From an uncultured Burkholderiales bacterium (lineage in GTDB: Bacteria > Pseudomonadota > Gammaproteobacteria > Burkholderiales > Burkholderiaceae_C): a stretch of 64,000 bases of DNA. How positions within the stretch are numbered: the stretch's first letter is position 1; each line of letters starts with the position of its first letter. Of this stretch, positions 1 through 64,000 are shown piece after piece. A program made the translations under genes and the position numbers. The stretch covers positions 124,001 through 188,000 of the forward strand of contig CAMFGY010000001.1 of assembly GCA_945952065.1 (NCBI GenBank), read 5' to 3'. The notes below the pieces were generated by a model. That model saw only the letters and a list, made by a program, of their open reading frames with translations, had not been told where the DNA came from and made no database searches.

Positions 1-1
1 C

Positions 2-316
2 GTCGCCAGCGTCTGCGTGCTGCTTTACACCGGGCCCTTGTCCGACACGGGCAAATCGCGCCTCAGGGCCATGGCCGAAACCAACGACGGCTTTGAGATC
101 GCCCGGCGCGACTTGGAGATTCGCGGCCCGGGCGAATTCATGGGCGCACGCCAAAGCGGCGCCGAACTGCTGCGCTTTGCCGATCTGCAAGAAGACTCCG
201 GCCTGCTGCAAGCCGCCCGCCGCCTCGCGCCGCAACTGCTGGACAAGCACCCCCAGGCCGCGCGCCGTCAGGTGGAGCGCTGGCTGGGTTCCAAAGCGGA
301 GTTCTTGAAAGCCTGA
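2..316 (+). CDS. recG: ATP-dependent DNA helicase RecG, C-terminal end (partial)
   Basis: The window opens inside recG; 104 C-terminal codons are present in frame 2, ending at TGA 314-316. The visible part is the end of helicase domain 2 and the C-terminal wedge-supporting region: the motif around SRLRAMAETNDGFEIARRDL followed by EIRGPGEFMGARQSG is typical of RecG, and of PriA/Mfd-like helicases only more distantly. RecG regresses stalled replication forks and unwinds branched recombination intermediates in the cytoplasm. The 5' part lies outside the window. In many Burkholderiales recG sits close to oxyR (known context); here oxyR is about 26.8 kb downstream. Confidence 0.93.
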   Translation, partial: VASVCVLLYTGPLSDTGKSRLRAMAETNDGFEIARRDLEIRGPGEFMGARQSGAELLRFADLQEDSGLLQAARRLAPQLLDKHPQAARRQVERWLGSKAEFLKA

Positions 317-423
317 GGGACTCTGGCGTGGCCAGGGATTTTTCACCATTGCGGTCACAGTTGATAACCCTCTAGCTATGACTAGACTCGCCCCAATTCC
401 AAAAAATATCAGGAGGGTGCGTC

Positions 424-2535
424 ATGCAAAAGTTTCCCTATGGCCTCTCAGCGGCAGCAATCGCTGGTGCCGGGCTTTTATCGGCATGTGGCGGCGGAGG
501 CAGCGGGGGTACAGAAAAGCCCCCAGAACCCCTGCCCACCGCCAACTCTGTGGCGGACAGCTACACGCTCGATTGGAATGCCGCCAAGCGTTTGAGCGTG
601 CTGGACAACGACAGCAGCTCTGGTGGCATCGCCAAGCTCAGTCTCGTCGAGTCGCCCAAGAATGGCACGGCCACCGTTGAAGACGGGGTCTTGCTCTACA
701 CGCCCAAGGCCGGTTTCTTCGGTGAAGACAGTTTGCGCTACCGACTGACGGTCGGCACGGCCAGCAGTGAAGCGGCAGTCAAACTCAGTGTGGAAGCCAG
801 TTTGACCGTCGAAGGCGTCGTCAGCGATGCGCCGATCGCCAACGCCAAAGTGCAGTTAAACGCTGGCAGCAAAAGCGTTACTGCCGACGCCGACGCCAAT
901 GGACGCTACAGCGTGGTATTCAAAACCGCCGAGCCTGGGGCGTTTGTCCGCCTCTCTGCCCAGGGCCAAGGCACGCAAAGCCATGTGGTGCTGGAGAGCT
1001 TGGTCGGAGAAGCCAAGTCCTTGGCCGCAGTCAGTCCAACTGGCAAAGTCAGCGCGGCGCAATGGCCCGCACTCAACATCACCCACTTGAGCAGCGCGCA
1101 GGTCGGACTGCTGACGCAAAGAGGAACGCTGCCCAGCTCTGATGCTGAGCTCAGCACCCGAATCGCCAGCATCAGCGCCTTTGAAATTCTCGACGCCGCC
1201 GCGCTGATCAAGCTGCTTGTCGATGACCAAGTGCCCCTGCCTGCTGGCGCCAAATCCACGCAGGAACTGCTCAACTCGGCTTCGCTCTACCCAGCATTCA
1301 GCAGCCTTGCTCTCAAGACCTACGACACACGGATTGAGAAGCTTCAGCAGGGCCTATCAGCTGACCCGGCACTCTCTTCAGCCATGCCCAAACCAGCGAC
1401 GGACGGATTGACCCTGTTGTACGTGAGCGGCCTGGGTGGTGGGGCAATCCCAGCGTCGCGAATAACGCTACAAGCCGACGGCTCCGCTTTGGTTGTGGAC
1501 AGCAGCGTCAAAAAGGGCCGCTGGACTCATGAGTCCAATCAAATCACGGTGCTCTATGACGAAGCACTGATCTACAAGACGACGGGCAGCAAGGCCGGCT
1601 ATCCTGGCCTAGGAAATGCCAGCGCGAACAACGTCGTCACAGGTTTCCAGATCCGTGAAATGGGCGGCATGCCCAGTAGCCGGATACTGGCTGCCATCAA
1701 CTCCATCGGCTATCTCGAAGTCTTGGAAGGATCATCAAGCGGCCAACGCATTCCAAGCGAAGCTCAATGGTGGGCGAATTGGCGATACAAGGCCAAACAG
1801 CCGTTTTCAACGCAAGACTTTGCCGCAGGCAAGCGCTGGGCTGGGCCTTTGTCGGCACGAACCTCGATGCAGAGTGGACAGGGCAGCTATCAAGATGTAA
1901 TGCTGATCACCGGCCCCGGAACAGGGCGCATGGAGCGCAGCGGCGAGAACTTCAATTGGTCGATCGAGGACGGAGACTTGCTGGCTCGTTTGAGTGACGG
2001 CAGCTATCGCTATCAGCGCATGGGTAAAGATCCCAGCGGGGCCGAACGCTGGCTGGTGGAGCAGAGCGTCAACGGCGTGGTGTCAAGCGTCGCCGAGATC
2101 ATGGCCGTCGAAGCGGTAGACCTGAAGGTCGATGCCCCGATGATGGCGAGGAAATGGAACTCCAATGTCAACGCCCAAAGCTGGCAGGATACTTTCTTCT
2201 CTTTGCGCTCCGATGGCGCGGTGGGTCTGGTGGGCTTGGGTTACAAGCAGCAGGAATACGCCCCGACCTACCAGTACGGCACGTGGGATCTCAAGGCCGA
2301 CGGTAGCGTGATGCTTTACACCGCGCGGCGAAGCGATGGCAAGCTATGCACTCAAGAGTGGATTCAAACCGCCCCGCCGACCACCAACCCCGACTGCAAA
2401 ACGAGTGAGTGGCATCAAATCAAGATGGTGGGGAAGAACGGCCGTCACTTGTTCGCCATGGACAAGGTCAGCGCGCCCAATTTCCCCATCAGCTATCGCT
2501 TGATTGCACTGACTGATAGCGGCGAGGTGAAGTGA
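424..2535 (+). CDS. Large Ig-like / carboxypeptidase-regulatory-like lipoprotein, function unknown
   Basis: A 703-residue secreted lipoprotein. The start is fixed by an AGGAGGG Shine-Dalgarno about 6 bases before ATG 424. Residues 1-22 form a lipoprotein signal (lipobox LLSAC, Cys22) followed by a GGGGSGG linker. Residues 40-120 resemble a cadherin/Ig-like bacterial adhesin module (VLDND, GTATVEDG, then TPKAGFFGEDSLRYRL), as repeated in RTX-type surface proteins. Residues 125-180 resemble a carboxypeptidase-regulatory-like beta sandwich (VSDAPIANAKV, DANGRYSV). The C-terminal 350 residues are rich in W/Y and G and I do not recognise them. It stands alone between recG and a convergent cytochrome peroxidase gene. 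A cell-surface binding or structural role is only an inference. Confidence 0.8.
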   Translation: MQKFPYGLSAAAIAGAGLLSACGGGGSGGTEKPPEPLPTANSVADSYTLDWNAAKRLSVLDNDSSSGGIAKLSLVESPKNGTATVEDGVLLYTPKAGFFGEDSLRYRLTVGTASSEAAVKLSVEASLTVEGVVSDAPIANAKVQLNAGSKSVTADADANGRYSVVFKTAEPGAFVRLSAQGQGTQSHVVLESLVGEAKSLAAVSPTGKVSAAQWPALNITHLSSAQVGLLTQRGTLPSSDAELSTRIASISAFEILDAAALIKLLVDDQVPLPAGAKSTQELLNSASLYPAFSSLALKTYDTRIEKLQQGLSADPALSSAMPKPATDGLTLLYVSGLGGGAIPASRITLQADGSALVVDSSVKKGRWTHESNQITVLYDEALIYKTTGSKAGYPGLGNASANNVVTGFQIREMGGMPSSRILAAINSIGYLEVLEGSSSGQRIPSEAQWWANWRYKAKQPFSTQDFAAGKRWAGPLSARTSMQSGQGSYQDVMLITGPGTGRMERSGENFNWSIEDGDLLARLSDGSYRYQRMGKDPSGAERWLVEQSVNGVVSSVAEIMAVEAVDLKVDAPMMARKWNSNVNAQSWQDTFFSLRSDGAVGLVGLGYKQQEYAPTYQYGTWDLKADGSVMLYTARRSDGKLCTQEWIQTAPPTTNPDCKTSEWHQIKMVGKNGRHLFAMDKVSAPNFPISYRLIALTDSGEVK

Positions 2536-2693
2536 TCGACGTCATCCCCCATCAAGCACCGCGTGTTGCACTCGAATGCTCAGTTGGGGCTCGATTCGAC
2601 TCTGTCCTTGCAAGGATGACACTTCAGTTTGCCGCGTCGATCGCCATGGCGCCCTGAACACAGGCCCTGACGCCGCGACAGGCAGGGGCGCCC

Positions 2694-4040
2694 TCAGGAA
2701 CAACCCGGCGCTGTCGGCCCGCCCGGGCGGTAGCCGTCGGTGAGGGTGTGCAAGAAGCACAGCAGCTCGGCCTGTTCGACCTCATTCGTCAAGGGGCGGG
2801 CGCTGAAGGGGGCGTCGCGGTTGACATTGCCACGCAGAGCCGGGGGCAGGTCGTCATAGAGCTGCACCTGCCGGTCCTGGCTGGGGTAGAAAAAGGCCGC
2901 ATCGGCATCCCGCAGTTGATAAAAGCGCAGGGCCATCTCCAGGCTGGTGAATTGGCCGTTATGAAAATAGACCGGGCGCTGGGCGGTGTTGCGCAAGCTA
3001 GGAATGCGAAAGAACCCACAGCTGTCGGTCCGGCCCTTGAGCTCGCTGCGTGGCGACTGGCACAGGCCCAGGTCATAGGCCTGGGCGTCTGCGTTGGCCG
3101 GGATCTTGCTGTTACGCGGCACGCCCAAAGCGGCGTAGCCAAAAGTGCTGAAAACCGGTGGCCGACCATCCACACTCAATGAAGGGTGGCAGGCGGCGCA
3201 ATTGCCCCGCTTGGGGTCGTTGAACACCGCCAAACCCCGAGCTTCGGCTGCGGTGAATTGGGCCCTGCCTTGCTGCACCCAGTCAAACTTGGCGTCATAG
3301 GGGTGCATGCGGGCGTCTTCCAGCTGAAAGCTTTGCAAGGCTTGGCTGGCCTGCGCGACCCATGTGGCGTCATCCGGCACCTGCGCTGCGCTGGCATGCA
3401 AAAAGACGCGCGCAAATTCGGCGGCATAGGGAGCCGCGCGCAGCTTGCGCGCCAAATCGGCGCGGCTGCCATTGTCCATCTCACGCGGATTGAACCAAGG
3501 CAGCAGGGCCTGCGCCGCGAGGTCGTCGGCACGGCCGTCGGCCATCAAGCCGCCACGATAGTCCCCAGGCGCGGTGCTCGATGTGCCGGTGAAAGCGCCC
3601 ACACGCTCCAAGTAGCGCAGCGATGGAACGGCCCGCAATCCAAATTCGCTGCTCGAGCGTCCGCCCTGCTGCACCGCCAAGGCATTGGGCGGGCCGTGGA
3701 AAAAAGCCGGGTCATGGCAGGTGGCGCAGGACATGCGGCCCGAACCGCTGAGGCTGGGGTCATGAAAAATTTGCTCGCCGAGCGAGGCCTTGGCACTCAG
3801 GGCCGCACTGCTGGCGGGGGGGCTGGGCGGCTGCGGCTGTGAAGCGGCGGAGGCCGGCGGCGTTGGACTGGAGGCAGCACTGGCGGCAGTAGCCGCGGCC
3901 GTGGCATCGGACGCGCCGGAGTTCCCGCCGCCAGCGCCACCGCCACAAGCCACCAAGGCAAAGACCCATACCGCAGCGCCAGCAGCCCTCGGCCAAGCTG
4001 GCTTGCGGCTCAGTTTTGAACAGGTGTGGTCGCGCCCCAT
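2694..4040 (-). CDS. Di-heme cytochrome c peroxidase / MauG-family lipoprotein
   Basis: A 448-residue protein if it starts at ATG 4040; an in-frame ATG at 4082 would add 14 residues before the signal. The signal peptide ends in a lipobox (ALVAC) followed by GGGAGGG and an Ala/Pro/Ser-rich linker of about 45 residues. Two c-type haem sites are visible: CATCH at about 105-109 and CAACH at about 281-285, the arrangement of bacterial di-haem peroxidases and MauG relatives. Such enzymes reduce hydrogen peroxide in the periplasm with electrons from small cytochromes, or oxidise protein substrates. The conserved C-terminal FRIPSLRNTAQRPVYFHNGQ segment also fits the family. It is monocistronic and faces the preceding lipoprotein gene tail to tail. 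Confidence 0.9.
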   Translation of the reverse strand: MGRDHTCSKLSRKPAWPRAAGAAVWVFALVACGGGAGGGNSGASDATAAATAASAASSPTPPASAASQPQPPSPPASSAALSAKASLGEQIFHDPSLSGSGRMSCATCHDPAFFHGPPNALAVQQGGRSSSEFGLRAVPSLRYLERVGAFTGTSSTAPGDYRGGLMADGRADDLAAQALLPWFNPREMDNGSRADLARKLRAAPYAAEFARVFLHASAAQVPDDATWVAQASQALQSFQLEDARMHPYDAKFDWVQQGRAQFTAAEARGLAVFNDPKRGNCAACHPSLSVDGRPPVFSTFGYAALGVPRNSKIPANADAQAYDLGLCQSPRSELKGRTDSCGFFRIPSLRNTAQRPVYFHNGQFTSLEMALRFYQLRDADAAFFYPSQDRQVQLYDDLPPALRGNVNRDAPFSARPLTNEVEQAELLCFLHTLTDGYRPGGPTAPGCS

Positions 4041-4108
4041 GCGCTGATTATGGCGCTTAGGTTTGCCGCCTCGATGCCCCACTGATGGGGGCCAGCGCCA
4101 GCCTGGGC

Positions 4109-5488
4109 TCAGGCGCTGGCCTCGGCCTCATCCAGCAGGCGAGCAATCAAAGCGCCTTGCAGCTCAGGCGGCAATTGCAGACTGACCTGGACCCCATTGC
4201 CGGCCGCCGCTTGCACCGCTTCACCGTCTCGGCCGCGCAAGGCTTGCAAGGTGATCTCGCGGTTGCCGCTGGGGTGAATGATCTCCAGGCGGTCGCCCAC
4301 AGCGAAGCGATTTTTCACTTCGATCTGGGCCCAGCCCTGGGCATCGATCTGGCGCACCTCGCCGACAAACTGGCTGCGGTGCGCTTTGGAATGGCCGTCC
4401 AGATAATTCTGCAGCTCTTGGCTGCGATGGCGTTGGTAGAAGCCGCTGGTGTAGCCACGGTTGGAGAGGCCGTCGAGCTCGCCCAGCAAGGCGGGGTTGA
4501 AGGGGCGGCCGGCCACCGCGTCGTCGATGGCGCGGCGGTAGACCTGGGCCGCGCGTGAGACGTAGTAGCGGCTCTTGGTGCGGCCCTCGATCTTCAGCGA
4601 ATCCACGCCAATCTCCACCAAGCGCTGCACATGCTCGACCGCACGCAGGTCTTTGGAGTTCATGATGTAAGTGCCGTGCTCATCTTCTTGAATGGGCATC
4701 AGCTCGCCCGGGCGCTGCGACTCTTCGATCAAATAAGTGCGGTCGGCCAGCGGATGGCGCGGCGTGCCGCCAGCGGCGGCCACAAAGTCTTGCTCGGCCT
4801 GCTGCACGGCCTTGTGGAAGTCGAACTGAATCGGCTGAGCCTGGCCCGCTTCGTCCTCGAAGGCATCGCCCAGCTTGTAATCCCAGCGGCAGGCATTGGT
4901 GCAAGTGCCTTGGTTGGCATCGCGGTGATTGAAATAGCCCGAGAGCAGGCAGCGCCCGGAGTAGGCGATGCACAAAGCGCCGTGGACAAAAACCTCCAGC
5001 TCGATATCGGGACATTCCTGGCGGATTTGCGCCACTTCGTCCAGACTCAGCTCACGCGACAAGATGATCCGCTTGAGGCCCTGGCGCTGCCAGAACTTCA
5101 CCCCGGCATAGTTGACCGTGTTGGCCTGCACCGAGAGGTGAATCGGCAGCTCGGGCCAGCGCTCGCGCACCATCATGATCAGGCCGGGGTCGGCCATGAT
5201 GAGCGCGTCGGGCTGCATCGCCACCACCGGCGCCATATCGGCCAGATAGTTCTTCAGCTTGCCGTTGTGCGGCAAGATATTGCTGGCCACCAGGAACTTT
5301 TTGCCGCGCGCATGCGCCTCGGCAATGCCGATCTTGAGGTTCTCGAGCTTGAAGTCGTTGTTGCGCGCGCGCAGCGAGTAACGCGGCTGACCGGCGTAAA
5401 CCGCATCGGCACCAAAGTCGAAGGCCGCGCGCATGCGCTCGAGATCGCCCGCAGGCAAGAGCAGTTCAGGGGACTTGAGCAAAGACAT
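4109..5488 (-). CDS. trhP: tRNA hydroxylation protein TrhP (U32 peptidase family, YegQ)
   Basis: A 459-residue U32-family protein, close in sequence and length to E. coli YegQ/TrhP: it begins with SPELLLPAGDLERMRAAF and carries GADAVYAGQPRYSLRARNN, ALCIAYSGRCLLSGYFN and NQGTCTNACRW, the last holding Cys residues of the family's putative iron-sulfur site. TrhP is known to work with prephenate in 5-hydroxyuridine formation at tRNA position 34. The ATG at 5488 gives the E. coli-like N terminus; an upstream in-frame ATG at 5512 would add eight residues. It is leftward, downstream of the cyclophilin genes but separated by about 95 bases, so probably has its own promoter. Confidence 0.95.
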   Translation of the reverse strand: MSLLKSPELLLPAGDLERMRAAFDFGADAVYAGQPRYSLRARNNDFKLENLKIGIAEAHARGKKFLVASNILPHNGKLKNYLADMAPVVAMQPDALIMADPGLIMMVRERWPELPIHLSVQANTVNYAGVKFWQRQGLKRIILSRELSLDEVAQIRQECPDIELEVFVHGALCIAYSGRCLLSGYFNHRDANQGTCTNACRWDYKLGDAFEDEAGQAQPIQFDFHKAVQQAEQDFVAAAGGTPRHPLADRTYLIEESQRPGELMPIQEDEHGTYIMNSKDLRAVEHVQRLVEIGVDSLKIEGRTKSRYYVSRAAQVYRRAIDDAVAGRPFNPALLGELDGLSNRGYTSGFYQRHRSQELQNYLDGHSKAHRSQFVGEVRQIDAQGWAQIEVKNRFAVGDRLEIIHPSGNREITLQALRGRDGEAVQAAAGNGVQVSLQLPPELQGALIARLLDEAEASA

Positions 5489-5583
5489 GGTCGGGGCGCT
5501 GGTGACAAACAACCCACCAGTCTAGGAAAAGCCCACCGCACTCGCCTTGCCGCAGATCAACAAGGCGTCAAACAATCCAAGGC

Positions 5584-6261
5584 TCACTTCAAGCGCTGCA
5601 CCCAGTAGATCAGCACTTCTTGACGCGGCCGCAGATCTACATCGCTGTAGGCATAGACCGGCACGGCATTGATCGCCTCCACCGTGGCCATACCGGAGAT
5701 CACCCGGCCAAACACCGCATAGCCGGGTTTGTCGGCCGATTGGTAGTCCAAGCTGGGGTTGTCTCTGACGTTGATGAAGAACTGGTTGGTGGCGCTGTTG
5801 GGGTCGCTGCGGCGCGCCATGGCGATGGTGCCGGGCAAGTTGTACTCGCGCGCTTCCAGCGGAATGGGCGCATAGCTGGGGTAGCGCTCCACCATGCCGC
5901 TGGTGTAGCCGCCGCCCTGAATGATGAAGTCGCGGTCCACGCGGTGGAACAGCGTGTTTTTGTAGGCGCCATCGGCCACATAGCGCAGGAAGTTGTTGAC
6001 GGTATTGGGCACCGTGTCCGAGAACAACTCGAAGACGATTTCGCCGCTGCTGGTCAACATGCACACCGTGGGCAGCTTGCTCTGCGCCGATTTGGCCAAG
6101 CCTTCGTTGCTGCAGCTCTGAGTGTTGGGGTAGGGATTAGGGTTGGGCGTGGGAACAGGCAAGGGCAGCGGGCGATGGTCATCCTCGCCGCTGCCGCCTC
6201 CGCAGGCAGCCAACAGAATCACAGCAGCGGCGCTGAGCGCACGCAAAACAAAAGAGCGCAT
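5584..6261 (-). CDS. Cyclophilin-type peptidyl-prolyl isomerase, lipoprotein
   Basis: A 225-residue periplasmic peptidyl-prolyl cis-trans isomerase. A lipoprotein signal (LLAACGGGSG) is followed by a Pro-rich linker. The cyclophilin core spans about residues 65-225 with FHRV (the catalytic Arg is in this motif), FIIQGGGYTSG and GTIAMARRSDPNSATNQFFIN, which match PpiA/PpiB-type enzymes. A Shine-Dalgarno (CAGGAG) precedes ATG 6261. It lies 84 bases downstream of a second cyclophilin lipoprotein gene on the same strand, and the pair probably arose by duplication. It likely assists folding of periplasmic or outer-membrane proteins from a membrane-anchored position. Confidence 0.92.
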   Translation of the reverse strand: MRSFVLRALSAAAVILLAACGGGSGEDDHRPLPLPVPTPNPNPYPNTQSCSNEGLAKSAQSKLPTVCMLTSSGEIVFELFSDTVPNTVNNFLRYVADGAYKNTLFHRVDRDFIIQGGGYTSGMVERYPSYAPIPLEAREYNLPGTIAMARRSDPNSATNQFFINVRDNPSLDYQSADKPGYAVFGRVISGMATVEAINAVPVYAYSDVDLRPRQEVLIYWVQRLK

Positions 6262-6345
6262 TGAGCGGACTCCTGAAACACAGTCCCTGGCTCAACGCGC
6301 TCGATCAGGCCTGTGATGACAGCAGGCCGACTTGCTTACTTCTTG

Positions 6346-6999
6346 TTACGGCTTGATCTCTTCGGCCTTGATGATGACCACGTCCACCAAGGGGATGTCA
6401 TTCGCGTTCGTCGCCGTCGTGTTGATCTGGTCGACGATGTCTTGGCCGGTCAAGACCTTGCCGAAAACGGCATAACCATTGGGGTCCGAAGCGTTGGCAT
6501 CCTTGTAGTTCAAGAAGGCGTTGTCCTTGGCATTGATGAAGAACTGGGCGGTCGCTGAGTCCGGCACCGAGGTGCGGGCCATGGCGATGGTGCCGCGCAG
6601 ATTGCGCAAGCCCACATTGCTTTCCAGCTTGATGGCCGCCGAGGTGGGCGTCTTTTCAACCAAGCCGCCCGTGGTGCGGGTATAGCCACCGCCTTGGCTC
6701 ATGAAGTCCTTGATGACGCGGTGGAAGATGGTGCCGTTGTAGAAGCCCTCGTTGACATACTTGAGGAAGTTGGCCGTGGTGATGGGGGCGTGGGCGTTGT
6801 CCAAGCCCAGTTCAATCACGCCTTTGCTGGTGGTCAAACGGACCCGATGCGTGACGGTCATTTCAACCGCCGGTTTGATATCGGGCGTGGGTTGAATCGG
6901 CGTGCCGGCATCCGAGCCGCCACCACCGCATGCGCTCAACAAGGTCAGGGCGCCCATCGCAGCGCCGATCAAGAAGGGTCGAACAAAAGACTTGGACAT
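6346..6999 (-). CDS. Cyclophilin-type peptidyl-prolyl isomerase, lipoprotein (paralogue)
   Basis: A 217-residue paralogue of the neighbouring cyclophilin. Signal and lipobox: GALTLLSACGGGG. The core has VIELGLDNAHAPITTANFLKY, FHRVIKDFMSQGGGYT and GTIAMARTSVPDSATAQFFIN, so the active-site Arg and substrate-pocket residues are present. I chose ATG 6999, which places a normal basic n-region (MSKSFVRP) before the hydrophobic core; ATG 7014 is also in frame and neither has a strong ribosome site. Unlike its neighbour it carries an insertion KTPTSAAIKLES before the conserved strand. Likely periplasmic foldase. Confidence 0.9.
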   Translation of the reverse strand: MSKSFVRPFLIGAAMGALTLLSACGGGGSDAGTPIQPTPDIKPAVEMTVTHRVRLTTSKGVIELGLDNAHAPITTANFLKYVNEGFYNGTIFHRVIKDFMSQGGGYTRTTGGLVEKTPTSAAIKLESNVGLRNLRGTIAMARTSVPDSATAQFFINAKDNAFLNYKDANASDPNGYAVFGKVLTGQDIVDQINTTATNANDIPLVDVVIIKAEEIKP

Positions 7000-7173
7000 G
7001 GTGTTGGGTATCAATCTAAAACTGAAATCAGGACCTGGATGGAAGTCGGGGGGCGACAGGTTTTCAAACGCTCGGGAGTATCCCCGCTTCCGGCGAGGCG
7101 GCGGGGCGGGCCAGCGGCCCGGCTGATTGCAGATCGCCCGCCTCGCATGAAACAGCGGGCGCGCGATCCCTCG

Positions 7174-8875
<1,702 letters not shown>

Positions 8876-9102
8876 GGGTTCACCTCGGTCGTCGAATCTC
8901 GTGCGCAGGCCCTGGGCGGGCTCGCTTTTCGGGCGCAGTGTAGCCGGGTGCCCCAGGGTTTGCTCTAGGACGGGTCTAGGGCGGGCTGACTAGGCCCCTT
9001 TCACACCGGGACTCTCTGACTGTGCAATTTGTCACGATCCAGCCCCTGTGCACATAATGCCAGCGCACGCCGCCTCAGCCCGCCCGGGTGAAAAGGAGCA
9101 GC

Positions 9103-10857
9103 ATGGCCGAATTGGATCGCGATTGGGCAAAGCGCATGAGCGCGGCAGACGCCGCCGTCATGGAGCTCTTGTTTGACAGCCGGCATTTGCTCAACCCCTT
9201 GCATGCCCACGCCAGTGGCCATCAGCTCAGCGAGGCTGTGCTCGCCACCTTGCCCAAGCCTCCGCGGGAACTGACGCTGGCCTCTGACGGCATCGGCTTG
9301 GCCGTGACCAGCCAGCAGACCCAAGCCCTGGTGGAAGCGGCGCTGCGCTTGCAAAAGCAACAAGACCTCGGCAAGGGCAGCAACAAGCTGCGCGTGCGCT
9401 GCGGCATTCATGCCCTGCAAGATGCCACCCAACCCCAGGCCGAGGAGCTCGCTCTGGCGCGACGCCTGGCCTCGGTCGCGGAGCTGGGGGGCGTATGCCT
9501 GAGCGCCCAGGCCGTGGACCAACTTGCGCAACCTTGGAGCCTGGCCTTGCGTGACCGTGGCCACCAGCCCGACGCTGCCGGTCTCGACATGCATGTCTTC
9601 AGTATCGAGCCCGAAATGTCTGCACCCACGCCTTCAGCTGGCGCCGCGTTCGGGTCCATCCTGGCCGTGCTGCCCCCCAATTTGGGCGCCAACAGCCCAC
9701 GACTGCAAGCCATGGCCGATCTGGTGGCCGACACCTTGATCGTGGCCTTGTCTCGCTCCTCGCAGCTCCAAGTGGTGTCGGCACGGTCCAGCCGCGGCCT
9801 GCGGCATTCGCGCCAGGCCTTGAGCGATGCGTTCGAGCATTTGCACGCCCACCATGTGGTGGTGTGCACCGGCAGCGTGGGCGTGGGCGAGCGCTTGTTT
9901 TTGCAACTGGCCTTGCACGCCCGCAGCGATGCTGGGCCTGCGTCGCCAGCGCTTTGGCAAGAACGCCTCGAATGCAAGCTCGAAGACCTGCTGTACGGCG
10001 AGGCCTTCAGCCTGCAAGAAGCCTGTGCCGACATTCACCGGCTCTTGCTGCATGAGAGCTTGTCGGTCAGCAAGACCCAGGTCTGGCATTCGATGGAGAA
10101 CTACCAAATCTTCAGCGCCGCCACCCAGCTGATGCACAAGCTCTCACCCGGCTGCCTGGAGCAGTCCGGCCAGATGTTGAGCTGGCTCAGCCAGCAACAG
10201 CCGCAAGCGGCCGAGCCGCTGGCATGGTTGGCGTTTTGGCACATGTTGAAGGGCGTTCAAGGTCAGGAGGCGATTGACGAGGCCGCGGCACAAGCCGCCC
10301 ACTTCGCCCAAGCCGCCTTGGCCCTGAGCCCCAGCCATGCCCTGGCCCACACCTTTTTTGGGCATACCTTGGCCATGCGGGGCGGTGATTTGCAGCTCGC
10401 CTTGCAACACCACCAGCTCGCCCTGCGGCACAACCCCAGCTGCGCCTTGGCGTGGTCGTTTCAAGCTTTGGCGCAAACCTATTCCGACCTGAGCCGTGAA
10501 GCCTGTGAGTCGGCCCGACTGGGCTTGGCCCTGTCGCCTTTAGACCCCTGGCAGTATTTTCTTGAAGCGGCGCTGGCCCATGCGCTGCTGGCCCATGGCC
10601 AGTACCAGGAGTCACTGGACCATGCACAAAAGTCGCTGCGCCTGTGCGCAAGCCATGGGCCCACGCTGCTCTACATGGCAATTGCACAAGTCCGTTTGGG
10701 CTTGCAGGCCCAAGCCGAAGCCTCGATGCAAAGCCTGCTGCAACTGTGGCCGAGCTCGACGGTTGCGGCCTTCCGTGTCCGCTATTGGGGACGCCAGGCC
10801 GAGCACACCGAAGACTTTGCGCAGGCCTTGGCCCAAGCCGGCATGCCGCTGCTCTAA
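9103..10857 (+). CDS. Class III cyclase-like / TolB-like / TPR protein, probably a signalling or regulatory protein
   Basis: A 584-residue cytoplasmic protein without a signal peptide. The start at ATG 9103 is decided by AAGGAG five bases before it; GTG 9088 lies upstream of that site. Residues about 60-165 resemble the second half of a class III adenylate cyclase domain (RVRCGIHALQD, then LARRLASVAELGGVCLSAQAV), but metal-binding Asp residues are not obvious, so it is probably catalytically dead. Residues 180-290 resemble the TolB-like domain found in cyclase/CadC-type TPR regulators (MADLVADTLIVALSRSSQLQVVSARSS). Residues 350-570 are TPR-like helices. It precedes the haloperoxidase-subtilase pair by 36 bases and may be co-transcribed with it. 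Confidence 0.65.
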   Translation: MAELDRDWAKRMSAADAAVMELLFDSRHLLNPLHAHASGHQLSEAVLATLPKPPRELTLASDGIGLAVTSQQTQALVEAALRLQKQQDLGKGSNKLRVRCGIHALQDATQPQAEELALARRLASVAELGGVCLSAQAVDQLAQPWSLALRDRGHQPDAAGLDMHVFSIEPEMSAPTPSAGAAFGSILAVLPPNLGANSPRLQAMADLVADTLIVALSRSSQLQVVSARSSRGLRHSRQALSDAFEHLHAHHVVVCTGSVGVGERLFLQLALHARSDAGPASPALWQERLECKLEDLLYGEAFSLQEACADIHRLLLHESLSVSKTQVWHSMENYQIFSAATQLMHKLSPGCLEQSGQMLSWLSQQQPQAAEPLAWLAFWHMLKGVQGQEAIDEAAAQAAHFAQAALALSPSHALAHTFFGHTLAMRGGDLQLALQHHQLALRHNPSCALAWSFQALAQTYSDLSREACESARLGLALSPLDPWQYFLEAALAHALLAHGQYQESLDHAQKSLRLCASHGPTLLYMAIAQVRLGLQAQAEASMQSLLQLWPSSTVAAFRVRYWGRQAEHTEDFAQALAQAGMPLL

Positions 10858-10893
10858 CTTTTCTGGCTCACTTTTTGGAAGGACGAACACGCT

Positions 10894-12096
10894 ATGCAGA
10901 CCTTGAGCGTCGTTGATCGATTGGCTGGCGTCGGACCGTTCGCAGGTGTCGGGCCCTTCGCGGGGGTCGGCCCTTTTGCTGGCGTGGGCCCCTTTGCCGG
11001 GGTGGGGCCCTTCGCGGGCGTTGGCCCCTTTGGCGGCGGCCTCAAAAACTACAGCAGTGCCGGTGACAACGAATTGGGCAGTGCCTGCTTGGTGCGCACT
11101 CAGGGTTATCTGACCCAAGGGCTGGCCGATCCCGATCCCCCGGCGCCCTGCCCGGGCTTTGATGCCGCGCCCTGGCTGCATTACGGCGCAGCGCCGCGCG
11201 CGCAGTCGCTGCTGATGGAGGCTTTGAGCGGTTTGCGGGTGCGTGCCCTGGAGAGCAGCAGCGAGACCGCCGTGCTGGAACAACTGGGCGAAGGCCCGCA
11301 AGGCCTGGCGTGGCGGCCGCTGCTCAGCATCAAGCGGCCGCCGCTGCCGTATTTCGTCGCGCAAGCGCGGCTGGTGGATGACCTGCTGCCTTTGCGCGAA
11401 GTGCGCCTGCAAGAAATCCATGCCCAGGCCAATGACGCCCTGAGCTTTTTGCTGAGTGCCTCGCAACTGCCCTGGCATCGCTTGCCACGCACCTTGGAGT
11501 TGATCGCTGCCGCACTGGCCTTGCAAATGGCGGTGCAAATGCGCTTCAAACAAATCTTGGCTTGCCCGCGGCCGCATCAAATTCGGCCCAGCTTGATGCC
11601 CATGATCGATGTGCCCAACCACGGCACATTGCCCAGCGGACATGCCGGCGAATCGCACCTGGTGGCGGCCCTGTTGATGCACCTGATGCAAAAAGCCCAG
11701 TTGCCCCCCGTGCAGACCCAGATGTTGGTGCGCATGGCGCTGCGCATTGCCGAGAACCGGGTGGTCGCCGGTGTGCATTACCCCATGGACAGCTTGGCGG
11801 GCCGCTTGCTGGGCGAGAGCGTGGCGCGCTTTGTTCTGGCCAGCGTGGGCGAAACCACGGCCGCCCCCGCGCTTTTGCAATTTGGCGGCGATGCCTTTGG
11901 CCCTGCCGCCTTGGCCCAGCCCACGGAAGCGCAGGCGCCCTGGCACAGCCCGGAATGCAAAGAGCTCGCGGCCTCCGGCGCCGACCCGCAACTGCCCCTG
12001 CTCAAAGACCTCGCCCGGCTTTGGGACCTGGTCTGCAAAGAATGGGCACTGACGCCCGGCAGCAGCAGCGCAGGCAACTCGGCCAGTGCCGCCTGA
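10894..12096 (+). CDS. Vanadium-dependent haloperoxidase / PAP2-superfamily protein with N-terminal AGVGPF repeats
   Basis: A 400-residue enzyme of the vanadium haloperoxidase/PAP2 acid phosphatase superfamily. All three active-site motifs are intact: K219-X6-R226-P, PSGH with His250, and R289-X5-His295 followed by YPMD. These residues bind vanadate in haloperoxidases or phosphate in acid phosphatases; sequence alone does not decide which. The N terminus is odd: ten residues, then six perfect copies of the hexapeptide AGVGPF and GGG, with no signal peptide. The stop overlaps the start of the subtilase gene by one base (TGATG), so the two are translationally coupled. The N-terminal repeats could be a targeting tail, an assembly motif or a modified/cleaved peptide; this is unknown. 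Confidence 0.85.
   Translation: MQTLSVVDRLAGVGPFAGVGPFAGVGPFAGVGPFAGVGPFAGVGPFGGGLKNYSSAGDNELGSACLVRTQGYLTQGLADPDPPAPCPGFDAAPWLHYGAAPRAQSLLMEALSGLRVRALESSSETAVLEQLGEGPQGLAWRPLLSIKRPPLPYFVAQARLVDDLLPLREVRLQEIHAQANDALSFLLSASQLPWHRLPRTLELIAAALALQMAVQMRFKQILACPRPHQIRPSLMPMIDVPNHGTLPSGHAGESHLVAALLMHLMQKAQLPPVQTQMLVRMALRIAENRVVAGVHYPMDSLAGRLLGESVARFVLASVGETTAAPALLQFGGDAFGPAALAQPTEAQAPWHSPECKELAASGADPQLPLLKDLARLWDLVCKEWALTPGSSSAGNSASAA
10924..11031 (+). repeat. Six in-frame 18-bp repeats encoding AGVGPF x6
   Basis: Residues 11-46 of the haloperoxidase-like protein are six exact hexapeptides. The DNA copies are not identical: the Ala codon is GCT, GCA, GCG, GCT, GCC, GCG in turn, and Gly, Val, Pro and Phe codons also vary. 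Variation confined to synonymous positions shows the peptide, not the DNA, is conserved. Confidence 0.95.
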
Positions 12097-14186
12097 TGAA
12101 GGCCCAAGCCAAGTCATTGAGCGCGCAGCCGCCCGGCCCAGTGCCCCGGCCTGCGGCGCCTGCATGGCAAGCACGCAGCCGACACAGCCTGCCCGGCGAC
12201 CCCTATTTGGACTGGGCCCTGGCCACCCAATGGCAGGGCTTTCCCACGCTAAGTGGCCCGGCTTCGCAGGCCTATCCCGCCGATGCCTGGGTGCCGCTGA
12301 TCGCGCCCAGGGGGCCGGCCTTGCAAGCCCTGCTCCGGCGCGACAAGGCGCTGCTGCGCATCAACCCCATGTGTCCGCCGGACGTGGCCTGGCTCACGCT
12401 CTGGGTTCACCGCAGCGCTGTTGAGCGGCTGCGCCAAAGCGTGCCCGGCTGCGAGTTGTCGCAGGTGTTGCCGGTGCGCTTTGAAGCGGCGCGCCCGCTC
12501 AGCCCCAAGCGCGGGCGCCCGAGCATCCCTTTGGTTCTGGGCAGCATCGACCGCGGCGGCGCCTTTTTGAACCAGGTGTTTCAAGCGCCGGGCCGGCAGG
12601 GGACCTGCCGTCTCTTGTCCTACTGGGACCAGGAATCGCTGCCCCCTTTGGAACCCGGTTCTGCGTGGCAGCTCGCACCGGCGGGCTATGGCCGCGAACT
12701 CAGCGCCTCGGCACTGCAGGCCTTGCATCAACGCAGCCAACACCGGCCCGATGCGGAGGCGGCGATCTATCAGGAATTGGGCCTGCCGGAGCTGCTGCGC
12801 GCCGCAGCCTGCAATCAGCCCGACCACGCCACCCATGTGCTCGACACCCTGGCCGGTCTGCCCGCCAGCCGCCGCAACCCCGCCAATGCCAAGCCCGAGC
12901 AGCTGGATGCTGCCGCCCACGCCCCGCTGGTGATGGTCTCCGTGCCCGGTAGCTTGGAAGGCCAAACCACCGGTGCCGCCTGCGTGGCGCAAATTCTCGA
13001 CGGCCTGCATCACATCCTGCACCAAGCCCAGGCCCACGCCCCCGAAGCGGCCGTGGTGGTGAACATCAGCCTGGGCGCCTTGGGCGGCCCGCACGATGGC
13101 AGCTCGGCCCTGGAGCAAGCGATTGACGACTTGATGCGCAAACGTCCGCGGCTCTTGGTCGTGTTTGCCGCCGGCAACAGTGGCGGCGATCTGCTGCTGG
13201 ACCCCACCTGCGGCACCAATGCGGCCGGGTCGCTGGCGGCAGGTCAAAGCGCCCAGCTGACCTGGCGCTTGCAACCCGGCGATCCCACCGACAGCTTTTT
13301 GGAGCTCTGGTGGAAGGCCTCCACAAGGCCTGTTGGCACTCGGGCGCAGCCAAGCAAAACCGCCCAGGCCTTGCAACTGCGCGTCGTGGCGCCCTTTCGC
13401 TCGGCCTGGCTGCAGCCGGGGCAACAGCTGGATTTGACCCTGGGCCGGCGCCTGCTCGGCCGCCTGCACCTGCAGGCCTTGGACGCCGAGCGCGGCCGCG
13501 CTCAGCTGTCCTTGGCGCCGGTGCGGGGCGAGCGCGGCGGCCTGCCCGCCGGGCGTTGGCTGCTGGAGCTGCGCAATGCCGGCCAGCACGCCTTGCAGAT
13601 CGAAGCGCGCATCCAGGGCGATTTGCCGCGCTGGACCGACCCCGCCCCGGTGCAGTCGGTGCTGGTCGAAGCGCAAGGCCTGCAGCTGGGCGGCGCCGGC
13701 AGCCTCAACGGTTTGGCCACCGGCCAGCTGCCCTTGCTGGTGGGGGCGGCCCACGCCGACGATGAGCGGGACTCGCTCTACAGCGCCCGCCTCTCACCCA
13801 CAGATCGCCGCCACCGGCTGGTGCGTGCCGTGGCGGACGAAGGGCCTTTGGCCTATGGCTTGATTGCCGCCGGAGTGCTCTCAGGCAGCCAGGCCCGCAT
13901 GGGCGGCACCAGTGTGGCCGCCCCGGTCGCCGCCCGCCACTGGGCAAATCGGCTGGCCCGTGGCGGGCAAGCGCCACGCCCCGAAGATTGGCTGGAATTT
14001 CTGAGCAAGCAGCCGCAGGCCCGCAAGCCGCCCACTGCACAGCGCATAAAAGCGAACTTCACGAAAGCGAACTTCACAAAAGCGAGTTTCCCGGTGCTGC
14101 GCCCTCAAGCGCCAGCCACTGCAAAGCGAGCCCTGGCAGGCAAGTCGCAACAATCAGCCCCTTCCCGCGTGCGTACGCACCGCTGA
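12096..14186 (+). CDS. S8-family subtilisin-like serine protease, coupled to the haloperoxidase-like gene
   Basis: A 696-residue subtilase. Catalytic residues can be placed: Asp152 in LGSIDRGG, His244 in DHATHV, oxyanion Asn361 in AAGNSGGD and Ser606 in GGTSVAAPVAARHW. The Asp-His spacing (92) is long because of an insertion, and a beta-rich insert of about 220 residues lies between Asn361 and Ser606. I see no N-terminal signal peptide, so it may be cytoplasmic, like cyanobactin-type proteases, or use another export route. The C-terminal tail is basic and contains KANFT-KANFT-KASF. The start ATG 12096 overlaps the preceding stop. Coupling to an enzyme with a repeat peptide invites the idea that the protease processes it; that is inference. 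Confidence 0.87.
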   Translation: MKAQAKSLSAQPPGPVPRPAAPAWQARSRHSLPGDPYLDWALATQWQGFPTLSGPASQAYPADAWVPLIAPRGPALQALLRRDKALLRINPMCPPDVAWLTLWVHRSAVERLRQSVPGCELSQVLPVRFEAARPLSPKRGRPSIPLVLGSIDRGGAFLNQVFQAPGRQGTCRLLSYWDQESLPPLEPGSAWQLAPAGYGRELSASALQALHQRSQHRPDAEAAIYQELGLPELLRAAACNQPDHATHVLDTLAGLPASRRNPANAKPEQLDAAAHAPLVMVSVPGSLEGQTTGAACVAQILDGLHHILHQAQAHAPEAAVVVNISLGALGGPHDGSSALEQAIDDLMRKRPRLLVVFAAGNSGGDLLLDPTCGTNAAGSLAAGQSAQLTWRLQPGDPTDSFLELWWKASTRPVGTRAQPSKTAQALQLRVVAPFRSAWLQPGQQLDLTLGRRLLGRLHLQALDAERGRAQLSLAPVRGERGGLPAGRWLLELRNAGQHALQIEARIQGDLPRWTDPAPVQSVLVEAQGLQLGGAGSLNGLATGQLPLLVGAAHADDERDSLYSARLSPTDRRHRLVRAVADEGPLAYGLIAAGVLSGSQARMGGTSVAAPVAARHWANRLARGGQAPRPEDWLEFLSKQPQARKPPTAQRIKANFTKANFTKASFPVLRPQAPATAKRALAGKSQQSAPSRVRTHR

Positions 14187-14216
14187 GCCCTTGGCGGCTG
14201 TGCGATACGCTTGCTC

Positions 14217-14236
14217 AAATGACATCAATGTCATTT
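14217..14236. promoter_or_regulatory. CusR-like palindrome upstream of the response regulator (box 1)
   Basis: A perfect 8-bp inverted repeat around four bases (AAATGACA-TCAA-TGTCATTT), 86 bases before the response-regulator start. It matches the E. coli CusR-box pattern AAATGACA-N4-TGTCATTT. It is flanked by a direct repeat TGCGATACGC at 14201 and 14266. Autoregulation of the two-component operon is inferred. Confidence 0.75.
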
Positions 14237-14321
14237 GCAGCCCGAAGAATGCCTCTCCAATCGCTTGCGATACGCCCCGCGCGCGCGTGCTGCGGCGCCC
14301 CCCTGTCAGCCCTGAATCACC

Positions 14322-15014
14322 GTGAACATTTTGTTGATTGAAGATGAGAGCCAGATTGCCGACTTCGTCTGCAGCGGATTGCGCAGCCGCGGCTTTGAGG
14401 TCCAGCATTGCGAGAATGGCCAACAGGGCTATGAGTTGGCCTTGAAGGGAGGCTTTGATGCCATCGTGCTCGATTTGATGCTGCCAGGCCGTGATGGGCT
14501 GGACGTCTTGAAGGGTTTGCGCGCCCAGGATGTACAGACGCCGGTGATCTTGCTGACCGCTCGCAATGAGCTCGGCGACCGCTTGACCGGCCTCGGCCTT
14601 GGCGCTGATGACTATTTGGCCAAACCGTTTTTCGTCGAAGAACTCGCGGCGCGAATCCAGGCTTTGTTGCGACGTCTTTCGGGCGAACGACAAAACCATT
14701 TGCAGGTGGGCCCGGTCTTGTTGGATCGCATCGAACGCAGCGCCAAGGTGTCGGGCCAATTGATTGAGCTGACGACCCGGGAGTTCAAGCTGCTGGAGTA
14801 CCTGATGCGCTCAGCGGGTCAGGTGTTCACCCGCGCACAAATTCTTGAACATGTGTGGGGCTATGACTTCGACCCCAGCACCAATGTGGTGGATGTATGC
14901 ATCAAGCGGATTCGCGCCAAACTGGCCTCCGGTGAGGTCGGTGACGCAGCGGCAACGCCCCAGTGCATTGAATCCGTGCGCGGCACCGGCTACCGGTTCA
15001 GGGTCGAGCCGTGA
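14322..15014 (+). CDS. OmpR-family response regulator (CusR/CopR-like)
   Basis: A 230-residue response regulator with an N-terminal receiver domain (acidic ED pair, phosphoacceptor Asp51 in LDLMLPG, Lys in KPF) and a C-terminal winged helix (TTREFKLLEYLM, then TNVVDVCIKRIRAKL and GTGYRF). The winged helix most resembles CusR/CopR/IrlR-type metal-response regulators. It begins at GTG 14322 and its stop overlaps the kinase start. The upstream palindrome fits a CusR-type operator, and copies of it occur before the YHYH and phosphoesterase operons, so this regulator probably controls the whole 14-27 kb block. The inducing signal cannot be read from the sequence. Confidence 0.93.
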   Translation: MNILLIEDESQIADFVCSGLRSRGFEVQHCENGQQGYELALKGGFDAIVLDLMLPGRDGLDVLKGLRAQDVQTPVILLTARNELGDRLTGLGLGADDYLAKPFFVEELAARIQALLRRLSGERQNHLQVGPVLLDRIERSAKVSGQLIELTTREFKLLEYLMRSAGQVFTRAQILEHVWGYDFDPSTNVVDVCIKRIRAKLASGEVGDAAATPQCIESVRGTGYRFRVEP

Positions 15015-16492
15015 AGCAGCAAGCGAGTGCCTCGCCCAACACGGCCTTCAGCTTTCGATTGCGATTGTTCCTTGGGGCGAGCGCGCTGACTGTGACGGTG
15101 CTCGCTGTGGTGTTGACCATGGCATGGCGCGAAGTGTTGGAGTATGAGGTCTCTCGCTTAGACGAACGCCTTTGCATGGAGGCCCGGCGCGTGGCCGAAC
15201 AAAGCTTGAGGGGTCAGGGAGAAGACCCGAATCGCCTGGCGGACGACATCGCGCAAAAACTGCATCTGGACAACGTCGCGCAGTTGCGCTTGCGGGTCGA
15301 GCCAACGCGGGCAGAAGCGACACCGGGGGCCGCAGCAGCGGGCGCTGCGCACGCGACCTCGTTCGAATGGCCTTCAACACCCAACTGGCAAGACGAAGCC
15401 GGTTCAACGGAGAACCGAGCGCGTCCGGGCCGAGCCGACGACCCGCGCGGGCGTTGCCAGCTGGCGGGCTCGTCGGTGGCCGCGCACGACTGGCGCATTG
15501 CGCGTGTGCAAACCCAGCAAGGCAAGGCTTGGTTGGCCGCGGACCTGGACGCCTTGAGAGCCGATGTGCAAGCGGCTTTGCAACGCGCTTTGTGGGGCGT
15601 GCTGCCACTTGCCTTGGGTTTGAGTGCCTTGAGTGCTTGGTTAATTGCGGCGATGACGATGCGCCCGCTGGTTCGCCTGCAAGAAGCCATGCGGCGCTTG
15701 AGTCCGCGCGATTGGGGGCAACGGCTTTCGAGTCATGGGCAAGACCGCGAATTCCAAGCGCTCATCTCGACCTACAACACGATGCTGGACCGGCTGGAAC
15801 GCAGCTTCAATCAGGCCTCGAGGTTTTCCTCTGATGCGGCGCATGAACTCCGCACCCCGCTGACGATTCTGCAAGGACGCCTGGAGCAAGCGATCCAGGC
15901 CTCGGACCGCCGCGCGGTGCAAGTCGAGTTGGGCAGCATCCTCGATGAAGTGGCCCGTCTATCCGGCATCACGCGCAAGCTCTTGATGTTGTCGCAGGCC
16001 GACGCCGGCAAGCTGGCGCTGCACCTGGGTGAACTGGATCTTTCCGAGCTCTTGCAAGACCTGCTGGCCGATGCGCAAATGATCGCGGGCGAAGGCCGAA
16101 AGATCGTCAGCCATATTGAGCCGGGCCTGCGCTTGCAAGCCGACGAAATTTTGCTGCGCCAAGCCCTCAACAATTTGCTGAGCAATGCCTTGCGCTATGG
16201 CCTGCCGCAAGGGCGACTGGAAATCATGGCCCGTCAAACCCCAAACAAAAACGGCCAAGGCTGGCTGGAACTCATCTTTGCGAATGACAGCGAGCCCCTG
16301 GGCGCCGAGCAGCGCGCCCACTTCTTTGAGCGCTTTTACCGCGCCGATGGCGCCCACAGTCGGCGCATCGATGGCACCGGTCTGGGACTGGGGCTGGCGC
16401 GGGAAATTGCACGAGCCCATGGCGGCGACTTGCAATTGCAAGCGCTGGAGCGCGAAGACTGGGTGGCTTTGCAATTGACGCTGCCCGCTTGA
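15011..16492 (+). CDS. Membrane sensor histidine kinase, partner of the CusR-like regulator
   Basis: A 493-residue sensor kinase starting at GTG 15011 (4-base overlap with the regulator). One membrane helix spans about residues 15-38 and a second about 195-220, bracketing a periplasmic domain of roughly 155 residues with a variable Ala/Arg-rich middle. HAMP-like and HisKA segments follow; the phosphorylated His is His278 in SSDAAHELRTPLT. The ATPase domain has N-box NNLLSNALRYG and G-box GTGLGLGLAREIARAHGG. The periplasmic part shows no His- or Met-rich metal site, so a metal signal suggested by the operator type is unproven. Confidence 0.93.
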   Translation: MKQQASASPNTAFSFRLRLFLGASALTVTVLAVVLTMAWREVLEYEVSRLDERLCMEARRVAEQSLRGQGEDPNRLADDIAQKLHLDNVAQLRLRVEPTRAEATPGAAAAGAAHATSFEWPSTPNWQDEAGSTENRARPGRADDPRGRCQLAGSSVAAHDWRIARVQTQQGKAWLAADLDALRADVQAALQRALWGVLPLALGLSALSAWLIAAMTMRPLVRLQEAMRRLSPRDWGQRLSSHGQDREFQALISTYNTMLDRLERSFNQASRFSSDAAHELRTPLTILQGRLEQAIQASDRRAVQVELGSILDEVARLSGITRKLLMLSQADAGKLALHLGELDLSELLQDLLADAQMIAGEGRKIVSHIEPGLRLQADEILLRQALNNLLSNALRYGLPQGRLEIMARQTPNKNGQGWLELIFANDSEPLGAEQRAHFFERFYRADGAHSRRIDGTGLGLGLAREIARAHGGDLQLQALEREDWVALQLTLPA

Positions 16493-16522
16493 ACTATCAG
16501 CGCAAGGCCTGGCGCGCCATCG

Positions 16523-16566
16523 AATGACGAAAGCGTCATTTTCCGGCCCGGGTGCAGCCCTAGTAT
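16523..16566 (+). promoter_or_regulatory. CusR-like palindrome plus probable -10 before the YHYH operon (box 2)
   Basis: A 7-bp perfect inverted repeat with four central bases (AATGACG-AAAG-CGTCATT, 16523-16540), the same ATGAC-N6-GTCAT spacing as box 1. It is followed by GCCCGGG (16546) and CCTAGTAT (16559), elements repeated in nearly the same order and spacing after box 4. The AGTAT segment could be the -10 of an activated promoter whose -35 region overlaps the box. Confidence 0.7.
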
Positions 16567-16618
16567 TCAAACCAGACGCCCTGCGGGGCCCGCTGCAACA
16601 CCACCAGGAGCCCGATCG

Positions 16619-18232
16619 ATGGACCAGCCTCCGCCCCCCAACTCAGCCTTGCCGGCGATATCTCCCCTTTGCCCGTCGCTGTTGGCCGCCATGGGCTTGA
16701 GCGCAGCGCTGCTCAGTGCATGCGGCGGCGGAGGCGCACAGGCGCCAGCGCCAGCACCAGCACCAGCACCCGCACCCGCACCCGCACCAGCACCCGCGCC
16801 GAGCGGCTTCAGCCTCAGCAGCACAATCGCAGCCGAAGGGGGCAGCATGCCCGCCGACTACAGTTGTGACGGCCCTGGATCGTCGCCGCCGCTGAGCTGG
16901 AGCAATCTGCCCACGGGCACGCAGTCCTTGGCCCTGTTGATGAGCACCTTGCCCGGCGACGGCAGCACCAAGTACAACTGGGTGCTCTACAACATTCCGC
17001 TCTCACGCAGTGCTTTGCCCAGAGACAGCTTTGGCATCGGCACCCTGGGAGTCGGCAGCGACGGGCCCATGAAGGCCTATCAGCCGCCTTGCTCGCAAGG
17101 CCCCGGCGCCAAAACCTACACCTTCACCCTGTTTGCTTTGTCGGCCGCGCCGATGCTGAGTGTCAGCCCGGTCACAGGGGCGGCGCTCGCGGCCGCTATG
17201 GCGCCGCTCACCCTCGGTACGGCCAGTCTGAATCTGAGCTACACACGCAGCAGCACATCGGCTGCGAATGGCGTCAACTGCGGGTATGTGCGCGCCTCGG
17301 TGACGGCATCAAACAGCGGGCTGGCAGGGGTCGCTTGCGACAACAGCTATGCCTACGTCAGCAGCGATGGCCTGGCCACGCATCGCATGATGGACGGCAT
17401 CACCGCCACCAATCTGCAGGTACCCACGGCACAAAACTTCTTCGGCAGCAATGCCTGGAAGATCCCTTTGAACCCGACCCTAGCCAGCAGCACCACCAGC
17501 GCCGTGGACGGGCCGATCGGCATTGCCATCAATGGGGTGCCCATCTTCAACCCCTGCAAACAGGGCGGCTGCCAAAACGGCGATACCAAGGCGCTGGGGG
17601 AACTGGACGTTTGCAATGGCCATGCCGGCCGGGCCGACGATTACCACTATCACGCAGCCCCCACCTGCCTGATGGCCGGCAAGCCCAGCAACTACTGGGA
17701 CACCCACCCACTGGGCTGGGCGCTCGATGGCTTTGCGATCTTCGGCTACAACAACCAAGACGGCACGGTGGCCACGCGCGACAGCATTTGCGGCGGCAAC
17801 AGCGCCGCCGTCAGCAATGCACCGCAGGGCTACAGCTACCATGTGAGCGATGTCTCGCCCTATGTCTTGAGCTGCTTCCGCGGCAGCCCCAGCCCCGACC
17901 TGGCGGGCCAAAGCGCCAAGTACTCACCGATGCGCCAGCCCCCGGTGACGCCGTTTGCGGTGTCGGCGATGACGCTGAGCACCGACAGCAGCGACGGCTA
18001 CCAAGTGCTGCAGTTCAGCAGCAACCGCAGTTTCAGCAGCACCGAGACCGGCAGCGACAGCTACAACAACCCTGCTGGCAGCTACAAGATCCGCTACAAA
18101 GCGCTCACCGGTGCGGCCCTGGAGGCACTGCTGGCCCAAAACGCCCACAAAGGCAAATCGGCCTGCTGGCACTTCCAGTTCAGCACCACGGCCGGCGTCA
18201 GCACACAGCCCGAGATCGACTACTGCCGATGA
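16619..18232 (+). CDS. PEBP-like / YHYH-domain lipoprotein
   Basis: A 537-residue secreted lipoprotein. The signal ends at Cys35 (lipobox ALLSAC), then comes an Ala-Pro repeat stalk of about 20 residues. Residues 62-190 resemble the PEBP/YbhB (Raf-kinase-inhibitor-like) fold: the GSSPPLSWSNLP and YNWVLYNIP motifs are typical. Residues about 240-450 form a YHYH domain, a poorly characterised bacterial family named for its motif; YHYH is at 342-345 in DDYHYHAAPTCL, and HPLGWALDGFAIFGY follows. The His/Asp cluster looks suited to metal binding, but no function is established. It leads an operon with two further secreted proteins, downstream of box 2. Confidence 0.88.
   Translation: MDQPPPPNSALPAISPLCPSLLAAMGLSAALLSACGGGGAQAPAPAPAPAPAPAPAPAPAPSGFSLSSTIAAEGGSMPADYSCDGPGSSPPLSWSNLPTGTQSLALLMSTLPGDGSTKYNWVLYNIPLSRSALPRDSFGIGTLGVGSDGPMKAYQPPCSQGPGAKTYTFTLFALSAAPMLSVSPVTGAALAAAMAPLTLGTASLNLSYTRSSTSAANGVNCGYVRASVTASNSGLAGVACDNSYAYVSSDGLATHRMMDGITATNLQVPTAQNFFGSNAWKIPLNPTLASSTTSAVDGPIGIAINGVPIFNPCKQGGCQNGDTKALGELDVCNGHAGRADDYHYHAAPTCLMAGKPSNYWDTHPLGWALDGFAIFGYNNQDGTVATRDSICGGNSAAVSNAPQGYSYHVSDVSPYVLSCFRGSPSPDLAGQSAKYSPMRQPPVTPFAVSAMTLSTDSSDGYQVLQFSSNRSFSSTETGSDSYNNPAGSYKIRYKALTGAALEALLAQNAHKGKSACWHFQFSTTAGVSTQPEIDYCR
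16743..16800 (+). repeat. Hexanucleotide repeat encoding an Ala-Pro stalk
   Basis: Imperfect tandem GC(C/A)CC(A/C)-type hexamers giving an (AP)n linker directly after the lipidated Cys of the YHYH protein. Unit length of six keeps reading frame on slippage, so stalk length could vary between strains. Confidence 0.85.
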
Positions 18233-18864
18233 GCTCACCCATGCCGAACACCCTCAAAGCACTTTGCGCAGCCGCCCTGCTGTCTGCGGCTGCGCTGCTG
18301 CCGCTGCAAGCCCATGAACTGCCGGCCAATCGCCTGACCCTGATACAGCGCGACGCCGGGCATCTGAGCCTGAACTTTGTGCTCGACTACCCGGCGGCCC
18401 TGCACCGCGCCTTGGCGGCAAAGCAAAGCGATGCCGAGTTCTTGGCGCTGAGCGCCAGCCTTCCCTTGCCCGAACTCGAGCTGATGCTGGCGAAGGCCCA
18501 AGCCCAGTTCCAAATGGAAACCCAGCTGCGGGTGGTGAGCGAAGCCAAGAATGCGGCACCCGCGAGAATCAGCTGGCGCTGGCCCAGCGCAGCTCGCGTT
18601 CAACAGCTGTTGCAGCAGCGTGTAATGGAAGGCTTGACCCGGAGCCCAGGCCTTGGCGGCCCCTCGGGGCGGCCCAGCCATGCCCATCCCGAAGTGCTGG
18701 AGATTCAAGCCGAGTGCGTGTGGTCAGCGGGCTTGAGGCCCGCGGCCACCGAGCTGCAGGTTCAGCTCCCTGCGGCTTTTGAGCGGGTGCTGCTGGTGTC
18801 CTACCGCCCGCGCCAGACTTGGCTGGAGCCAGGAGAATCAGCCAAGACCGTGATGATTCCCTGA
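18229..18864 (+). CDS. Secreted protein of unknown function
   Basis: A 211-residue protein with a clear Sec signal peptide (LKALCAAALLSAAALLPLQAHE), probably cleaved after QA. ATG 18229 overlaps the YHYH stop (ATGA); ATG 18241 is a possible alternative. The mature part has alternating hydrophobic strands, a long Gln/Ala-rich amphipathic helix around residues 75-100 and a single Cys (AECVW). I do not recognise a family. Its tight coupling to the YHYH gene and position under the CusR-like box suggest it acts with the YHYH protein in the periplasm or at the surface. Confidence 0.78.
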   Translation: MSSPMPNTLKALCAAALLSAAALLPLQAHELPANRLTLIQRDAGHLSLNFVLDYPAALHRALAAKQSDAEFLALSASLPLPELELMLAKAQAQFQMETQLRVVSEAKNAAPARISWRWPSAARVQQLLQQRVMEGLTRSPGLGGPSGRPSHAHPEVLEIQAECVWSAGLRPAATELQVQLPAAFERVLLVSYRPRQTWLEPGESAKTVMIP

Positions 18865-18888
18865 TTCCGCCGACACCCACGCCTCGCC

Positions 18889-20223
18889 ATGAACCCGCTG
18901 CTCAGATCACGTCGCCACTGGATGGTTCGCGCCTGCTTGATGGGCTTTGCAGGCACAGCGCTGCGGATGCGGCCCGCCTTTGCACAGGAGTCGCGGGAGC
19001 CCTCGCCCCGCCCACGCCCGCCCCGCCCTGGACGCGAACGCGCGCAACGCTATTCCTTGCAACAGGCCATGTCGGATCAAGCACAGCTGCATACGATTGC
19101 CTTCAGCGGCTTGGCGTTCTTGACTGGCGACTTCGCGGCCGACACCTTCTTGCCACCGGGCAAGGTGTCGGACTATTTTGGCTTTCAATACCTGCGCGAC
19201 ATCGATGCCGCTGAAGGCGGGCACAGCCCGGCTTTCTTGACCCGCATTGCCTTCAATGTTTTGAACATCCTGAGCGCCACACAGCGCGCCCAACTGGTGG
19301 CGCTGGCCCGCGAGCAGCAGGAACTGGTGCGGCGCTTTGCCTTGCTGCGCCTGCCTTTGATACGAGCTTTCCGGCTCAACCTCGAGCGGCGCTGGCCTCA
19401 AGGCAGCAAGGGGCTGCAACGAGAGGCTGTGCGCGCCCATTCGGCCGCCTTGTATGAACTTGACGGTCGCATTGCCTGGCGCCGCGCCGAAGTCATGGCG
19501 CAACTGCTGCGCAGCCTTGATGCCGCGCAGCAGGAGCGACTGCAACGATTGAAGTTCGGCGACTCGCGCAGCTGGCCCGAAGCTGCCGAACCGATCGAAC
19601 GGCGCAGCTGGCCACATGAGATTGATGTGGCCGTCATGAGCTGTGCCAGCGAGATGTTTGCCTGGCAGGGTGGCTCCATCGACGCCGACACCTATTTCTG
19701 CCCGGAACGGCATGCCATGTACTTTGGCGGCTTTGGCCTCAAGACGGCGCCAGCGCTGGGGCGGCAAGACTTCGCCATCAGCACGGCCTTGACCGGCGAT
19801 GCAGGCGCCAATTTCCTGGCTTTGCTGAACGAAGCCCAACGCGCCCATATCACGGCCCTGCCTGATATGCAGCGAGTCCAGTTGCAAGAGATTGCGCGAC
19901 TGCGGCAGCAGATCGCTACACAGCTGCGCGGATTTTTGCGCGCAGAAACGCCGCACCTGCAAGGCGTGCTGCTCAATTCACGCCGCTATGGCGAATTGGA
20001 CGGCGATTTGGCGTGGCTCTATGCGCAGGCCTTTGCCGCAGTTGCCCAAAGCTTGAGTGCCGCACAAGGCACATCGCTCCAACGCTTGCGTGACAGCGCC
20101 CCGCATGATGCGCGCGATCCCAAGGGGCCGTTTCTTTATGCAGCGCCTTTGGATGCCGCTGGCTTGGCAGAGGCCGACAAGGTCGCCGCGCTGTTTGGCC
20201 TGAGCACGCCGGGCACCCCTTGA
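18889..20223 (+). CDS. Duplicated exported protein with LTxxQ-like helices, possible Tat signal
   Basis: A 444-residue exported protein, 24 bases after the preceding gene and the third member of the YHYH operon. The N terminus has SRRHWMVRACLMGFAG, close to a twin-arginine signal (S-R-R-x-aromatic-hydrophobic), ending in AFAQ. The mature protein has two related halves: residues about 60-165 (TGDFAADTFLPPGKVSDYFG, then LSATQRAQL and a charged helix) and about 240-350 (SIDADTYFCPERHAMYFGGF, then LNEAQRAHI and a charged helix). The SATQRAQL/NEAQRAHI helices recall the LTxxQ motif of Spy/CpxP periplasmic proteins, but the pairing with an aromatic-Gly strand is new to me. Function unknown. Confidence 0.75.
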   Translation: MNPLLRSRRHWMVRACLMGFAGTALRMRPAFAQESREPSPRPRPPRPGRERAQRYSLQQAMSDQAQLHTIAFSGLAFLTGDFAADTFLPPGKVSDYFGFQYLRDIDAAEGGHSPAFLTRIAFNVLNILSATQRAQLVALAREQQELVRRFALLRLPLIRAFRLNLERRWPQGSKGLQREAVRAHSAALYELDGRIAWRRAEVMAQLLRSLDAAQQERLQRLKFGDSRSWPEAAEPIERRSWPHEIDVAVMSCASEMFAWQGGSIDADTYFCPERHAMYFGGFGLKTAPALGRQDFAISTALTGDAGANFLALLNEAQRAHITALPDMQRVQLQEIARLRQQIATQLRGFLRAETPHLQGVLLNSRRYGELDGDLAWLYAQAFAAVAQSLSAAQGTSLQRLRDSAPHDARDPKGPFLYAAPLDAAGLAEADKVAALFGLSTPGTP

Positions 20224-20270
20224 GCGCAGCGGCAGCAGTCGTTTCGCCTGCTGCGCGAGTTCGCCTGCTT

Positions 20271-20570
20271 TCAGGGCGCCGTCTTGGCCGGTTTTGCCGC
20301 CTTGGCTGCGGCTCGATCGGCTTGTAGCTGTTGCTTGTCTTGTTGCAGCCGTGCCTTGTCGCCCTGCACTGCGGCCTTGTTGCCCGCCGCCTTGTCTGCT
20401 TGGAGTTGGGCTTTGTCTGCGGCCAGCTTCTGCTTGTCTTGCTGAATGGCGGCATGAGCGCTGGCCTGTTTGCCGCCACCCGCCTGAACCGGCGCAGCCC
20501 ATCCCCATGCGAGCAAGGACACAGCCAGCGTGAGGGCGGACGGGGCATGGAAAGAAGGGGTCTTTTGCAT
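20271..20570 (-). CDS. Small exported coiled-coil protein (DKxxLxxDK repeats)
   Basis: A 99-residue protein read leftward. A GGAG site seven bases before ATG 20570 sets the start. Residues 1-30 are a Sec signal (LTLAVSLLAWGWAAPVQAGG); the rest is a highly charged helix with DKxxL units (DKQKLAADKAQLQADKAA and similar), predicted coiled coil. The end is 47 bases from the convergent 444-residue protein gene. It is divergent from the phosphoesterase operon, sharing the region that holds boxes 3 and 4, so co-regulation with that operon is likely. Specific role unknown. Confidence 0.75.
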   Translation of the reverse strand: MQKTPSFHAPSALTLAVSLLAWGWAAPVQAGGGKQASAHAAIQQDKQKLAADKAQLQADKAAGNKAAVQGDKARLQQDKQQLQADRAAAKAAKPAKTAP

Positions 20571-20684
20571 GTAGGTCTCCGGGGACGAATGAGAGTGAAA
20601 AGAGGTCGGGCAAGTCGGCAAGTGGGCAAGTGGGCGGCCCAAACTTGCGCCCTTGAAATTAGACCCAGAGCGCGCGCCGCCGGG

Positions 20685-20700
20685 ATGACATCTTTGTCAT
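20685..20700. promoter_or_regulatory. CusR-like palindrome (box 3)
   Basis: ATGACA-TCTT-TGTCAT, a perfect 6-bp inverted repeat, 115 bases upstream of the small coiled-coil gene and 43 bases from box 4 (about four helical turns). It probably serves the leftward gene. Confidence 0.68.
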
Positions 20701-20727
20701 TGCGGCTGGGCACATCAATGGGCACGG

Positions 20728-20770
20728 ATGACGAACTTGTCATTCGCCGCCGCCCGGGCCTGCCTAGCAT
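20728..20770 (+). promoter_or_regulatory. CusR-like palindrome plus probable -10 before the phosphoesterase operon (box 4)
   Basis: ATGAC-GAACTT-GTCAT at 20728-20743, followed by GCCCGGG (20752) and CCTAGCAT (20763). The same downstream elements follow box 2 at almost the same spacing (19 versus 20 bases from box end to CCTAG), which supports a shared promoter design. It lies 102 bases before the first phosphoesterase start. Confidence 0.68.
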
Positions 20771-20844
20771 GGCATGCAAGTACCGCACGCGCCGCCTGTC
20801 GGACCCTGCGCCGCCCCAGACCTGCAGCCCTTGTTTGAATCGCC

Positions 20845-22458
20845 ATGCCTGCTCCCATTGCTCCAGCCCCGCCAAGCTTGGCCTCATCGTGCTCGGTGAG
20901 CTTGCGTTACTCGGCGGCCAGCGCCTGCGTTTGTTTCGTCCTCTTGGGCATGGTCGCTTGTGGCGGCGGCGCAAGCAGCACAACAAACGCTGACCCTACG
21001 CCTCCCCCCGCTCCCGCTCCCGCTCCCGCTCCCGCTCCCGCACCTGCACCTGCACCTGCACCTGCACCTGCACCTGCACCTGCACCTGCACCAAGCCCGG
21101 TGCCCACGCCTGGCAGTAGCAGCGGCTTTCGCGGCAATTTGGTGCTGGGCGTTCCAACCCAAGACAGCATTCAAGCCAATGTGTTTGTTCCGGACCAAAG
21201 CGGGCAAGTTTGGTTGATCTACGGCAGCACTTCCGGCAACTACAGTGGCCAGACCCGTCCCCAAGCCATTCAAGCCGGCCAGCCCGTTCAAGTGGGCTTG
21301 ACGGGCTTGAGCCCGAATACCCGCTACTACTACCGCCTGTGCTTTCAGGAGGCTTCAAGCGGCGTGGCCGGTGCGGGCGAGGAATACAGCTTCACCACGG
21401 CAAGGCCAGCGGGCGTCAGCTTCAGCTTTGCGCTACAAGGCGACTCACACCCGGAGCGACTGAAGTCCCAATTCGATCCTGATCTGTACAGCCGCACCTT
21501 GTTGAGCGCCGCCGCCGAGCGCCCCGACTTCTACATCCTGATGGGCGACGACTTCAGCGTCGACACCTTGGACCCTGCCACCATTGATGCCGCCAAGGTG
21601 ACCGAACGCTACACCTTGCAGCGCCCCTTCCTGGGCCTGATCGGGCGCCAATCACCGGTCTTTCTGGTCAATGGCAACCATGAGCAGGCCGCCGCCTATT
21701 TGCTCGATGGCACACCCAACAATGTGGCCGTCTGGGCACAAACGGCGCGCAACCGCCACTATGCCCAGCCCGCGCCCGACGGGGCCTTCTATACAGGCAA
21801 CACCGTGCCGGTCACCCATATTGGCCTCTTGCGCAATTACTACGCCTGGACCTGGGGCGACGCCTTGTTCGTCGTGATCGATCCCTATTGGCACTCGCCC
21901 GTGGCCGTTGACAATGTGTTGGGCGGCAGCAGCAAACGCGCCAGCATGTGGGACCTGACCCACGGCGATGCGCAATACGCCTGGTTGAAGTCCACACTCG
22001 AAAACAGCCGCGCCAAATACAAATTCGTGTTCGCCCATCATGTGATGGGCACCGGGCGCGGCGGCATTGAATTGGCCAAGCTGTGGGAATGGGGCGGCCA
22101 AAATCAAAACGGCGCGGTGGAGTTCTTCAGCCAGCGCCCCAACTGGACCGAACCCATCCACCAATTGATGGCCCGCACCGGCGTCACCATCTTCTTCCAG
22201 GGCCACGACCATGTCTGGGTCCGACAACAACTCGATGGGGTGACCTACCAAACGCTGTCCGAGCCGGCCGACCCCAATTACGCGCTCTGGAACGCCGAGG
22301 CCTACAGCAGCGGCGACAAATTCCCCAGCAGTGGCTACACGCGGGTGAACGTCAGCCCGAAGGGCGTCAAGGTCGACTATGTGCGCAGCTATCTGCCCAA
22401 GGACGAGAACACCAGTCGCGTCCACGGCAGTACTGCCTTCAGCTACAGCTTGCCGTGA
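20845..22458 (+). CDS. Metallophosphoesterase lipoprotein, purple-acid-phosphatase-like (type A, copy 1)
   Basis: A 537-residue secreted lipoprotein (lipobox LGMVACGGG) with a long Ala-Pro stalk at about 52-85. Residues 90-190 resemble the fibronectin-like N domain of purple acid phosphatases (LTGLSPNTRYYYRL). The calcineurin-like catalytic core follows: D200-S-H202, GDDF with Asp235, N278-H279 in NGNHE, H398-H399 in FAHH and GHDH at 453-456. These bind a dinuclear metal centre in the family; the natural phosphoester is unknown. It opens a tandem set of four such genes (gap of 8 bases to the next) behind boxes 3/4. With the fourth copy it forms subtype A (GDDFSVDTL, NGNHEQA, GTGRGGIE). Confidence 0.92.
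   Translation: MPAPIAPAPPSLASSCSVSLRYSAASACVCFVLLGMVACGGGASSTTNADPTPPPAPAPAPAPAPAPAPAPAPAPAPAPAPAPSPVPTPGSSSGFRGNLVLGVPTQDSIQANVFVPDQSGQVWLIYGSTSGNYSGQTRPQAIQAGQPVQVGLTGLSPNTRYYYRLCFQEASSGVAGAGEEYSFTTARPAGVSFSFALQGDSHPERLKSQFDPDLYSRTLLSAAAERPDFYILMGDDFSVDTLDPATIDAAKVTERYTLQRPFLGLIGRQSPVFLVNGNHEQAAAYLLDGTPNNVAVWAQTARNRHYAQPAPDGAFYTGNTVPVTHIGLLRNYYAWTWGDALFVVIDPYWHSPVAVDNVLGGSSKRASMWDLTHGDAQYAWLKSTLENSRAKYKFVFAHHVMGTGRGGIELAKLWEWGGQNQNGAVEFFSQRPNWTEPIHQLMARTGVTIFFQGHDHVWVRQQLDGVTYQTLSEPADPNYALWNAEAYSSGDKFPSSGYTRVNVSPKGVKVDYVRSYLPKDENTSRVHGSTAFSYSLP
21007..21093 (+). repeat. Hexanucleotide repeats encoding an Ala-Pro stalk
   Basis: About five CTCCCG units followed by about nine CACCTG units, both reading Ala-Pro in the phosphoesterase frame. 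Two different hexamers side by side indicate two separate expansions. Confidence 0.9.
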
Positions 22459-22466
22459 GCACTTTC

Positions 22467-24026
<1,560 letters not shown>

Positions 24027-24080
24027 GCGCAGCGGCGCTTGATGCCTTCATACTGCGAGCCTGATGAGTGAAGATTGACT

Positions 24081-25520
24081 ATGAAGTGGCCTAGCGAATA
24101 TCGACTGCACCTGTTGGCATTGCTGATGGTGTTGGCCTGCACGGGCGCTGCCGCCGTTTTGGCCCAAACTGGCGGCGCGCCTGCGGCAGAGCGCAAGCCC
24201 CAGGGGCCCGCGCATGAATCGGCCCCGTTCACCGCTGAACCTCGCTTGGACCTCATCCTCGGTCGTGCCTCGCCTCAAAGCGTCACTTTCAATCTGCTGG
24301 CGCACAAGCAAGACGAAGCGGGCCTTGAATTGCGCTTGCTGCAAGACAGCGGCGCGGGCGCCTCAACGGTAAGGCGCGAGGGGCTGAGCTTGAAAAAAGG
24401 CCAGCCCAAGGAGTTGCATCTGCAGGGCTTGCAAGCCGATGCCGAATACCGCTATGAGCTGCGCCAGGCCGATCAGACCCTGAGCTCAGGGCGCCTGCAC
24501 ACGCAGCGCCTGCCAGGCGCCAAGTTCAGCTTCACGATCAGCGCTGACTCGCATCTGGATCAAAACACCGACCCCGCGCTGTATGAACGCACCTTGAAAG
24601 CCGTGCGCGCCGAACGCCCCGACTTCCACATCGACCTGGGCGACACCTTCATGGTCGACAAACATGCTGGGCGTGATGCGGCAGCGGCCCAATATCTGGC
24701 GCAGCGTCACTACTTCGGCATGCTGGGCTTGCCCCTTTATCTGGTGCTTGGCAACCATGATGGCGAAGACCGCAAGCTCTTGAAAGAGGGCCCGCAAAGC
24801 CTGGGCGTCTGGGCAAATCAGATGCGCAGGCAGCTCTTCCCCAACCCACAACCCGACGGCTTTTACAAAGGCAACCAAGTCCTGGACCCCTGGGTCGACG
24901 GTTTTTTGCAGGACTATTACGCCTGGACCTGGGGCGACGCGCAGTTCATCGTTTTGAACCCATATTGGCATGCGCCAGCCCGGCGCACCCAGGAACCCTG
25001 GCACTTGTCCTTGGGCGAGGCGCAATACCGATGGCTGCGCGATACGCTGCAAAGCAGCCAGGCTCGCTACAAATTCATCTTCGTTCACCAATTGATTGGG
25101 GGACGGGAGCGACAAGGGCGCGGCGGCGTGGAGGCCGCGCCTTTCGGTGAATGGGGCGGCCAGAACGCCGATGGCAGCGAAGGCTTGAGCCGCCATCGCC
25201 CGGCTTGGGAAGAGCCTGTGCATGCGCTGCTGCGTCGTACCGGCGTGAACGCTGTCTTCCACGGCCACGACCATGTATTCGCCGCGCAGCAACTCGAGGG
25301 CATTCACTACATCGAAGTGCCTCAACCCGCTCACCCCGGCGATGGCCACCAAAACTCTGCCGCCGAATACGGCTACCGGCAAGGGGTGATCCACGGTGAG
25401 AGCGGCTATCTGCGGGTGTCCGTCGACGCCCAAGGCGTGAGCCTGGACTATTTCGGCACAGCCCAAACCGCTAGGCCAAGACTGCTGCACCACCAGCAGT
25501 TGGCGAAGGAGCGGCCATGA
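24081..25520 (+). CDS. Secreted metallophosphoesterase (type B, copy 3)
   Basis: A 479-residue paralogue; start ATG 24081 (TTG 24075 is in frame just upstream). The signal peptide LLALLMVLACTGAAAVLAQ contains VLAC and could be lipidated, or be cut after VLA. There is no Ala-Pro stalk or GGGG linker, unlike copies 1 and 2. Catalytic motifs: ADSH, GDTF, GNHD, FVHQ and GHDH; like copy 2 the second His of the HH pair is missing. GGVEAAPFGEWGG groups it with subtype B. Its stop overlaps the next start (ATGA), so it is translated together with copy 4. Confidence 0.9.
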   Translation: MKWPSEYRLHLLALLMVLACTGAAAVLAQTGGAPAAERKPQGPAHESAPFTAEPRLDLILGRASPQSVTFNLLAHKQDEAGLELRLLQDSGAGASTVRREGLSLKKGQPKELHLQGLQADAEYRYELRQADQTLSSGRLHTQRLPGAKFSFTISADSHLDQNTDPALYERTLKAVRAERPDFHIDLGDTFMVDKHAGRDAAAAQYLAQRHYFGMLGLPLYLVLGNHDGEDRKLLKEGPQSLGVWANQMRRQLFPNPQPDGFYKGNQVLDPWVDGFLQDYYAWTWGDAQFIVLNPYWHAPARRTQEPWHLSLGEAQYRWLRDTLQSSQARYKFIFVHQLIGGRERQGRGGVEAAPFGEWGGQNADGSEGLSRHRPAWEEPVHALLRRTGVNAVFHGHDHVFAAQQLEGIHYIEVPQPAHPGDGHQNSAAEYGYRQGVIHGESGYLRVSVDAQGVSLDYFGTAQTARPRLLHHQQLAKERP

Positions 25521-27025
25521 GGCCCAGCCCTCGAGGCCATGGCAAGCAAGCCTTGCTGCTGGCCCTGCTCCTGCTTGCACCCGTATCGAGCGCCTACGCG
25601 GACAGACCACAAGAGCCCAGGGCCGAGGGCGCCGGGCGAGGCCGGGCGCGTCAGCCCTTGCAATTACCCGCCGATGTGGCCGAACTCAAGCAGCTCTCGG
25701 TGGTGCTTGGACGACCGACCCAGCACAGCGTGACGCTGAATCTGCTGGCAGCCCGGGCGAGCGAGGTGTATGTCGAATACGGGCTGGCCGACCAAGGCCC
25801 GCTGCATCGCAGCGCCAGCATCCGCTTGGCCGCTGGCGTGCCACAGGAGTTGCTCTTGGACCGCCTTGCGGCCAATCAAGCCTATGTCTATCGCTTGCAT
25901 CACCGCGACACGGAGGCCAGCCCGGCCACGCCCTTCGCCAAGCTGGCAAGCCAGCACTTCCACACCCAGCGGGCGCCGGGCAGCAGTTTTTCTTTTCAGC
26001 TGCAAGGCGACTCCCATCCGGAGCGGCCCCATCAGTTTGACGCGGGGCTTTACGCCCAAACCTTGCGGGCTGCGGCAGCGGACCGGCCCGATTTCTACCT
26101 GACCCTGGGCGATGATTTCAGCGTCGACACCTTGCCCAGTTGGAATCGCGAGAACGTCACCCAACGCTATTTGCTGCAACGGCCGTTTCTCGCCTTGGTG
26201 GGGCAAACGGCGCCGCTGTTTTTGGTCAACGGCAATCATGAGCAGGCGTCTCGGGCGAATTTAGATGGCAGTCCCGACAATGTGGCCGTGTGGGCGCAAA
26301 CCGCTCGCAACAAGCTGTTTTCACTGCCCGCACCGGATGCTTTTTACAGCGGCAACCCCGAACCAGTGCCTCATATCGGCTTGCTGCGCGACTACTACGC
26401 CTGGACCTGGGGCGATGCACTGTTTGTCGTGATCGACCCCTATTGGCACAGCGAACAGGCTGTGGACAACGAACTCGGCAAGCGCGAGAAGAAAGGCGCT
26501 CGTGATCTTTGGCAGATCAGCTTGGGCGAAGCCCAGTACCAGTGGCTGCGACAAACCTTGGAGGGCAGCCCCGCCCGCTTCAAATTTGTGTTTGCCCACC
26601 ATGTGTTGGGCACGGGCCGGGGAGGCATCGAGATGGCCGGGCTGTACGAATGGGGCGGGCGCAACAAGCGCGGTGACGATGAATTCAAAGCCCGGCGACC
26701 CAACTGGCCCTTGCCCATCCATGCCTTGATGGCCAAAACCGGTGTGACCATCTTCTTCCAAGGGCACGACCATGTGTTCGCGCGGCAGCAATTGGACGGC
26801 GTGACCTACCAAACCGTCCCAGAACCGGCCGACCCCAACGGTACGCTTTACTTTCCAGAAGCCTTCAAGAGCGGCGACATCCTTCCCAATTCCGGTCGCT
26901 TGAAAGTGCTGGTCGGCCCCGACAAGGTTCGCGTCGAGTATCTGCGCACTGCACCTTCAGCCACCGAAGGTGTGCCCTCGACGCTGAGCCCTGCTTTCAG
27001 CTACGAATTGAGTCGGCAGCCCTGA
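25517..27025 (+). CDS. Secreted metallophosphoesterase (type A, copy 4)
   Basis: A 502-residue paralogue with a normal Sec signal (LLLALLLLAPVSSAYA) and no lipobox or Ala-Pro stalk. It has a fibronectin-like N domain and the core motifs GDSH, GDDF, NGNHE, FAHH and GHDH. GDDFSVDTL, NNxVAVWAQTARN-like and GTGRGGIE segments make it a close relative of copy 1, giving a type order A-B-B-A along the operon. Two members (1, 2) are stalked lipoproteins and two (3, 4) look soluble or differently anchored, so each subtype exists in an anchored and an unstalked form. Last gene of the operon; oxyR follows 70 bases later. Confidence 0.91.
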   Translation: MRPSPRGHGKQALLLALLLLAPVSSAYADRPQEPRAEGAGRGRARQPLQLPADVAELKQLSVVLGRPTQHSVTLNLLAARASEVYVEYGLADQGPLHRSASIRLAAGVPQELLLDRLAANQAYVYRLHHRDTEASPATPFAKLASQHFHTQRAPGSSFSFQLQGDSHPERPHQFDAGLYAQTLRAAAADRPDFYLTLGDDFSVDTLPSWNRENVTQRYLLQRPFLALVGQTAPLFLVNGNHEQASRANLDGSPDNVAVWAQTARNKLFSLPAPDAFYSGNPEPVPHIGLLRDYYAWTWGDALFVVIDPYWHSEQAVDNELGKREKKGARDLWQISLGEAQYQWLRQTLEGSPARFKFVFAHHVLGTGRGGIEMAGLYEWGGRNKRGDDEFKARRPNWPLPIHALMAKTGVTIFFQGHDHVFARQQLDGVTYQTVPEPADPNGTLYFPEAFKSGDILPNSGRLKVLVGPDKVRVEYLRTAPSATEGVPSTLSPAFSYELSRQP

Positions 27026-27063
27026 GCTTTTGCCCCTCAGGTGGACGAGAAATGCTCCAATGC

Positions 27064-27078
27064 CTTGCACAATGCAAG
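27064..27078. promoter_or_regulatory. LysR-type T-N11-A dyad before oxyR
   Basis: CTTGCA-CAA-TGCAAG, a perfect dyad containing TTGCACAATGCAA (T-N11-A), immediately before the oxyR ribosome site. It may be an OxyR autorepression site or an mRNA hairpin near the start codon. Confidence 0.45.
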
Positions 27079-27095
27079 CTCTGGAGGAGCCAAGC

Positions 27096-28019
27096 ATGAC
27101 CCTGACCGAGCTACGCTATATCGTCGCCGCAGCCCGCGAACGGCATTTCGGCCGCGCTGCGGAGGCCTGCCATGTGTCGCAACCCACCTTGAGCGTGGCG
27201 ATCAAAAAGCTCGAAGAGGAGCTGGACCTGAAGATCTTCGAGCGTGGCGCCAATGAGATCAGCGTCACCGCCCTGGGCGAGGACATCGTGCGCCAAGCGC
27301 AGTCGGTGATTGAGCAAGCCAGCGCCATCAAAGAAATTGCCAAACGCGGCAAAGACCCGCTGGCCGGCCCGCTGCGCCTGGGGCTGATCTACACCATTGC
27401 GCCCTATCTGCTGCCGGCCCTGGTCAAGGGTGTGATCGAGCAGTACGCGCAAATGCCTTTGCTGCTGCAGGAGAACTTCACCGTCAAACTGCTGGAGATG
27501 CTGCGCACCGGCGAGCTGGACTGCGCCATCATGGCCGAGCCCTTCCCCGACAGCGGCCTGGCCGTGGCGCCCTTGTACGACGAAGACTTCATGATCGCCG
27601 TGCCCGCCAACCACCCCTTGGCCAGCCGCAGCGAAGTCAGCGCCGAAGAGCTCAAGCAAGAGACCATGTTGCTGCTGGGCGCCGGACACTGCTTCCGCGA
27701 CCAAGTGCTGGAGGTCTGCCCCGAGTTCGCCCGCTTCAGCAGCAGCAACACCGAAGGCATACGCAAGAGCTTTGAGGGCTCCTCGCTGGAAACCATCAAG
27801 CACATGGTCGCCTCGGGCATCGGCGTGACCGTGGTGCCCGCCTTGAGCGTGCCCAAAGAGGCGCAGCCGCATCTGCGCTTCATTCCCTTCAAAGGCACCG
27901 CGCCGAGCCGCCGGGTGGTGCTGGCTTGGCGCAAAACCTTCACCCGCTACGAGGCCATCGCGGCTTTGCGCAATGCGGTGTACGACTGCCCATTGGACGG
28001 GGTGAAGCGCCTGTCATGA
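27096..28019 (+). CDS. oxyR: Hydrogen peroxide-responsive LysR-family regulator OxyR
   Basis: A 307-residue OxyR. GGAGGAG six bases upstream fixes ATG 27096. The N-terminal helix-turn-helix (CHVSQPTLSVAIKKLEEEL) is the LysR type, and the redox pair falls at Cys199 and Cys208 in GHCFRDQVLEVC, the same numbers as in E. coli OxyR. Oxidation of this pair by peroxide activates transcription of genes such as katG and dps, both found 6-9 kb downstream. The gene overlaps the following histidine-kinase gene by four bases (ATGA), an unusual partner for a one-component sensor. Confidence 0.96.
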   Translation: MTLTELRYIVAAARERHFGRAAEACHVSQPTLSVAIKKLEEELDLKIFERGANEISVTALGEDIVRQAQSVIEQASAIKEIAKRGKDPLAGPLRLGLIYTIAPYLLPALVKGVIEQYAQMPLLLQENFTVKLLEMLRTGELDCAIMAEPFPDSGLAVAPLYDEDFMIAVPANHPLASRSEVSAEELKQETMLLLGAGHCFRDQVLEVCPEFARFSSSNTEGIRKSFEGSSLETIKHMVASGIGVTVVPALSVPKEAQPHLRFIPFKGTAPSRRVVLAWRKTFTRYEAIAALRNAVYDCPLDGVKRLS

Positions 28020-30880
28020 AGCAAGCCGCACCGGCGCTGTACGAATCGAACGCCGCGGTCGAAACCTTGGCGCAAGCCGCGACGGCGGGGGCCGATCCGG
28101 ATGAGCGCTTGATCGCCCAGGTGCATTGGGCCTGGTCTTTGCGCGAGCGCGACGGAAGCCAAGCTCTGCGCCTGATCGAACAGGCCGAGCAGCAACTCAG
28201 CAGCTGGCCGGCCGCGCGCCAGAGCCAGCCCCTCGGGCAGGTCCTGCGCTGGCGATTGCAACTCACCGGCATAGAGGTCCGCCGGCTGCGCAATGAAAGC
28301 ACCGCGCAAGACGAAGCCACGGCGCAAAGCCTCTTGCAGGCAGCACAAGACGCGAACGAGGGCGCTCTGGCTGTTGACGTCTATTGGGTGCTGGCCCACA
28401 TCGCCAACAGCCTGGGCAACACCCAGCAATGCTGTGCGTGCTTGGCTGCCGGCGCACAACTCGCTCAACGCTGCGGCGACCTCGAGCGCCAGCAACTGCT
28501 GGCCTGCACCCAAGCGCGCTTCGAAGGCGTGATCGACCGCTATGCCGCCGAGGCCCGCTGGGGTGAGCAGTTCAATATCGCTGAGGCCCACTTGTCTGCG
28601 CGCGTGGCGCCGCTGTTTGCGCTCTATGGCGCCTACCGTGCCATGCGGGCCAGCCGCTTGAATGAGGCCATTCAGCGCTTCACGGCCGTCATTGAGCCCC
28701 TGATGGCGCTGGGCTGCATCCGTGAAGCGATTGCCGCCCAGGCGAATCTGGGCAGTGTGTTCAACGACCTCGACGACCCCGAGGCCGCCCTGGAATGGAT
28801 GGAAAAAGCCCTGGCGCTGGCACGCCAACAGGCGTGGCCCTTCAGCATCGGCACCTGCCAGATGCAGCTGGGCGAGACCCTGCGCAAGCTGGGGCGGCTG
28901 GACCTGGCCCAACAACAGTTGGATGCGGCTTTGCAGTGCTTTTCTCGTTGGCCCGGCAGCCGCAACCACGCGGTCAGCCTCAATTACTTGGGCTGGCTGG
29001 CGCTCAATCAAAACCAGCCGCAGCGCGCCGCCGAGACCTTTGATGCCTTGCAGGCCTACGGCGGCTTTGCCGACCTTCAGCTCAGCGCCTTGCGGGGGCA
29101 GGGCCAAGCGCTTTTGCAGCTGGGCGACTTGAAGGCTGCGCAGGCCAAGGCCGAACAGGCCCTGGCCCTGGCACAGCAGCGCGGCGCTACCGAGGTGGTG
29201 GTGCAAGTCGGGCAATTGTTGGCGCGCATCGCCCAAAGCCGCAGCGTGCCCGACGCCGAGCAGGCCTTGCACTATTTGCAAGAAGCCCGTGAACAAGCGG
29301 CCACGCTCAGCGGCTTCAAAGGTGGCGGCGAGCTGCTGCAAGCGCTGGCACAGGCCTACGCGCAGGTGGGCCGTTATGTGGAAGCCTATGAGACCAGCGA
29401 AGCAGCGGCCCAGTCGCGTGCCCAATCGCTCAGCATGGAGGCCGCCAATCGACTGGCGGCCTTGCAGCTGCGCAATCTGAACGAGAGCGCCCGGGCTCAG
29501 GCCGAGCATTTGCAAGCCATGGCCGAGGCCGAGCGGCAAAAAGCGCTGCTGATGCAACGCAACAGCGACACGCTGGAACTGCTGGGCCGCATCGGCCAAG
29601 AGCTGACCCAGCAACTGGAGCTCGGCTCGATCTTCTCTTCCCTGGCCCGGCACATTCCTGCCTTGCTGGATGCGCGCGCTTTCGAGGTTTATTTGCTGGA
29701 TGCCGAGAAGCAGGCGCTGGACTCCATCTTTGGCCTGGAAGACGGCCAGCCCCTGCCGCCGGACCGCCTCGCGCTGAGCGACCCCAACTCCAACGCCGTG
29801 CGCTGCGCGCTGCAGCGCGCCGAGTTGTCCGTGCAGCTGGCGCCCGATGGCAGCGACCCCAGCCAAGTGCCCGGCACCATGCGCACCCTCAGTGCGCTGT
29901 TTGCGCCGCTGCTGATTGGCGAGCGCTTGCTGGGCGTGGTGACAGTGCAGTCGCCGCTGGCCCATGCTTACGGCGAACATGAGCGGATGATTTTTCGCAC
30001 CCTGAACGCCTATCTGGCCATCGCGCTGGACAACGCCCAAGCCTACAAGCGCTTGCAGCAAGCCCAGAACCAGCTGATTGCGCAAGAAAAGCTGGCCGCC
30101 TTGGGCGCCTTGGTGGCCGGCATTGCCCATGAGCTGAATACACCCCTGGGCAACAGCCTTTTGATGGCCAGCACCCTGGAGCAACGCACCGGCGAGGTCG
30201 AGCGGGCGGCGGCCGACAAGTCTTTGCGGCGCAGCGAGTTGGAGGGCTTTTTGGGCGAGGCCCGGGCCATGGCCCGGCTGATCATGCATGGTTTGGAGAC
30301 CGCCGCACGCCTGATCACCAGTTTCAAGCAAGTGGCGGTGGACCAAACCGCAGAGCAGCAGCGCGAGTTTGAGCTGGCCGGCATGTGCGAACAGTTGCTG
30401 GCAACGCTGCGCGCCGGCATCCGTAAACAAGGCCACCACATCGAGACCGACATCCCCGCCGGTCTGGTGATGGACAGCTACCCGGGGCCGCTGGGTCAGG
30501 TCATCAGCAATCTGGTCAACAACGCCATGCTGCATGGCTTTGGCGAGCGCAAAGGCGGCCAAATGCGGCTGAGCGCCCGGCTGCTGAGCGAGAGCCGGGT
30601 GGAGTTGCGCTTTCAAGACGATGGGGTGGGCATCAGCCCCAACCATGCCGCGCGCATCTTCGAGCCCTTTTTCACCACCAAATTCGGCCAAGGCGGCAGC
30701 GGCCTGGGCCTGTCCATCAGCCACAACATCGTCACGTCCTTGCTGGGCGGCAGCCTGAGCTTGGACCCCAAGCCTGGGCCGGGCACTTGCTTTGTGATGG
30801 TGTTGCCGCTGCAAGCGCCGACGGCCAAGACCGCATCGTCAGCGCAAGAATCGGGTGGGCAGGCGCAAGCGGGCTGCTGA
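28016..30880 (+). CDS. Soluble TPR-GAF sensor histidine kinase coupled to oxyR
   Basis: A 954-residue kinase without membrane helices or signal peptide. Residues about 20-490 are helical TPR-type repeats, 495-540 a coiled coil (NRLAALQLRNLNESARAQAE), 545-680 a GAF-like domain, then HisKA with His705 in AGIAHELNTPLGN and an ATPase domain (NLVNNAMLHGFG, DDGVGISP, GGSGLGLSISHNIV). The H-box and ATPase resemble those of the class that ends in a kinase and uses a separate regulator; no receiver domain is attached or adjacent. ATG 28016 overlaps the oxyR stop. Partner and signal are unknown. Confidence 0.9.
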   Translation: MKQAAPALYESNAAVETLAQAATAGADPDERLIAQVHWAWSLRERDGSQALRLIEQAEQQLSSWPAARQSQPLGQVLRWRLQLTGIEVRRLRNESTAQDEATAQSLLQAAQDANEGALAVDVYWVLAHIANSLGNTQQCCACLAAGAQLAQRCGDLERQQLLACTQARFEGVIDRYAAEARWGEQFNIAEAHLSARVAPLFALYGAYRAMRASRLNEAIQRFTAVIEPLMALGCIREAIAAQANLGSVFNDLDDPEAALEWMEKALALARQQAWPFSIGTCQMQLGETLRKLGRLDLAQQQLDAALQCFSRWPGSRNHAVSLNYLGWLALNQNQPQRAAETFDALQAYGGFADLQLSALRGQGQALLQLGDLKAAQAKAEQALALAQQRGATEVVVQVGQLLARIAQSRSVPDAEQALHYLQEAREQAATLSGFKGGGELLQALAQAYAQVGRYVEAYETSEAAAQSRAQSLSMEAANRLAALQLRNLNESARAQAEHLQAMAEAERQKALLMQRNSDTLELLGRIGQELTQQLELGSIFSSLARHIPALLDARAFEVYLLDAEKQALDSIFGLEDGQPLPPDRLALSDPNSNAVRCALQRAELSVQLAPDGSDPSQVPGTMRTLSALFAPLLIGERLLGVVTVQSPLAHAYGEHERMIFRTLNAYLAIALDNAQAYKRLQQAQNQLIAQEKLAALGALVAGIAHELNTPLGNSLLMASTLEQRTGEVERAAADKSLRRSELEGFLGEARAMARLIMHGLETAARLITSFKQVAVDQTAEQQREFELAGMCEQLLATLRAGIRKQGHHIETDIPAGLVMDSYPGPLGQVISNLVNNAMLHGFGERKGGQMRLSARLLSESRVELRFQDDGVGISPNHAARIFEPFFTTKFGQGGSGLGLSISHNIVTSLLGGSLSLDPKPGPGTCFVMVLPLQAPTAKTASSAQESGGQAQAGC

Positions 30881-30929
30881 GAATGCCCCCATCGCCACTC
30901 GCTGCGCCGGCTTTCGCGCCCTGCCCCCC

Positions 30930-31427
30930 ATGGACTCTTTTCAAATCCACGCCCTGCCCGCCACTTTGTTTGCGCCCATGTTTGCCTGGGACGATCAGCG
31001 CTTGCAAGCGCATTGCATCCAGCGCCGCATCATCGACGCGCCGCACGAGGCGCCCTGCCGGGTCAGCCTGCAAGACGCCGAGCCCGGCGAAGAAGTGCTG
31101 CTGCTGCCTTACGCCCATCACGAGGCGGCCACGCCCTACCGCAGCAGCGGCCCCATCTTTGTGCGACGCGGTGCCCAGCAAGCCCATCCCGCCCCTGGGG
31201 CCGTGCCGGAAGCCTTGCGCCGCCGCTTGCTGGCCCTGCGCGCCTACGACGCCGCGGGCTGGATGCTGGCCTGCGATGTCACGCCTGGCAACGCGCTGGA
31301 GTCGGTGTTGATGCCCATGCTGCAAACGCCCGCTTGCGCCTTCGTCAACCTGCACTACGCACGCGCGGGCTGCTATGCGGCGCGTGCCCTGCGCTTCCAA
31401 CCCGCTGAGAAGGCGGAAGCACCATGA
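30930..31427 (+). CDS. DUF1203-family protein
   Basis: A 165-residue protein. The segment CRVSLQDAEPGEEVLLLPYAHH, then TPYRSSGPIFVRRGA, is the signature of the DUF1203 family, whose function is not established. ATG 30930 gives the family-typical N terminus (FQIHALPATLFAPMFAW). It lies 49 bases after the kinase gene and overlaps the next gene by four bases (ATGA), so it belongs to the oxyR-kinase-DUF1203-AraC/Ogt transcription unit. No signal peptide. Confidence 0.85.
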   Translation: MDSFQIHALPATLFAPMFAWDDQRLQAHCIQRRIIDAPHEAPCRVSLQDAEPGEEVLLLPYAHHEAATPYRSSGPIFVRRGAQQAHPAPGAVPEALRRRLLALRAYDAAGWMLACDVTPGNALESVLMPMLQTPACAFVNLHYARAGCYAARALRFQPAEKAEAP

Positions 31428-32302
31428 ATACCGCAGCCACACGCTTTCAACGGGTGCGCCAAGCCATTGAGCAGCTGAGTGCCGCCGAGGCACCGCTGGG
31501 CCTGCAGGAGCTGGCCGAGGCGGCCGGCCAGAGCCCCTTTCACTTCCAGCGCAGCTTTGTCAGCCTGGCCGGGGTCACGCCCAAGGAGTTCAGCCAAGCG
31601 CTGGCCTTGCAACGCGCCAAGCAAAGCCTGGCGCAGGCGGATTCGGTGATGGAGGCGGCGCTGTCGGCCGGCTTGTCCGGGCCCTCGCGCCTGCATGATT
31701 TGCTGGTCGGCCAAGAGGGGCTGAGCCCCGGCGAATTCAAAACCGGCGCGGCCGGGCTGCGCTTGCGCTGGAGCAGCGCCGACACCTTGCTCGGGCCGGT
31801 TTGGTTGGCCGCCAGCGAGCGCGGCGTGATGTCGCTGGTGTTCACCCAGGGCGCCGACGACGCGGCCCTGTTGGCCGCAGCCCGCGCCCAATGGCCGCAA
31901 GCCCAGTGGCAAGAAGCCCGGCAAGACCTGGCCCCCATCTTGACCGAAGTGCAGCGCCGCCTCAGCGGGCTGGGGCCCAGCCGCCCGATTGGCTTGGCGC
32001 TGGCGGGCAGCCCGTTGCGGCTGAAGGTCTGGCAGGCGCTGCTGCGCATCCCCGAGGGTCAGGTCTTGAGTTACGGCCAATTGGCACGGCAGGTGGGCGC
32101 GCCCCGGGCGGTACGCGCCGTGGCCAGCTGCGTGGCGGCCAATCCGATTGCCTATCTGATCCCCTGCCACCGGGTGATCCGCGCGAATGCAGACTTTGGC
32201 GAATACCGCTGGGGCCCGCGCACCAAACGGGCCTTGCTGGGACTGGAGTTGGCGCGCGGGGAGCGGACAGCTGAAGTTAGCGCCGGCTTCGCTTCAAGCT
32301 AG
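31424..32302 (+). CDS. AraC-type DNA-binding / O6-methylguanine-DNA methyltransferase fusion (Ada-like without the zinc domain)
   Basis: A 292-residue protein joining an AraC-type helix-turn-helix (residues 15-105; GLQELAEAAGQSPFHFQRSF) to a methylguanine methyltransferase domain (about 110-285). The methyl-acceptor Cys248 is in LIPCHRVI. It lacks the N-terminal Cys4 methylphosphotriester domain present in the full Ada at 52.4 kb, so it can repair O6-methylguanine but should not sense phosphotriesters. It overlaps DUF1203 at its start and shares the CTAG stop overlap with the convergent PepSY gene at its end. Confidence 0.92.
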   Translation: MNTAATRFQRVRQAIEQLSAAEAPLGLQELAEAAGQSPFHFQRSFVSLAGVTPKEFSQALALQRAKQSLAQADSVMEAALSAGLSGPSRLHDLLVGQEGLSPGEFKTGAAGLRLRWSSADTLLGPVWLAASERGVMSLVFTQGADDAALLAAARAQWPQAQWQEARQDLAPILTEVQRRLSGLGPSRPIGLALAGSPLRLKVWQALLRIPEGQVLSYGQLARQVGAPRAVRAVASCVAANPIAYLIPCHRVIRANADFGEYRWGPRTKRALLGLELARGERTAEVSAGFASS

Positions 32303-33021
32303 CTTGATTTGGAGTTTTTGCGACGCCAAGCGCGGCGCAAGGCCAGGGTGCTGAGGGCCAGACCGCTGAGCACCAAGAGCAGGGCCGCCGCCGAGGCGGC
32401 CCGCAGCAAGCCGTTGTTGAAATCTTCCCCGCCGCGGTAGTCCATCAGGTGCAGACGCCAGAAAAAGTCGTACAGCACCCAGGCCTCGTTGCGCAGGGTC
32501 AAGAACTCGCCACTGTGGCCATCGAAGTACAGCCGGGTTTGAAATCGATCATCGAACTGCGCGAGCCAGAGGTCTTGCTTGTCGCCCAGCTCCCGCACCC
32601 ACCCCCAGCGGGTGGGAGATTGATCCAGACGCGTGACGGCAGCTAAGCGCCCTTCGCCCTTGTACAAGCTGCGGGCAAAGGCCTCGATGGATGCGGCGTC
32701 CACGGGCCCGAGCGCCGCACCGTCCGCCCCCAACAGCCACTCACCCTGGCTGAAGCGCAGCTTCAAGGCCGGGCCTTGCGCGGTGGCCACGCTCTGCAAA
32801 GCCAGCAAATCGCCCCGGTCCTGCGGCATGGGCGGCATGCGCTGCGCCCATTGCGCGGGCCAGACCTGACGGGGCTTGTTCAAGACATCGCCGCCCTTGA
32901 CCCAGGCTTGAAACGGCATCCAAGCGAACAAGAGCCAGCCCACGATCCAGGCCAGTACCTGCAAAGCCACGGCATAGCCCAGCCAGCGATGCCAACGGAA
33001 CAAAAAAGGACTCCAGCGCAT
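32299..33021 (-). CDS. PepSY-domain membrane protein
   Basis: A 240-residue protein if it starts at ATG 33021 (MRWSPFLFRWHRWLGY); ATG 33105 would add 28 basic residues. It has an N-terminal helix (LGYAVALQVLAWIVGWLLFAW), a periplasmic PepSY-type region with two repeats of the TRLYFDGHSGEFLTLR kind, and a C-terminal helix (ASAAALLLVLSGLALSTLAL). The His residues beside the helices (WHRW, WRLH) are typical of PepSY reductase-like proteins that may pass electrons across the membrane. It is divergent from katG, sharing a 168-base AT-richer spacer. Confidence 0.87.
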   Translation of the reverse strand: MRWSPFLFRWHRWLGYAVALQVLAWIVGWLLFAWMPFQAWVKGGDVLNKPRQVWPAQWAQRMPPMPQDRGDLLALQSVATAQGPALKLRFSQGEWLLGADGAALGPVDAASIEAFARSLYKGEGRLAAVTRLDQSPTRWGWVRELGDKQDLWLAQFDDRFQTRLYFDGHSGEFLTLRNEAWVLYDFFWRLHLMDYRGGEDFNNGLLRAASAAALLLVLSGLALSTLALRRAWRRKNSKSS

Positions 33022-33132
33022 GGGTTTGCTCAAAAAAAGAGAGGGATTGTGCGTCTTGCCTGTGCGCGCCAAGCTTTTGGCTATCAATGCATTAAATCTA
33101 TTCAATTAGCCAAGTAGATAGATAAATCCTAA

Positions 33133-35385
<2,253 letters not shown>

Positions 35386-35396
35386 ATTTGAGGCGG

Positions 35397-35436
35397 GCCT
35401 GAGCCGGGGGCGTGGCCCCCACGCTCAGGCTTTGTT
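35397..35436 (+). terminator. Rho-independent terminator after katG
   Basis: Inverted repeat GCCTGAG...CTCAGGC with an inner GGGGGC-GTG-GCCCCC stem, followed by TTTGTT, starting 12 bases after the katG stop. Confidence 0.8.
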
Positions 35437-35469
35437 GACCCGCCTGAAGAGCAAAGAAAGACCCATGCC

Positions 35470-35601
35470 ATGCAAGCCCACCCCGTTCGAACGAGTCACA
35501 AACCCCGCTGGCAGCTGGCCCTGGGCCTGCTGATCGCCGGCTCCGGCAGCACCCTGCTGGCCCAGGACCTGAGCCTGTGGATGCGTCACAGCGTGTGCTG
35601 A
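35470..35601 (+). CDS. Possible 43-residue exported peptide or gene remnant
   Basis: A short ORF after the katG terminator: ATG 35470 to TGA 35599-35601. Its translation has a basic start (RTSHKPRW) and a hydrophobic core (QLALGLLIAGSGSTLLAQ) ending like a signal peptide, then ten residues ending SVC. It stops six bases before the end of the convergent HD-domain gene. It could be a small secreted peptide, but a decayed 5' end of a longer exported protein is at least as likely. The ribosome site is weak (AAAGAAAG). Confidence 0.3.
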   Translation: MQAHPVRTSHKPRWQLALGLLIAGSGSTLLAQDLSLWMRHSVC

Positions 35602-35606
35602 AACAC

Positions 35607-36182
35607 TCAGGCCGGCGGCCCCTCCGCCGCGCCGAGGCAGCGGCCCATCAAGGCCTCCAATTCGGCCAAGACCAACTCCTCGCTCGGCCATGGCAGCTCG
35701 CCGTCTTTGGCCAAGTCATCCCAGACCCGCAGGCGCTGGGCCTCACGCGCAGCGGGCAGCATCGCAAATTGCGTGCATTCCGCTTCGCTCATCGGCCCGC
35801 CTTGCAAGGCCAGGCTGCGCACCGAATCGGCCGACAAGCTCTGGGCATAGCCGGGCTTGTGGCTGACCAGATAACGCTTGGCCTGCACATGCAAACGCAC
35901 AGGCTCGGCCACTGCCGGGCCGAACAAGGGCAGCAACACACGGGCGGCCAATTCCTCATGGGCGTCGTCAATGCCGCGCTCGGTCGGCGAGCCTTCCAAG
36001 TCGGTCATCAAATGGCCCACATCGTGCAGCCATGCGGCCAGCTGCAAGGCCTCGGAGGCCCCGGCCTGACGCGCCAAACGCGCGCATTGCCACGCATGTT
36101 GAAGCTGGGTTACCGGCTCGCCTGAATAGGCCAAGGCGCCGCCTTGTTCAAAGCATTGGAGAAGCTGCTGGATCGTCATCAT
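35607..36182 (-). CDS. PhnZ/TmpB-like HD-domain oxygenase
   Basis: A 191-residue HD-domain protein. It matches the phosphonate-degradation-associated HD family (PhnZ, TmpB) rather than ordinary HD phosphohydrolases: Tyr19 and Glu22 in YSGEPVTQL, His29, the H53-D54 pair in LHDVGH with His57, and the C-terminal [16 protein letters not shown] and LRVWDDLAK segments. Known members use a mixed-valent di-iron centre and O2 to cleave 2-amino-1-hydroxyalkylphosphonates. No dioxygenase partner (PhnY type) or phosphonate transporter is nearby, so the substrate here is uncertain. ATG 36182 and 36179 are both possible starts. Divergent from dps. Confidence 0.85.
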
Positions 36183-36304
36183 GGTGGCTTGGTTGGGGCC
36201 ACGATTGTGCAAGCGGCAGGTGTCAGGCCGATGTCGGTGGGTCTATAGTGAAAGACCTCTTCTCCCTGCATGCAGCTAGTGTCCTTTTTCTTTCAGGAGT
36301 CCTC

Positions 36305-36814
36305 ATGGCCAAGAAGACCAGCAAATCCACTGCCAACCCCAGCAGCATCAATATCGGCATCAGCGACAAAGACCGCGCCGCCATGGCCGAGGGCCTGTCC
36401 AAACTGCTGGCCGACACCTACACGCTCTACCTGACCACCCACAACTTCCACTGGAACGTCACCGGGCCGATGTTCAACACCTTGCATCAGATGTTCATGG
36501 TGCAGTACACCGAGCTGTGGAATGCGGTGGACCCGATCGCCGAGCGCATCCGCTCGCTGGGCCATGTGGCGCCCGGCTCCTATGCCCAGTTCGCCAAGCT
36601 CAGCTCCTTGAAAGACGCCCCGGCCACACCACCGAAGGCGCTGGAGATGGTGCGCATCTTGGTGGAAGGGCACGAAGGCGTGGCCCGCACCGCCCGGGCG
36701 CTGTTCCCGCTTGCCGACCAAGCCTCCGACGAGCCCACCGCTGACCTCCTCACCCAACGCCTGACCGTGCATGAGCAAACGGCCTGGATGCTCAGAAGCC
36801 TGCTGGAAGAGTGA
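36305..36814 (+). CDS. dps: Dps-family DNA-binding ferritin-like protein
   Basis: A 169-residue Dps. CAGGAG five bases before ATG 36305 fixes the start. The ferroxidase motif is visible: [15 protein letters not shown] with the His and Asp ligands shared between subunits, then [19 protein letters not shown] Lys-rich N-terminal tail (MAKKTSKST) fits DNA binding. Dps oxidises Fe(II) with peroxide, stores iron and protects DNA. Together with oxyR and katG it forms a peroxide-defence group. A TATAGT at 36244 could be its -10. Confidence 0.96.
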
Positions 36815-36847
36815 GCCCCGGTCGGCGTCTGCAAAAGCTGGCGTTCT

Positions 36848-36864
36848 CGCCCCCCTGGGGGGCG
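36848..36864. terminator. GC-rich hairpin after dps
   Basis: CGCCCCCC-T-GGGGGGCG palindrome 34 bases after the dps stop, with no T tract. It may terminate dps or insulate the following exporter operon. Confidence 0.45.
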
Positions 36865-36932
36865 TCAAAGGACTGTCTTTCAAATCGGCTACCCTACAGC
36901 CCTTTTGTTTTCATTCGAATCCAGCGCCGCGC

Positions 36933-38324
36933 ATGAACGCCTTTCCGAAGTTGATGCTGTCCCTGCCCTTGCTGTGGGCATGCAGCGTTAGCGCAGACCC
37001 GGCCAACCTTCTGAGTTGGCACGACGCAGCCCAGCGTCTGCACCAAAACTCTGATCAACTGGCTGGCGCGCGCGCCCTGGTCGCCCAGCGGCAAGCTCAG
37101 GCAGAAGGCATTGCCCAGGCGGGCGGCCCCATCGTCAGCGTCTATGGCGCGGCCTACAGCTACAAAGCGAGCCTGGATCTGGACCTTGATCCGCTCAAGC
37201 AAGGCCTGGGCAATGCCGTCAATATGTTGCCGCCCGGCATTGCTGGCCTCTTGCCGCCCTTGCCGCCGCTGCCCTCTAACTACACGATTGAGCGGCGCAA
37301 CAGCAGCCACACGGCCTTGGTGAACGCGGTCTGGCCGATTTACCTGGGGGGCGCCACGGATGCCTTGCGTGGTGTCGCTGCCGCTCAGGGCGCCGAAGCC
37401 CAGGCCGATTTGCAGCACAGCGAAGAAGAAGCGCTGGCCGTGCTGGCTCAACGTTATTTCCAAACCCAGATGGCGCGCCGCGCCGCCGCGCTGCGCGAAG
37501 CCGCCGCCGCCGGCGTGGCCGAACACGATGCAGCCGTCGAAAAAATGCTGAAGGCAGGTGTGGCGTCGCAGCTGGAGCGCCTGCAAGCGCGCGCAGCGCT
37601 GCAAGACGCCCAATACCAAGCCCGCAAGGCCCGCAGTGATGCCGAGCTGGTGGCCGCAGCCTTGGCCCGAACGGTCAAACTCGACGCCATCCCCACGCCC
37701 AGCACGCCGCTGGCAGTGAGCTCCACACCGCTGCCGCCGCTGCAGGACTTCATCGGCACCGCCTTGACCCTGCACCCCGGCTTGGCCAAGGTCGCCGCCA
37801 AAAAGGCCCAGGCCGAGCAACTCAAGGCCGGCTCCAAAGCGCTGAACAAACCGCAGGTGTTCGCCTTTGGCCAGCGCTCCCTCACCCACAACGGCGACTG
37901 GCTCGCCGGTATTGGGGTCAGAGTCAATTTATGGGATTCGCTGGACCACGCCGCGCTGGAGCGCTCGCACCAAAGCCTGATCAGCCAAGCCGAGGCCGCC
38001 GATGCCCAGGCCCGCAATGACATCGCGCTGCTGGTGGAACGCCAATGGCGCAGCGCCGAGCAAACCCGCCACCAATACCTGAGCCTGGCGGCGCAGGACG
38101 AATTGGGACTGGAACTGCTGCGCCTGCGCCGCGTCGGGCTGAAGCAAGGCAGCAGCACCGCGCTGGACCTGATCGACGCCGAACTGAACCTGGCCAAATT
38201 GCGCACCGAGCGCGCCCAGGTCGCTTACGAGCATGTGATGGCCTTGGTCGGCTTGCTGCAAGCCTGCGGGCAGATCGAAAGCCTGGGCGACTATCTGGCC
38301 CGCGCCGATCTGCGCCTGGAATGA
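36933..38324 (+). CDS. TolC-family outer-membrane efflux protein
   Basis: A 463-residue outer-membrane channel subunit with a signal peptide (LMLSLPLLWACSVSADP; the SAC-like site is followed by SVSA so Sec cleavage is more likely than lipidation). Long Ala/Gln/Glu-rich helices (residues 150-260 and 330-450) and two repeated halves are typical of TolC. It leads an operon with a membrane fusion protein and two ABC-2 permeases. Start ATG 36933 gives the signal peptide directly at the N terminus. Substrate unknown. Confidence 0.9.
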   Translation: MNAFPKLMLSLPLLWACSVSADPANLLSWHDAAQRLHQNSDQLAGARALVAQRQAQAEGIAQAGGPIVSVYGAAYSYKASLDLDLDPLKQGLGNAVNMLPPGIAGLLPPLPPLPSNYTIERRNSSHTALVNAVWPIYLGGATDALRGVAAAQGAEAQADLQHSEEEALAVLAQRYFQTQMARRAAALREAAAAGVAEHDAAVEKMLKAGVASQLERLQARAALQDAQYQARKARSDAELVAAALARTVKLDAIPTPSTPLAVSSTPLPPLQDFIGTALTLHPGLAKVAAKKAQAEQLKAGSKALNKPQVFAFGQRSLTHNGDWLAGIGVRVNLWDSLDHAALERSHQSLISQAEAADAQARNDIALLVERQWRSAEQTRHQYLSLAAQDELGLELLRLRRVGLKQGSSTALDLIDAELNLAKLRTERAQVAYEHVMALVGLLQACGQIESLGDYLARADLRLE

Positions 38325-38360
38325 GTGAAAGAAAGATTGATTGAGAGAGCAAACGCAGCC

Positions 38361-39341
38361 ATGAAACTCCCGAAACTGCTGGTTCCCGTGCTGGGCCTGA
38401 CGGCGCTTGGCGCTGCGGTTTACGTCATGTGGCAGCACCAGCCACCCGCCCCCGAGCAGCTGCAAGGCATGATGGAAGCGCGCGAAACCGATATCGCGCC
38501 CAAGCTCACTGGCCGCATCGCTGAACTGTTGGTGCAAGAAGGCCAGCGCATCGAAAAAGGCACCCTGCTCTTGCGCATCGACAGCCCCGAGGTGGCCGCC
38601 AAAATGGCACAGGCCAGCAATGCCGAAGCTGCCGCATCCGCCGTGGCCTTGAAGGCCAAGAACGGCGCACGGCCCGAAGAGATCCGCATGGCCCAGGCCA
38701 ATTACGAGCGCGCCCAGGTCGGCGCCGATTTGGCGCGCAAGAGTTTCGAGCGGGTCGACGGTCTCTTCAAAGAAGGCTTGGTGGCCGCGCAAAAGCGCGA
38801 CGAAGCCGAGGCCAATTGGCGCGCCTCGCAAAGACAGGCCGACGCCGCCAAGGCGCAAGTTGACATGGCCCGCGCCGGCGCCCGCAGCGAAGACCAGGCG
38901 GCCGCCGCCGCCCAAGCGCGCCAAGTGGCGGGCGCGGTGCAAGAAGTGGAGGCCGCGCGGGCCGAAACCGAGCTGAAGAGCCCGGTGGCCGGCGAAGTGA
39001 GCAAATTGTTGGCCAAGGCGGGCGAGCTGTCTCCCGCCGGCGTGCCGGTGCTCACCGTGGTGGACTTGAGCGACCAATGGGTGTTGCTGAATGTGCGCGA
39101 AGACCAGCTCAAACGCTTCGCCATCGGCCAAGAATTTGACGCCATCTTGCCCGCGCTGGCCGACAAAAACGGCGCCAGCGTGCGCTTCAAGGTCACCGCC
39201 TCGCAGGTGCTGCCCGACTTCGCCACCTGGCGCAGCACGCGCAGCAACCAGGGCTATGACTTGCGCACTTTTGAAGTGAAGGCGCAGCCACTCAAGCCCA
39301 TTGCCGGCGCAAGGCCGGGCATGAGCGTGCTGGTCAAGTAA
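38361..39341 (+). CDS. HlyD-family periplasmic adaptor (membrane fusion protein)
   Basis: A 326-residue adaptor starting at ATG 38361. One N-terminal membrane helix (LLVPVLGLTALGAAVYVMW), a biotinyl-lipoyl-like half motif (APKLTGRIAELLVQEGQRIEKG), a long coiled-coil hairpin (residues 75-195) and the second lipoyl half (LKSPVAGEVSKLLAKAGEL) followed by a beta barrel. It resembles the YhiI/YbhG subgroup that works with ABC-2 permeases. It connects the inner-membrane permeases encoded next to the TolC-like channel encoded before it. Confidence 0.92.
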   Translation: MKLPKLLVPVLGLTALGAAVYVMWQHQPPAPEQLQGMMEARETDIAPKLTGRIAELLVQEGQRIEKGTLLLRIDSPEVAAKMAQASNAEAAASAVALKAKNGARPEEIRMAQANYERAQVGADLARKSFERVDGLFKEGLVAAQKRDEAEANWRASQRQADAAKAQVDMARAGARSEDQAAAAAQARQVAGAVQEVEAARAETELKSPVAGEVSKLLAKAGELSPAGVPVLTVVDLSDQWVLLNVREDQLKRFAIGQEFDAILPALADKNGASVRFKVTASQVLPDFATWRSTRSNQGYDLRTFEVKAQPLKPIAGARPGMSVLVK

Positions 39342-39345
39342 GGCA

Positions 39346-40518
39346 ATGAATCGCGCAGGGACTTGGCAGCGGGAATGGGCCCGGCTGCGGGCCAGCCCTT
39401 TCGATCTGGCGCTCTTGTCTTGGCTGCCGCTCTTGATGGGCTTGCTGCTGGTCTGGGTGTTCGCCGCCGGCCAGCCCACGCGGCTGCCCATGGGCGTGCT
39501 GGACGCCGACCACAGCGCTTTGTCGCGCCAGTTGCTGCGCATGCTGGATGCGGCGCCGGGCCTGCGGCTGGCCGCGCAATACAGCGACGAAGCCGAGATG
39601 CAGCGCGATCTGCGCGCCGGCCATGTGTATGCCGCCTTGGTGATTCCGGCTGGCATGGCCGCCCATATCAAACGCGGCCACCCCTCCCACCCCGCGCAAC
39701 TGGCGCTGCTGCATAACGCCCAATTCAGCACCCACTCGGGCCTGATTCAAAAAGATGTGCGCAGCATGGTGGGCACCTTGTCGGTGGGCATCGAAATCGC
39801 CAGCCGCGAGAAGCGCGGCCAAAGCCCACAGGCCGCCAAGGCCGGCTTTGAGCCCATGCGCGCCAGCCTGCAGGCGGCTTACAACCCGGCCTTGAATTAC
39901 CAGCAATTCTTGGCGGCGGCCTTGCTGCCGGCCCTGCTGCATATGTTGGCCATGGTGGCGGGCGCTTGGAGCACAGGCACCGAGCTGCGCGACGCCACCG
40001 TGCCGCAATGGCTGGCCAGCAGCACGCAGCGGCCCTTGCGCGCCTTATTGCTCAAGCTCGCGCCGGCCTGGCTGCTGCTGAATGCGGTCAATCTGCTGCT
40101 GTGGTTGTTGATGCGCCAGCTCGGTCTGCTGCCCGAGGCCAGCTTGTTGGTGCTGCTGGGGCTGCATGGCCTGCTGCTGGCGGTGTATTTGGCACTGGGC
40201 GCCTTTGCGGCGCTGGCGGGCAGCTCGCTGCGCATGGCGCTGTCGGCGGCGGGCTTCATCACCGCGCCGGCCTTTGCCTATTCGGGCCTGGCGTATCCGC
40301 TGATGGCCATGCCGCCGGGGGCACGCCTCTGGGCCGAGTCCCTGCCGCTGACCTGGGTGCTGGAGGCCCAGGTCGGCCTGCTGCAACAAGGGCGCGCGGC
40401 CGCTGAGCTCGTGCCGCTGAGCGGCTGGCTGAGCCTGGCCTGTGCGCTTTTGCTGCTGGCCAGTGCCGCCTTGCTCAAGCGCGCTGCGCTCACACCGGCC
40501 TGCTGGGGAAGGCGTTGA
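39346..40518 (+). CDS. ABC-2 type permease (first of two)
   Basis: A 390-residue integral membrane protein. One N-terminal helix (LLSWLPLLMGLLLVWVFAAG), a large periplasmic domain (residues 45-190; PMGVLDADHSALSRQL) and about five C-terminal helices, the layout of YhhJ/YbhR-type ABC-2 permeases. It starts five bases after the adaptor stop. Such permeases normally need a separate ATPase subunit; none is encoded in this operon. Confidence 0.9.
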   Translation: MNRAGTWQREWARLRASPFDLALLSWLPLLMGLLLVWVFAAGQPTRLPMGVLDADHSALSRQLLRMLDAAPGLRLAAQYSDEAEMQRDLRAGHVYAALVIPAGMAAHIKRGHPSHPAQLALLHNAQFSTHSGLIQKDVRSMVGTLSVGIEIASREKRGQSPQAAKAGFEPMRASLQAAYNPALNYQQFLAAALLPALLHMLAMVAGAWSTGTELRDATVPQWLASSTQRPLRALLLKLAPAWLLLNAVNLLLWLLMRQLGLLPEASLLVLLGLHGLLLAVYLALGAFAALAGSSLRMALSAAGFITAPAFAYSGLAYPLMAMPPGARLWAESLPLTWVLEAQVGLLQQGRAAAELVPLSGWLSLACALLLLASAALLKRAALTPACWGRR

Positions 40519-40520
40519 TC

Positions 40521-41657
40521 ATGCGCACCTGGTTCAGCACCCTGATCCAAACCTGGCGCGCGGCCTTGTCTGACAAGGGCACGCTGCTGATGTTCATCAT
40601 CGCGCCGATTCTGTACGCCTTTTTCTACCCCTGGCCTTACACCACACAGCAGCTGCGCCGTGTGCCCGTGGCCATCGTGGACCAAGACCACAGCAATCTG
40701 GCCCGCCAGATCGGCCGCTTCACCCAAGCCAGCCCGCGCCTGGATCTGCGCTTCGTCACCGCCAGCGAGGCCGAGGCCCGGCGCGCCATGGCGCGGCGCG
40801 AGATCGAGGGCTATGTGCTGCTGCCGCAAGACCTGAAGCGCGACGTGCTGCGCGGCCAGGGCGTGGTGGTGCCGGTGCTGGCCGATGGCGCTTACTTCCT
40901 CATCAACAAAGTGGTGCTCAGCGGCTTTGGTGAGGTGCTGGGCACGGTCTCGGCCGGCGCGGAGCTGCGCCAGCTGCAAGCCCGGGGGGCGTCCAAGCAT
41001 CAGGCCGCGCTGAACCGCAGCCCCTTGAACCTGAGCTTGGTGCCGCTCTACAACAAGACCGAGGGCTATGGCAGTTATGTGGTGCCGGCCGTGGCCGTGC
41101 TGATCGTGCAGCAGCTGCTGCTGATTGGCACCGCCATGTGGGTGGGCACTTGGTTTGAAAGCCCGCGACCGCGGGAGCCGCTGCTGGGCGTGTGGAGTGC
41201 GCGCACCACCGCTTTTGCCGGCCTGGGCCTGCTCTCGGCGGCTTGGTTCTTCGGCCCGGTGTTTCGGTTTTTCGACTACAGCTATGGCGGCAATGTCGGC
41301 GCGGCCTGTCTCTTGCTGCTGCCGTTTTGTTGGGCGATTGCGGCCCTGGGGGTCGCCCTGGGCGCGCTCTTGGCCGACCGCGAGCGGTCCATGCAGGCGC
41401 TGCTGTGCACCTCGCTGCCGATGGCTTTTTTGAGTGGCTTTTCCTGGCCGCGCGAGGCCTTGCCTGCGGCGCTGTTCAATCTGGGCGAGGGCATTCCGGC
41501 GGTGGTGGGCATTCAGGCCTTTGTGCGCTTGAACCAAATGGGCGCCAGCCTGGACGAAGTGTGGCCATACGCACGCTTGCTGGTCTTGCAGGCCCTGGGC
41601 TTCAGCCTGCTGGCGGCCTGGGCCTTGCAGTGGCGGGCGCGGCGCTCAGGCGCTTGA
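40521..41657 (+). CDS. ABC-2 type permease (second of two)
   Basis: A 378-residue paralogue of the previous permease with the same layout: helix (GTLLMFIIAPILYAFFYPW), periplasmic domain (RVPVAIVDQDHSNLARQI) and C-terminal helices. GGGGAAGG eight bases before ATG 40521 supports that start; TTG 40515 is in frame but would overlap the preceding stop. Pairing of two related permeases suggests a heterodimer. The last 56 bases overlap the convergent GNAT gene. Confidence 0.9.
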   Translation: MRTWFSTLIQTWRAALSDKGTLLMFIIAPILYAFFYPWPYTTQQLRRVPVAIVDQDHSNLARQIGRFTQASPRLDLRFVTASEAEARRAMARREIEGYVLLPQDLKRDVLRGQGVVVPVLADGAYFLINKVVLSGFGEVLGTVSAGAELRQLQARGASKHQAALNRSPLNLSLVPLYNKTEGYGSYVVPAVAVLIVQQLLLIGTAMWVGTWFESPRPREPLLGVWSARTTAFAGLGLLSAAWFFGPVFRFFDYSYGGNVGAACLLLLPFCWAIAALGVALGALLADRERSMQALLCTSLPMAFLSGFSWPREALPAALFNLGEGIPAVVGIQAFVRLNQMGASLDEVWPYARLLVLQALGFSLLAAWALQWRARRSGA

Positions 41658-42135
41658 GCATCAGCACCCCGGTCGCATTGGCCTGATAAGCGCCAAAGGC
41701 CGCGCAGCGCTGGTAGCCCAGGCTGGCATACAGCGCCAGCGCTTCGGGCTGATGCACGCCCGTTTCTAAGCGGGCCCAGCCGATGCCCTGCTCGCACAAG
41801 CTTTGCTCCAAATGCTGCATCAGGCGCCGGGCCAGCCCCTGGCGGCGCGCCTGCGGCAGCACAAACACCCGCTTGATCTCGCCGACCGGCTGGCCGTCCT
41901 CTTGCAGCAGGTGTTTGACAGCGCCGCAGGCCACGCACTGCCCACCCTGCCAGACGCCCAGCATCAGGCCGGGCGCTGCGGCCAAGGCGGCAGCGCTCTC
42001 CAGATGCGCCTCAATGCCCGGATAGAGCGCGCGCATCATCGCGTCCGAAGCGGCGAGCAAATACGCCGCCTCGGCCGACAAGGGATGCAAGGCCGTGATG
42101 GCGACATCCGCAGGAACAGGGTCAGCAGGCTTCAT
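41602..42135 (-). CDS. GNAT-family N-acetyltransferase
   Basis: A 177-residue acetyltransferase. The acetyl-CoA binding motif is EIKRVFVLPQARRQGLARRLMQHLE (R/Q-x-x-G-x-A), followed by LETGVHQPEALALYASLGY typical of GNAT motif B. The substrate is unknown. The C-terminal coding end overlaps the exporter permease gene tail to tail. Its start lies 47 bases from the divergent DJ-1-like gene. Confidence 0.9.
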   Translation of the reverse strand: MKPADPVPADVAITALHPLSAEAAYLLAASDAMMRALYPGIEAHLESAAALAAAPGLMLGVWQGGQCVACGAVKHLLQEDGQPVGEIKRVFVLPQARRQGLARRLMQHLEQSLCEQGIGWARLETGVHQPEALALYASLGYQRCAAFGAYQANATGVLMLKRLSAAPATARPRPPAG

Positions 42136-42182
42136 CGTCGAGCTAGGTTTGCAGCGCAGGGCTGGAGGTCCACAATGCGGCC

Positions 42183-42806
42183 ATGAACACCTTGGCCAGC
42201 ACGCGAATCGCCATTGTCAGCTTTGAAGGCTTTGACGCGCTGGACAGCTTTTTGCTGCTGGGCATGTTGAACCGCTTGCGCGCCCAGGGCTGCTGGGCCG
42301 AGCTGTGCGGCCCGGCCCATGCGCTCACCGCGCAGCAGGGGGTGACGGTCACGCTGCAAAGGCCCCTGGAATGGGCCAATGAGGCCGAGGTGGTGGTGTT
42401 TGGCGCAGGGCTTTACCACCGCGCCATTGCCGAGAACTCGGCTTTGTTGGACCGCTTGCAGCTGGACCCGCTGCGCCAGCTGATCGGCGCGCACAGCTCC
42501 GGCGTTTTGCTGCTGGCACGCTTGGGCTTGCTGGGTGAGCAGCCGGTCTGCACCGATCTCATCAGCAAGCCCTTTGTGCAAGAGGCCGGGGTGCGGGTGC
42601 TGGACGATGAAGCCTTCCACGCCCACGGCCCCATTGCCACCGCAGGCGGCTGCCTGGCAGCCCAGTACCTGGCCACCTGGGTGATGCTGCACAAGGCCGG
42701 TGCGGCAGCCACCCTGGCGGCCTTGCATGAGCTGGCACCGGTGGGCGAGCAGGCGGCTTACGCCCAGAAATTGCTGGGCGTGGTAGCGCCCTTCATGGGC
42801 TCATAA
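42183..42806 (+). CDS. DJ-1/PfpI-family protein lacking the usual nucleophilic Cys
   Basis: A 207-residue protein of the DJ-1/PfpI/ThiJ superfamily: RIAIVSFEGFDALDSFLLLGML at the N terminus, EVVVFGAGL, then GAHSSGVLLLARLGLLG at the nucleophile elbow. In isonitrile-hydratase-like members that elbow reads VCTG; here Ser105 replaces Cys, so the classic Cys chemistry is probably lost. ATAGGCLAAQYLATW corresponds to the following conserved helix. It may be a ligand-binding or regulatory relative. No close operon partner. Confidence 0.85.
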   Translation: MNTLASTRIAIVSFEGFDALDSFLLLGMLNRLRAQGCWAELCGPAHALTAQQGVTVTLQRPLEWANEAEVVVFGAGLYHRAIAENSALLDRLQLDPLRQLIGAHSSGVLLLARLGLLGEQPVCTDLISKPFVQEAGVRVLDDEAFHAHGPIATAGGCLAAQYLATWVMLHKAGAAATLAALHELAPVGEQAAYAQKLLGVVAPFMGS

Positions 42807-42821
42807 AGCCACTGCGCCTGC

Positions 42822-43784
42822 TCACAGCGGTTTGACGGCAATGCAGATCTGGCAGCTGAAGACGCCGCTGTCCGGGTCTTTCTGGGCCTGGGCCGCATAG
42901 CGCTCAAAGAAGGGGCGCTCGTCCAGCTGCATGCCGCTGGCCGGCAGCCATTGGCCCAGCAACTCGGTCCAAGCGGCCGGCATGTCCGATGCCCGCCCGC
43001 GAAACTCCGCCACCGCGTAAACGCCGCCGGGCAAGTCGCAGAGGTTGACCGGGTTGCGCGGGACAAAGTCGGGCCCCACTTCGACGCAGGCGTCGTAGCG
43101 ACATTGCGCCGGGCGCGTGACGCTGGGGTCGTCCAAACCGATGCCGTAGCAATCGTGCTCGTTCAAACCCTGGGCGGCCCGCCAAGGCAGAAAGGTCTCG
43201 GCCCAGAATCGGCTGATGCTGGGGCCGTAAGGGCCGATATGGCGCATATAGGCCACACGGACCGGGGCCAGTTTCTGCACTCGCACTTCAGTCAAAACAC
43301 GCATTTGAAACTCCTGTTGAATGGAGTCCGCATGATGGTTGGCGCCGCCGCCCCAGGCCTGATCCCGCTTGCGCATCGCCTGATCCAAATTGCTCTGCAC
43401 TGCGCTCGGCCCCAGCTGCAAAGCCTGGCTGCGCCAAGCCGTGGGCGAATGGCCGAACTTTTGCTTGAAGGCGCGCGCAAAAGCTTCGCCAGACCCAAAG
43501 CCGACCGCCAAGGCCACCTCCAAGACCGAGATCCGCTGGCCGCGGCGCAGCATCAAGGCACCCACCTCCAAGCGTCGGCGGCGCAGATAGTCCCCCAGGG
43601 TCTCGCCCATCCAGACCGCAAAAAGGCGATGGAAGTGAAAGGGCGAGAAATTCGCCACGGCGGCCAGATCAGGCAAGGCCAGGGCTTGATCCAAATGCCG
43701 GTCGATGTGGTCGAGCACCCGGTTCATGCGCTGGGTGTATTCGTGCCGGCTGCGCGCCGCAGGTGTGAGGGCCTCGCTGCTCAT
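42822..43784 (-). CDS. AraC-family regulator with GyrI-like effector-binding domain
   Basis: A 320-residue regulator: AraC helix-turn-helix at residues 15-115 (LPDLAAVANFSPFHFHRLF, VALAVGFGSGEAFARAFKQKFG) followed by a GyrI-like small-molecule binding domain at about 165-320 (VRVQKLAPVRVAYMRHIGPY, FVPRNPVNLCDLPGGVYAV). This Rob/SoxS-GyrI architecture typically controls drug or stress responses. Its start overlaps the stop of the S9 peptidase gene (ATGA), so it is the second gene of that leftward operon. Confidence 0.93.
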   Translation of the reverse strand: MSSEALTPAARSRHEYTQRMNRVLDHIDRHLDQALALPDLAAVANFSPFHFHRLFAVWMGETLGDYLRRRRLEVGALMLRRGQRISVLEVALAVGFGSGEAFARAFKQKFGHSPTAWRSQALQLGPSAVQSNLDQAMRKRDQAWGGGANHHADSIQQEFQMRVLTEVRVQKLAPVRVAYMRHIGPYGPSISRFWAETFLPWRAAQGLNEHDCYGIGLDDPSVTRPAQCRYDACVEVGPDFVPRNPVNLCDLPGGVYAVAEFRGRASDMPAAWTELLGQWLPASGMQLDERPFFERYAAQAQKDPDSGVFSCQICIAVKPL

Positions 43785-45835
43785 GGCGCTCCGGTTCGGG
43801 CCTCGGCCGGCGCCAGATGCTGGCCCAGAAATTTTTCCAGGCGCTTGGCAAAGTCCAGCTGCGTGCTTTGCATGCGCCAGCCATGCGCCTCATTGGCATA
43901 GCTGACCCATTCCGGCGGGCGCCCCGCCTCGCGCAGGGCCGCGCGCAAACGCTCGCCATGGGCCAGCGGCACCCGCAGATCGCTTTCACCAAAGGCCAGG
44001 AGCAAGGGGGCCTTGATGCGCTGGGCCTGGGCCAGCGGTGAGTTGGCGGTCAACATGGCGGCATCTTTCTCCACATCCCCCACCATCTCGGGCAGCAAAT
44101 GCTTGCGCTGCACGCTGCTGGTGTCGTCCTCCACCCACCACGAGCCCTTCAGCAGCAAGAAGGGGTCGGTCACCGCCACCCAGGCCACACCGCAACGGTA
44201 TAGCTCCGGATGTTTGACCAAGCCCATCAAGGCGCTGTAGCCGCCATAGCTGGCGCCGGCAATGCAGGCCTGGCTGCTGGCCAAGCCCTGCTTTTGCGCC
44301 CACAGCAAGGCATCGGCCACATCGTCTTGCATGGCCTGCCCCCATTGCTTCCAGCCCGCTCGGAAATGCGCGTCACCGTAGCCGGTGCTGCCGCGGAACT
44401 CCGGCGCGATCACCAAATAGCCGCGTGAGGCCAAAAACTGCTCCATCGGATCCCAGCGCCAATGGCCACCCCGCACCCAGGGGCCACCGTGCACCAAGAC
44501 CACCGCCGGCGCCGGCTGGCCCGCCTTCAGGCCGCGCGGCTGGGTCAGCCAGACCGGCAGATCGCGGCCATCACGGGCCTGGATGCGGTGCAAGTCCACG
44601 CGCGCCATCTGCTGGGGCTCGATGCCGTCCATCACCGTGCTGATCAATTGCAAGCGCCGACTGCTGGCTTCAAAAAGATACAGGCGGCCCGGTTCGGTGT
44701 CGGAGAAAGAACGCACCAGCACCACCATGTCTTCAGCCCCGCAGCGACGGCAACTCAAGCGGTTGACTCGGCCCGGCAAGGCATCGTCGATCAAAGCCTG
44801 GGTGCGCTTCATCGCCTCGTCGTACCAGACGGTTTGTTCCCCATCGGTGTCCAGCCTGACCCCCAAGGCCTGCCCACCGGCGCGCAGAATCAGGCTGCCG
44901 TTGAAGTCAAAGCCCGGCGCGCTGACCAGGGCCGGGCGCTGCGGCTGCTGCTTGGCAAAGTCATAGCGGCTCAACACGCCAAAGCCTTGTGGCCCCTGGC
45001 TGTCTTTGACGAACAACTGGCCTGTATCGTCCACCGCCAAGGGCTGGAAGGGCAGGTTCATCAGATCGCTGTCCAGCAGCTGTCGCCAGCTGCTGTCGGT
45101 CGGCCCGCGCCAATACACGCCGGCGCGCTGGTCTTTTTGAGTGATGGCAACCCGCGGCTCGCCCTTGCTGTCAAACAGCCATTCAACGACCCGTGCCGGT
45201 GCGCCCACAATGTCCAGCGCGCGGGTGCGACCACTGCGCACATTCAGCCACATCGGCGTCAGCGACTGCAATCGGTTGTCGCCAAAGTCCATGCGTCCGA
45301 TCACCACCTCGTCGGGCGCAACACCCTCTTGCGGCTCAGGCACTTTCAGCAGGATATGGTTCCACTCCAAGCTGCGATCAAAGGAATTGCCATTGCTGAT
45401 GAAGGCTTTGCCCTGGCGCTTGACCAGAAAGCGCAGCTCGCTCCCATCGGGCTTGGCGGAGAACAGCCCCGGGGCGACACGCCGGTCTTCTCCGCCCCCT
45501 GCGGCCAAATCCACCACGCTGAACACCAGTCGATCGTCGCCCACCCAATCGAACTGATAGATGTCGGCATCGTTGAAGCTGCCGGTTCGCATCGCTTTGT
45601 AGTTCTGGCTCAGATCCAGCACCACCAAACCGATGCGGGTGCCGCCCTTGGAGGTGGTCAAGGCCAGCAGCTTGCCCGAGGGCGAGAGCTTGGCCTCCAA
45701 GATCGCGGGGTATTGAAAAAAGCGCTCGACCGGAATCGCGGCCGGCCCCTCGGCCGCAATGGCGCCGCCCGCTGCGCACTGCAGCAGCGCAAGCGTGGAC
45801 AACAGCTTGCGCCAAACCCTGGATTTCCACAGCAT
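43781..45835 (-). CDS. S9-family prolyl oligopeptidase-like serine peptidase, exported
   Basis: A 684-residue peptidase. GGGGAGGG before ATG 45835 fixes the start, giving a signal peptide (LLSTLALLQCAAGGAIAAEG); upstream in-frame ATGs would bury it. Residues 40-400 form a beta-propeller-like region; the C-terminal alpha/beta hydrolase carries Ser529 in GASYGGYSA, Asp in FGESDLRVP and His in ANEAHGWR. Such enzymes cut peptides after Pro or Ala in the periplasm. It is translationally coupled to the AraC-GyrI gene. Confidence 0.93.
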   Translation of the reverse strand: MLWKSRVWRKLLSTLALLQCAAGGAIAAEGPAAIPVERFFQYPAILEAKLSPSGKLLALTTSKGGTRIGLVVLDLSQNYKAMRTGSFNDADIYQFDWVGDDRLVFSVVDLAAGGGEDRRVAPGLFSAKPDGSELRFLVKRQGKAFISNGNSFDRSLEWNHILLKVPEPQEGVAPDEVVIGRMDFGDNRLQSLTPMWLNVRSGRTRALDIVGAPARVVEWLFDSKGEPRVAITQKDQRAGVYWRGPTDSSWRQLLDSDLMNLPFQPLAVDDTGQLFVKDSQGPQGFGVLSRYDFAKQQPQRPALVSAPGFDFNGSLILRAGGQALGVRLDTDGEQTVWYDEAMKRTQALIDDALPGRVNRLSCRRCGAEDMVVLVRSFSDTEPGRLYLFEASSRRLQLISTVMDGIEPQQMARVDLHRIQARDGRDLPVWLTQPRGLKAGQPAPAVVLVHGGPWVRGGHWRWDPMEQFLASRGYLVIAPEFRGSTGYGDAHFRAGWKQWGQAMQDDVADALLWAQKQGLASSQACIAGASYGGYSALMGLVKHPELYRCGVAWVAVTDPFLLLKGSWWVEDDTSSVQRKHLLPEMVGDVEKDAAMLTANSPLAQAQRIKAPLLLAFGESDLRVPLAHGERLRAALREAGRPPEWVSYANEAHGWRMQSTQLDFAKRLEKFLGQHLAPAEARTGAP

Positions 45836-45910
45836 CGTGCCCTCCCCGAGCATGGTCTTTTGCCTGTGCCCGGCAGGTCGCTGTGCCGGCCGAGCCCGGG
45901 CGAGCATAGC

Positions 45911-46111
45911 TCAGCCCGAGCTGTCTCGGCGGCGCCGACCGCGCAGGCCAAACACCACCGCCACGGTCGGCAAAACCGCCAAGGCAGCGCTGGCCAAAAG
46001 GTCGGCCCAACCGTCCGCCACCAAGGCCAGCAGCAGGCCCAGCAGCGTGAGCAGGCCCAAGCCCAAAGGCCAGCCCCACAGCTGCCAATTGAAGCGCGGC
46101 TGCGTCTTCAT
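45911..46111 (-). CDS. Small membrane protein, third gene of the TonB receptor-PepSY operon
   Basis: A 66-residue protein with two probable membrane helices (LWGWPLGLGLLTLLGLLLALVA and LLASAALAVLPTVAVVFGL) and a basic tail (RGRRRRDSSG). ATG 46111 overlaps the PepSY stop (ATGA). Small two-helix proteins are often encoded after siderophore-receptor PepSY genes; the exact role is unknown. Confidence 0.78.
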   Translation of the reverse strand: MKTQPRFNWQLWGWPLGLGLLTLLGLLLALVADGWADLLASAALAVLPTVAVVFGLRGRRRRDSSG

Positions 46112-47253
46112 CGGCCCCCTTCCGTGCCCAAGGTCGCGGCAGAAGGCAGCCCCGGCGCGCGTGCGCGGCCATGCTTGCCCCACCACAAGACCAGGCCACT
46201 GCCCAAGACCACCAGGGTCAAGAGGTCCAAAACGGCCCAGATGATTTTCAAAGGCAAGCCGCCGTAGTCCCCAAAATGCAGGGGCTGCGAAATCAGCAAG
46301 GCGGTGATGTACCAAGGCGGCTCCCGGCTGGTGCTGAACTGCGCATGGCGTGCATCCACCAAGACCGGCTGGTACAGCCTGGCGCTCAGCGGCGTTTGGC
46401 CGCGCATGAACAAAGCATAGTGATAAGGGCTGGCCATCATCGTGCCCGGGAAGGCCACAAAGCCCAGCTGCTTGTCGGGCTCGGCAGCGCGGGCCAGCTC
46501 AGCGGCTTGCTGCAGAGAGCCCAGTTGCTTGGGGCGGGCCTGGCCTTGATAGGGCGCCACCATGGCGCTGACCTGCTCGACCTGCCAGAGTTTGATCAGC
46601 AGATCGGCCCAGGTGTTGATCACCCCGGTGCCGCCCACCACCAAGGCCCAGACCAAGGTGACCATGCCCAGCAAATTGTGCTGATCCAACCAGTACAAGC
46701 GGCGCGAGCGCTGGCGGCGCACGGTGCCAAAGTCCAGCTTGCGCATGAACGGCCCGTACAGCACCACGCCCGACACCAAGGCGGCCAGCAGCAAGACGCC
46801 CATGGCGCCCAGAAACAGCTTGCCGGGCAGATCGGCGAACAAGTCGACATGCAGGCGGAACATCAGGTACATCAGCCCTTCATCCGGCTTGGGCTGGGCC
46901 AGGATCTGGGCCGTGCGGGCGTCGATCAGCACTTGGCGCGTGCCCTCGGTGGCGGCCGCATCCGGCCCCAAGGTGGCGTGCCAAAGCGCGGGCTCCTCGG
47001 CCTCCTGGAACAGGTATTGCAAAGCCATGCCGGGCTCGGCCGCCAGCGCAGCGGCCACCACCCGGTCCAGGCTGGCCATGGGCGTGTCGCTGGGCAGCGG
47101 CGGCGCCTCCACTTCCGTGCCCAGCCAATGTCCGATCTCGTGATGGAAGATCAGCGGCAGGCCGGTCAGGCACAGCAGCAGCATGAAGACGGTGCAGATC
47201 AGGCTGGACCATTTGTGCACCCAGGTCCAGCGGCGCAGCGCAAGGGCTTGCAT
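46108..47253 (-). CDS. PepSY-associated membrane protein (iron-siderophore reductase-like)
   Basis: A 381-residue protein with four membrane helices: LICTVFMLLLCLTGLPLIF at the N terminus, two central helices (FLGAMGVLLLAALVSGVVLY, GMVTLVWALVVGGTGVI) and one C-terminal (IIWAVLDLLTLVVLGSGLVLWW). His residues near the helix ends (WVHKW, FHHEIGHWL, RLHVDLFADLPG) could bind haem. Members of this family, such as FoxB-like proteins, release iron from siderophores at the inner membrane. It lies 19 bases after a TonB receptor gene and overlaps the small membrane protein, forming a Fur-type iron operon. Confidence 0.92.
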   Translation of the reverse strand: MQALALRRWTWVHKWSSLICTVFMLLLCLTGLPLIFHHEIGHWLGTEVEAPPLPSDTPMASLDRVVAAALAAEPGMALQYLFQEAEEPALWHATLGPDAAATEGTRQVLIDARTAQILAQPKPDEGLMYLMFRLHVDLFADLPGKLFLGAMGVLLLAALVSGVVLYGPFMRKLDFGTVRRQRSRRLYWLDQHNLLGMVTLVWALVVGGTGVINTWADLLIKLWQVEQVSAMVAPYQGQARPKQLGSLQQAAELARAAEPDKQLGFVAFPGTMMASPYHYALFMRGQTPLSARLYQPVLVDARHAQFSTSREPPWYITALLISQPLHFGDYGGLPLKIIWAVLDLLTLVVLGSGLVLWWGKHGRARAPGLPSAATLGTEGGR

Positions 47254-47272
47254 GGTGTGGCGGCGCGCGGCT

Positions 47273-49441
47273 TCAGACGCGCCAGCTCAGCGAAGCGCTG
47301 AGGCTGCGCGGGGCCCCGTGGTAGCCCTGGCTGGCGCCGCTGAAATGCAGATAGTCCTGATCGGCCAGATTGCGCACATTCAGGCCCAGCCGCAGCGCCG
47401 GGCTCAGGGCGTAGCTGGCCATCAAGTCCAGCAAGCCAAACGCGGCTTGGCGCCGCCCCTGCTCATTGCGCACCTCCGAGCGCCAATTGAACTGGGCGCC
47501 CAAACGCAAGCCGTCCATCGGCTGCCACTGCGCCCCCAGCTGCGCGGTTTGGCGCGGTGTGTTCAAGCGGGCCGCTTCGCCCTGGCGGGTCTTCAGCGCC
47601 AGCTGGGTGTAGGCGGCATGCAGGCTCAAGCCGGGCAAGACCTGACCCTGCAACTCCAACTCCACGCCTTGCGACTGCGTATCCTGCCCGCGATAAATGG
47701 CCACCGCCTCCTGCACCGGGTGCTGGCCGGCGTAGGTGGCCAGATGGTTTTGTTGGCTGCGGAAGGCGGCGGCGGCCAGGGTCAACCGTCCGCCCAAGGC
47801 CGCGCCCTTGAGCCCCAACTCATCGTTGCGGCCCTGGACCGGCTGCAACCGCTGCAGCTGCGCGTCGAGCTCGCCCTGCGGCCTGAACAAGGCCGTGTGG
47901 CTGGCGTAGGCCGAGAGCTCCGGCGTCAGGGCCCAGACCGCGCCCAGATAGGGCGCCGTGTGGGCGGCGTCGGCATCTTGCGCATTGCCGTAGCTCTTGC
48001 CTTCGGTCTTGAGCCGGCTGTGGTTGGCGCCCAGCATCAGTTGCAAATGCTCGCTGGGCCGCAGGCGCACGGCGGCGTAGAGGCTTTGCAGGCGGTCTTT
48101 CAAGTCCGAGCCGCTGCGCGTGCCGTTGAAGACGGGCAAGGCGAACTGCCCCTGCCACTGCGCCAAGGGGGGCAAGGGCGTGCCCAGGCTGTCGCCCTCG
48201 GTGCTGAGCTCCAAGAGCTCGCTGCGGCCGGCTTGCGCGCCCAAGACCAGCTCATGGCGCCGGCCCAGCGCCTCGAACGGGCCGCTCAAACGCAGGTCCA
48301 CGGAGCTTTCTTTGCGATCGGGGTCATAGCGCGAAGGCCAGGCCAGGCCGCCGTTGCCGGCCTGCGGGTCGGGGCTGTCGCTCCACCACAGCAGTTGCGA
48401 GCGGCCGCTGTGCGTCATGCGCATGGCGGTGGCACGGGCCTGCCAGCCGCCGCCCAGGCTGTGTGAGAGATCGGCAAACCATTCGTCTTGGCTGACATCC
48501 CAGCGCGTCCAGGCTGCAGCGCTGCTAACGTGGCGATCAAAGTCCAGCGGCGTGCCGTTTTTGTCGACCAAGGGCACCGCCCCCCACATGCCGCCGCGCG
48601 TCTTGCGCTGTTGCTTGGAGGCGCCCACGGTCAGCAAGGTGTCCTCGCCCAAATCGACTTCGAACACACCGTAGGCCAGGGTTTTGTCTTGTTGATAGCG
48701 GTCCAGATAGCTGTCTTGCCCCTGCCCCATCAACACCAAGCGGGCGCGCACCGTGCCGCCGCGGTTGAGTGGGCTGCTCAGGTCCACGTCCAGGCGGCGC
48801 TCGCGCCAACTGCCCAGGCTCAAGCTGCTTTGCGCTTGGAAGCGTGAGCCCGGGCGCTTGCGCACATAGTTGACCGTGGCCGAGGGGTTGCCCGCCCCGA
48901 TCAGCAAGCTGCCGGCGCCGCGCAAGACCTCGATGCGCTCATACATGGCGGTGTCGCCCTTGTCCTCCAGGCCGGTGAAGCGCCCGGGCAGCAGGCCCAG
49001 TCCATCGATTTGGAAGTTATTGATTTCAAAGCCGCGCGCGAAGTAGCTGCTGCGGTCGGTCTCAAAGCGCTCCACATAAATGCCGGGCAAGCTGCCCAGG
49101 GCATCGCCCACGCTGTAAAGCCGGTAGTCCTGCATGGCCTGCTCGCCCAGCACATGCAGGGACTGCGGCGTGTCTTTCCAGCTCAGGTCCAAGCCGGTGG
49201 CACTGGGGCTGCGCAAGGCCCCGGTGTTGCTGCGGGCCCGCACTTCCACCCGCGGCAAATTCCCCGAGGCGGTCTCCGAGGCCGGGGCCTGCGGCTCTTG
49301 CGCCCAAGCGGGCTGGGCGGCCGGCCCACTGAGCAGCAAGGTGGCCAGGCCCCAAGCCAGCAGGGACGGGGCGACGACAACACGAGGGCGAGCTTGGGGG
49401 GAACTCGCCAGAACGAAGGGAATGGATGGGACGGGCGGCAT
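47273..49441 (-). CDS. TonB-dependent siderophore receptor
   Basis: A 722-residue outer-membrane receptor if it starts at ATG 49441, which places a signal peptide (LLAWGLATLLLSGPAAQPAWAQ) near the N terminus. The frame stays open upstream to 49699 but that stretch has no signal-like sequence. A plug domain (residues 60-170; SWKDTPQSLHVLGEQAM, FEINNFQIDGLG, YERIEVLRGAGSLLIGAG) and a 22-strand barrel ending in SLSWRV match FhuE/FpvA/FoxA-type siderophore receptors. It heads the receptor-PepSY-small protein operon. A Fur-like box 226 bases upstream implies iron repression with a long leader. Confidence 0.93.
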   Translation of the reverse strand: MPPVPSIPFVLASSPQARPRVVVAPSLLAWGLATLLLSGPAAQPAWAQEPQAPASETASGNLPRVEVRARSNTGALRSPSATGLDLSWKDTPQSLHVLGEQAMQDYRLYSVGDALGSLPGIYVERFETDRSSYFARGFEINNFQIDGLGLLPGRFTGLEDKGDTAMYERIEVLRGAGSLLIGAGNPSATVNYVRKRPGSRFQAQSSLSLGSWRERRLDVDLSSPLNRGGTVRARLVLMGQGQDSYLDRYQQDKTLAYGVFEVDLGEDTLLTVGASKQQRKTRGGMWGAVPLVDKNGTPLDFDRHVSSAAAWTRWDVSQDEWFADLSHSLGGGWQARATAMRMTHSGRSQLLWWSDSPDPQAGNGGLAWPSRYDPDRKESSVDLRLSGPFEALGRRHELVLGAQAGRSELLELSTEGDSLGTPLPPLAQWQGQFALPVFNGTRSGSDLKDRLQSLYAAVRLRPSEHLQLMLGANHSRLKTEGKSYGNAQDADAAHTAPYLGAVWALTPELSAYASHTALFRPQGELDAQLQRLQPVQGRNDELGLKGAALGGRLTLAAAAFRSQQNHLATYAGQHPVQEAVAIYRGQDTQSQGVELELQGQVLPGLSLHAAYTQLALKTRQGEAARLNTPRQTAQLGAQWQPMDGLRLGAQFNWRSEVRNEQGRRQAAFGLLDLMASYALSPALRLGLNVRNLADQDYLHFSGASQGYHGAPRSLSASLSWRV

Positions 49442-49849
49442 GACAATCACAAAAGGCGGTGAAGCCGGCAGACGCCACCTTGTGTGCGGGCCCGCCAGGC
49501 GCGAACAGGGCCCGGCCGCGCAGCGAAAGGCTCGGCGCGCAAGAAAGGCTTGCTGTTCAAAAAAAGAGAGGGGATGGACTGATGCAGCAAATGCTGCGAA
49601 TCCGGGCTGGCTTGAAGCTGGCGAGCAACAGGGCCCGCAGTGCAGCGGGCACAGCGGCATTGTATTCAAATGCGAGTAATTCTCATTTGATAATCGCATG
49701 CCAGGGGCGCTGATCGCCCAAGCGGGCGGCCCTTGGGCTGGGCCACGGGCCAGCAGCGATAATCGCCCCCTTCATCCAACCGACATGCCGCGCCGCAGCT
49801 CCCGTGAATCGGGCCGTTTGCGCTGCGCCCCGTGTTCCAAAGCCCTGCC
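49442..49849. other. 408-base spacer between the siderophore receptor and prfC
   Basis: The divergent spacer holds the Fur-like box near its middle. About 225 bases lie between the box and the receptor start; this stretch is open in the receptor frame but has no clear ribosome site or known riboswitch. The right part (49690-49849) should carry the prfC promoter; I saw no clear -10/-35 pair. Confidence 0.5.
49667..49689 (-). promoter_or_regulatory. Fur-like box before the siderophore receptor operon
   Basis: CAAATGCGAGTAATTCTCATTTG, an imperfect dyad; the minus strand reads AATGAGAATTACTCGCATT and is followed by GATTAT-type sequence, like Fur sites of betaproteobacteria. The AT-rich block stands out from its GC-rich surroundings. 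Confidence 0.65.
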
Positions 49850-51478
<1,629 letters not shown>

Positions 51479-51597
51479 AGCTCAGCAGCGCAGCACAGCA
51501 CAGAAAAGGGCAGCGAAAAATACCTGTCCAGTTTTCGGTTGCCGCTGCAGGCCGGGGTTTGAACAATGCGCTCTGCTTCAACACACGAGACCGAGCC

Positions 51598-52359
51598 ATG
51601 GATTTTCAAACCCTGCATCACCAAACCCGCGCCCTGATCTTGGGCAATGTCTGGGACGTGCCCAGCCTCTTGGCCGCTCAAGCAGCGGGCGTGGACGCCC
51701 TGGGCAGCTCCAGCGCCGCGCTGGCTTCCCTGTTTGGCTATGCAGACGGTGAAGCCCTGCCCTTTGAACTCTTGCTGACCATGGTGCAGCGCTTGATGAG
51801 CGCGGCCCATCTGCCCCTCAGTGTGGACCTGGAGGCCGGCTATGCCAGCGAGCCCTCAGCCATTGCCGACAATATCCGCCGCCTGGTCGCCCTGGGCGTG
51901 GTGGGCATCAACTTGGAAGACAGCCGCGTCCACCAAGGCCAGCGCAGCCAAGAACCGATGCAGGTCTTTGCCGAGCGCCTGCGCGCCATTCGGCAGGCCT
52001 TGCAAGACAGCGGGACCCGGGTCTTCATCAACGCCCGCTGCGACAGCTTTTTGCTGGGCCAGCCGGCAGCGCGCGCCGATGCGATTCAGCGCGGTCTGCG
52101 CTACCAGGCGGCGGGAGCCGATGGCTTTTTTGTCCCCTGCATCCAGGCGCTGGACGACATCGCGGCGGTGGCCCAAGCCGTGCCCCTGCCCTTGAATGTG
52201 ATGGGCATGCCGGGCATGGTGGACTTCGCGCAGCTCAGCCAACTGGGCGTCAAGCGCATCAGCACTGGCAACAGCCTGCACGCGCGGCAGCAGTCAGCGC
52301 TGCGGGCCTGGCATGGCGAAATGCAAGCGGCACAGTCTTTAGCGCCTCTTTGGGCCTGA
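51598..52359 (+). CDS. Isocitrate lyase / PEP-mutase family protein
   Basis: A 253-residue alpha/beta barrel enzyme of the isocitrate lyase/PEP mutase superfamily: AAGVDALGSSSAALASLFGY, SVDLEAGYASEP (metal-binding Asp/Glu), VVGINLEDS, and INARCDSFLLG are characteristic. It lacks the KKCGH loop of true isocitrate lyase, so a carboxyphosphonoenolpyruvate-mutase-like or oxaloacetate-decarboxylase-like activity is more probable; the substrate cannot be told. ATG 51598 yields the family start (DFQTLHHQTRALILGNVWD). It is 21 bases before ada, so possibly co-transcribed. Confidence 0.88.
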   Translation: MDFQTLHHQTRALILGNVWDVPSLLAAQAAGVDALGSSSAALASLFGYADGEALPFELLLTMVQRLMSAAHLPLSVDLEAGYASEPSAIADNIRRLVALGVVGINLEDSRVHQGQRSQEPMQVFAERLRAIRQALQDSGTRVFINARCDSFLLGQPAARADAIQRGLRYQAAGADGFFVPCIQALDDIAAVAQAVPLPLNVMGMPGMVDFAQLSQLGVKRISTGNSLHARQQSALRAWHGEMQAAQSLAPLWA

Positions 52360-52380
52360 TGCTTGTGAGAATGGGCACGC

Positions 52381-53484
52381 ATGGAAATCACCGAAAACAG
52401 CACCGCGGATCGCTACTACCAGGCCTTGCTGGACCGGGCGGAAGACCATGTCGGCGTGTTCTTCGCAGCCGTCACCAGCACCGGGGTGTTTTGCATTGCT
52501 ACTTGTCGGGCGCGCAAGCCCAAGCGGCACAACGTGCGCTTTTTTTCTGATGCGCAAGGCGCACTGCAACACGGCTTCCGGCCCTGCAAGGTCTGCCGCC
52601 CCACCGAGCATGCCTACAGCCCGCCGGAGCCGGTTCTGCAGGCCTTGCAATGGCTGCGCGCCCATCCGCAAGAAAAGCTCGGCGACGCTTTGCTGCGCGA
52701 ACAAGGGCTCAGCCCCGAGACCCTGCGGCGCTGGTTCTTGCGCCATCACGGCATGACCTTCCAGGCCTACCAACGCCAGCTGCGCATCAATACCGCCGTC
52801 GAACAACTCAAGGCCGGCCACAGCGCCACCCAATCCGCCATGGATGCGGGTTATGACTCGCTGAGTGGCTTTGGCTATACCTTCAAACGCATCATGGGCA
52901 GCTCGCCATCTCAACACGAACAAGGCCTCAACACCCTCTTGCTGCACCGCTTCACCACGCCGCTGGGGCCCATGTTTGTTTGCGCCACCGAGGCCGGCGT
53001 GTGCTTGGTCGAGTTTGTCAGCCGGCGCATGTTGGAAACCGAGTTCCGCGATTTGCAGCGCCTGCTGAAAGCCCGCATCGTGCCGGGCGAAAACAGCCAC
53101 ACCCGGCAGGCGGTGCGCGAGCTGGATGAATACTTTCGCGGCGAACGGCGCGTGTTTGAGGTCGCGCTGGACACGCCGGGCAGCGCCTTTCAGCAAAGCG
53201 TCTGGCAGGCCTTGCAAGCGATTCCCTTTGGCCACACCGGCAGCTATGGCCAGCAAGCCCGCGCCCTGGGGCGACCGGAGGCGGTGCGCGCAGTGGCCGC
53301 AGCAAACGGCCAGAACCGCGTCTCCATCATCGTGCCCTGCCACCGCGTGATCGGCCAAGACGGTCGCTTGGTCGGCTACGGCGGCGGCCTGGCCCGCAAG
53401 CAGTGGCTCTTGGACCATGAGGCGAAATGGCTGAACGGCCACGGCGCCCAGGCCGAGACCCCGCAGCAAAGCCTCGCTTGGTGA
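52381..53484 (+). CDS. ada: Bifunctional methylated-DNA repair protein and transcriptional activator Ada
   Basis: A 367-residue full Ada. The N-terminal Zn site and phosphotriester acceptor are Cys38, Cys42, Cys69 and Cys72 (GVFCIATCRARK, FRPCKVCRP), numbers identical to E. coli Ada. The AraC-type helix-turn-helix spans about 85-180, and the C-terminal methyltransferase has the O6-methylguanine acceptor Cys320 in IIVPCHRVIG. Methylation of Cys38 turns such proteins into activators of alkylation-repair genes. A second, shorter relative without the N domain is encoded at 31.4 kb. Confidence 0.96.
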   Translation: MEITENSTADRYYQALLDRAEDHVGVFFAAVTSTGVFCIATCRARKPKRHNVRFFSDAQGALQHGFRPCKVCRPTEHAYSPPEPVLQALQWLRAHPQEKLGDALLREQGLSPETLRRWFLRHHGMTFQAYQRQLRINTAVEQLKAGHSATQSAMDAGYDSLSGFGYTFKRIMGSSPSQHEQGLNTLLLHRFTTPLGPMFVCATEAGVCLVEFVSRRMLETEFRDLQRLLKARIVPGENSHTRQAVRELDEYFRGERRVFEVALDTPGSAFQQSVWQALQAIPFGHTGSYGQQARALGRPEAVRAVAAANGQNRVSIIVPCHRVIGQDGRLVGYGGGLARKQWLLDHEAKWLNGHGAQAETPQQSLAW

Positions 53485-53559
53485 GCTGAGCCGGCCGCAG
53501 CCTCTGCCGCTTTCCACCCCAGCCCAAGCTGCCCCGCAGTGACCGACTGAAGAAATGGC

Positions 53560-53838
53560 CTAGCGGGACATGCCGCCCTTGTCGATGCCGACCGCCTTCT
53601 GTTGCTGGGCCTCGCGGCGCGCTTGTTCGATTTCGGCGGGGTCGGTCGGCGCTTTGTTATTGCTACGTTTCAACATGCTGCCGGTGACCGTTTCCGGGGC
53701 CTCATAAACTGCCTTGTCGGCGGCTGGCCCGCTCGGTGCAGCGCAGCCCGCGGCGAGCCCGCACAAGGCCAGCAGCGCAAGCCCTCCCCTGCGCGACATC
53801 CCTGCGTGCGCCCGATCAGTCTTCATATTCTTTGTCAT
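53560..53838 (-). CDS. Small lipoprotein of unknown function
   Basis: A 92-residue lipoprotein. GGGGAG seven bases before ATG 53838 supports the start. Signal and lipobox: GGLALLALCGLAAGCAAPSGP. The mature part is short, charged and Gln/Lys-rich (PAEIEQARREAQQQKAVG) with GTGS-like VTGSMLKR in the middle, the latter often seen in small Burkholderiales lipoproteins. It lies downstream of the terminator of the second TonB receptor gene and is convergent with ada. Confidence 0.75.
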   Translation of the reverse strand: MTKNMKTDRAHAGMSRRGGLALLALCGLAAGCAAPSGPAADKAVYEAPETVTGSMLKRSNNKAPTDPAEIEQARREAQQQKAVGIDKGGMSR

Positions 53839-53867
53839 CGTTCATCTCCCCTTTGCAATCTTTTGAC

Positions 53868-53901
53868 GAACAAACGGGCCGCTCTTTTCAGAGAGCGGCC
53901 C
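53868..53901 (-). terminator. Rho-independent terminator after the TonB receptor gene
   Basis: A perfect 10-bp stem (GGGCCGCTCT/AGAGCGGCCC) with a six-base loop at 53876-53901; on the minus strand it is followed by GTTTGTT. It ends receptor transcription before the small lipoprotein gene. Confidence 0.8.
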
Positions 53902-53977
53902 GCCCATGGTTCTTCATCCCAAGCGGGGCGGGCGCTTCAAGCCCAACGCCCCGCGGGTTTCACCGCCTACGGCTCGA

Positions 53978-56608
53978 TCAGAAGCTGTAGGTGCCGCGCA
54001 CGTAGTAGGTGCGGCCCACCGGATCGGCAAAGCGCGGGTCAAAGCCGGTCTGGAAGGTGCGGGTCTGGTTAGAGAACGGCGGGTCTTGGTTGAGCAGATT
54101 GCGCACACCGGCCGTCAGACCCAGGGCCTTGATGGGCGACCATGTGCCGTACAAGTCCCACACCGAATAGCTGTCCACCTTGTGCGAAGGCGTTTGGTCG
54201 GTGTAGCCCGACTTGTAGCGGTTGACCAGGCCAAGACCGTAGTCACCATGCTTCCAGTTGAGGCTGAGCGCATGGGTCCAGCGGAAGATCGGGCCGTTGT
54301 TGCCGCTGTAAACGCCGGCACGCTGAATCCAGACACCGCCCTCTTCGTTTTGGTACTCGTACTTGCTGACGTAAGTGCCGTTCAAGCTGGTGGTGAAGGT
54401 GCCCAGGGCTTGAGTACGCAGGCGGTAGTTGGCGCTGAGGTCCACACCGTTGCTGTTCACGCCGCCGAGGTTTTTGGTCAGCAGTTCCACATAGCCGCAC
54501 TTCACACCGGGGCAGAGCGAACCGTCGGTGGCCAAGGTGCCGTCTGCGGCGCGCTTGAACAGCGAGGCGTACTTCACCGCGTCGGCAAACACCGCGTTCT
54601 CCGGCAAGACATCGATCTTGTGCTTGTAGCTGACCCACCAGAAGTCCAGCCCAAAGCTGGCGTCTGCCATCGGTTCAAAGACAAAGCCCAAGGTCTTGTT
54701 GACCGAGGTTTCGGGTTTCAGATTCGGGTTGCCACCGCTCAGCTGCTGGAACTGTTGTTCGCAGTTGGCGGCTTTCGATGCGCCAGGAATCGGCACCCCA
54801 TTCGGGCAGCGGATCGGGTCATCGTGCGTGTCGCCGGTGTTGCCATAGGTTTGCGGCGAATTCAGCTCATACAGCGAAGGCGCGCGGAAGCCGGTCGAGT
54901 AAGAACCACGCACCAGCACCTGCTTGTTCGGCTGGAAGCGGAAAGTGAACTTGGGGTTGGTGGTGTTGCCCGAATCGCTGTAGCGGTCGTGGCGCAGCGC
55001 CGCGCCCAAATCCAAGGTGCTCAAGACCGGCACCGACACTTCCGCGTAGACCGCGCTGACATTGCGGGTGCCATGGTTGTTGATACTGGGGTCGTAGCCG
55101 GTGCTGGCCGCCACCTTCTCGGCGAACGCGGTGTTGGCCTTGTTGGTGAAGTCCTCGCGACGGTACTCCGCGCCCAGGGCCAGACCGGCATTGCCCGCAC
55201 CCAGCCAGTTGCCGAGTTCACGGCTGGCTCGCATGTCCAAAGAAGTAACCTTGCCCAAGCCGGTGTAGAGCACACCATTCACGGCGGCCTTTTGCACCGC
55301 CGCTGCCCCGGCCGCATCTTGAGGACCAAAGGGGTTGATCACGCCGGACTTGACGCCGGCCGAGATTTGCGCGCCGTCGGTGTAGCCACCGGTCAAGGTG
55401 TTCTCGATCTTGTTCTCGTTGTAGGACAAGCCGGTTTGATAGTCCCAGCCCGCCAGCGTACCTTCCAGTGCCGCCACAAAGCGCTGCTGGGTGTTGACGC
55501 TGGAGTCAGCACGGCCGCCGCTGATCTCGTCACGCATCTTGACGGTGATGGGCAGCTTGGGGTCGATCTTGGCCGAGGCCGGGGCGGCAGGCGTGATGCC
55601 ATTGCCGGGGTAGTACTTGGTGCCGGGGTCCATGGTCAGCGCGCCATAAGGCACACCGGCAATCACCGTCTTGTTGGTGTTTTCTGCACGGAAGTACTCA
55701 AAGCTCAGCAAATGGTCATTGCTGAGTTGAACGCTGGCCTTGGCCAAGCCGGAGATCTTTTTGGTTTCTGGCACCAGATCGACCACGCGCGAGAACAGGT
55801 ATTTGCAACCTGTTGCGCCGTCCGTCACCAACATGGGCGAAGCGCAAGCCGGGGCCGCAGGGTTGGCGCTGTCGCCGTCTTGGTAGTAGTTGGCCGGGAA
55901 GGGCGTGGGCGAGGTCTTGGGCGTGCCACGATTCACATAAGGGCGCTGGCTGGCCGACAGCTTGTCTTGCTGGCTGTAGTCCAACACCGCGAAGACATTG
56001 AAACGGTCTTTGCTCAGATCACCGAAGCCGCCACCGATATTGAAATTCTTGGCCTTGGCGCCGACCTCTTTGGGCGAGTCATAGCCCAGGGTGATGGCGC
56101 CACCGGTGTAGCTCTTCTTGGTGATGAAGTTGATCACGCCGCCGATGGCGTCGGTGCCATACAGAGCGGATGCACCATCGCGCAGCACTTCGATGCGCTC
56201 AATGGCGCCGAAGGGAATCATGTTCAAGTCGGGTGCGGTGGCGTCCAGGGCATTGTTGGCAATGCGGCGGCCATTCAAAAGCACCAGGGTCTTGTCTTGA
56301 CCCAGCCCGCGCAAGTTGGCAAAGGTGGCGCCACCGGTGGCCGCGCCCACGGCCTGGCTGCCGCTTTGGGTGGTCTGGCTGGCCGAGATGCGGCTCAAGA
56401 TCTGCTCGACCGAGGTCACGCCCTCGCTCTTCATATCGTTCATCTTGATGACCGTGACCGGATTGGCCGTTTCGGCATCAATGCGCTTGATGGCCGAGCC
56501 GGTCACTTCCACACGCTCCAACTGCTGCCCTTGCGCCTGGGCTTGTGCCTGCGTGCCCAGAACGGCCAGCAAGGCCACGGCCAAGCTGATGGGACTTCTT
56601 TTCTTCAT
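53978..56608 (-). CDS. TonB-dependent outer-membrane receptor (Oar/nutrient type)
   Basis: An 876-residue receptor starting at ATG 56608 after a GAGGAGA ribosome site. Signal peptide SLAVALLAVLGTQAQAQAQ, then RVEVTGSAIKR, a plug domain with NLRGLGQDKTLVLLNGRR and IERIEVLRDGASALYGTDAIGG, and a barrel ending in YVRGTYSF. This class, common in xanthomonads and Burkholderiales, takes up oligosaccharides, peptides or other nutrients rather than siderophores, although the substrate is unknown. No transport partners follow. Its promoter region, shared with an orphan response regulator, contains four 11-bp direct repeats. Confidence 0.92.
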   Translation of the reverse strand: MKKRSPISLAVALLAVLGTQAQAQAQGQQLERVEVTGSAIKRIDAETANPVTVIKMNDMKSEGVTSVEQILSRISASQTTQSGSQAVGAATGGATFANLRGLGQDKTLVLLNGRRIANNALDATAPDLNMIPFGAIERIEVLRDGASALYGTDAIGGVINFITKKSYTGGAITLGYDSPKEVGAKAKNFNIGGGFGDLSKDRFNVFAVLDYSQQDKLSASQRPYVNRGTPKTSPTPFPANYYQDGDSANPAAPACASPMLVTDGATGCKYLFSRVVDLVPETKKISGLAKASVQLSNDHLLSFEYFRAENTNKTVIAGVPYGALTMDPGTKYYPGNGITPAAPASAKIDPKLPITVKMRDEISGGRADSSVNTQQRFVAALEGTLAGWDYQTGLSYNENKIENTLTGGYTDGAQISAGVKSGVINPFGPQDAAGAAAVQKAAVNGVLYTGLGKVTSLDMRASRELGNWLGAGNAGLALGAEYRREDFTNKANTAFAEKVAASTGYDPSINNHGTRNVSAVYAEVSVPVLSTLDLGAALRHDRYSDSGNTTNPKFTFRFQPNKQVLVRGSYSTGFRAPSLYELNSPQTYGNTGDTHDDPIRCPNGVPIPGASKAANCEQQFQQLSGGNPNLKPETSVNKTLGFVFEPMADASFGLDFWWVSYKHKIDVLPENAVFADAVKYASLFKRAADGTLATDGSLCPGVKCGYVELLTKNLGGVNSNGVDLSANYRLRTQALGTFTTSLNGTYVSKYEYQNEEGGVWIQRAGVYSGNNGPIFRWTHALSLNWKHGDYGLGLVNRYKSGYTDQTPSHKVDSYSVWDLYGTWSPIKALGLTAGVRNLLNQDPPFSNQTRTFQTGFDPRFADPVGRTYYVRGTYSF

Positions 56609-56972
56609 AACGATCTCCTCACTCACCGAAAAACAATCAGGCCCCTGCATCGCAGTACTCGGTTTGGGGCCGCGGGCTGGGACTCGACGACCTCGTCGAA
56701 GCCAGCGCTGCGTGGCGGTACTGCAACAGGCTCTTGGCCCGTTTGACCGCGTTCTAAAACAGCAAATTCACTCTTTCACGCCAAGCTAAATCGCAGCTTC
56801 ATGGCAGCTAAACGGCAGCTAAATTGCGAGCCCATCGGGCCCACAAACGTGGTCCCTCGCCAACATTTCCGAAAGCTTCGGCGGCAAGAACTTGCCAAGG
56901 GCCACCGTACACGGGCGGCTCAATGGCTCATGACTTCTGGCGCGGGCCCCTGGCTCGGGTTTGAATGCTCAG
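56609..56972. other. 364-base divergent spacer between TonB receptor and orphan regulator
   Basis: AT-richer in its middle (56750-56830) than its flanks; it contains the four 11-bp repeats at 56785-56828 and presumably both promoters. No small gene with a convincing ribosome site was found. Confidence 0.5.
56785..56828. repeat. Four contiguous 11-bp direct repeats (GCTAAANNGCA)
   Basis: Units at 56785, 56796, 56807 and 56818: GCTAAATCGCA, GCTTCATGGCA, GCTAAACGGCA, GCTAAATTGCG. The exact 11-base register matches the one-turn spacing of direct repeats bound by OmpR/PhoB-family regulators. They lie 177 bases before the receptor start and 145 before the regulator start. Confidence 0.7.
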
Positions 56973-57662
56973 ATGAATGTCTTGCTGTTTGAAGATCAAC
57001 TCGAATTGGCGCAAAAGCTGCGTCAGGATTTGGCGACCTGGGCCTACCGTTCGACCTGGGTGCGCGTGCTGGGCAGTGCCTTATCGCAGCTGGAAAGTGG
57101 CTGCATCGATCTGCTGCTGGTCGACCTGAGCGTGGCCGATGACGCAGGCTTTGTGCTGCTGCAAAAAGTCCGGCGCGACTGGCCCAAAACACCGGTGCTG
57201 TGCTTGTGCACCCGCGAGCATTTGCTGGACGAGCGGCTCATCGGCAGCGACGGCCATCACTGCATCGACTTCATGCTCAAGCCTTTTGAGATGGCTGAGT
57301 TGCGGGTGCGCCTGCGTGCGCTGGCGCGACGCAACGGTGGCGCCGACCCTGAATGCCTGGAGCTGCGCGGCCTGCGCCTGCACCTGAGCGCCCAAAGAGC
57401 CAGCATTGACGGGCGCCCCTTGGAGCTGTCACGCAGCGAATATCTGCTGCTCAGCGCGCTCGCCACACGCGCCGACCGCGTGCAGCCACGTCGTGTGCTG
57501 GAAGAGCAAATGGGCTCCAGCGTCAGCGGCCAAGCCAGCAATGTCTTGGATGTGCAAATCTCCAAGCTGCGCAAAAAGCTCGGCGAAGGCTATGTTCGAA
57601 CCGTGCGAAATGTCGGTTATGTGATCGACAGGCACAAAGAGGGCGGGCGCCAAACCGCCTGA
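56973..57662 (+). CDS. Orphan OmpR-family response regulator
   Basis: A 229-residue response regulator; ATG 56973 is preferred over the in-frame TTG at 56961. Receiver domain with VLLFEDQLELA, phosphoacceptor Asp in LLLVDLSVADD and Lys in LKPFEMAEL; winged-helix output domain with LSRSEYLLLSALA, NVLDVQISKLRKKL and VRNVGYVID. LSVADDAG differs from the usual LMLPxxxG loop after the Asp. No histidine kinase gene is adjacent. It is divergent from the TonB receptor gene and the 11-bp repeats between them are candidate binding sites. Confidence 0.9.
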   Translation: MNVLLFEDQLELAQKLRQDLATWAYRSTWVRVLGSALSQLESGCIDLLLVDLSVADDAGFVLLQKVRRDWPKTPVLCLCTREHLLDERLIGSDGHHCIDFMLKPFEMAELRVRLRALARRNGGADPECLELRGLRLHLSAQRASIDGRPLELSRSEYLLLSALATRADRVQPRRVLEEQMGSSVSGQASNVLDVQISKLRKKLGEGYVRTVRNVGYVIDRHKEGGRQTA

Positions 57663-57671
57663 GCAGCTGGG

Positions 57672-57704
57672 GCCGCTGGGGCCGCGCAGGGCCTCCCCAG
57701 CGGC
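57672..57704. terminator. Hairpin between convergent genes
   Basis: Perfect 10-bp stem GCCGCTGGGG/CCCCAGCGGC with a 13-base loop in the 52-base gap between the convergent regulator and periplasmic-protein genes. No T tract on either side; it may act as a bidirectional terminator. Confidence 0.5.
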
Positions 57705-57714
57705 TGCGCCGGAT

Positions 57715-58383
57715 TCACAAGCCTATGAGCTCCAGCCGCACCAGCTGGAAGTGCACCTGCTCGCCGACCTGCTTCATGCTGACCAGTCGGAAGTTTTTGT
57801 CCGTGCCGGTTTTGTAGACCCGTTCACTGACCGAGGCGCTGATCTCATTGCAGCTGAGCCGCGCCATGCCCTCGCTGCCGGACTTGCCCTCGGACTTGGT
57901 CTCTAGCTTGGCCGGCCGGCTGCCCGCACTGCAGTTCAAAACCGGGCCATAAGCACTCAGCGCGTTTTGATAAAAGCGGTCCACCGCCTCCATGCCGTCG
58001 CTGCTGGCAAATTTGGAAACCAGCACCTTGAACTTGAAGGGGCCAAACGACAAACCCACGGTGGCGCCGGCCTTGTCGTCTTTGCTGTCGCGCTGCACAA
58101 CGGCGCCAGGGTAGAGCGGCAGACCCATCTCTTGCAGCTTGGCCTGCTCCTGCACGCTCAGGCCGGCGGTGAAGCGCTGTTTGACCGGCTTGGCCCCTTC
58201 CGTGCCACTGAGTTCCAGGCTGCCGTCCAGGCGCAGCTCCTCGCTGTGCGCCTGCGTAGCCCCAAGAGCCAAGCCAAGGCTGAGCAGCAGGCCCAAGCAG
58301 CGGGCTCGATGCGCCCAGGGCGATGAGTGGGACCGTGGCCCGGCATGCAGACCTGCGGCTATGGTTGGAGCAAAGGCGTTCAT
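57715..58383 (-). CDS. Exported protein of unknown function
   Basis: A 222-residue protein with a long n-region and a signal segment (CLGLLLSLGLALGATQAHSE). The mature part contains KLQEMGLPLYPGAVVQRDSKDD and a helix with FYQNALSAYGPVLNC, a pattern (LPLYPGA followed by FY...LxxYG) seen in small periplasmic proteins of unknown role in this group. Two Cys (NCSAG, LSCNE) may form a disulfide. Monocistronic, convergent with the orphan regulator. Confidence 0.75.
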   Translation of the reverse strand: MNAFAPTIAAGLHAGPRSHSSPWAHRARCLGLLLSLGLALGATQAHSEELRLDGSLELSGTEGAKPVKQRFTAGLSVQEQAKLQEMGLPLYPGAVVQRDSKDDKAGATVGLSFGPFKFKVLVSKFASSDGMEAVDRFYQNALSAYGPVLNCSAGSRPAKLETKSEGKSGSEGMARLSCNEISASVSERVYKTGTDKNFRLVSMKQVGEQVHFQLVRLELIGL

Positions 58384-58533
58384 GAGCGGTCAACTCCCCT
58401 GTCGTCACATGGTGCCGCCACTGTAGAGAGCCTTGCGCTGCGCAGCGGGCCGCTTGCGACCAGCTGCAAAAACCGTGGTACAGGCCGTGCAAGGCCGTGC
58501 ACAAGCCAGCTTCAGGCGAGCCCCATCGAACGC

Positions 58534-59316
58534 TCAGCGATGCAACTGACCGGGGTTGCGCAAATACATATCGCGCAAGAGCTGCAACTCGCCGGAGCTG
58601 CGAATCTCCTCAAAGCCTTTGCGGAACTGCGCCAGCAGCTGCGGGTCCACCTTGGGGTTGAAGGCAAAGTAGCAGCCATAGCCGGGCTTCAACACATGCG
58701 TCACTTGCAACTCGGCCGGGTCAAAGCCATTGCGCTGCGCCTGAAATGCGCTGGGCAGCATCAAGCCGGCCAACAAGTCCAGGCGGTCGGCATACAGCAT
58801 GCGCACGCTGATCTCGCTGCGTGAGGTTTGATAGATATCGGCCTCGGCCACGCCCGCATCGCGCAGCAGCTGCACCGAGGGCGCGCCTCGGCCGGCGCCT
58901 ATTTGCAAAGGCACCGGGGTCCGCTGTGGGTCGAACTTGATCTCGCCCCGGCGGCGCAACTTCATCAGCACGATGTCACAGGCGTCGATGGGGCCGACCC
59001 ACAGGTATTGGGACTCGCGCTCGGGGCTGCGCACCGTGATGTAGAGCACGCTATTGGGCTCCAAGGCGGCCTCGCGGATGGAGCGGGCCCAGGGCATATT
59101 GAAGCGCTTGAGCTGCAGGCCTTGGCGCTGCGCGATGCGATCCATCAGCTCATTGGCCATGCCGCGGTGTTCGGCATTCTCCACATAGGCAAAGGGCGGC
59201 AGGTCTTCGCTGAAGCCGACCAGCTCCAGCGCGCGTGCTGAAGCGCCCCCCAGCGTCAAGCTGCTCCATATCAGCATCAAGAAGCAGGCTTTGCAAGCTT
59301 TGGCGAAATTCTTCAT
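58534..59316 (-). CDS. Family 3 extracellular solute-binding protein-like
   Basis: A 260-residue periplasmic binding protein; AGGAG five bases before ATG 59316 sets the start. Signal peptide FLMLIWSSLTLGGASARA. ELVGFSEDLPPFAYVENAEHRGMANELMDRIAQRQGL is the usual family 3 opening, and SISVRMLYADRLDLLAG-like lobe 2 motifs follow. The nearby genes include no ABC permease or ATPase, so it is a stand-alone binding or sensory protein, a common situation for this family in Burkholderiales. Ligand unknown, probably an amino acid. Confidence 0.87.
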   Translation of the reverse strand: MKNFAKACKACFLMLIWSSLTLGGASARALELVGFSEDLPPFAYVENAEHRGMANELMDRIAQRQGLQLKRFNMPWARSIREAALEPNSVLYITVRSPERESQYLWVGPIDACDIVLMKLRRRGEIKFDPQRTPVPLQIGAGRGAPSVQLLRDAGVAEADIYQTSRSEISVRMLYADRLDLLAGLMLPSAFQAQRNGFDPAELQVTHVLKPGYGCYFAFNPKVDPQLLAQFRKGFEEIRSSGELQLLRDMYLRNPGQLHR

Positions 59317-59465
59317 GCGCACTCCTGTCGCTGCCGCAAGAGCCGGTCATGCAACTCGATCCGCGGGTCAGCAAGTGTCACCCATGTGCGCCCCAGTGGC
59401 TAGCGCTGCGGGGCTCGAACCCCTGCACAATGCTTCAAACAAAGCCTCAGGGAGAAACAAAGCAG

Positions 59466-60689
59466 ATGGACAGCGGCTACAGAAAGATCGGCATGGTCGG
59501 CGGCGTGGCTTGGGCGTCGACCCTCACCTACTATCGGCTGATCTGCCAATGGAGCCAGCAAAGGCATCAAGAATTGGGCCGTGCGGGCACTCCAGACATG
59601 CCCGAGTTCGCGATCGAATCGGTGAACATCGCCGAATCCCACGGGCGGCGCGGGGTCGCCGGCGACGAGGCCTCCTGGGCGGACTTTGACGCCTATTTCC
59701 GTGCTGCTTTGCTTCGCCTACAGGCCAGTGGCGCCGACTTTGCCCTGATCGCCAGCAACACCCCACACAACCGGCTGGAGGCGATTCGACGCGGGGTCAA
59801 CCTGCCCATCGTGAGTATCTTTGAAGAGGTGGCCCAAGCATGCGTGAACGCCGGCGTCACACAGCTGCTGATCTTGGGCACCGAACCCACCCTGCAGGGG
59901 CAGGCCCTGCCCGAGGTCTTGGCCCGCTACGGCATCACCAGCTGCGTGCCGCAAGACCCGGCGGATCGCCGCCAATTGGCCCGTTTGATTGCCCAGTTGC
60001 AGGCGGGCGAAGTCAGCTCGGCCGCGCAGGCTCTAGGCGCCATGGCGGAGCGGGCTTTCGACGCCGTGGCTGCGCCGCCCTACGGCCAGCGCGCGATCGG
60101 CCTGGCCTGCACCGAACTGCCCCTGGCATTTCCGGCTCAGCTGGACTGCGCCTGCTTTGAACATGCGGGGGCGCTCTACATCAACACCAGCCTGATTCAC
60201 GCCCGCGCGGCTTTTGAGCAGGCGCTTCGCCCCGGCCAAGCTTTGGCTCGACGCCCCGCGACCGAGGCCGACATTCCTGCCCTGCTGGACTTGCGGCGCC
60301 AAACCTTTCACCGCTATATGGCGGAGGCCGGCATGGCCATCGATGCCGACACCGACTTGATGCGGGTGCGATTCCAGATGGACAAGGCACAGGTCTTGCT
60401 GCTTGGTGGCCGCATCGTGGGGCTGCTCAAAATGAGCCGCGGCGAGGCTGAGCATCCGTCGCGCTGGCACATCTATCAGCTGCAAATCAGCCCCCATCTG
60501 CAAAACCGAGGGTTTGGTGGCCACTTGATGCGCGAACTGATGGACCAAGCCAAAGATGCGGGCGCAGCCCTTAGTCTTGGGGTCTTGAAGAACAATCCCG
60601 CGCAAGCGCTTTACCGCCGGCTCGGCTTTGTCGACACGGGCGAGAACGAGCACGAGTTCTTGCTGCAGTGGCCCGCGCCTGTCGCCTGA
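59466..60689 (+). CDS. Aspartate/glutamate racemase-like protein fused to a GNAT acetyltransferase
   Basis: A 407-residue two-domain protein starting at ATG 59466 (AGGGAG 11 bases upstream). Residues 5-240 are an Asp/Glu racemase fold: MVGGVAWASTLTYYRLI, ASNTPHN and GLACTELPL. The first catalytic position is Ser97 where two-base racemases have Cys; the second, Cys215, is kept, so one-base or altered chemistry is likely. Residues 262-405 are a GNAT domain (QLQISPHLQNRGFGGHLMRELM, NPAQALYRRLGF). The reading frame is continuous. Racemisation coupled to N-acetylation of a D-amino acid is a plausible but unproven idea. Confidence 0.88.
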   Translation: MDSGYRKIGMVGGVAWASTLTYYRLICQWSQQRHQELGRAGTPDMPEFAIESVNIAESHGRRGVAGDEASWADFDAYFRAALLRLQASGADFALIASNTPHNRLEAIRRGVNLPIVSIFEEVAQACVNAGVTQLLILGTEPTLQGQALPEVLARYGITSCVPQDPADRRQLARLIAQLQAGEVSSAAQALGAMAERAFDAVAAPPYGQRAIGLACTELPLAFPAQLDCACFEHAGALYINTSLIHARAAFEQALRPGQALARRPATEADIPALLDLRRQTFHRYMAEAGMAIDADTDLMRVRFQMDKAQVLLLGGRIVGLLKMSRGEAEHPSRWHIYQLQISPHLQNRGFGGHLMRELMDQAKDAGAALSLGVLKNNPAQALYRRLGFVDTGENEHEFLLQWPAPVA

Positions 60690-60696
60690 GACAGCC

Positions 60697-61086
60697 TTAC
60701 TCCGAGAACAAACGCTGCGGGCCGCTGATGAAGCGCGCCTCTTGAATCAAGCCCTGGTTCACCTGATAGATGGCCACAAAGTCGAGCTCGCCTGGGCCTT
60801 CAGGGAAAGTTCGGGTGATGGTTTCATGGTCGATCACCGTGTGACCTGAGTCCGTGGCCAGCACCGAACGGCTGTTCAGCCGGGCGTGCAGATTCGGCTC
60901 GGCAAAACGGACCTGGATGCGCGCAGCCATCTCGGCATGGCCCTGCGCCAACAGCGTGTCGGGGTAGGCGTATTGGCGGGCATCGGGCGCATAGGTGGCC
61001 AGCCATGCGGCCGTGTCGCGGGCGTTGTAGGCGTCCAACTGGGCTTGGATCAGGGCGATGGGATCAACACTGCTTGCTTGCTTCAT
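60697..61086 (-). CDS. NTF2/SnoaL-like small protein
   Basis: A 129-residue NTF2-fold protein (ALIQAQLDAYNARDTAAWLATYAPDA, AMAARIQVRFAEPNL-type helix, FVAIYQVNQGLIQEARFI), similar to steroid isomerase-like SnoaL proteins of unspecified substrate. Signal peptide absent. It is leftward, 7 bases from the racemase gene end and 27 bases downstream of the alpha/beta hydrolase gene, with which it probably forms an operon. Confidence 0.87.
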   Translation of the reverse strand: MKQASSVDPIALIQAQLDAYNARDTAAWLATYAPDARQYAYPDTLLAQGHAEMAARIQVRFAEPNLHARLNSRSVLATDSGHTVIDHETITRTFPEGPGELDFVAIYQVNQGLIQEARFISGPQRLFSE

Positions 61087-61113
61087 GGCGGTGTGGTGCT
61101 CAAAGGGCGGGTT

Positions 61114-62181
61114 TCAAGATTTCAGGAACTGGCTGACGGTTTGCACCCAAGACTCGGGCTCTTCGAAAAAGGGGCGGTGGCCGGAACGCTCAAACACCTG
61201 GGCTTGCAGCCTCAGCGCCGGATTGAGGGCGCGCAGCATGTCTTGCATCACGCTGGGTGGCGCCACCGGGTCATGGCGGCCGGTCAACAGCAAGGTCGGG
61301 GCAGCCACCGCCTTCAGGCGCGGCAGCAATTCCACCTCGCCAAGTGTGCCGCCCACCCGCCATTCGGGGTCGGGGCCCAACATGGCCAAATAGACCTGCA
61401 GATTGTTCTGATCATTCGGGTCAGGGCTGGGTTTGCTCTTGACCGGCGGATGGGCGCGGTCGGCCCAGTACAAGGGTTTGGCCGCCTCGCTGAACAAGTC
61501 TTGCGCCTCGGCGCTGCCACTGAGCCGCCCCTGCTCGCGCAGCGCCAGCAAGGCTTGCCAGCGCTCGGGGTCCTGCCTGCGCAGCCAGTCGTTGAAGAAA
61601 TCAATCTGCGCCTGCCAGCTACGCGCGCCGTGCAAGGTGTTGCCCAGAATCAGGTGCTTCACCGCTTGCGGGTACTGGGTCGCATAAGCCTGCGCCACCA
61701 TGCCGCCGTAGGAGTGGCCATAGACCGCCAGGGTCTTGACGCCCAAGTGCAGTCGCAGGCGCTCCAGGTCTTGCGCATCGCGGGCCAAGGTGTAGCGCTG
61801 CGGATCGCTCAAACGCGAAGACCGGCCCCGCCCGATATTGTCCAGAATGACCACGGTGTGATCTTTGGCCAAGGGCCGGAAGGCTTGCCGCAGACCGTAG
61901 CCGCTGCCGCCCGGCCCGCCAGGCACCACCACCAACACAGGCCCTTGACCCAGGCTGGTGTAGGCCAGCATGCCGTCCTCGGTCTTGAACCGCACTTCCG
62001 ACCAGGGGGCCTCGGACTTTTCGACTTGGGCTGCGGCTGAGGTTTGGGCTGGGGCTTGAGACTGGGCGCTGGACGCGGCATCGGGCAGCAAATCGGTGGC
62101 CCGGACTTGCGGGAATTGCGTGGCCAGGACCAGGGTCAGGCCCAGCAAGGTCGCGATCAAAACAGGACGTTTGGTGTTCAT
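61114..62181 (-). CDS. Exported alpha/beta hydrolase, proline-iminopeptidase-like
   Basis: A 355-residue hydrolase with a signal peptide (LIATLLGLTLVLATQFPQVRA) and an Ala/Gln/Ser-rich linker. Oxyanion motif VVPGGPGGSG is the HGGPG-like box of prolyl aminopeptidases; nucleophile GHSYGG, acid GRHDPV and base SGHRPF complete the triad. Substrate may be N-terminal Pro peptides or an ester. It is divergent from a LysR regulator gene across 145 bases that contain a dyad, suggesting that regulator controls it. Confidence 0.9.
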   Translation of the reverse strand: MNTKRPVLIATLLGLTLVLATQFPQVRATDLLPDAASSAQSQAPAQTSAAAQVEKSEAPWSEVRFKTEDGMLAYTSLGQGPVLVVVPGGPGGSGYGLRQAFRPLAKDHTVVILDNIGRGRSSRLSDPQRYTLARDAQDLERLRLHLGVKTLAVYGHSYGGMVAQAYATQYPQAVKHLILGNTLHGARSWQAQIDFFNDWLRRQDPERWQALLALREQGRLSGSAEAQDLFSEAAKPLYWADRAHPPVKSKPSPDPNDQNNLQVYLAMLGPDPEWRVGGTLGEVELLPRLKAVAAPTLLLTGRHDPVAPPSVMQDMLRALNPALRLQAQVFERSGHRPFFEEPESWVQTVSQFLKS

Positions 62182-62267
62182 AAACTTGCGATGCTTTCAA
62201 GAGAGACCGGGGTCGGCGAGCCTGAGTGCGCGCCCCAAGGCTGTTGCCATGCTGGGCATTTTGGGTT

Positions 62268-62284
62268 TTCAGTCAGCGGCTGAA
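62268..62284. promoter_or_regulatory. Dyad between hydrolase and LysR gene
   Basis: TTCAG-N7-CTGAA, a perfect 5-bp inverted repeat in the divergent hydrolase/LysR spacer, followed by AGCGCTGAT. Possible LysR operator. Confidence 0.4.
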
Positions 62285-62326
62285 TAGCGCTGATTTCTGC
62301 CCTGTTTGGAAAGTTAAACTGCCCAG

Positions 62327-63247
62327 ATGGCACAAAATCCTCGACTCCCCTTGCAGTACATGGCCGCGTTTCGCGCGGTGGCGCGCAGCGAAAACGTGCG
62401 CGCCGCGGCCGAGCAACTGCATCTGACGCACAGCGCCGTCAGCCAGCAAATCCGGGCCCTGGAGGCGCAGATTGGCTTCCCTTTGTTCCAGCGCGCCGGG
62501 CGCGGCATCCAGCTCAATGCCGCCGGACGCGCTTTGCAAGCCGGGCTCGAAAAAGCCTGGGCCGAGTTGGAACTGGGCCTGCGCGCCGCCAGCGCCACCA
62601 ATGGCAGCACCATGCAAAGCCTGAACATCACCTGCACGCCCTCCTTTGCCCAGCGCTGGCTGATCCCGCGCCTGGGGCGCTGGCAGGCGGCACACCCAGA
62701 CATCACGCTCAAGCTTTTCACCTTGCAGCGCGTCATTGACCTCGAACAAGAGGGCTTTCATCTGGCCTTGCGCCAGGGTGCAGGGCCCTGGCCGGGCTTG
62801 GTCAATGAGGTGATGATGGAGTCACGCCAGATCGTGGTGGCCGCGCCGGCCCTGGCCCAGCGCTTGATGAACGCCTCTTTGGAAACTTTGGCGGGGGAGT
62901 CCTTGTTGGGCGATGCCGAGCAATGGACACAGTGGTTTGCCCAAGCCGGCCTGGCCTGCCGCGTGGTGCCCAGCGCCAGCTTCAATGACGGCGGCCTGTT
63001 GGTGCAAGCTGCCGAGCAAGGCATGGGCGTGGCCCTGGCCCGCGAGCTGCTGTGCGCCGACGCCCTGCTGGAGGGCCGCCTGCAACGCCTGCCCGGCCCC
63101 ACCTTGACCGGCGTGAGCCAGCGTCGTTATCACATCGTCTATCCGCCTGCGCTGCGGGAAGAGCCCGCGCTGCGCACGCTGTGCGAGTGGCTGCATGCGG
63201 AAATGGCCGAGTCGGCGAGGCGCCTGCAGGCCATGGGCGAGGCTTGA
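62327..63247 (+). CDS. LysR-family transcriptional regulator (GcvA-like)
   Basis: A 306-residue LysR regulator. LQYMAAFRAVARSENVRAAAEQLHLTHSAVSQQIRALE is the helix-turn-helix, of the GcvA/AmpR-like subgroup; the C-terminal effector domain (residues 90-295) starts LNITCTPSFAQRWLIPRL, also typical of that subgroup. Divergent from the exported hydrolase, probably its regulator (inference from position). Confidence 0.93.
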   Translation: MAQNPRLPLQYMAAFRAVARSENVRAAAEQLHLTHSAVSQQIRALEAQIGFPLFQRAGRGIQLNAAGRALQAGLEKAWAELELGLRAASATNGSTMQSLNITCTPSFAQRWLIPRLGRWQAAHPDITLKLFTLQRVIDLEQEGFHLALRQGAGPWPGLVNEVMMESRQIVVAAPALAQRLMNASLETLAGESLLGDAEQWTQWFAQAGLACRVVPSASFNDGGLLVQAAEQGMGVALARELLCADALLEGRLQRLPGPTLTGVSQRRYHIVYPPALREEPALRTLCEWLHAEMAESARRLQAMGEA

Positions 63248-63313
63248 CACTCCTCCATCAAGCCGAGATGGACCTTCGGGCACACTCTTGCCCTTGCTAA
63301 CCAGGAGAGTCCC

Positions 63314-63766
63314 ATGATGGTCAAACGCAGCTTTTGGGTTCACGCCGCACTTTGGTTCCTTGCAGCGCAAGTACCCGCCTGGGCAGACACCAGCAGCTTT
63401 GACGCCGCACTCAACACCCATTTGCAAGCGATCCAAACACGCGATTGGCCCCGCTTCGCCTCCACTTTGACGGCCTCTGACACACTGACCCTGGTCTTGC
63501 CCCATGGCCGTTTCTCCAAAACCCAAGCTGACTTCAGAAAAAGCACCCAGGCTTGGTTGGCCGACCCGGATTGGTCATGGTCCTATCAGGTCTTGAGCGC
63601 CCATTCGCATGCCCACACCGGCGTGGCAGTCCTGGACGTCCACTACACCGACAAAGACGCTGCGGGTGTCGAATACAAACTGCACTATTTGCTCAGCCTG
63701 GTGTTCAGCCAAGAAGCAGGAGGCTGGCGCTTGGTTCACGACCAAAACACGCGGCTGGCCGATTAG
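63314..63766 (+). CDS. Exported NTF2/DUF4440-like protein
   Basis: A 150-residue protein with a signal peptide (FWVHAALWFLAAQVPAWAD) and an NTF2-like fold (ALNTHLQAIQTRDWPRFASTL, GRFSKTQADFRKSTQAWLAD, GGWRLVHDQNTRL). AGGAG precedes the ATGATG start at 63314. It follows the LysR gene by 66 bases. Function unknown; such proteins often bind small hydrophobic ligands. Confidence 0.83.
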   Translation: MMVKRSFWVHAALWFLAAQVPAWADTSSFDAALNTHLQAIQTRDWPRFASTLTASDTLTLVLPHGRFSKTQADFRKSTQAWLADPDWSWSYQVLSAHSHAHTGVAVLDVHYTDKDAAGVEYKLHYLLSLVFSQEAGGWRLVHDQNTRLAD

Positions 63767-63832
63767 CGACATCGCCGCCCAATACGTCCAGACGCAAGCA
63801 TCAGGCCGTCAAAAGCCTATGGAGAGCACACC

Positions 63833-64000
63833 ATGAGTCCCTATCTCGGATCTTGTCTTTGCGGGGCGGTGGCCCTTGAGGTGGAAGGCGGCATCACGTC
63901 CATCATCCATTGCCATTGCTCCAAATGTCGCAAGGCCAGCGGCACGGCCTTTGCCACCAATGGCTTTGTGCAGCGCAGCGGTTTTCGAATCACACAGGGC
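63833..64000 (+). CDS. GFA/CENP-V family zinc protein (partial)
   Basis: The first 56 codons of a gene cut by the window end. GSCLCGAVALEVEGG and HCHCSKCRKASGTAFAT are the zinc-binding signatures of the GFA (glutathione-dependent formaldehyde-activating-like) family. The specific activity cannot be told. A GGAG element lies about eight bases before ATG 63833. Confidence 0.88.
   Translation, partial: MSPYLGSCLCGAVALEVEGGITSIIHCHCSKCRKASGTAFATNGFVQRSGFRITQG

Follow-up and report, generated by a model that had tools for sequence, protein, structure and literature searches.

A candidate two-component regulon of exported hydrolases and p444 defined by CusR-type boxes in an uncultured Burkholderiales bacterium

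Ten genes, most of them for exported products that are either enzymes or proteins of an unknown kind, occupy the region up to position 27,025 of the window, i.e., the full 64,000-nucleotide stretch analyzed here. A GTG-initiated gene (14322..15014, + strand) encodes a 230-aa OmpR/PhoB-type response regulator with a receiver (Response_reg) and an OmpR-type DNA-binding domain (Trans_reg_C), and is followed by a 493-aa sensor histidine kinase (15011..16492, +) with HAMP, HisKA, and HATPase_c domains. The only cysteines of the kinase, C55 and C149, are in what we take to be its periplasmic part, and across 33 aligned kinases this pair was either present in full or missing altogether. Next is an exported 537-aa fusion (16619..18232, +) of a PEBP domain (PF01161, 60.6 bits, cut-off 24) and a YHYH domain (PF14240, 70.5 bits, cut-off 25), with a lipobox recognized by reading and conserved His/Asp residues at D106, H111, H119, H121, and D146 of the YHYH alignment (A3 numbering). 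Comparison to PDB sequences returned PEBP chains only, for the PEBP part only, and a structure model of the YHYH domain was too poor for use (pLDDT 57.3). The two following genes encode p208 (18241..18864, +), an exported protein of no family and without a Pfam match even at E 10, and p444 (18889..20223, +). On the opposite strand, a reading frame with relatives (20271..20570, −) encodes a small exported Lys/Gln/Ala-rich coiled-coil-like protein of 99 aa, without Pfam match.

The remaining four genes encode metallophosphoesterases 1 (20845..22458), 2 (22467..24026), 3 (24081..25520), and 4 (25517..27025), all on the + strand and all above the PF00149 cut-off of 21.5 (29.2, 29.0, 40.9, and 28.3 bits, respectively). 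Lipoboxes (by reading) and Ala-Pro linkers were found in the first two, and the Ala/Pro linker region was the only part of metallophosphoesterase 1 matched among PDB sequences. The ligand motifs D-x-H, GD, GNH, H, and GHxH are intact in all four proteins, and the full set was recovered in 63 of 70 ORFs of their sequence cluster. An OxyR gene (27096) was rejected as a part of the system: it is present in 12 of 12 genomes searched in the genus (including this one), and no OxyR match was found within the clusters of relatives.

The window has four exact ATGAC-N6-GTCAT palindromes, at 14219, 16524, 20685, and 20728, compared to an expectation of 0.02 based on 100 shuffles, none of which yielded four. 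The original prediction had listed these same four sites, although two starts (given as 14217 and 16523) had to be corrected, and had noted no further copy. A single additional site, with one mismatch, was detected at 61847. Each box is accompanied by a −10-like hexamer: TCCAAT (14256-14261) for box 1 (ATGACATCAATGTCAT, 14219..14234, +) in the putative autoregulated promoter of the regulator and kinase, TAGTAT (16561-16566) for box 2 (ATGACGAAAGCGTCAT, 16524..16539, +) in the promoter of the PEBP-YHYH operon, TCTAAT (20663-20658) for box 3 (leftward ATGACAAAGATGTCAT, 20685..20700, −), and TAGCAT (20765-20770) for box 4 (ATGACGAACTTGTCAT, 20728..20743, +). Boxes 3 and 4 fit two predicted divergent promoters: box 3, with its hexamer at +22 leftward, suits the coiled-coil gene better than the phosphoesterase operon, which box 4 faces. 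The 6-4-6 architecture of the boxes (ATKACR-N4-YGTMAT) is that of the E. coli CusR/HprR and Cupriavidus AgrR class, which bears out the CusR-type form suggested for them. The genome-wide scan that had been recommended identified 12 exact boxes across 5.27 Mb, and a mechanical frame listing places each of the eight located beyond the window inside an open frame (199-645 aa). Reading of the genes around the box at C2:22698 suggests that its enclosing frame is antisense, with the site located between two copper-locus genes.

The boxes of the cluster share a fixed distance to the promoter. Across eight family genomes, a −10-like hexamer (TANNNT or NNNAAT, a definition picked after the promoters had been inspected) starts exactly +22 after the box in 23 of 27 cluster promoters, while the remaining offsets between 5 and 47 each yield such a hexamer in 0-2 of them. 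A hexamer at +22 places the box center at −41.5, and thus at the position expected for a class II activator. This count includes a small-gene box of uncertain assignment (CTGAC, locus L117), and omits two L027 boxes examined by hand, one at 11393 with TAGATT at +22 and one at 13875 with no hexamer on either side. Regulator promoters follow the rule in four of eight cases (misses at L017, L018, L148, and L149), and TAG(T/C)AT stands at +22 in 11 of 14 YHYH and phosphoesterase promoters. Hence, of the two elements initially reported downstream of the boxes, TAG(T/C)AT is conserved at a set position, whereas GCCCGGG is not kept in relatives and was dropped as a common element.

This spacing is largely restricted to the cluster. 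Many more boxes scattered genome-wide had been named as evidence against a regulon, and 27 of the 44 exact boxes in five genomes do lie outside the cluster, which speaks weakly in that direction; yet only 1 of these 27 shows the +22 hexamer on one side, compared to 15 of the 17 inside. A composite pattern (box plus TAGNAT) matched two sites in each of the five genomes, 10 of 10 within the cluster, and a reversed-pattern control matched none. A tighter version, which misses the G096 and G045 genomes although both carry the cluster core, was found in 7 of 399 family genomes, six with the cluster and one without cluster genes in the 8 kb examined.

Regulator, kinase, box, and YHYH occur together in eight family genomes, and p208, detected by tblastn since locus maps based on homology and an overlap rule miss short genes, follows YHYH in all eight, with a weak match in G045. 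YHYH and phosphoesterases co-occur in six of the eight; no phosphoesterases were found in the 20 kb examined in G096, and the G045 contig ends soon after. GC content gave no signal of gain (0.630 for the cluster, 0.643 for the window). Beyond the family, we examined 86 loci seeded with p444 (275 relatives found, 80 kept), a set that by design always has p444 and misses YHYH systems lacking it, and that includes near-duplicates (L068/L070) and same-assembly pairs (L094/L097 and L100/L101). Phosphoesterases were found in 41 of these loci and YHYH in few, so that the wide link in this p444-seeded search runs between p444 and phosphoesterases, and the proposed YHYH-phosphoesterase association holds in the six family genomes, with YHYH rare in the p444-seeded loci of other phyla. 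Conservation independent of the regulator, also named at the outset as a counter-indication, was seen in part: 18 of the 41 loci have no two-component or ECF genes in view, with ECF, sulfatase, and lone-PEBP labels based on reading of cluster representatives rather than a family search. In one open literature library, no paper paired YHYH with metallophosphoesterase, and those in which at least two of the terms phosphoesterase, PEBP, heavy-metal regulator, and LTXXQ came together appeared unrelated from their listing.

Across distant loci, the box tracks the regulator. Relaxed 6-4-6 boxes were detected in 11 of 11 loci with an orthologous regulator (51-67% identical; 15 boxes vs. 0.6 in shuffles), but in only 3 of the 16 loci that have a different regulator (3 boxes vs. 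1.4), a comparison that omits the kinase-only loci L048, L069, L094, and L097, two of which have one relaxed box each. Similarly, 36 loci with a kinase or regulator included 40 boxes vs. 2.0 in shuffles, and the 50 loci without either included 5 vs. 3.6, with all shuffles preserving single-letter content only. This co-conservation supports the original proposal that the adjacent regulator would be the natural binder of the boxes, and that these would form one regulon.

p444 represents an unnamed family of exported all-helical proteins with four to five LTxxQ-like motifs. In an alignment of the window member with 40 of 60 references pre-filtered to 400-570 aa (alignment A2), the Gln of these motifs is invariant at positions 132, 214, 317, and 393 (41/41 each), and L[TSDN]xxQ motifs number 3.5 per protein vs. 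0.46 in shuffles that likewise preserve single-letter content only. A CpxP model matches 11 of the 41 members (E ≤ 0.1), and profile comparison yielded a probability of 48 for the CpxP link, while a PF07813 (LTXXQ, cut-off 24.3) scan of two members gave no hit for the window protein and 19.8 bits for L027. No match to p444 was found among PDB sequences, and neither Foldseek nor VIA-align provided a convincing fold match for its model. The link to CpxP is thus weak. We regard p444 as a putative helical periplasmic protein resembling Spy/CpxP, possibly a chaperone or a feedback partner of the kinase. It is not essential to the regulator, since the clusters of G021, G096, and G045 do not include it; a family search found p444 in only 3 of 200 genomes. 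We tentatively suggest, with slightly less than even confidence, that p444 is a new exported family of unmatched fold anchoring an undescribed cross-phylum envelope system, in which a CpxP-like sensor or chaperone would be coupled to surface ester hydrolysis, and which would combine p444, exported phosphoesterases, PEBP, and at times sulfatases with CusR-like pairs or ECF sigma factors.

For the window itself, we favor, with a probability of about 0.62, a self-contained and patchily distributed two-component regulon in which the local pair activates four promoters. Judging from sequence comparisons, a regulon of four boxes is well supported, and the sensor-switch pair appears to control its own ten-gene neighborhood through these boxes, most likely as a dedicated envelope-sensing response. 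The membrane kinase would sense an envelope signal, perhaps thiol redox or metal via the cysteine pair, and phosphorylate the regulator, a dimer of which would bind the four 6-4-6 palindromes, each centered at −41.5 from the presumed start site, and act as a class II activator of its own promoter, the PEBP-YHYH/p208/p444 operon, the divergent small coiled-coil gene, and the four-gene phosphoesterase operon. The predicted output would be exported metal-dependent hydrolases, i.e., the four phosphoesterases and YHYH as a putative Zn hydrolase, along with p444. Boxes, spacing, its restriction to the cluster, co-conservation, and domain content are supported by these comparisons, from which we infer the start sites as well as binding and activation by the regulator at 14322. 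Cross-regulation by other CopR-like pairs is possible, because the same box core also stands next to such pairs elsewhere in these genomes, at heavy-metal loci.

A true copper or silver regulon, with a kinase binding Cu or Ag, exported proteins sequestering or detoxifying the metal, and phosphoesterases that are merely metal-dependent, is an unlikely explanation. Heavy-metal subfamilies do provide the top NCBIfam models for both regulator (TIGR01387, 217.2 bits) and kinase (TIGR01386, heavy-metal sensor kinase, 230.7 bits), but these scores fall under the curated cut-offs (279.2 and 292.55), and the regulator ranks only fourth for TIGR01387 in its own genome, behind three others of which two exceed the cut-off, so that a copper/silver role is not supported. 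The box is similar to those of CusR and AgrR, and its core recurs in the G000 and G149 heavy-metal loci, 5′ of genes read as CzcE-like; however, by hand count, the −10-like element in both loci is at +34, not +22. The conserved His/Asp of YHYH would suit metal binding, whereas the kinase sensor region (37-190) includes only 3 His and 2 Met, and no transporter, oxidase, metallochaperone, or metal-resistance gene was recognized among the clustered targets.

Somewhat less likely still is nutrient scavenging, for which the kinase would sense phosphate- or sulfate-ester supply and the exported phosphoesterases, along with sulfatases in some other phyla, would free phosphate or sulfate. The intact and widely retained ligand motifs are consistent with this scenario, as are sulfatase-like genes (labeled by reading) in 7 of the 86 loci, but no phosphate uptake gene was recognized within the cluster, the regulator scores lower against the PhoB model (193 bits, cut-off 296.2) than against TIGR01387, p444 and PEBP fit simple scavenging poorly, and the box is of CusR/AgrR type. 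That another CopR-like regulator would be the main in vivo binder, with the local pair incidental, is very improbable: the copper locus does include the same core box, and regulators are known to share boxes in E. coli and Pseudomonas (PMC9302797, PMC11195947, in the available text), yet box occurrence follows the orthologous regulator in distant loci, and the promoter spacing differs from that of the two metal loci.

The preferred regulon offers a directly testable logic, with four promoters, one box class, and a fixed spacing at a single locus. We found no tested function for YHYH, p208, or p444, and the regulon places all three within a defined promoter system that offers a genetic handle on them. 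A further implication is that CusR-type boxes may serve purposes beyond metal resistance, so that the box by itself is no safe basis for calling a gene metal-responsive. Finally, p444 and phosphoesterases frequently occur together in several phyla, which suggests a common surface function without a name so far.

In E. coli, CpxP, which is associated with CpxRA, is a helical exported protein with an LTxxQ motif. By analogy, p444 would resemble CpxP in export, helical content, and motifs, and is divergent from the regulator in loci L025, L029, L035, L037, and L055. A box lies close to p444 in all five of these loci and, except in L055, close to the regulator as well. However, p444 is far longer than CpxP, and the window member lacks a Pfam LTXXQ match. 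The view that YHYH has no assigned function is partly outdated, as a Zn hydrolase prediction has been published for this domain in phage tail proteins (PMC7824862, in its available text); conserved His and Asp are common to both cases, but YHYH is here fused to PEBP, exported, and preceded by a two-component-type promoter. According to the available text of the respective sources, AgrR of Cupriavidus metallidurans is autoregulated, has a 6-4-6 inverted repeat, ATKACA-N4-TGTMAT, and was proposed as a type II activator of promoters with a fair −10 and a poor or no −35 (PMC7380067), while E. coli CusR, the regulon of which is very restricted, prefers AAAATGACAAnnTTGTCATTTT, with the core ATGACA-N4-TGTCAT (PMC11195947), and HprR and CusR have a common box, CATTACAAAATTGTAATG (PMC9302797), the core of which is identical to the box of locus L092. 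The window system thus shares its box architecture with AgrR, yet AgrR is tied to silver resistance and the window cluster includes no metal-resistance gene; likewise, CusR and HprR target Cus efflux or MsrPQ repair, whereas the putative targets here are phosphoesterases, YHYH, and p444.

Ten genes of the window (14322-27025) encode a response regulator, a kinase, a PEBP-YHYH protein, the exported proteins p208 and p444, which have no family name, a divergent small Lys/Gln/Ala-rich protein, and four metallophosphoesterases. The PEBP, YHYH and phosphoesterase domains passed Pfam cut-offs, and the Pfam scan returned no family match for p208, p444 or the small protein; signal peptides and lipoboxes were assigned by reading the sequences, not by a tool. 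Ligand motifs are intact in all four phosphoesterases, and the motif set is retained by 63 of the 70 ORFs in the phosphoesterase ORF cluster. YHYH proteins share invariant Asp and His residues (alignment of 15 sequences), in line with the Zn-hydrolase prediction in PMC7824862. The kinase has two cysteines only, C55 and C149, both in the portion taken as periplasmic; across 33 aligned kinases, both are present in 7 and neither is found at those places in the other 26. A disulfide switch or a metal bridge is possible for this pair.

Exact ATGAC-N6-GTCAT boxes occur four times in the window (14219, 16524, 20685 and 20728) against a shuffled expectation of 0.02. The observation behind the original prediction is right, and stronger than could be told from the window's sequence alone. 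Of 27 promoters from the eight genomes with the cluster, aligned by transcription direction, 23 show a TANNNT or NNNAAT hexamer beginning at +22 from the box, and each other offset from 5 to 47 is occupied by 0 to 2 promoters. This hexamer is present at every one of the 14 promoters of YHYH and phosphoesterase genes (in 11 of them as TAG[CT]AT), at five of five small-gene promoters (the assignment in locus L117 being uncertain), and at four of eight regulator promoters. The hexamer definition was picked after the promoters had been viewed, and was therefore tested on boxes that had played no part in choosing it, namely exact non-cluster boxes. In five genomes (the window's own, G149, G111 and two Inhella), the +22 hexamer accompanies 15 of 17 exact boxes in the cluster, one of them hand-counted. 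The genome-wide scan proposed with the original prediction had this outcome: the window's genome (5.27 Mb, 74 contigs) holds 12 exact sites, 8 of them beyond the window and each of these within some open frame (199-645 aa), yet only 1 of the 27 non-cluster exact boxes in the same five genomes carries the hexamer at +22 on either side. This test in relatives supports the predicted regulon, with its likelihood left unchanged.

A composite pattern, box-N22-TAGNAT, is found at two sites per genome in five genomes, all in the cluster, with zero matches for a reversed-pattern control. A tighter form, which misses the core carriers G096 and G045, is found in 7 of 399 family genomes, six with the cluster; in the seventh, G048, no cluster genes were found in the 8 kb viewed. 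If the hexamer occupies the usual -12 to -7 place, the box centre would lie at -41.5 from the inferred start sites, a class II position. The +22 geometry therefore splits the pair at 20685 and 20728, one box per divergent promoter.

Searched with p444, the family set gave 3 matching genomes out of 200 and the order set 4 out of 399, the window's own included in both. Gene order in G149 is identical, and its four boxes stand where the window's do, one as GTGAC; three boxes, one again GTGAC, are visible in G111, whose contig stops past the first phosphoesterase. The cluster is also present in two named genomes, Inhella proteolytica (locus L026) and I. gelatinilytica (L027), a genus placed by NCBI in Sphaerotilaceae. 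I. gelatinilytica encodes a second p444 paralogue (42%; L027:11989-13185) with its own upstream box (L027:11393) and TAGATT at +22. Of the other carriers, G021 encodes the regulator and kinase together with YHYH, p208 and two phosphoesterases, with p444 absent; G096 has the regulator, kinase, box, YHYH and p208, with phosphoesterase and p444 absent within the 20 kb viewed; and G045, close to a contig end, keeps the regulator, kinase and box, its YHYH being more divergent and its p208 match weak. After the p208-like stretch of G045 lies an exported intradiol-dioxygenase-like gene, by reading (L149:11081-11674). Altogether, regulator, kinase, box and YHYH occur together in eight family genomes, with phosphoesterases in six and p444 in five.

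Within the genus, p444 was not found in G013 and G144, the composite promoter in five genomes, or YHYH in three. In G789, of the same genus, a homologue (67%) of the left-neighbour gene adjoins OxyR, the cluster missing between them; that gene was not found within the available flank of the other 10 relatives. The GC content of the cluster shows no departure that stands out. Past OxyR, the window holds a large sensor-kinase-like gene (28017-30880); in some members of the genus, OxyR is followed by a protein with weak similarity to its product (33-44%).

Among 250 family genomes, 24 encode a YHYH protein. No window-type regulator was found in the 20 kb viewed around the non-cluster copies in G606, G064, G113 and G149 (second copy), and G119 gave distant kinase and regulator matches only; in the remaining non-cluster genomes, viewed with flanks of at most 1.5 kb, one had a 32% kinase match. 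A 3.8-kb contig of G631 holds PEBP-YHYH, p208 and a phosphoesterase start without a box. Of the loci gathered with p444 as query, a sample biased towards it, 11 outside the close group carry a regulator with 51-67% identity to that of the window; they include Gallionellaceae, Rhodocyclaceae, Kiritimatiellales, Opitutales and a delta-proteobacterial bin (per record titles). A relaxed 6-4-6 box is present one or more times, anywhere in the locus, in each of these 11 (15 boxes vs 0.6 shuffled), against 3 of the 16 loci where the regulator is a different one (3 boxes vs 1.4), so the box follows the window-type regulator and not p444.

In Kiritimatiellales/Pontiella and Desulfocapsa contigs (L054, L055, L058), genes read as TolC-like and membrane-fusion/ABC-type export components come after p444, with a two-component pair nearby, an arrangement that hints at a part in export. 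In Holophagaceae bins (L066, L105), it adjoins a small EF-hand-like protein, also by reading.

The original proposal of one CusR-like regulon linking YHYH to phosphoesterases stands in part. The regulon is well supported, as far as sequence can carry it; the YHYH-phosphoesterase link holds at family level only, the wide link being that of p444 with phosphoesterases, and a metal role is not favoured. Elsewhere in the genome, a copper/heavy-metal island by reading (L019:6146-19861; contig C2, 14000-33999) encodes a CopR-like pair, a P-type ATPase, a multicopper oxidase-like protein and CzcE-like proteins. One exact box (C2:22698, about L019:8699) lies there between copper-locus genes, labelled by reading, with a -10-like hexamer at +34, not +22. 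In G149, a perfect box, ATGACAAATTTGTCAT (L271:5136), is flanked by heavy-metal P-type ATPase-like and CzcE-like genes, again with the hexamer at +34.

In heavy-metal loci of these two genomes, the same core box precedes CzcE-like genes, and its -10-like hexamer sits at +34 (both cases counted by hand); spacing, +34 vs +22, may separate a metal regulon from the YHYH/p444 regulon. According to PMC11195947, E. coli CusR prefers AAAATGACAAnnTTGTCATTTT, and there and in PMC9302797 regulators of this class are able to share boxes; the box core of L092 is identical to the core of the E. coli HprR/CusR box given in the latter. AgrR, a proposed type II activator, uses a 6-4-6 box, ATKACA-N4-TGTMAT (PMC7380067). 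Heavy-metal models score best for the window's regulator and kinase, yet below their cut-offs; three other regulators of the genome outscore the window's on the heavy-metal model, two exceeding the cut-off, and no metal transporter was recognised within the cluster. We conclude that the system would work like the CusR and AgrR systems, but is not to be classed as a metal-resistance system.
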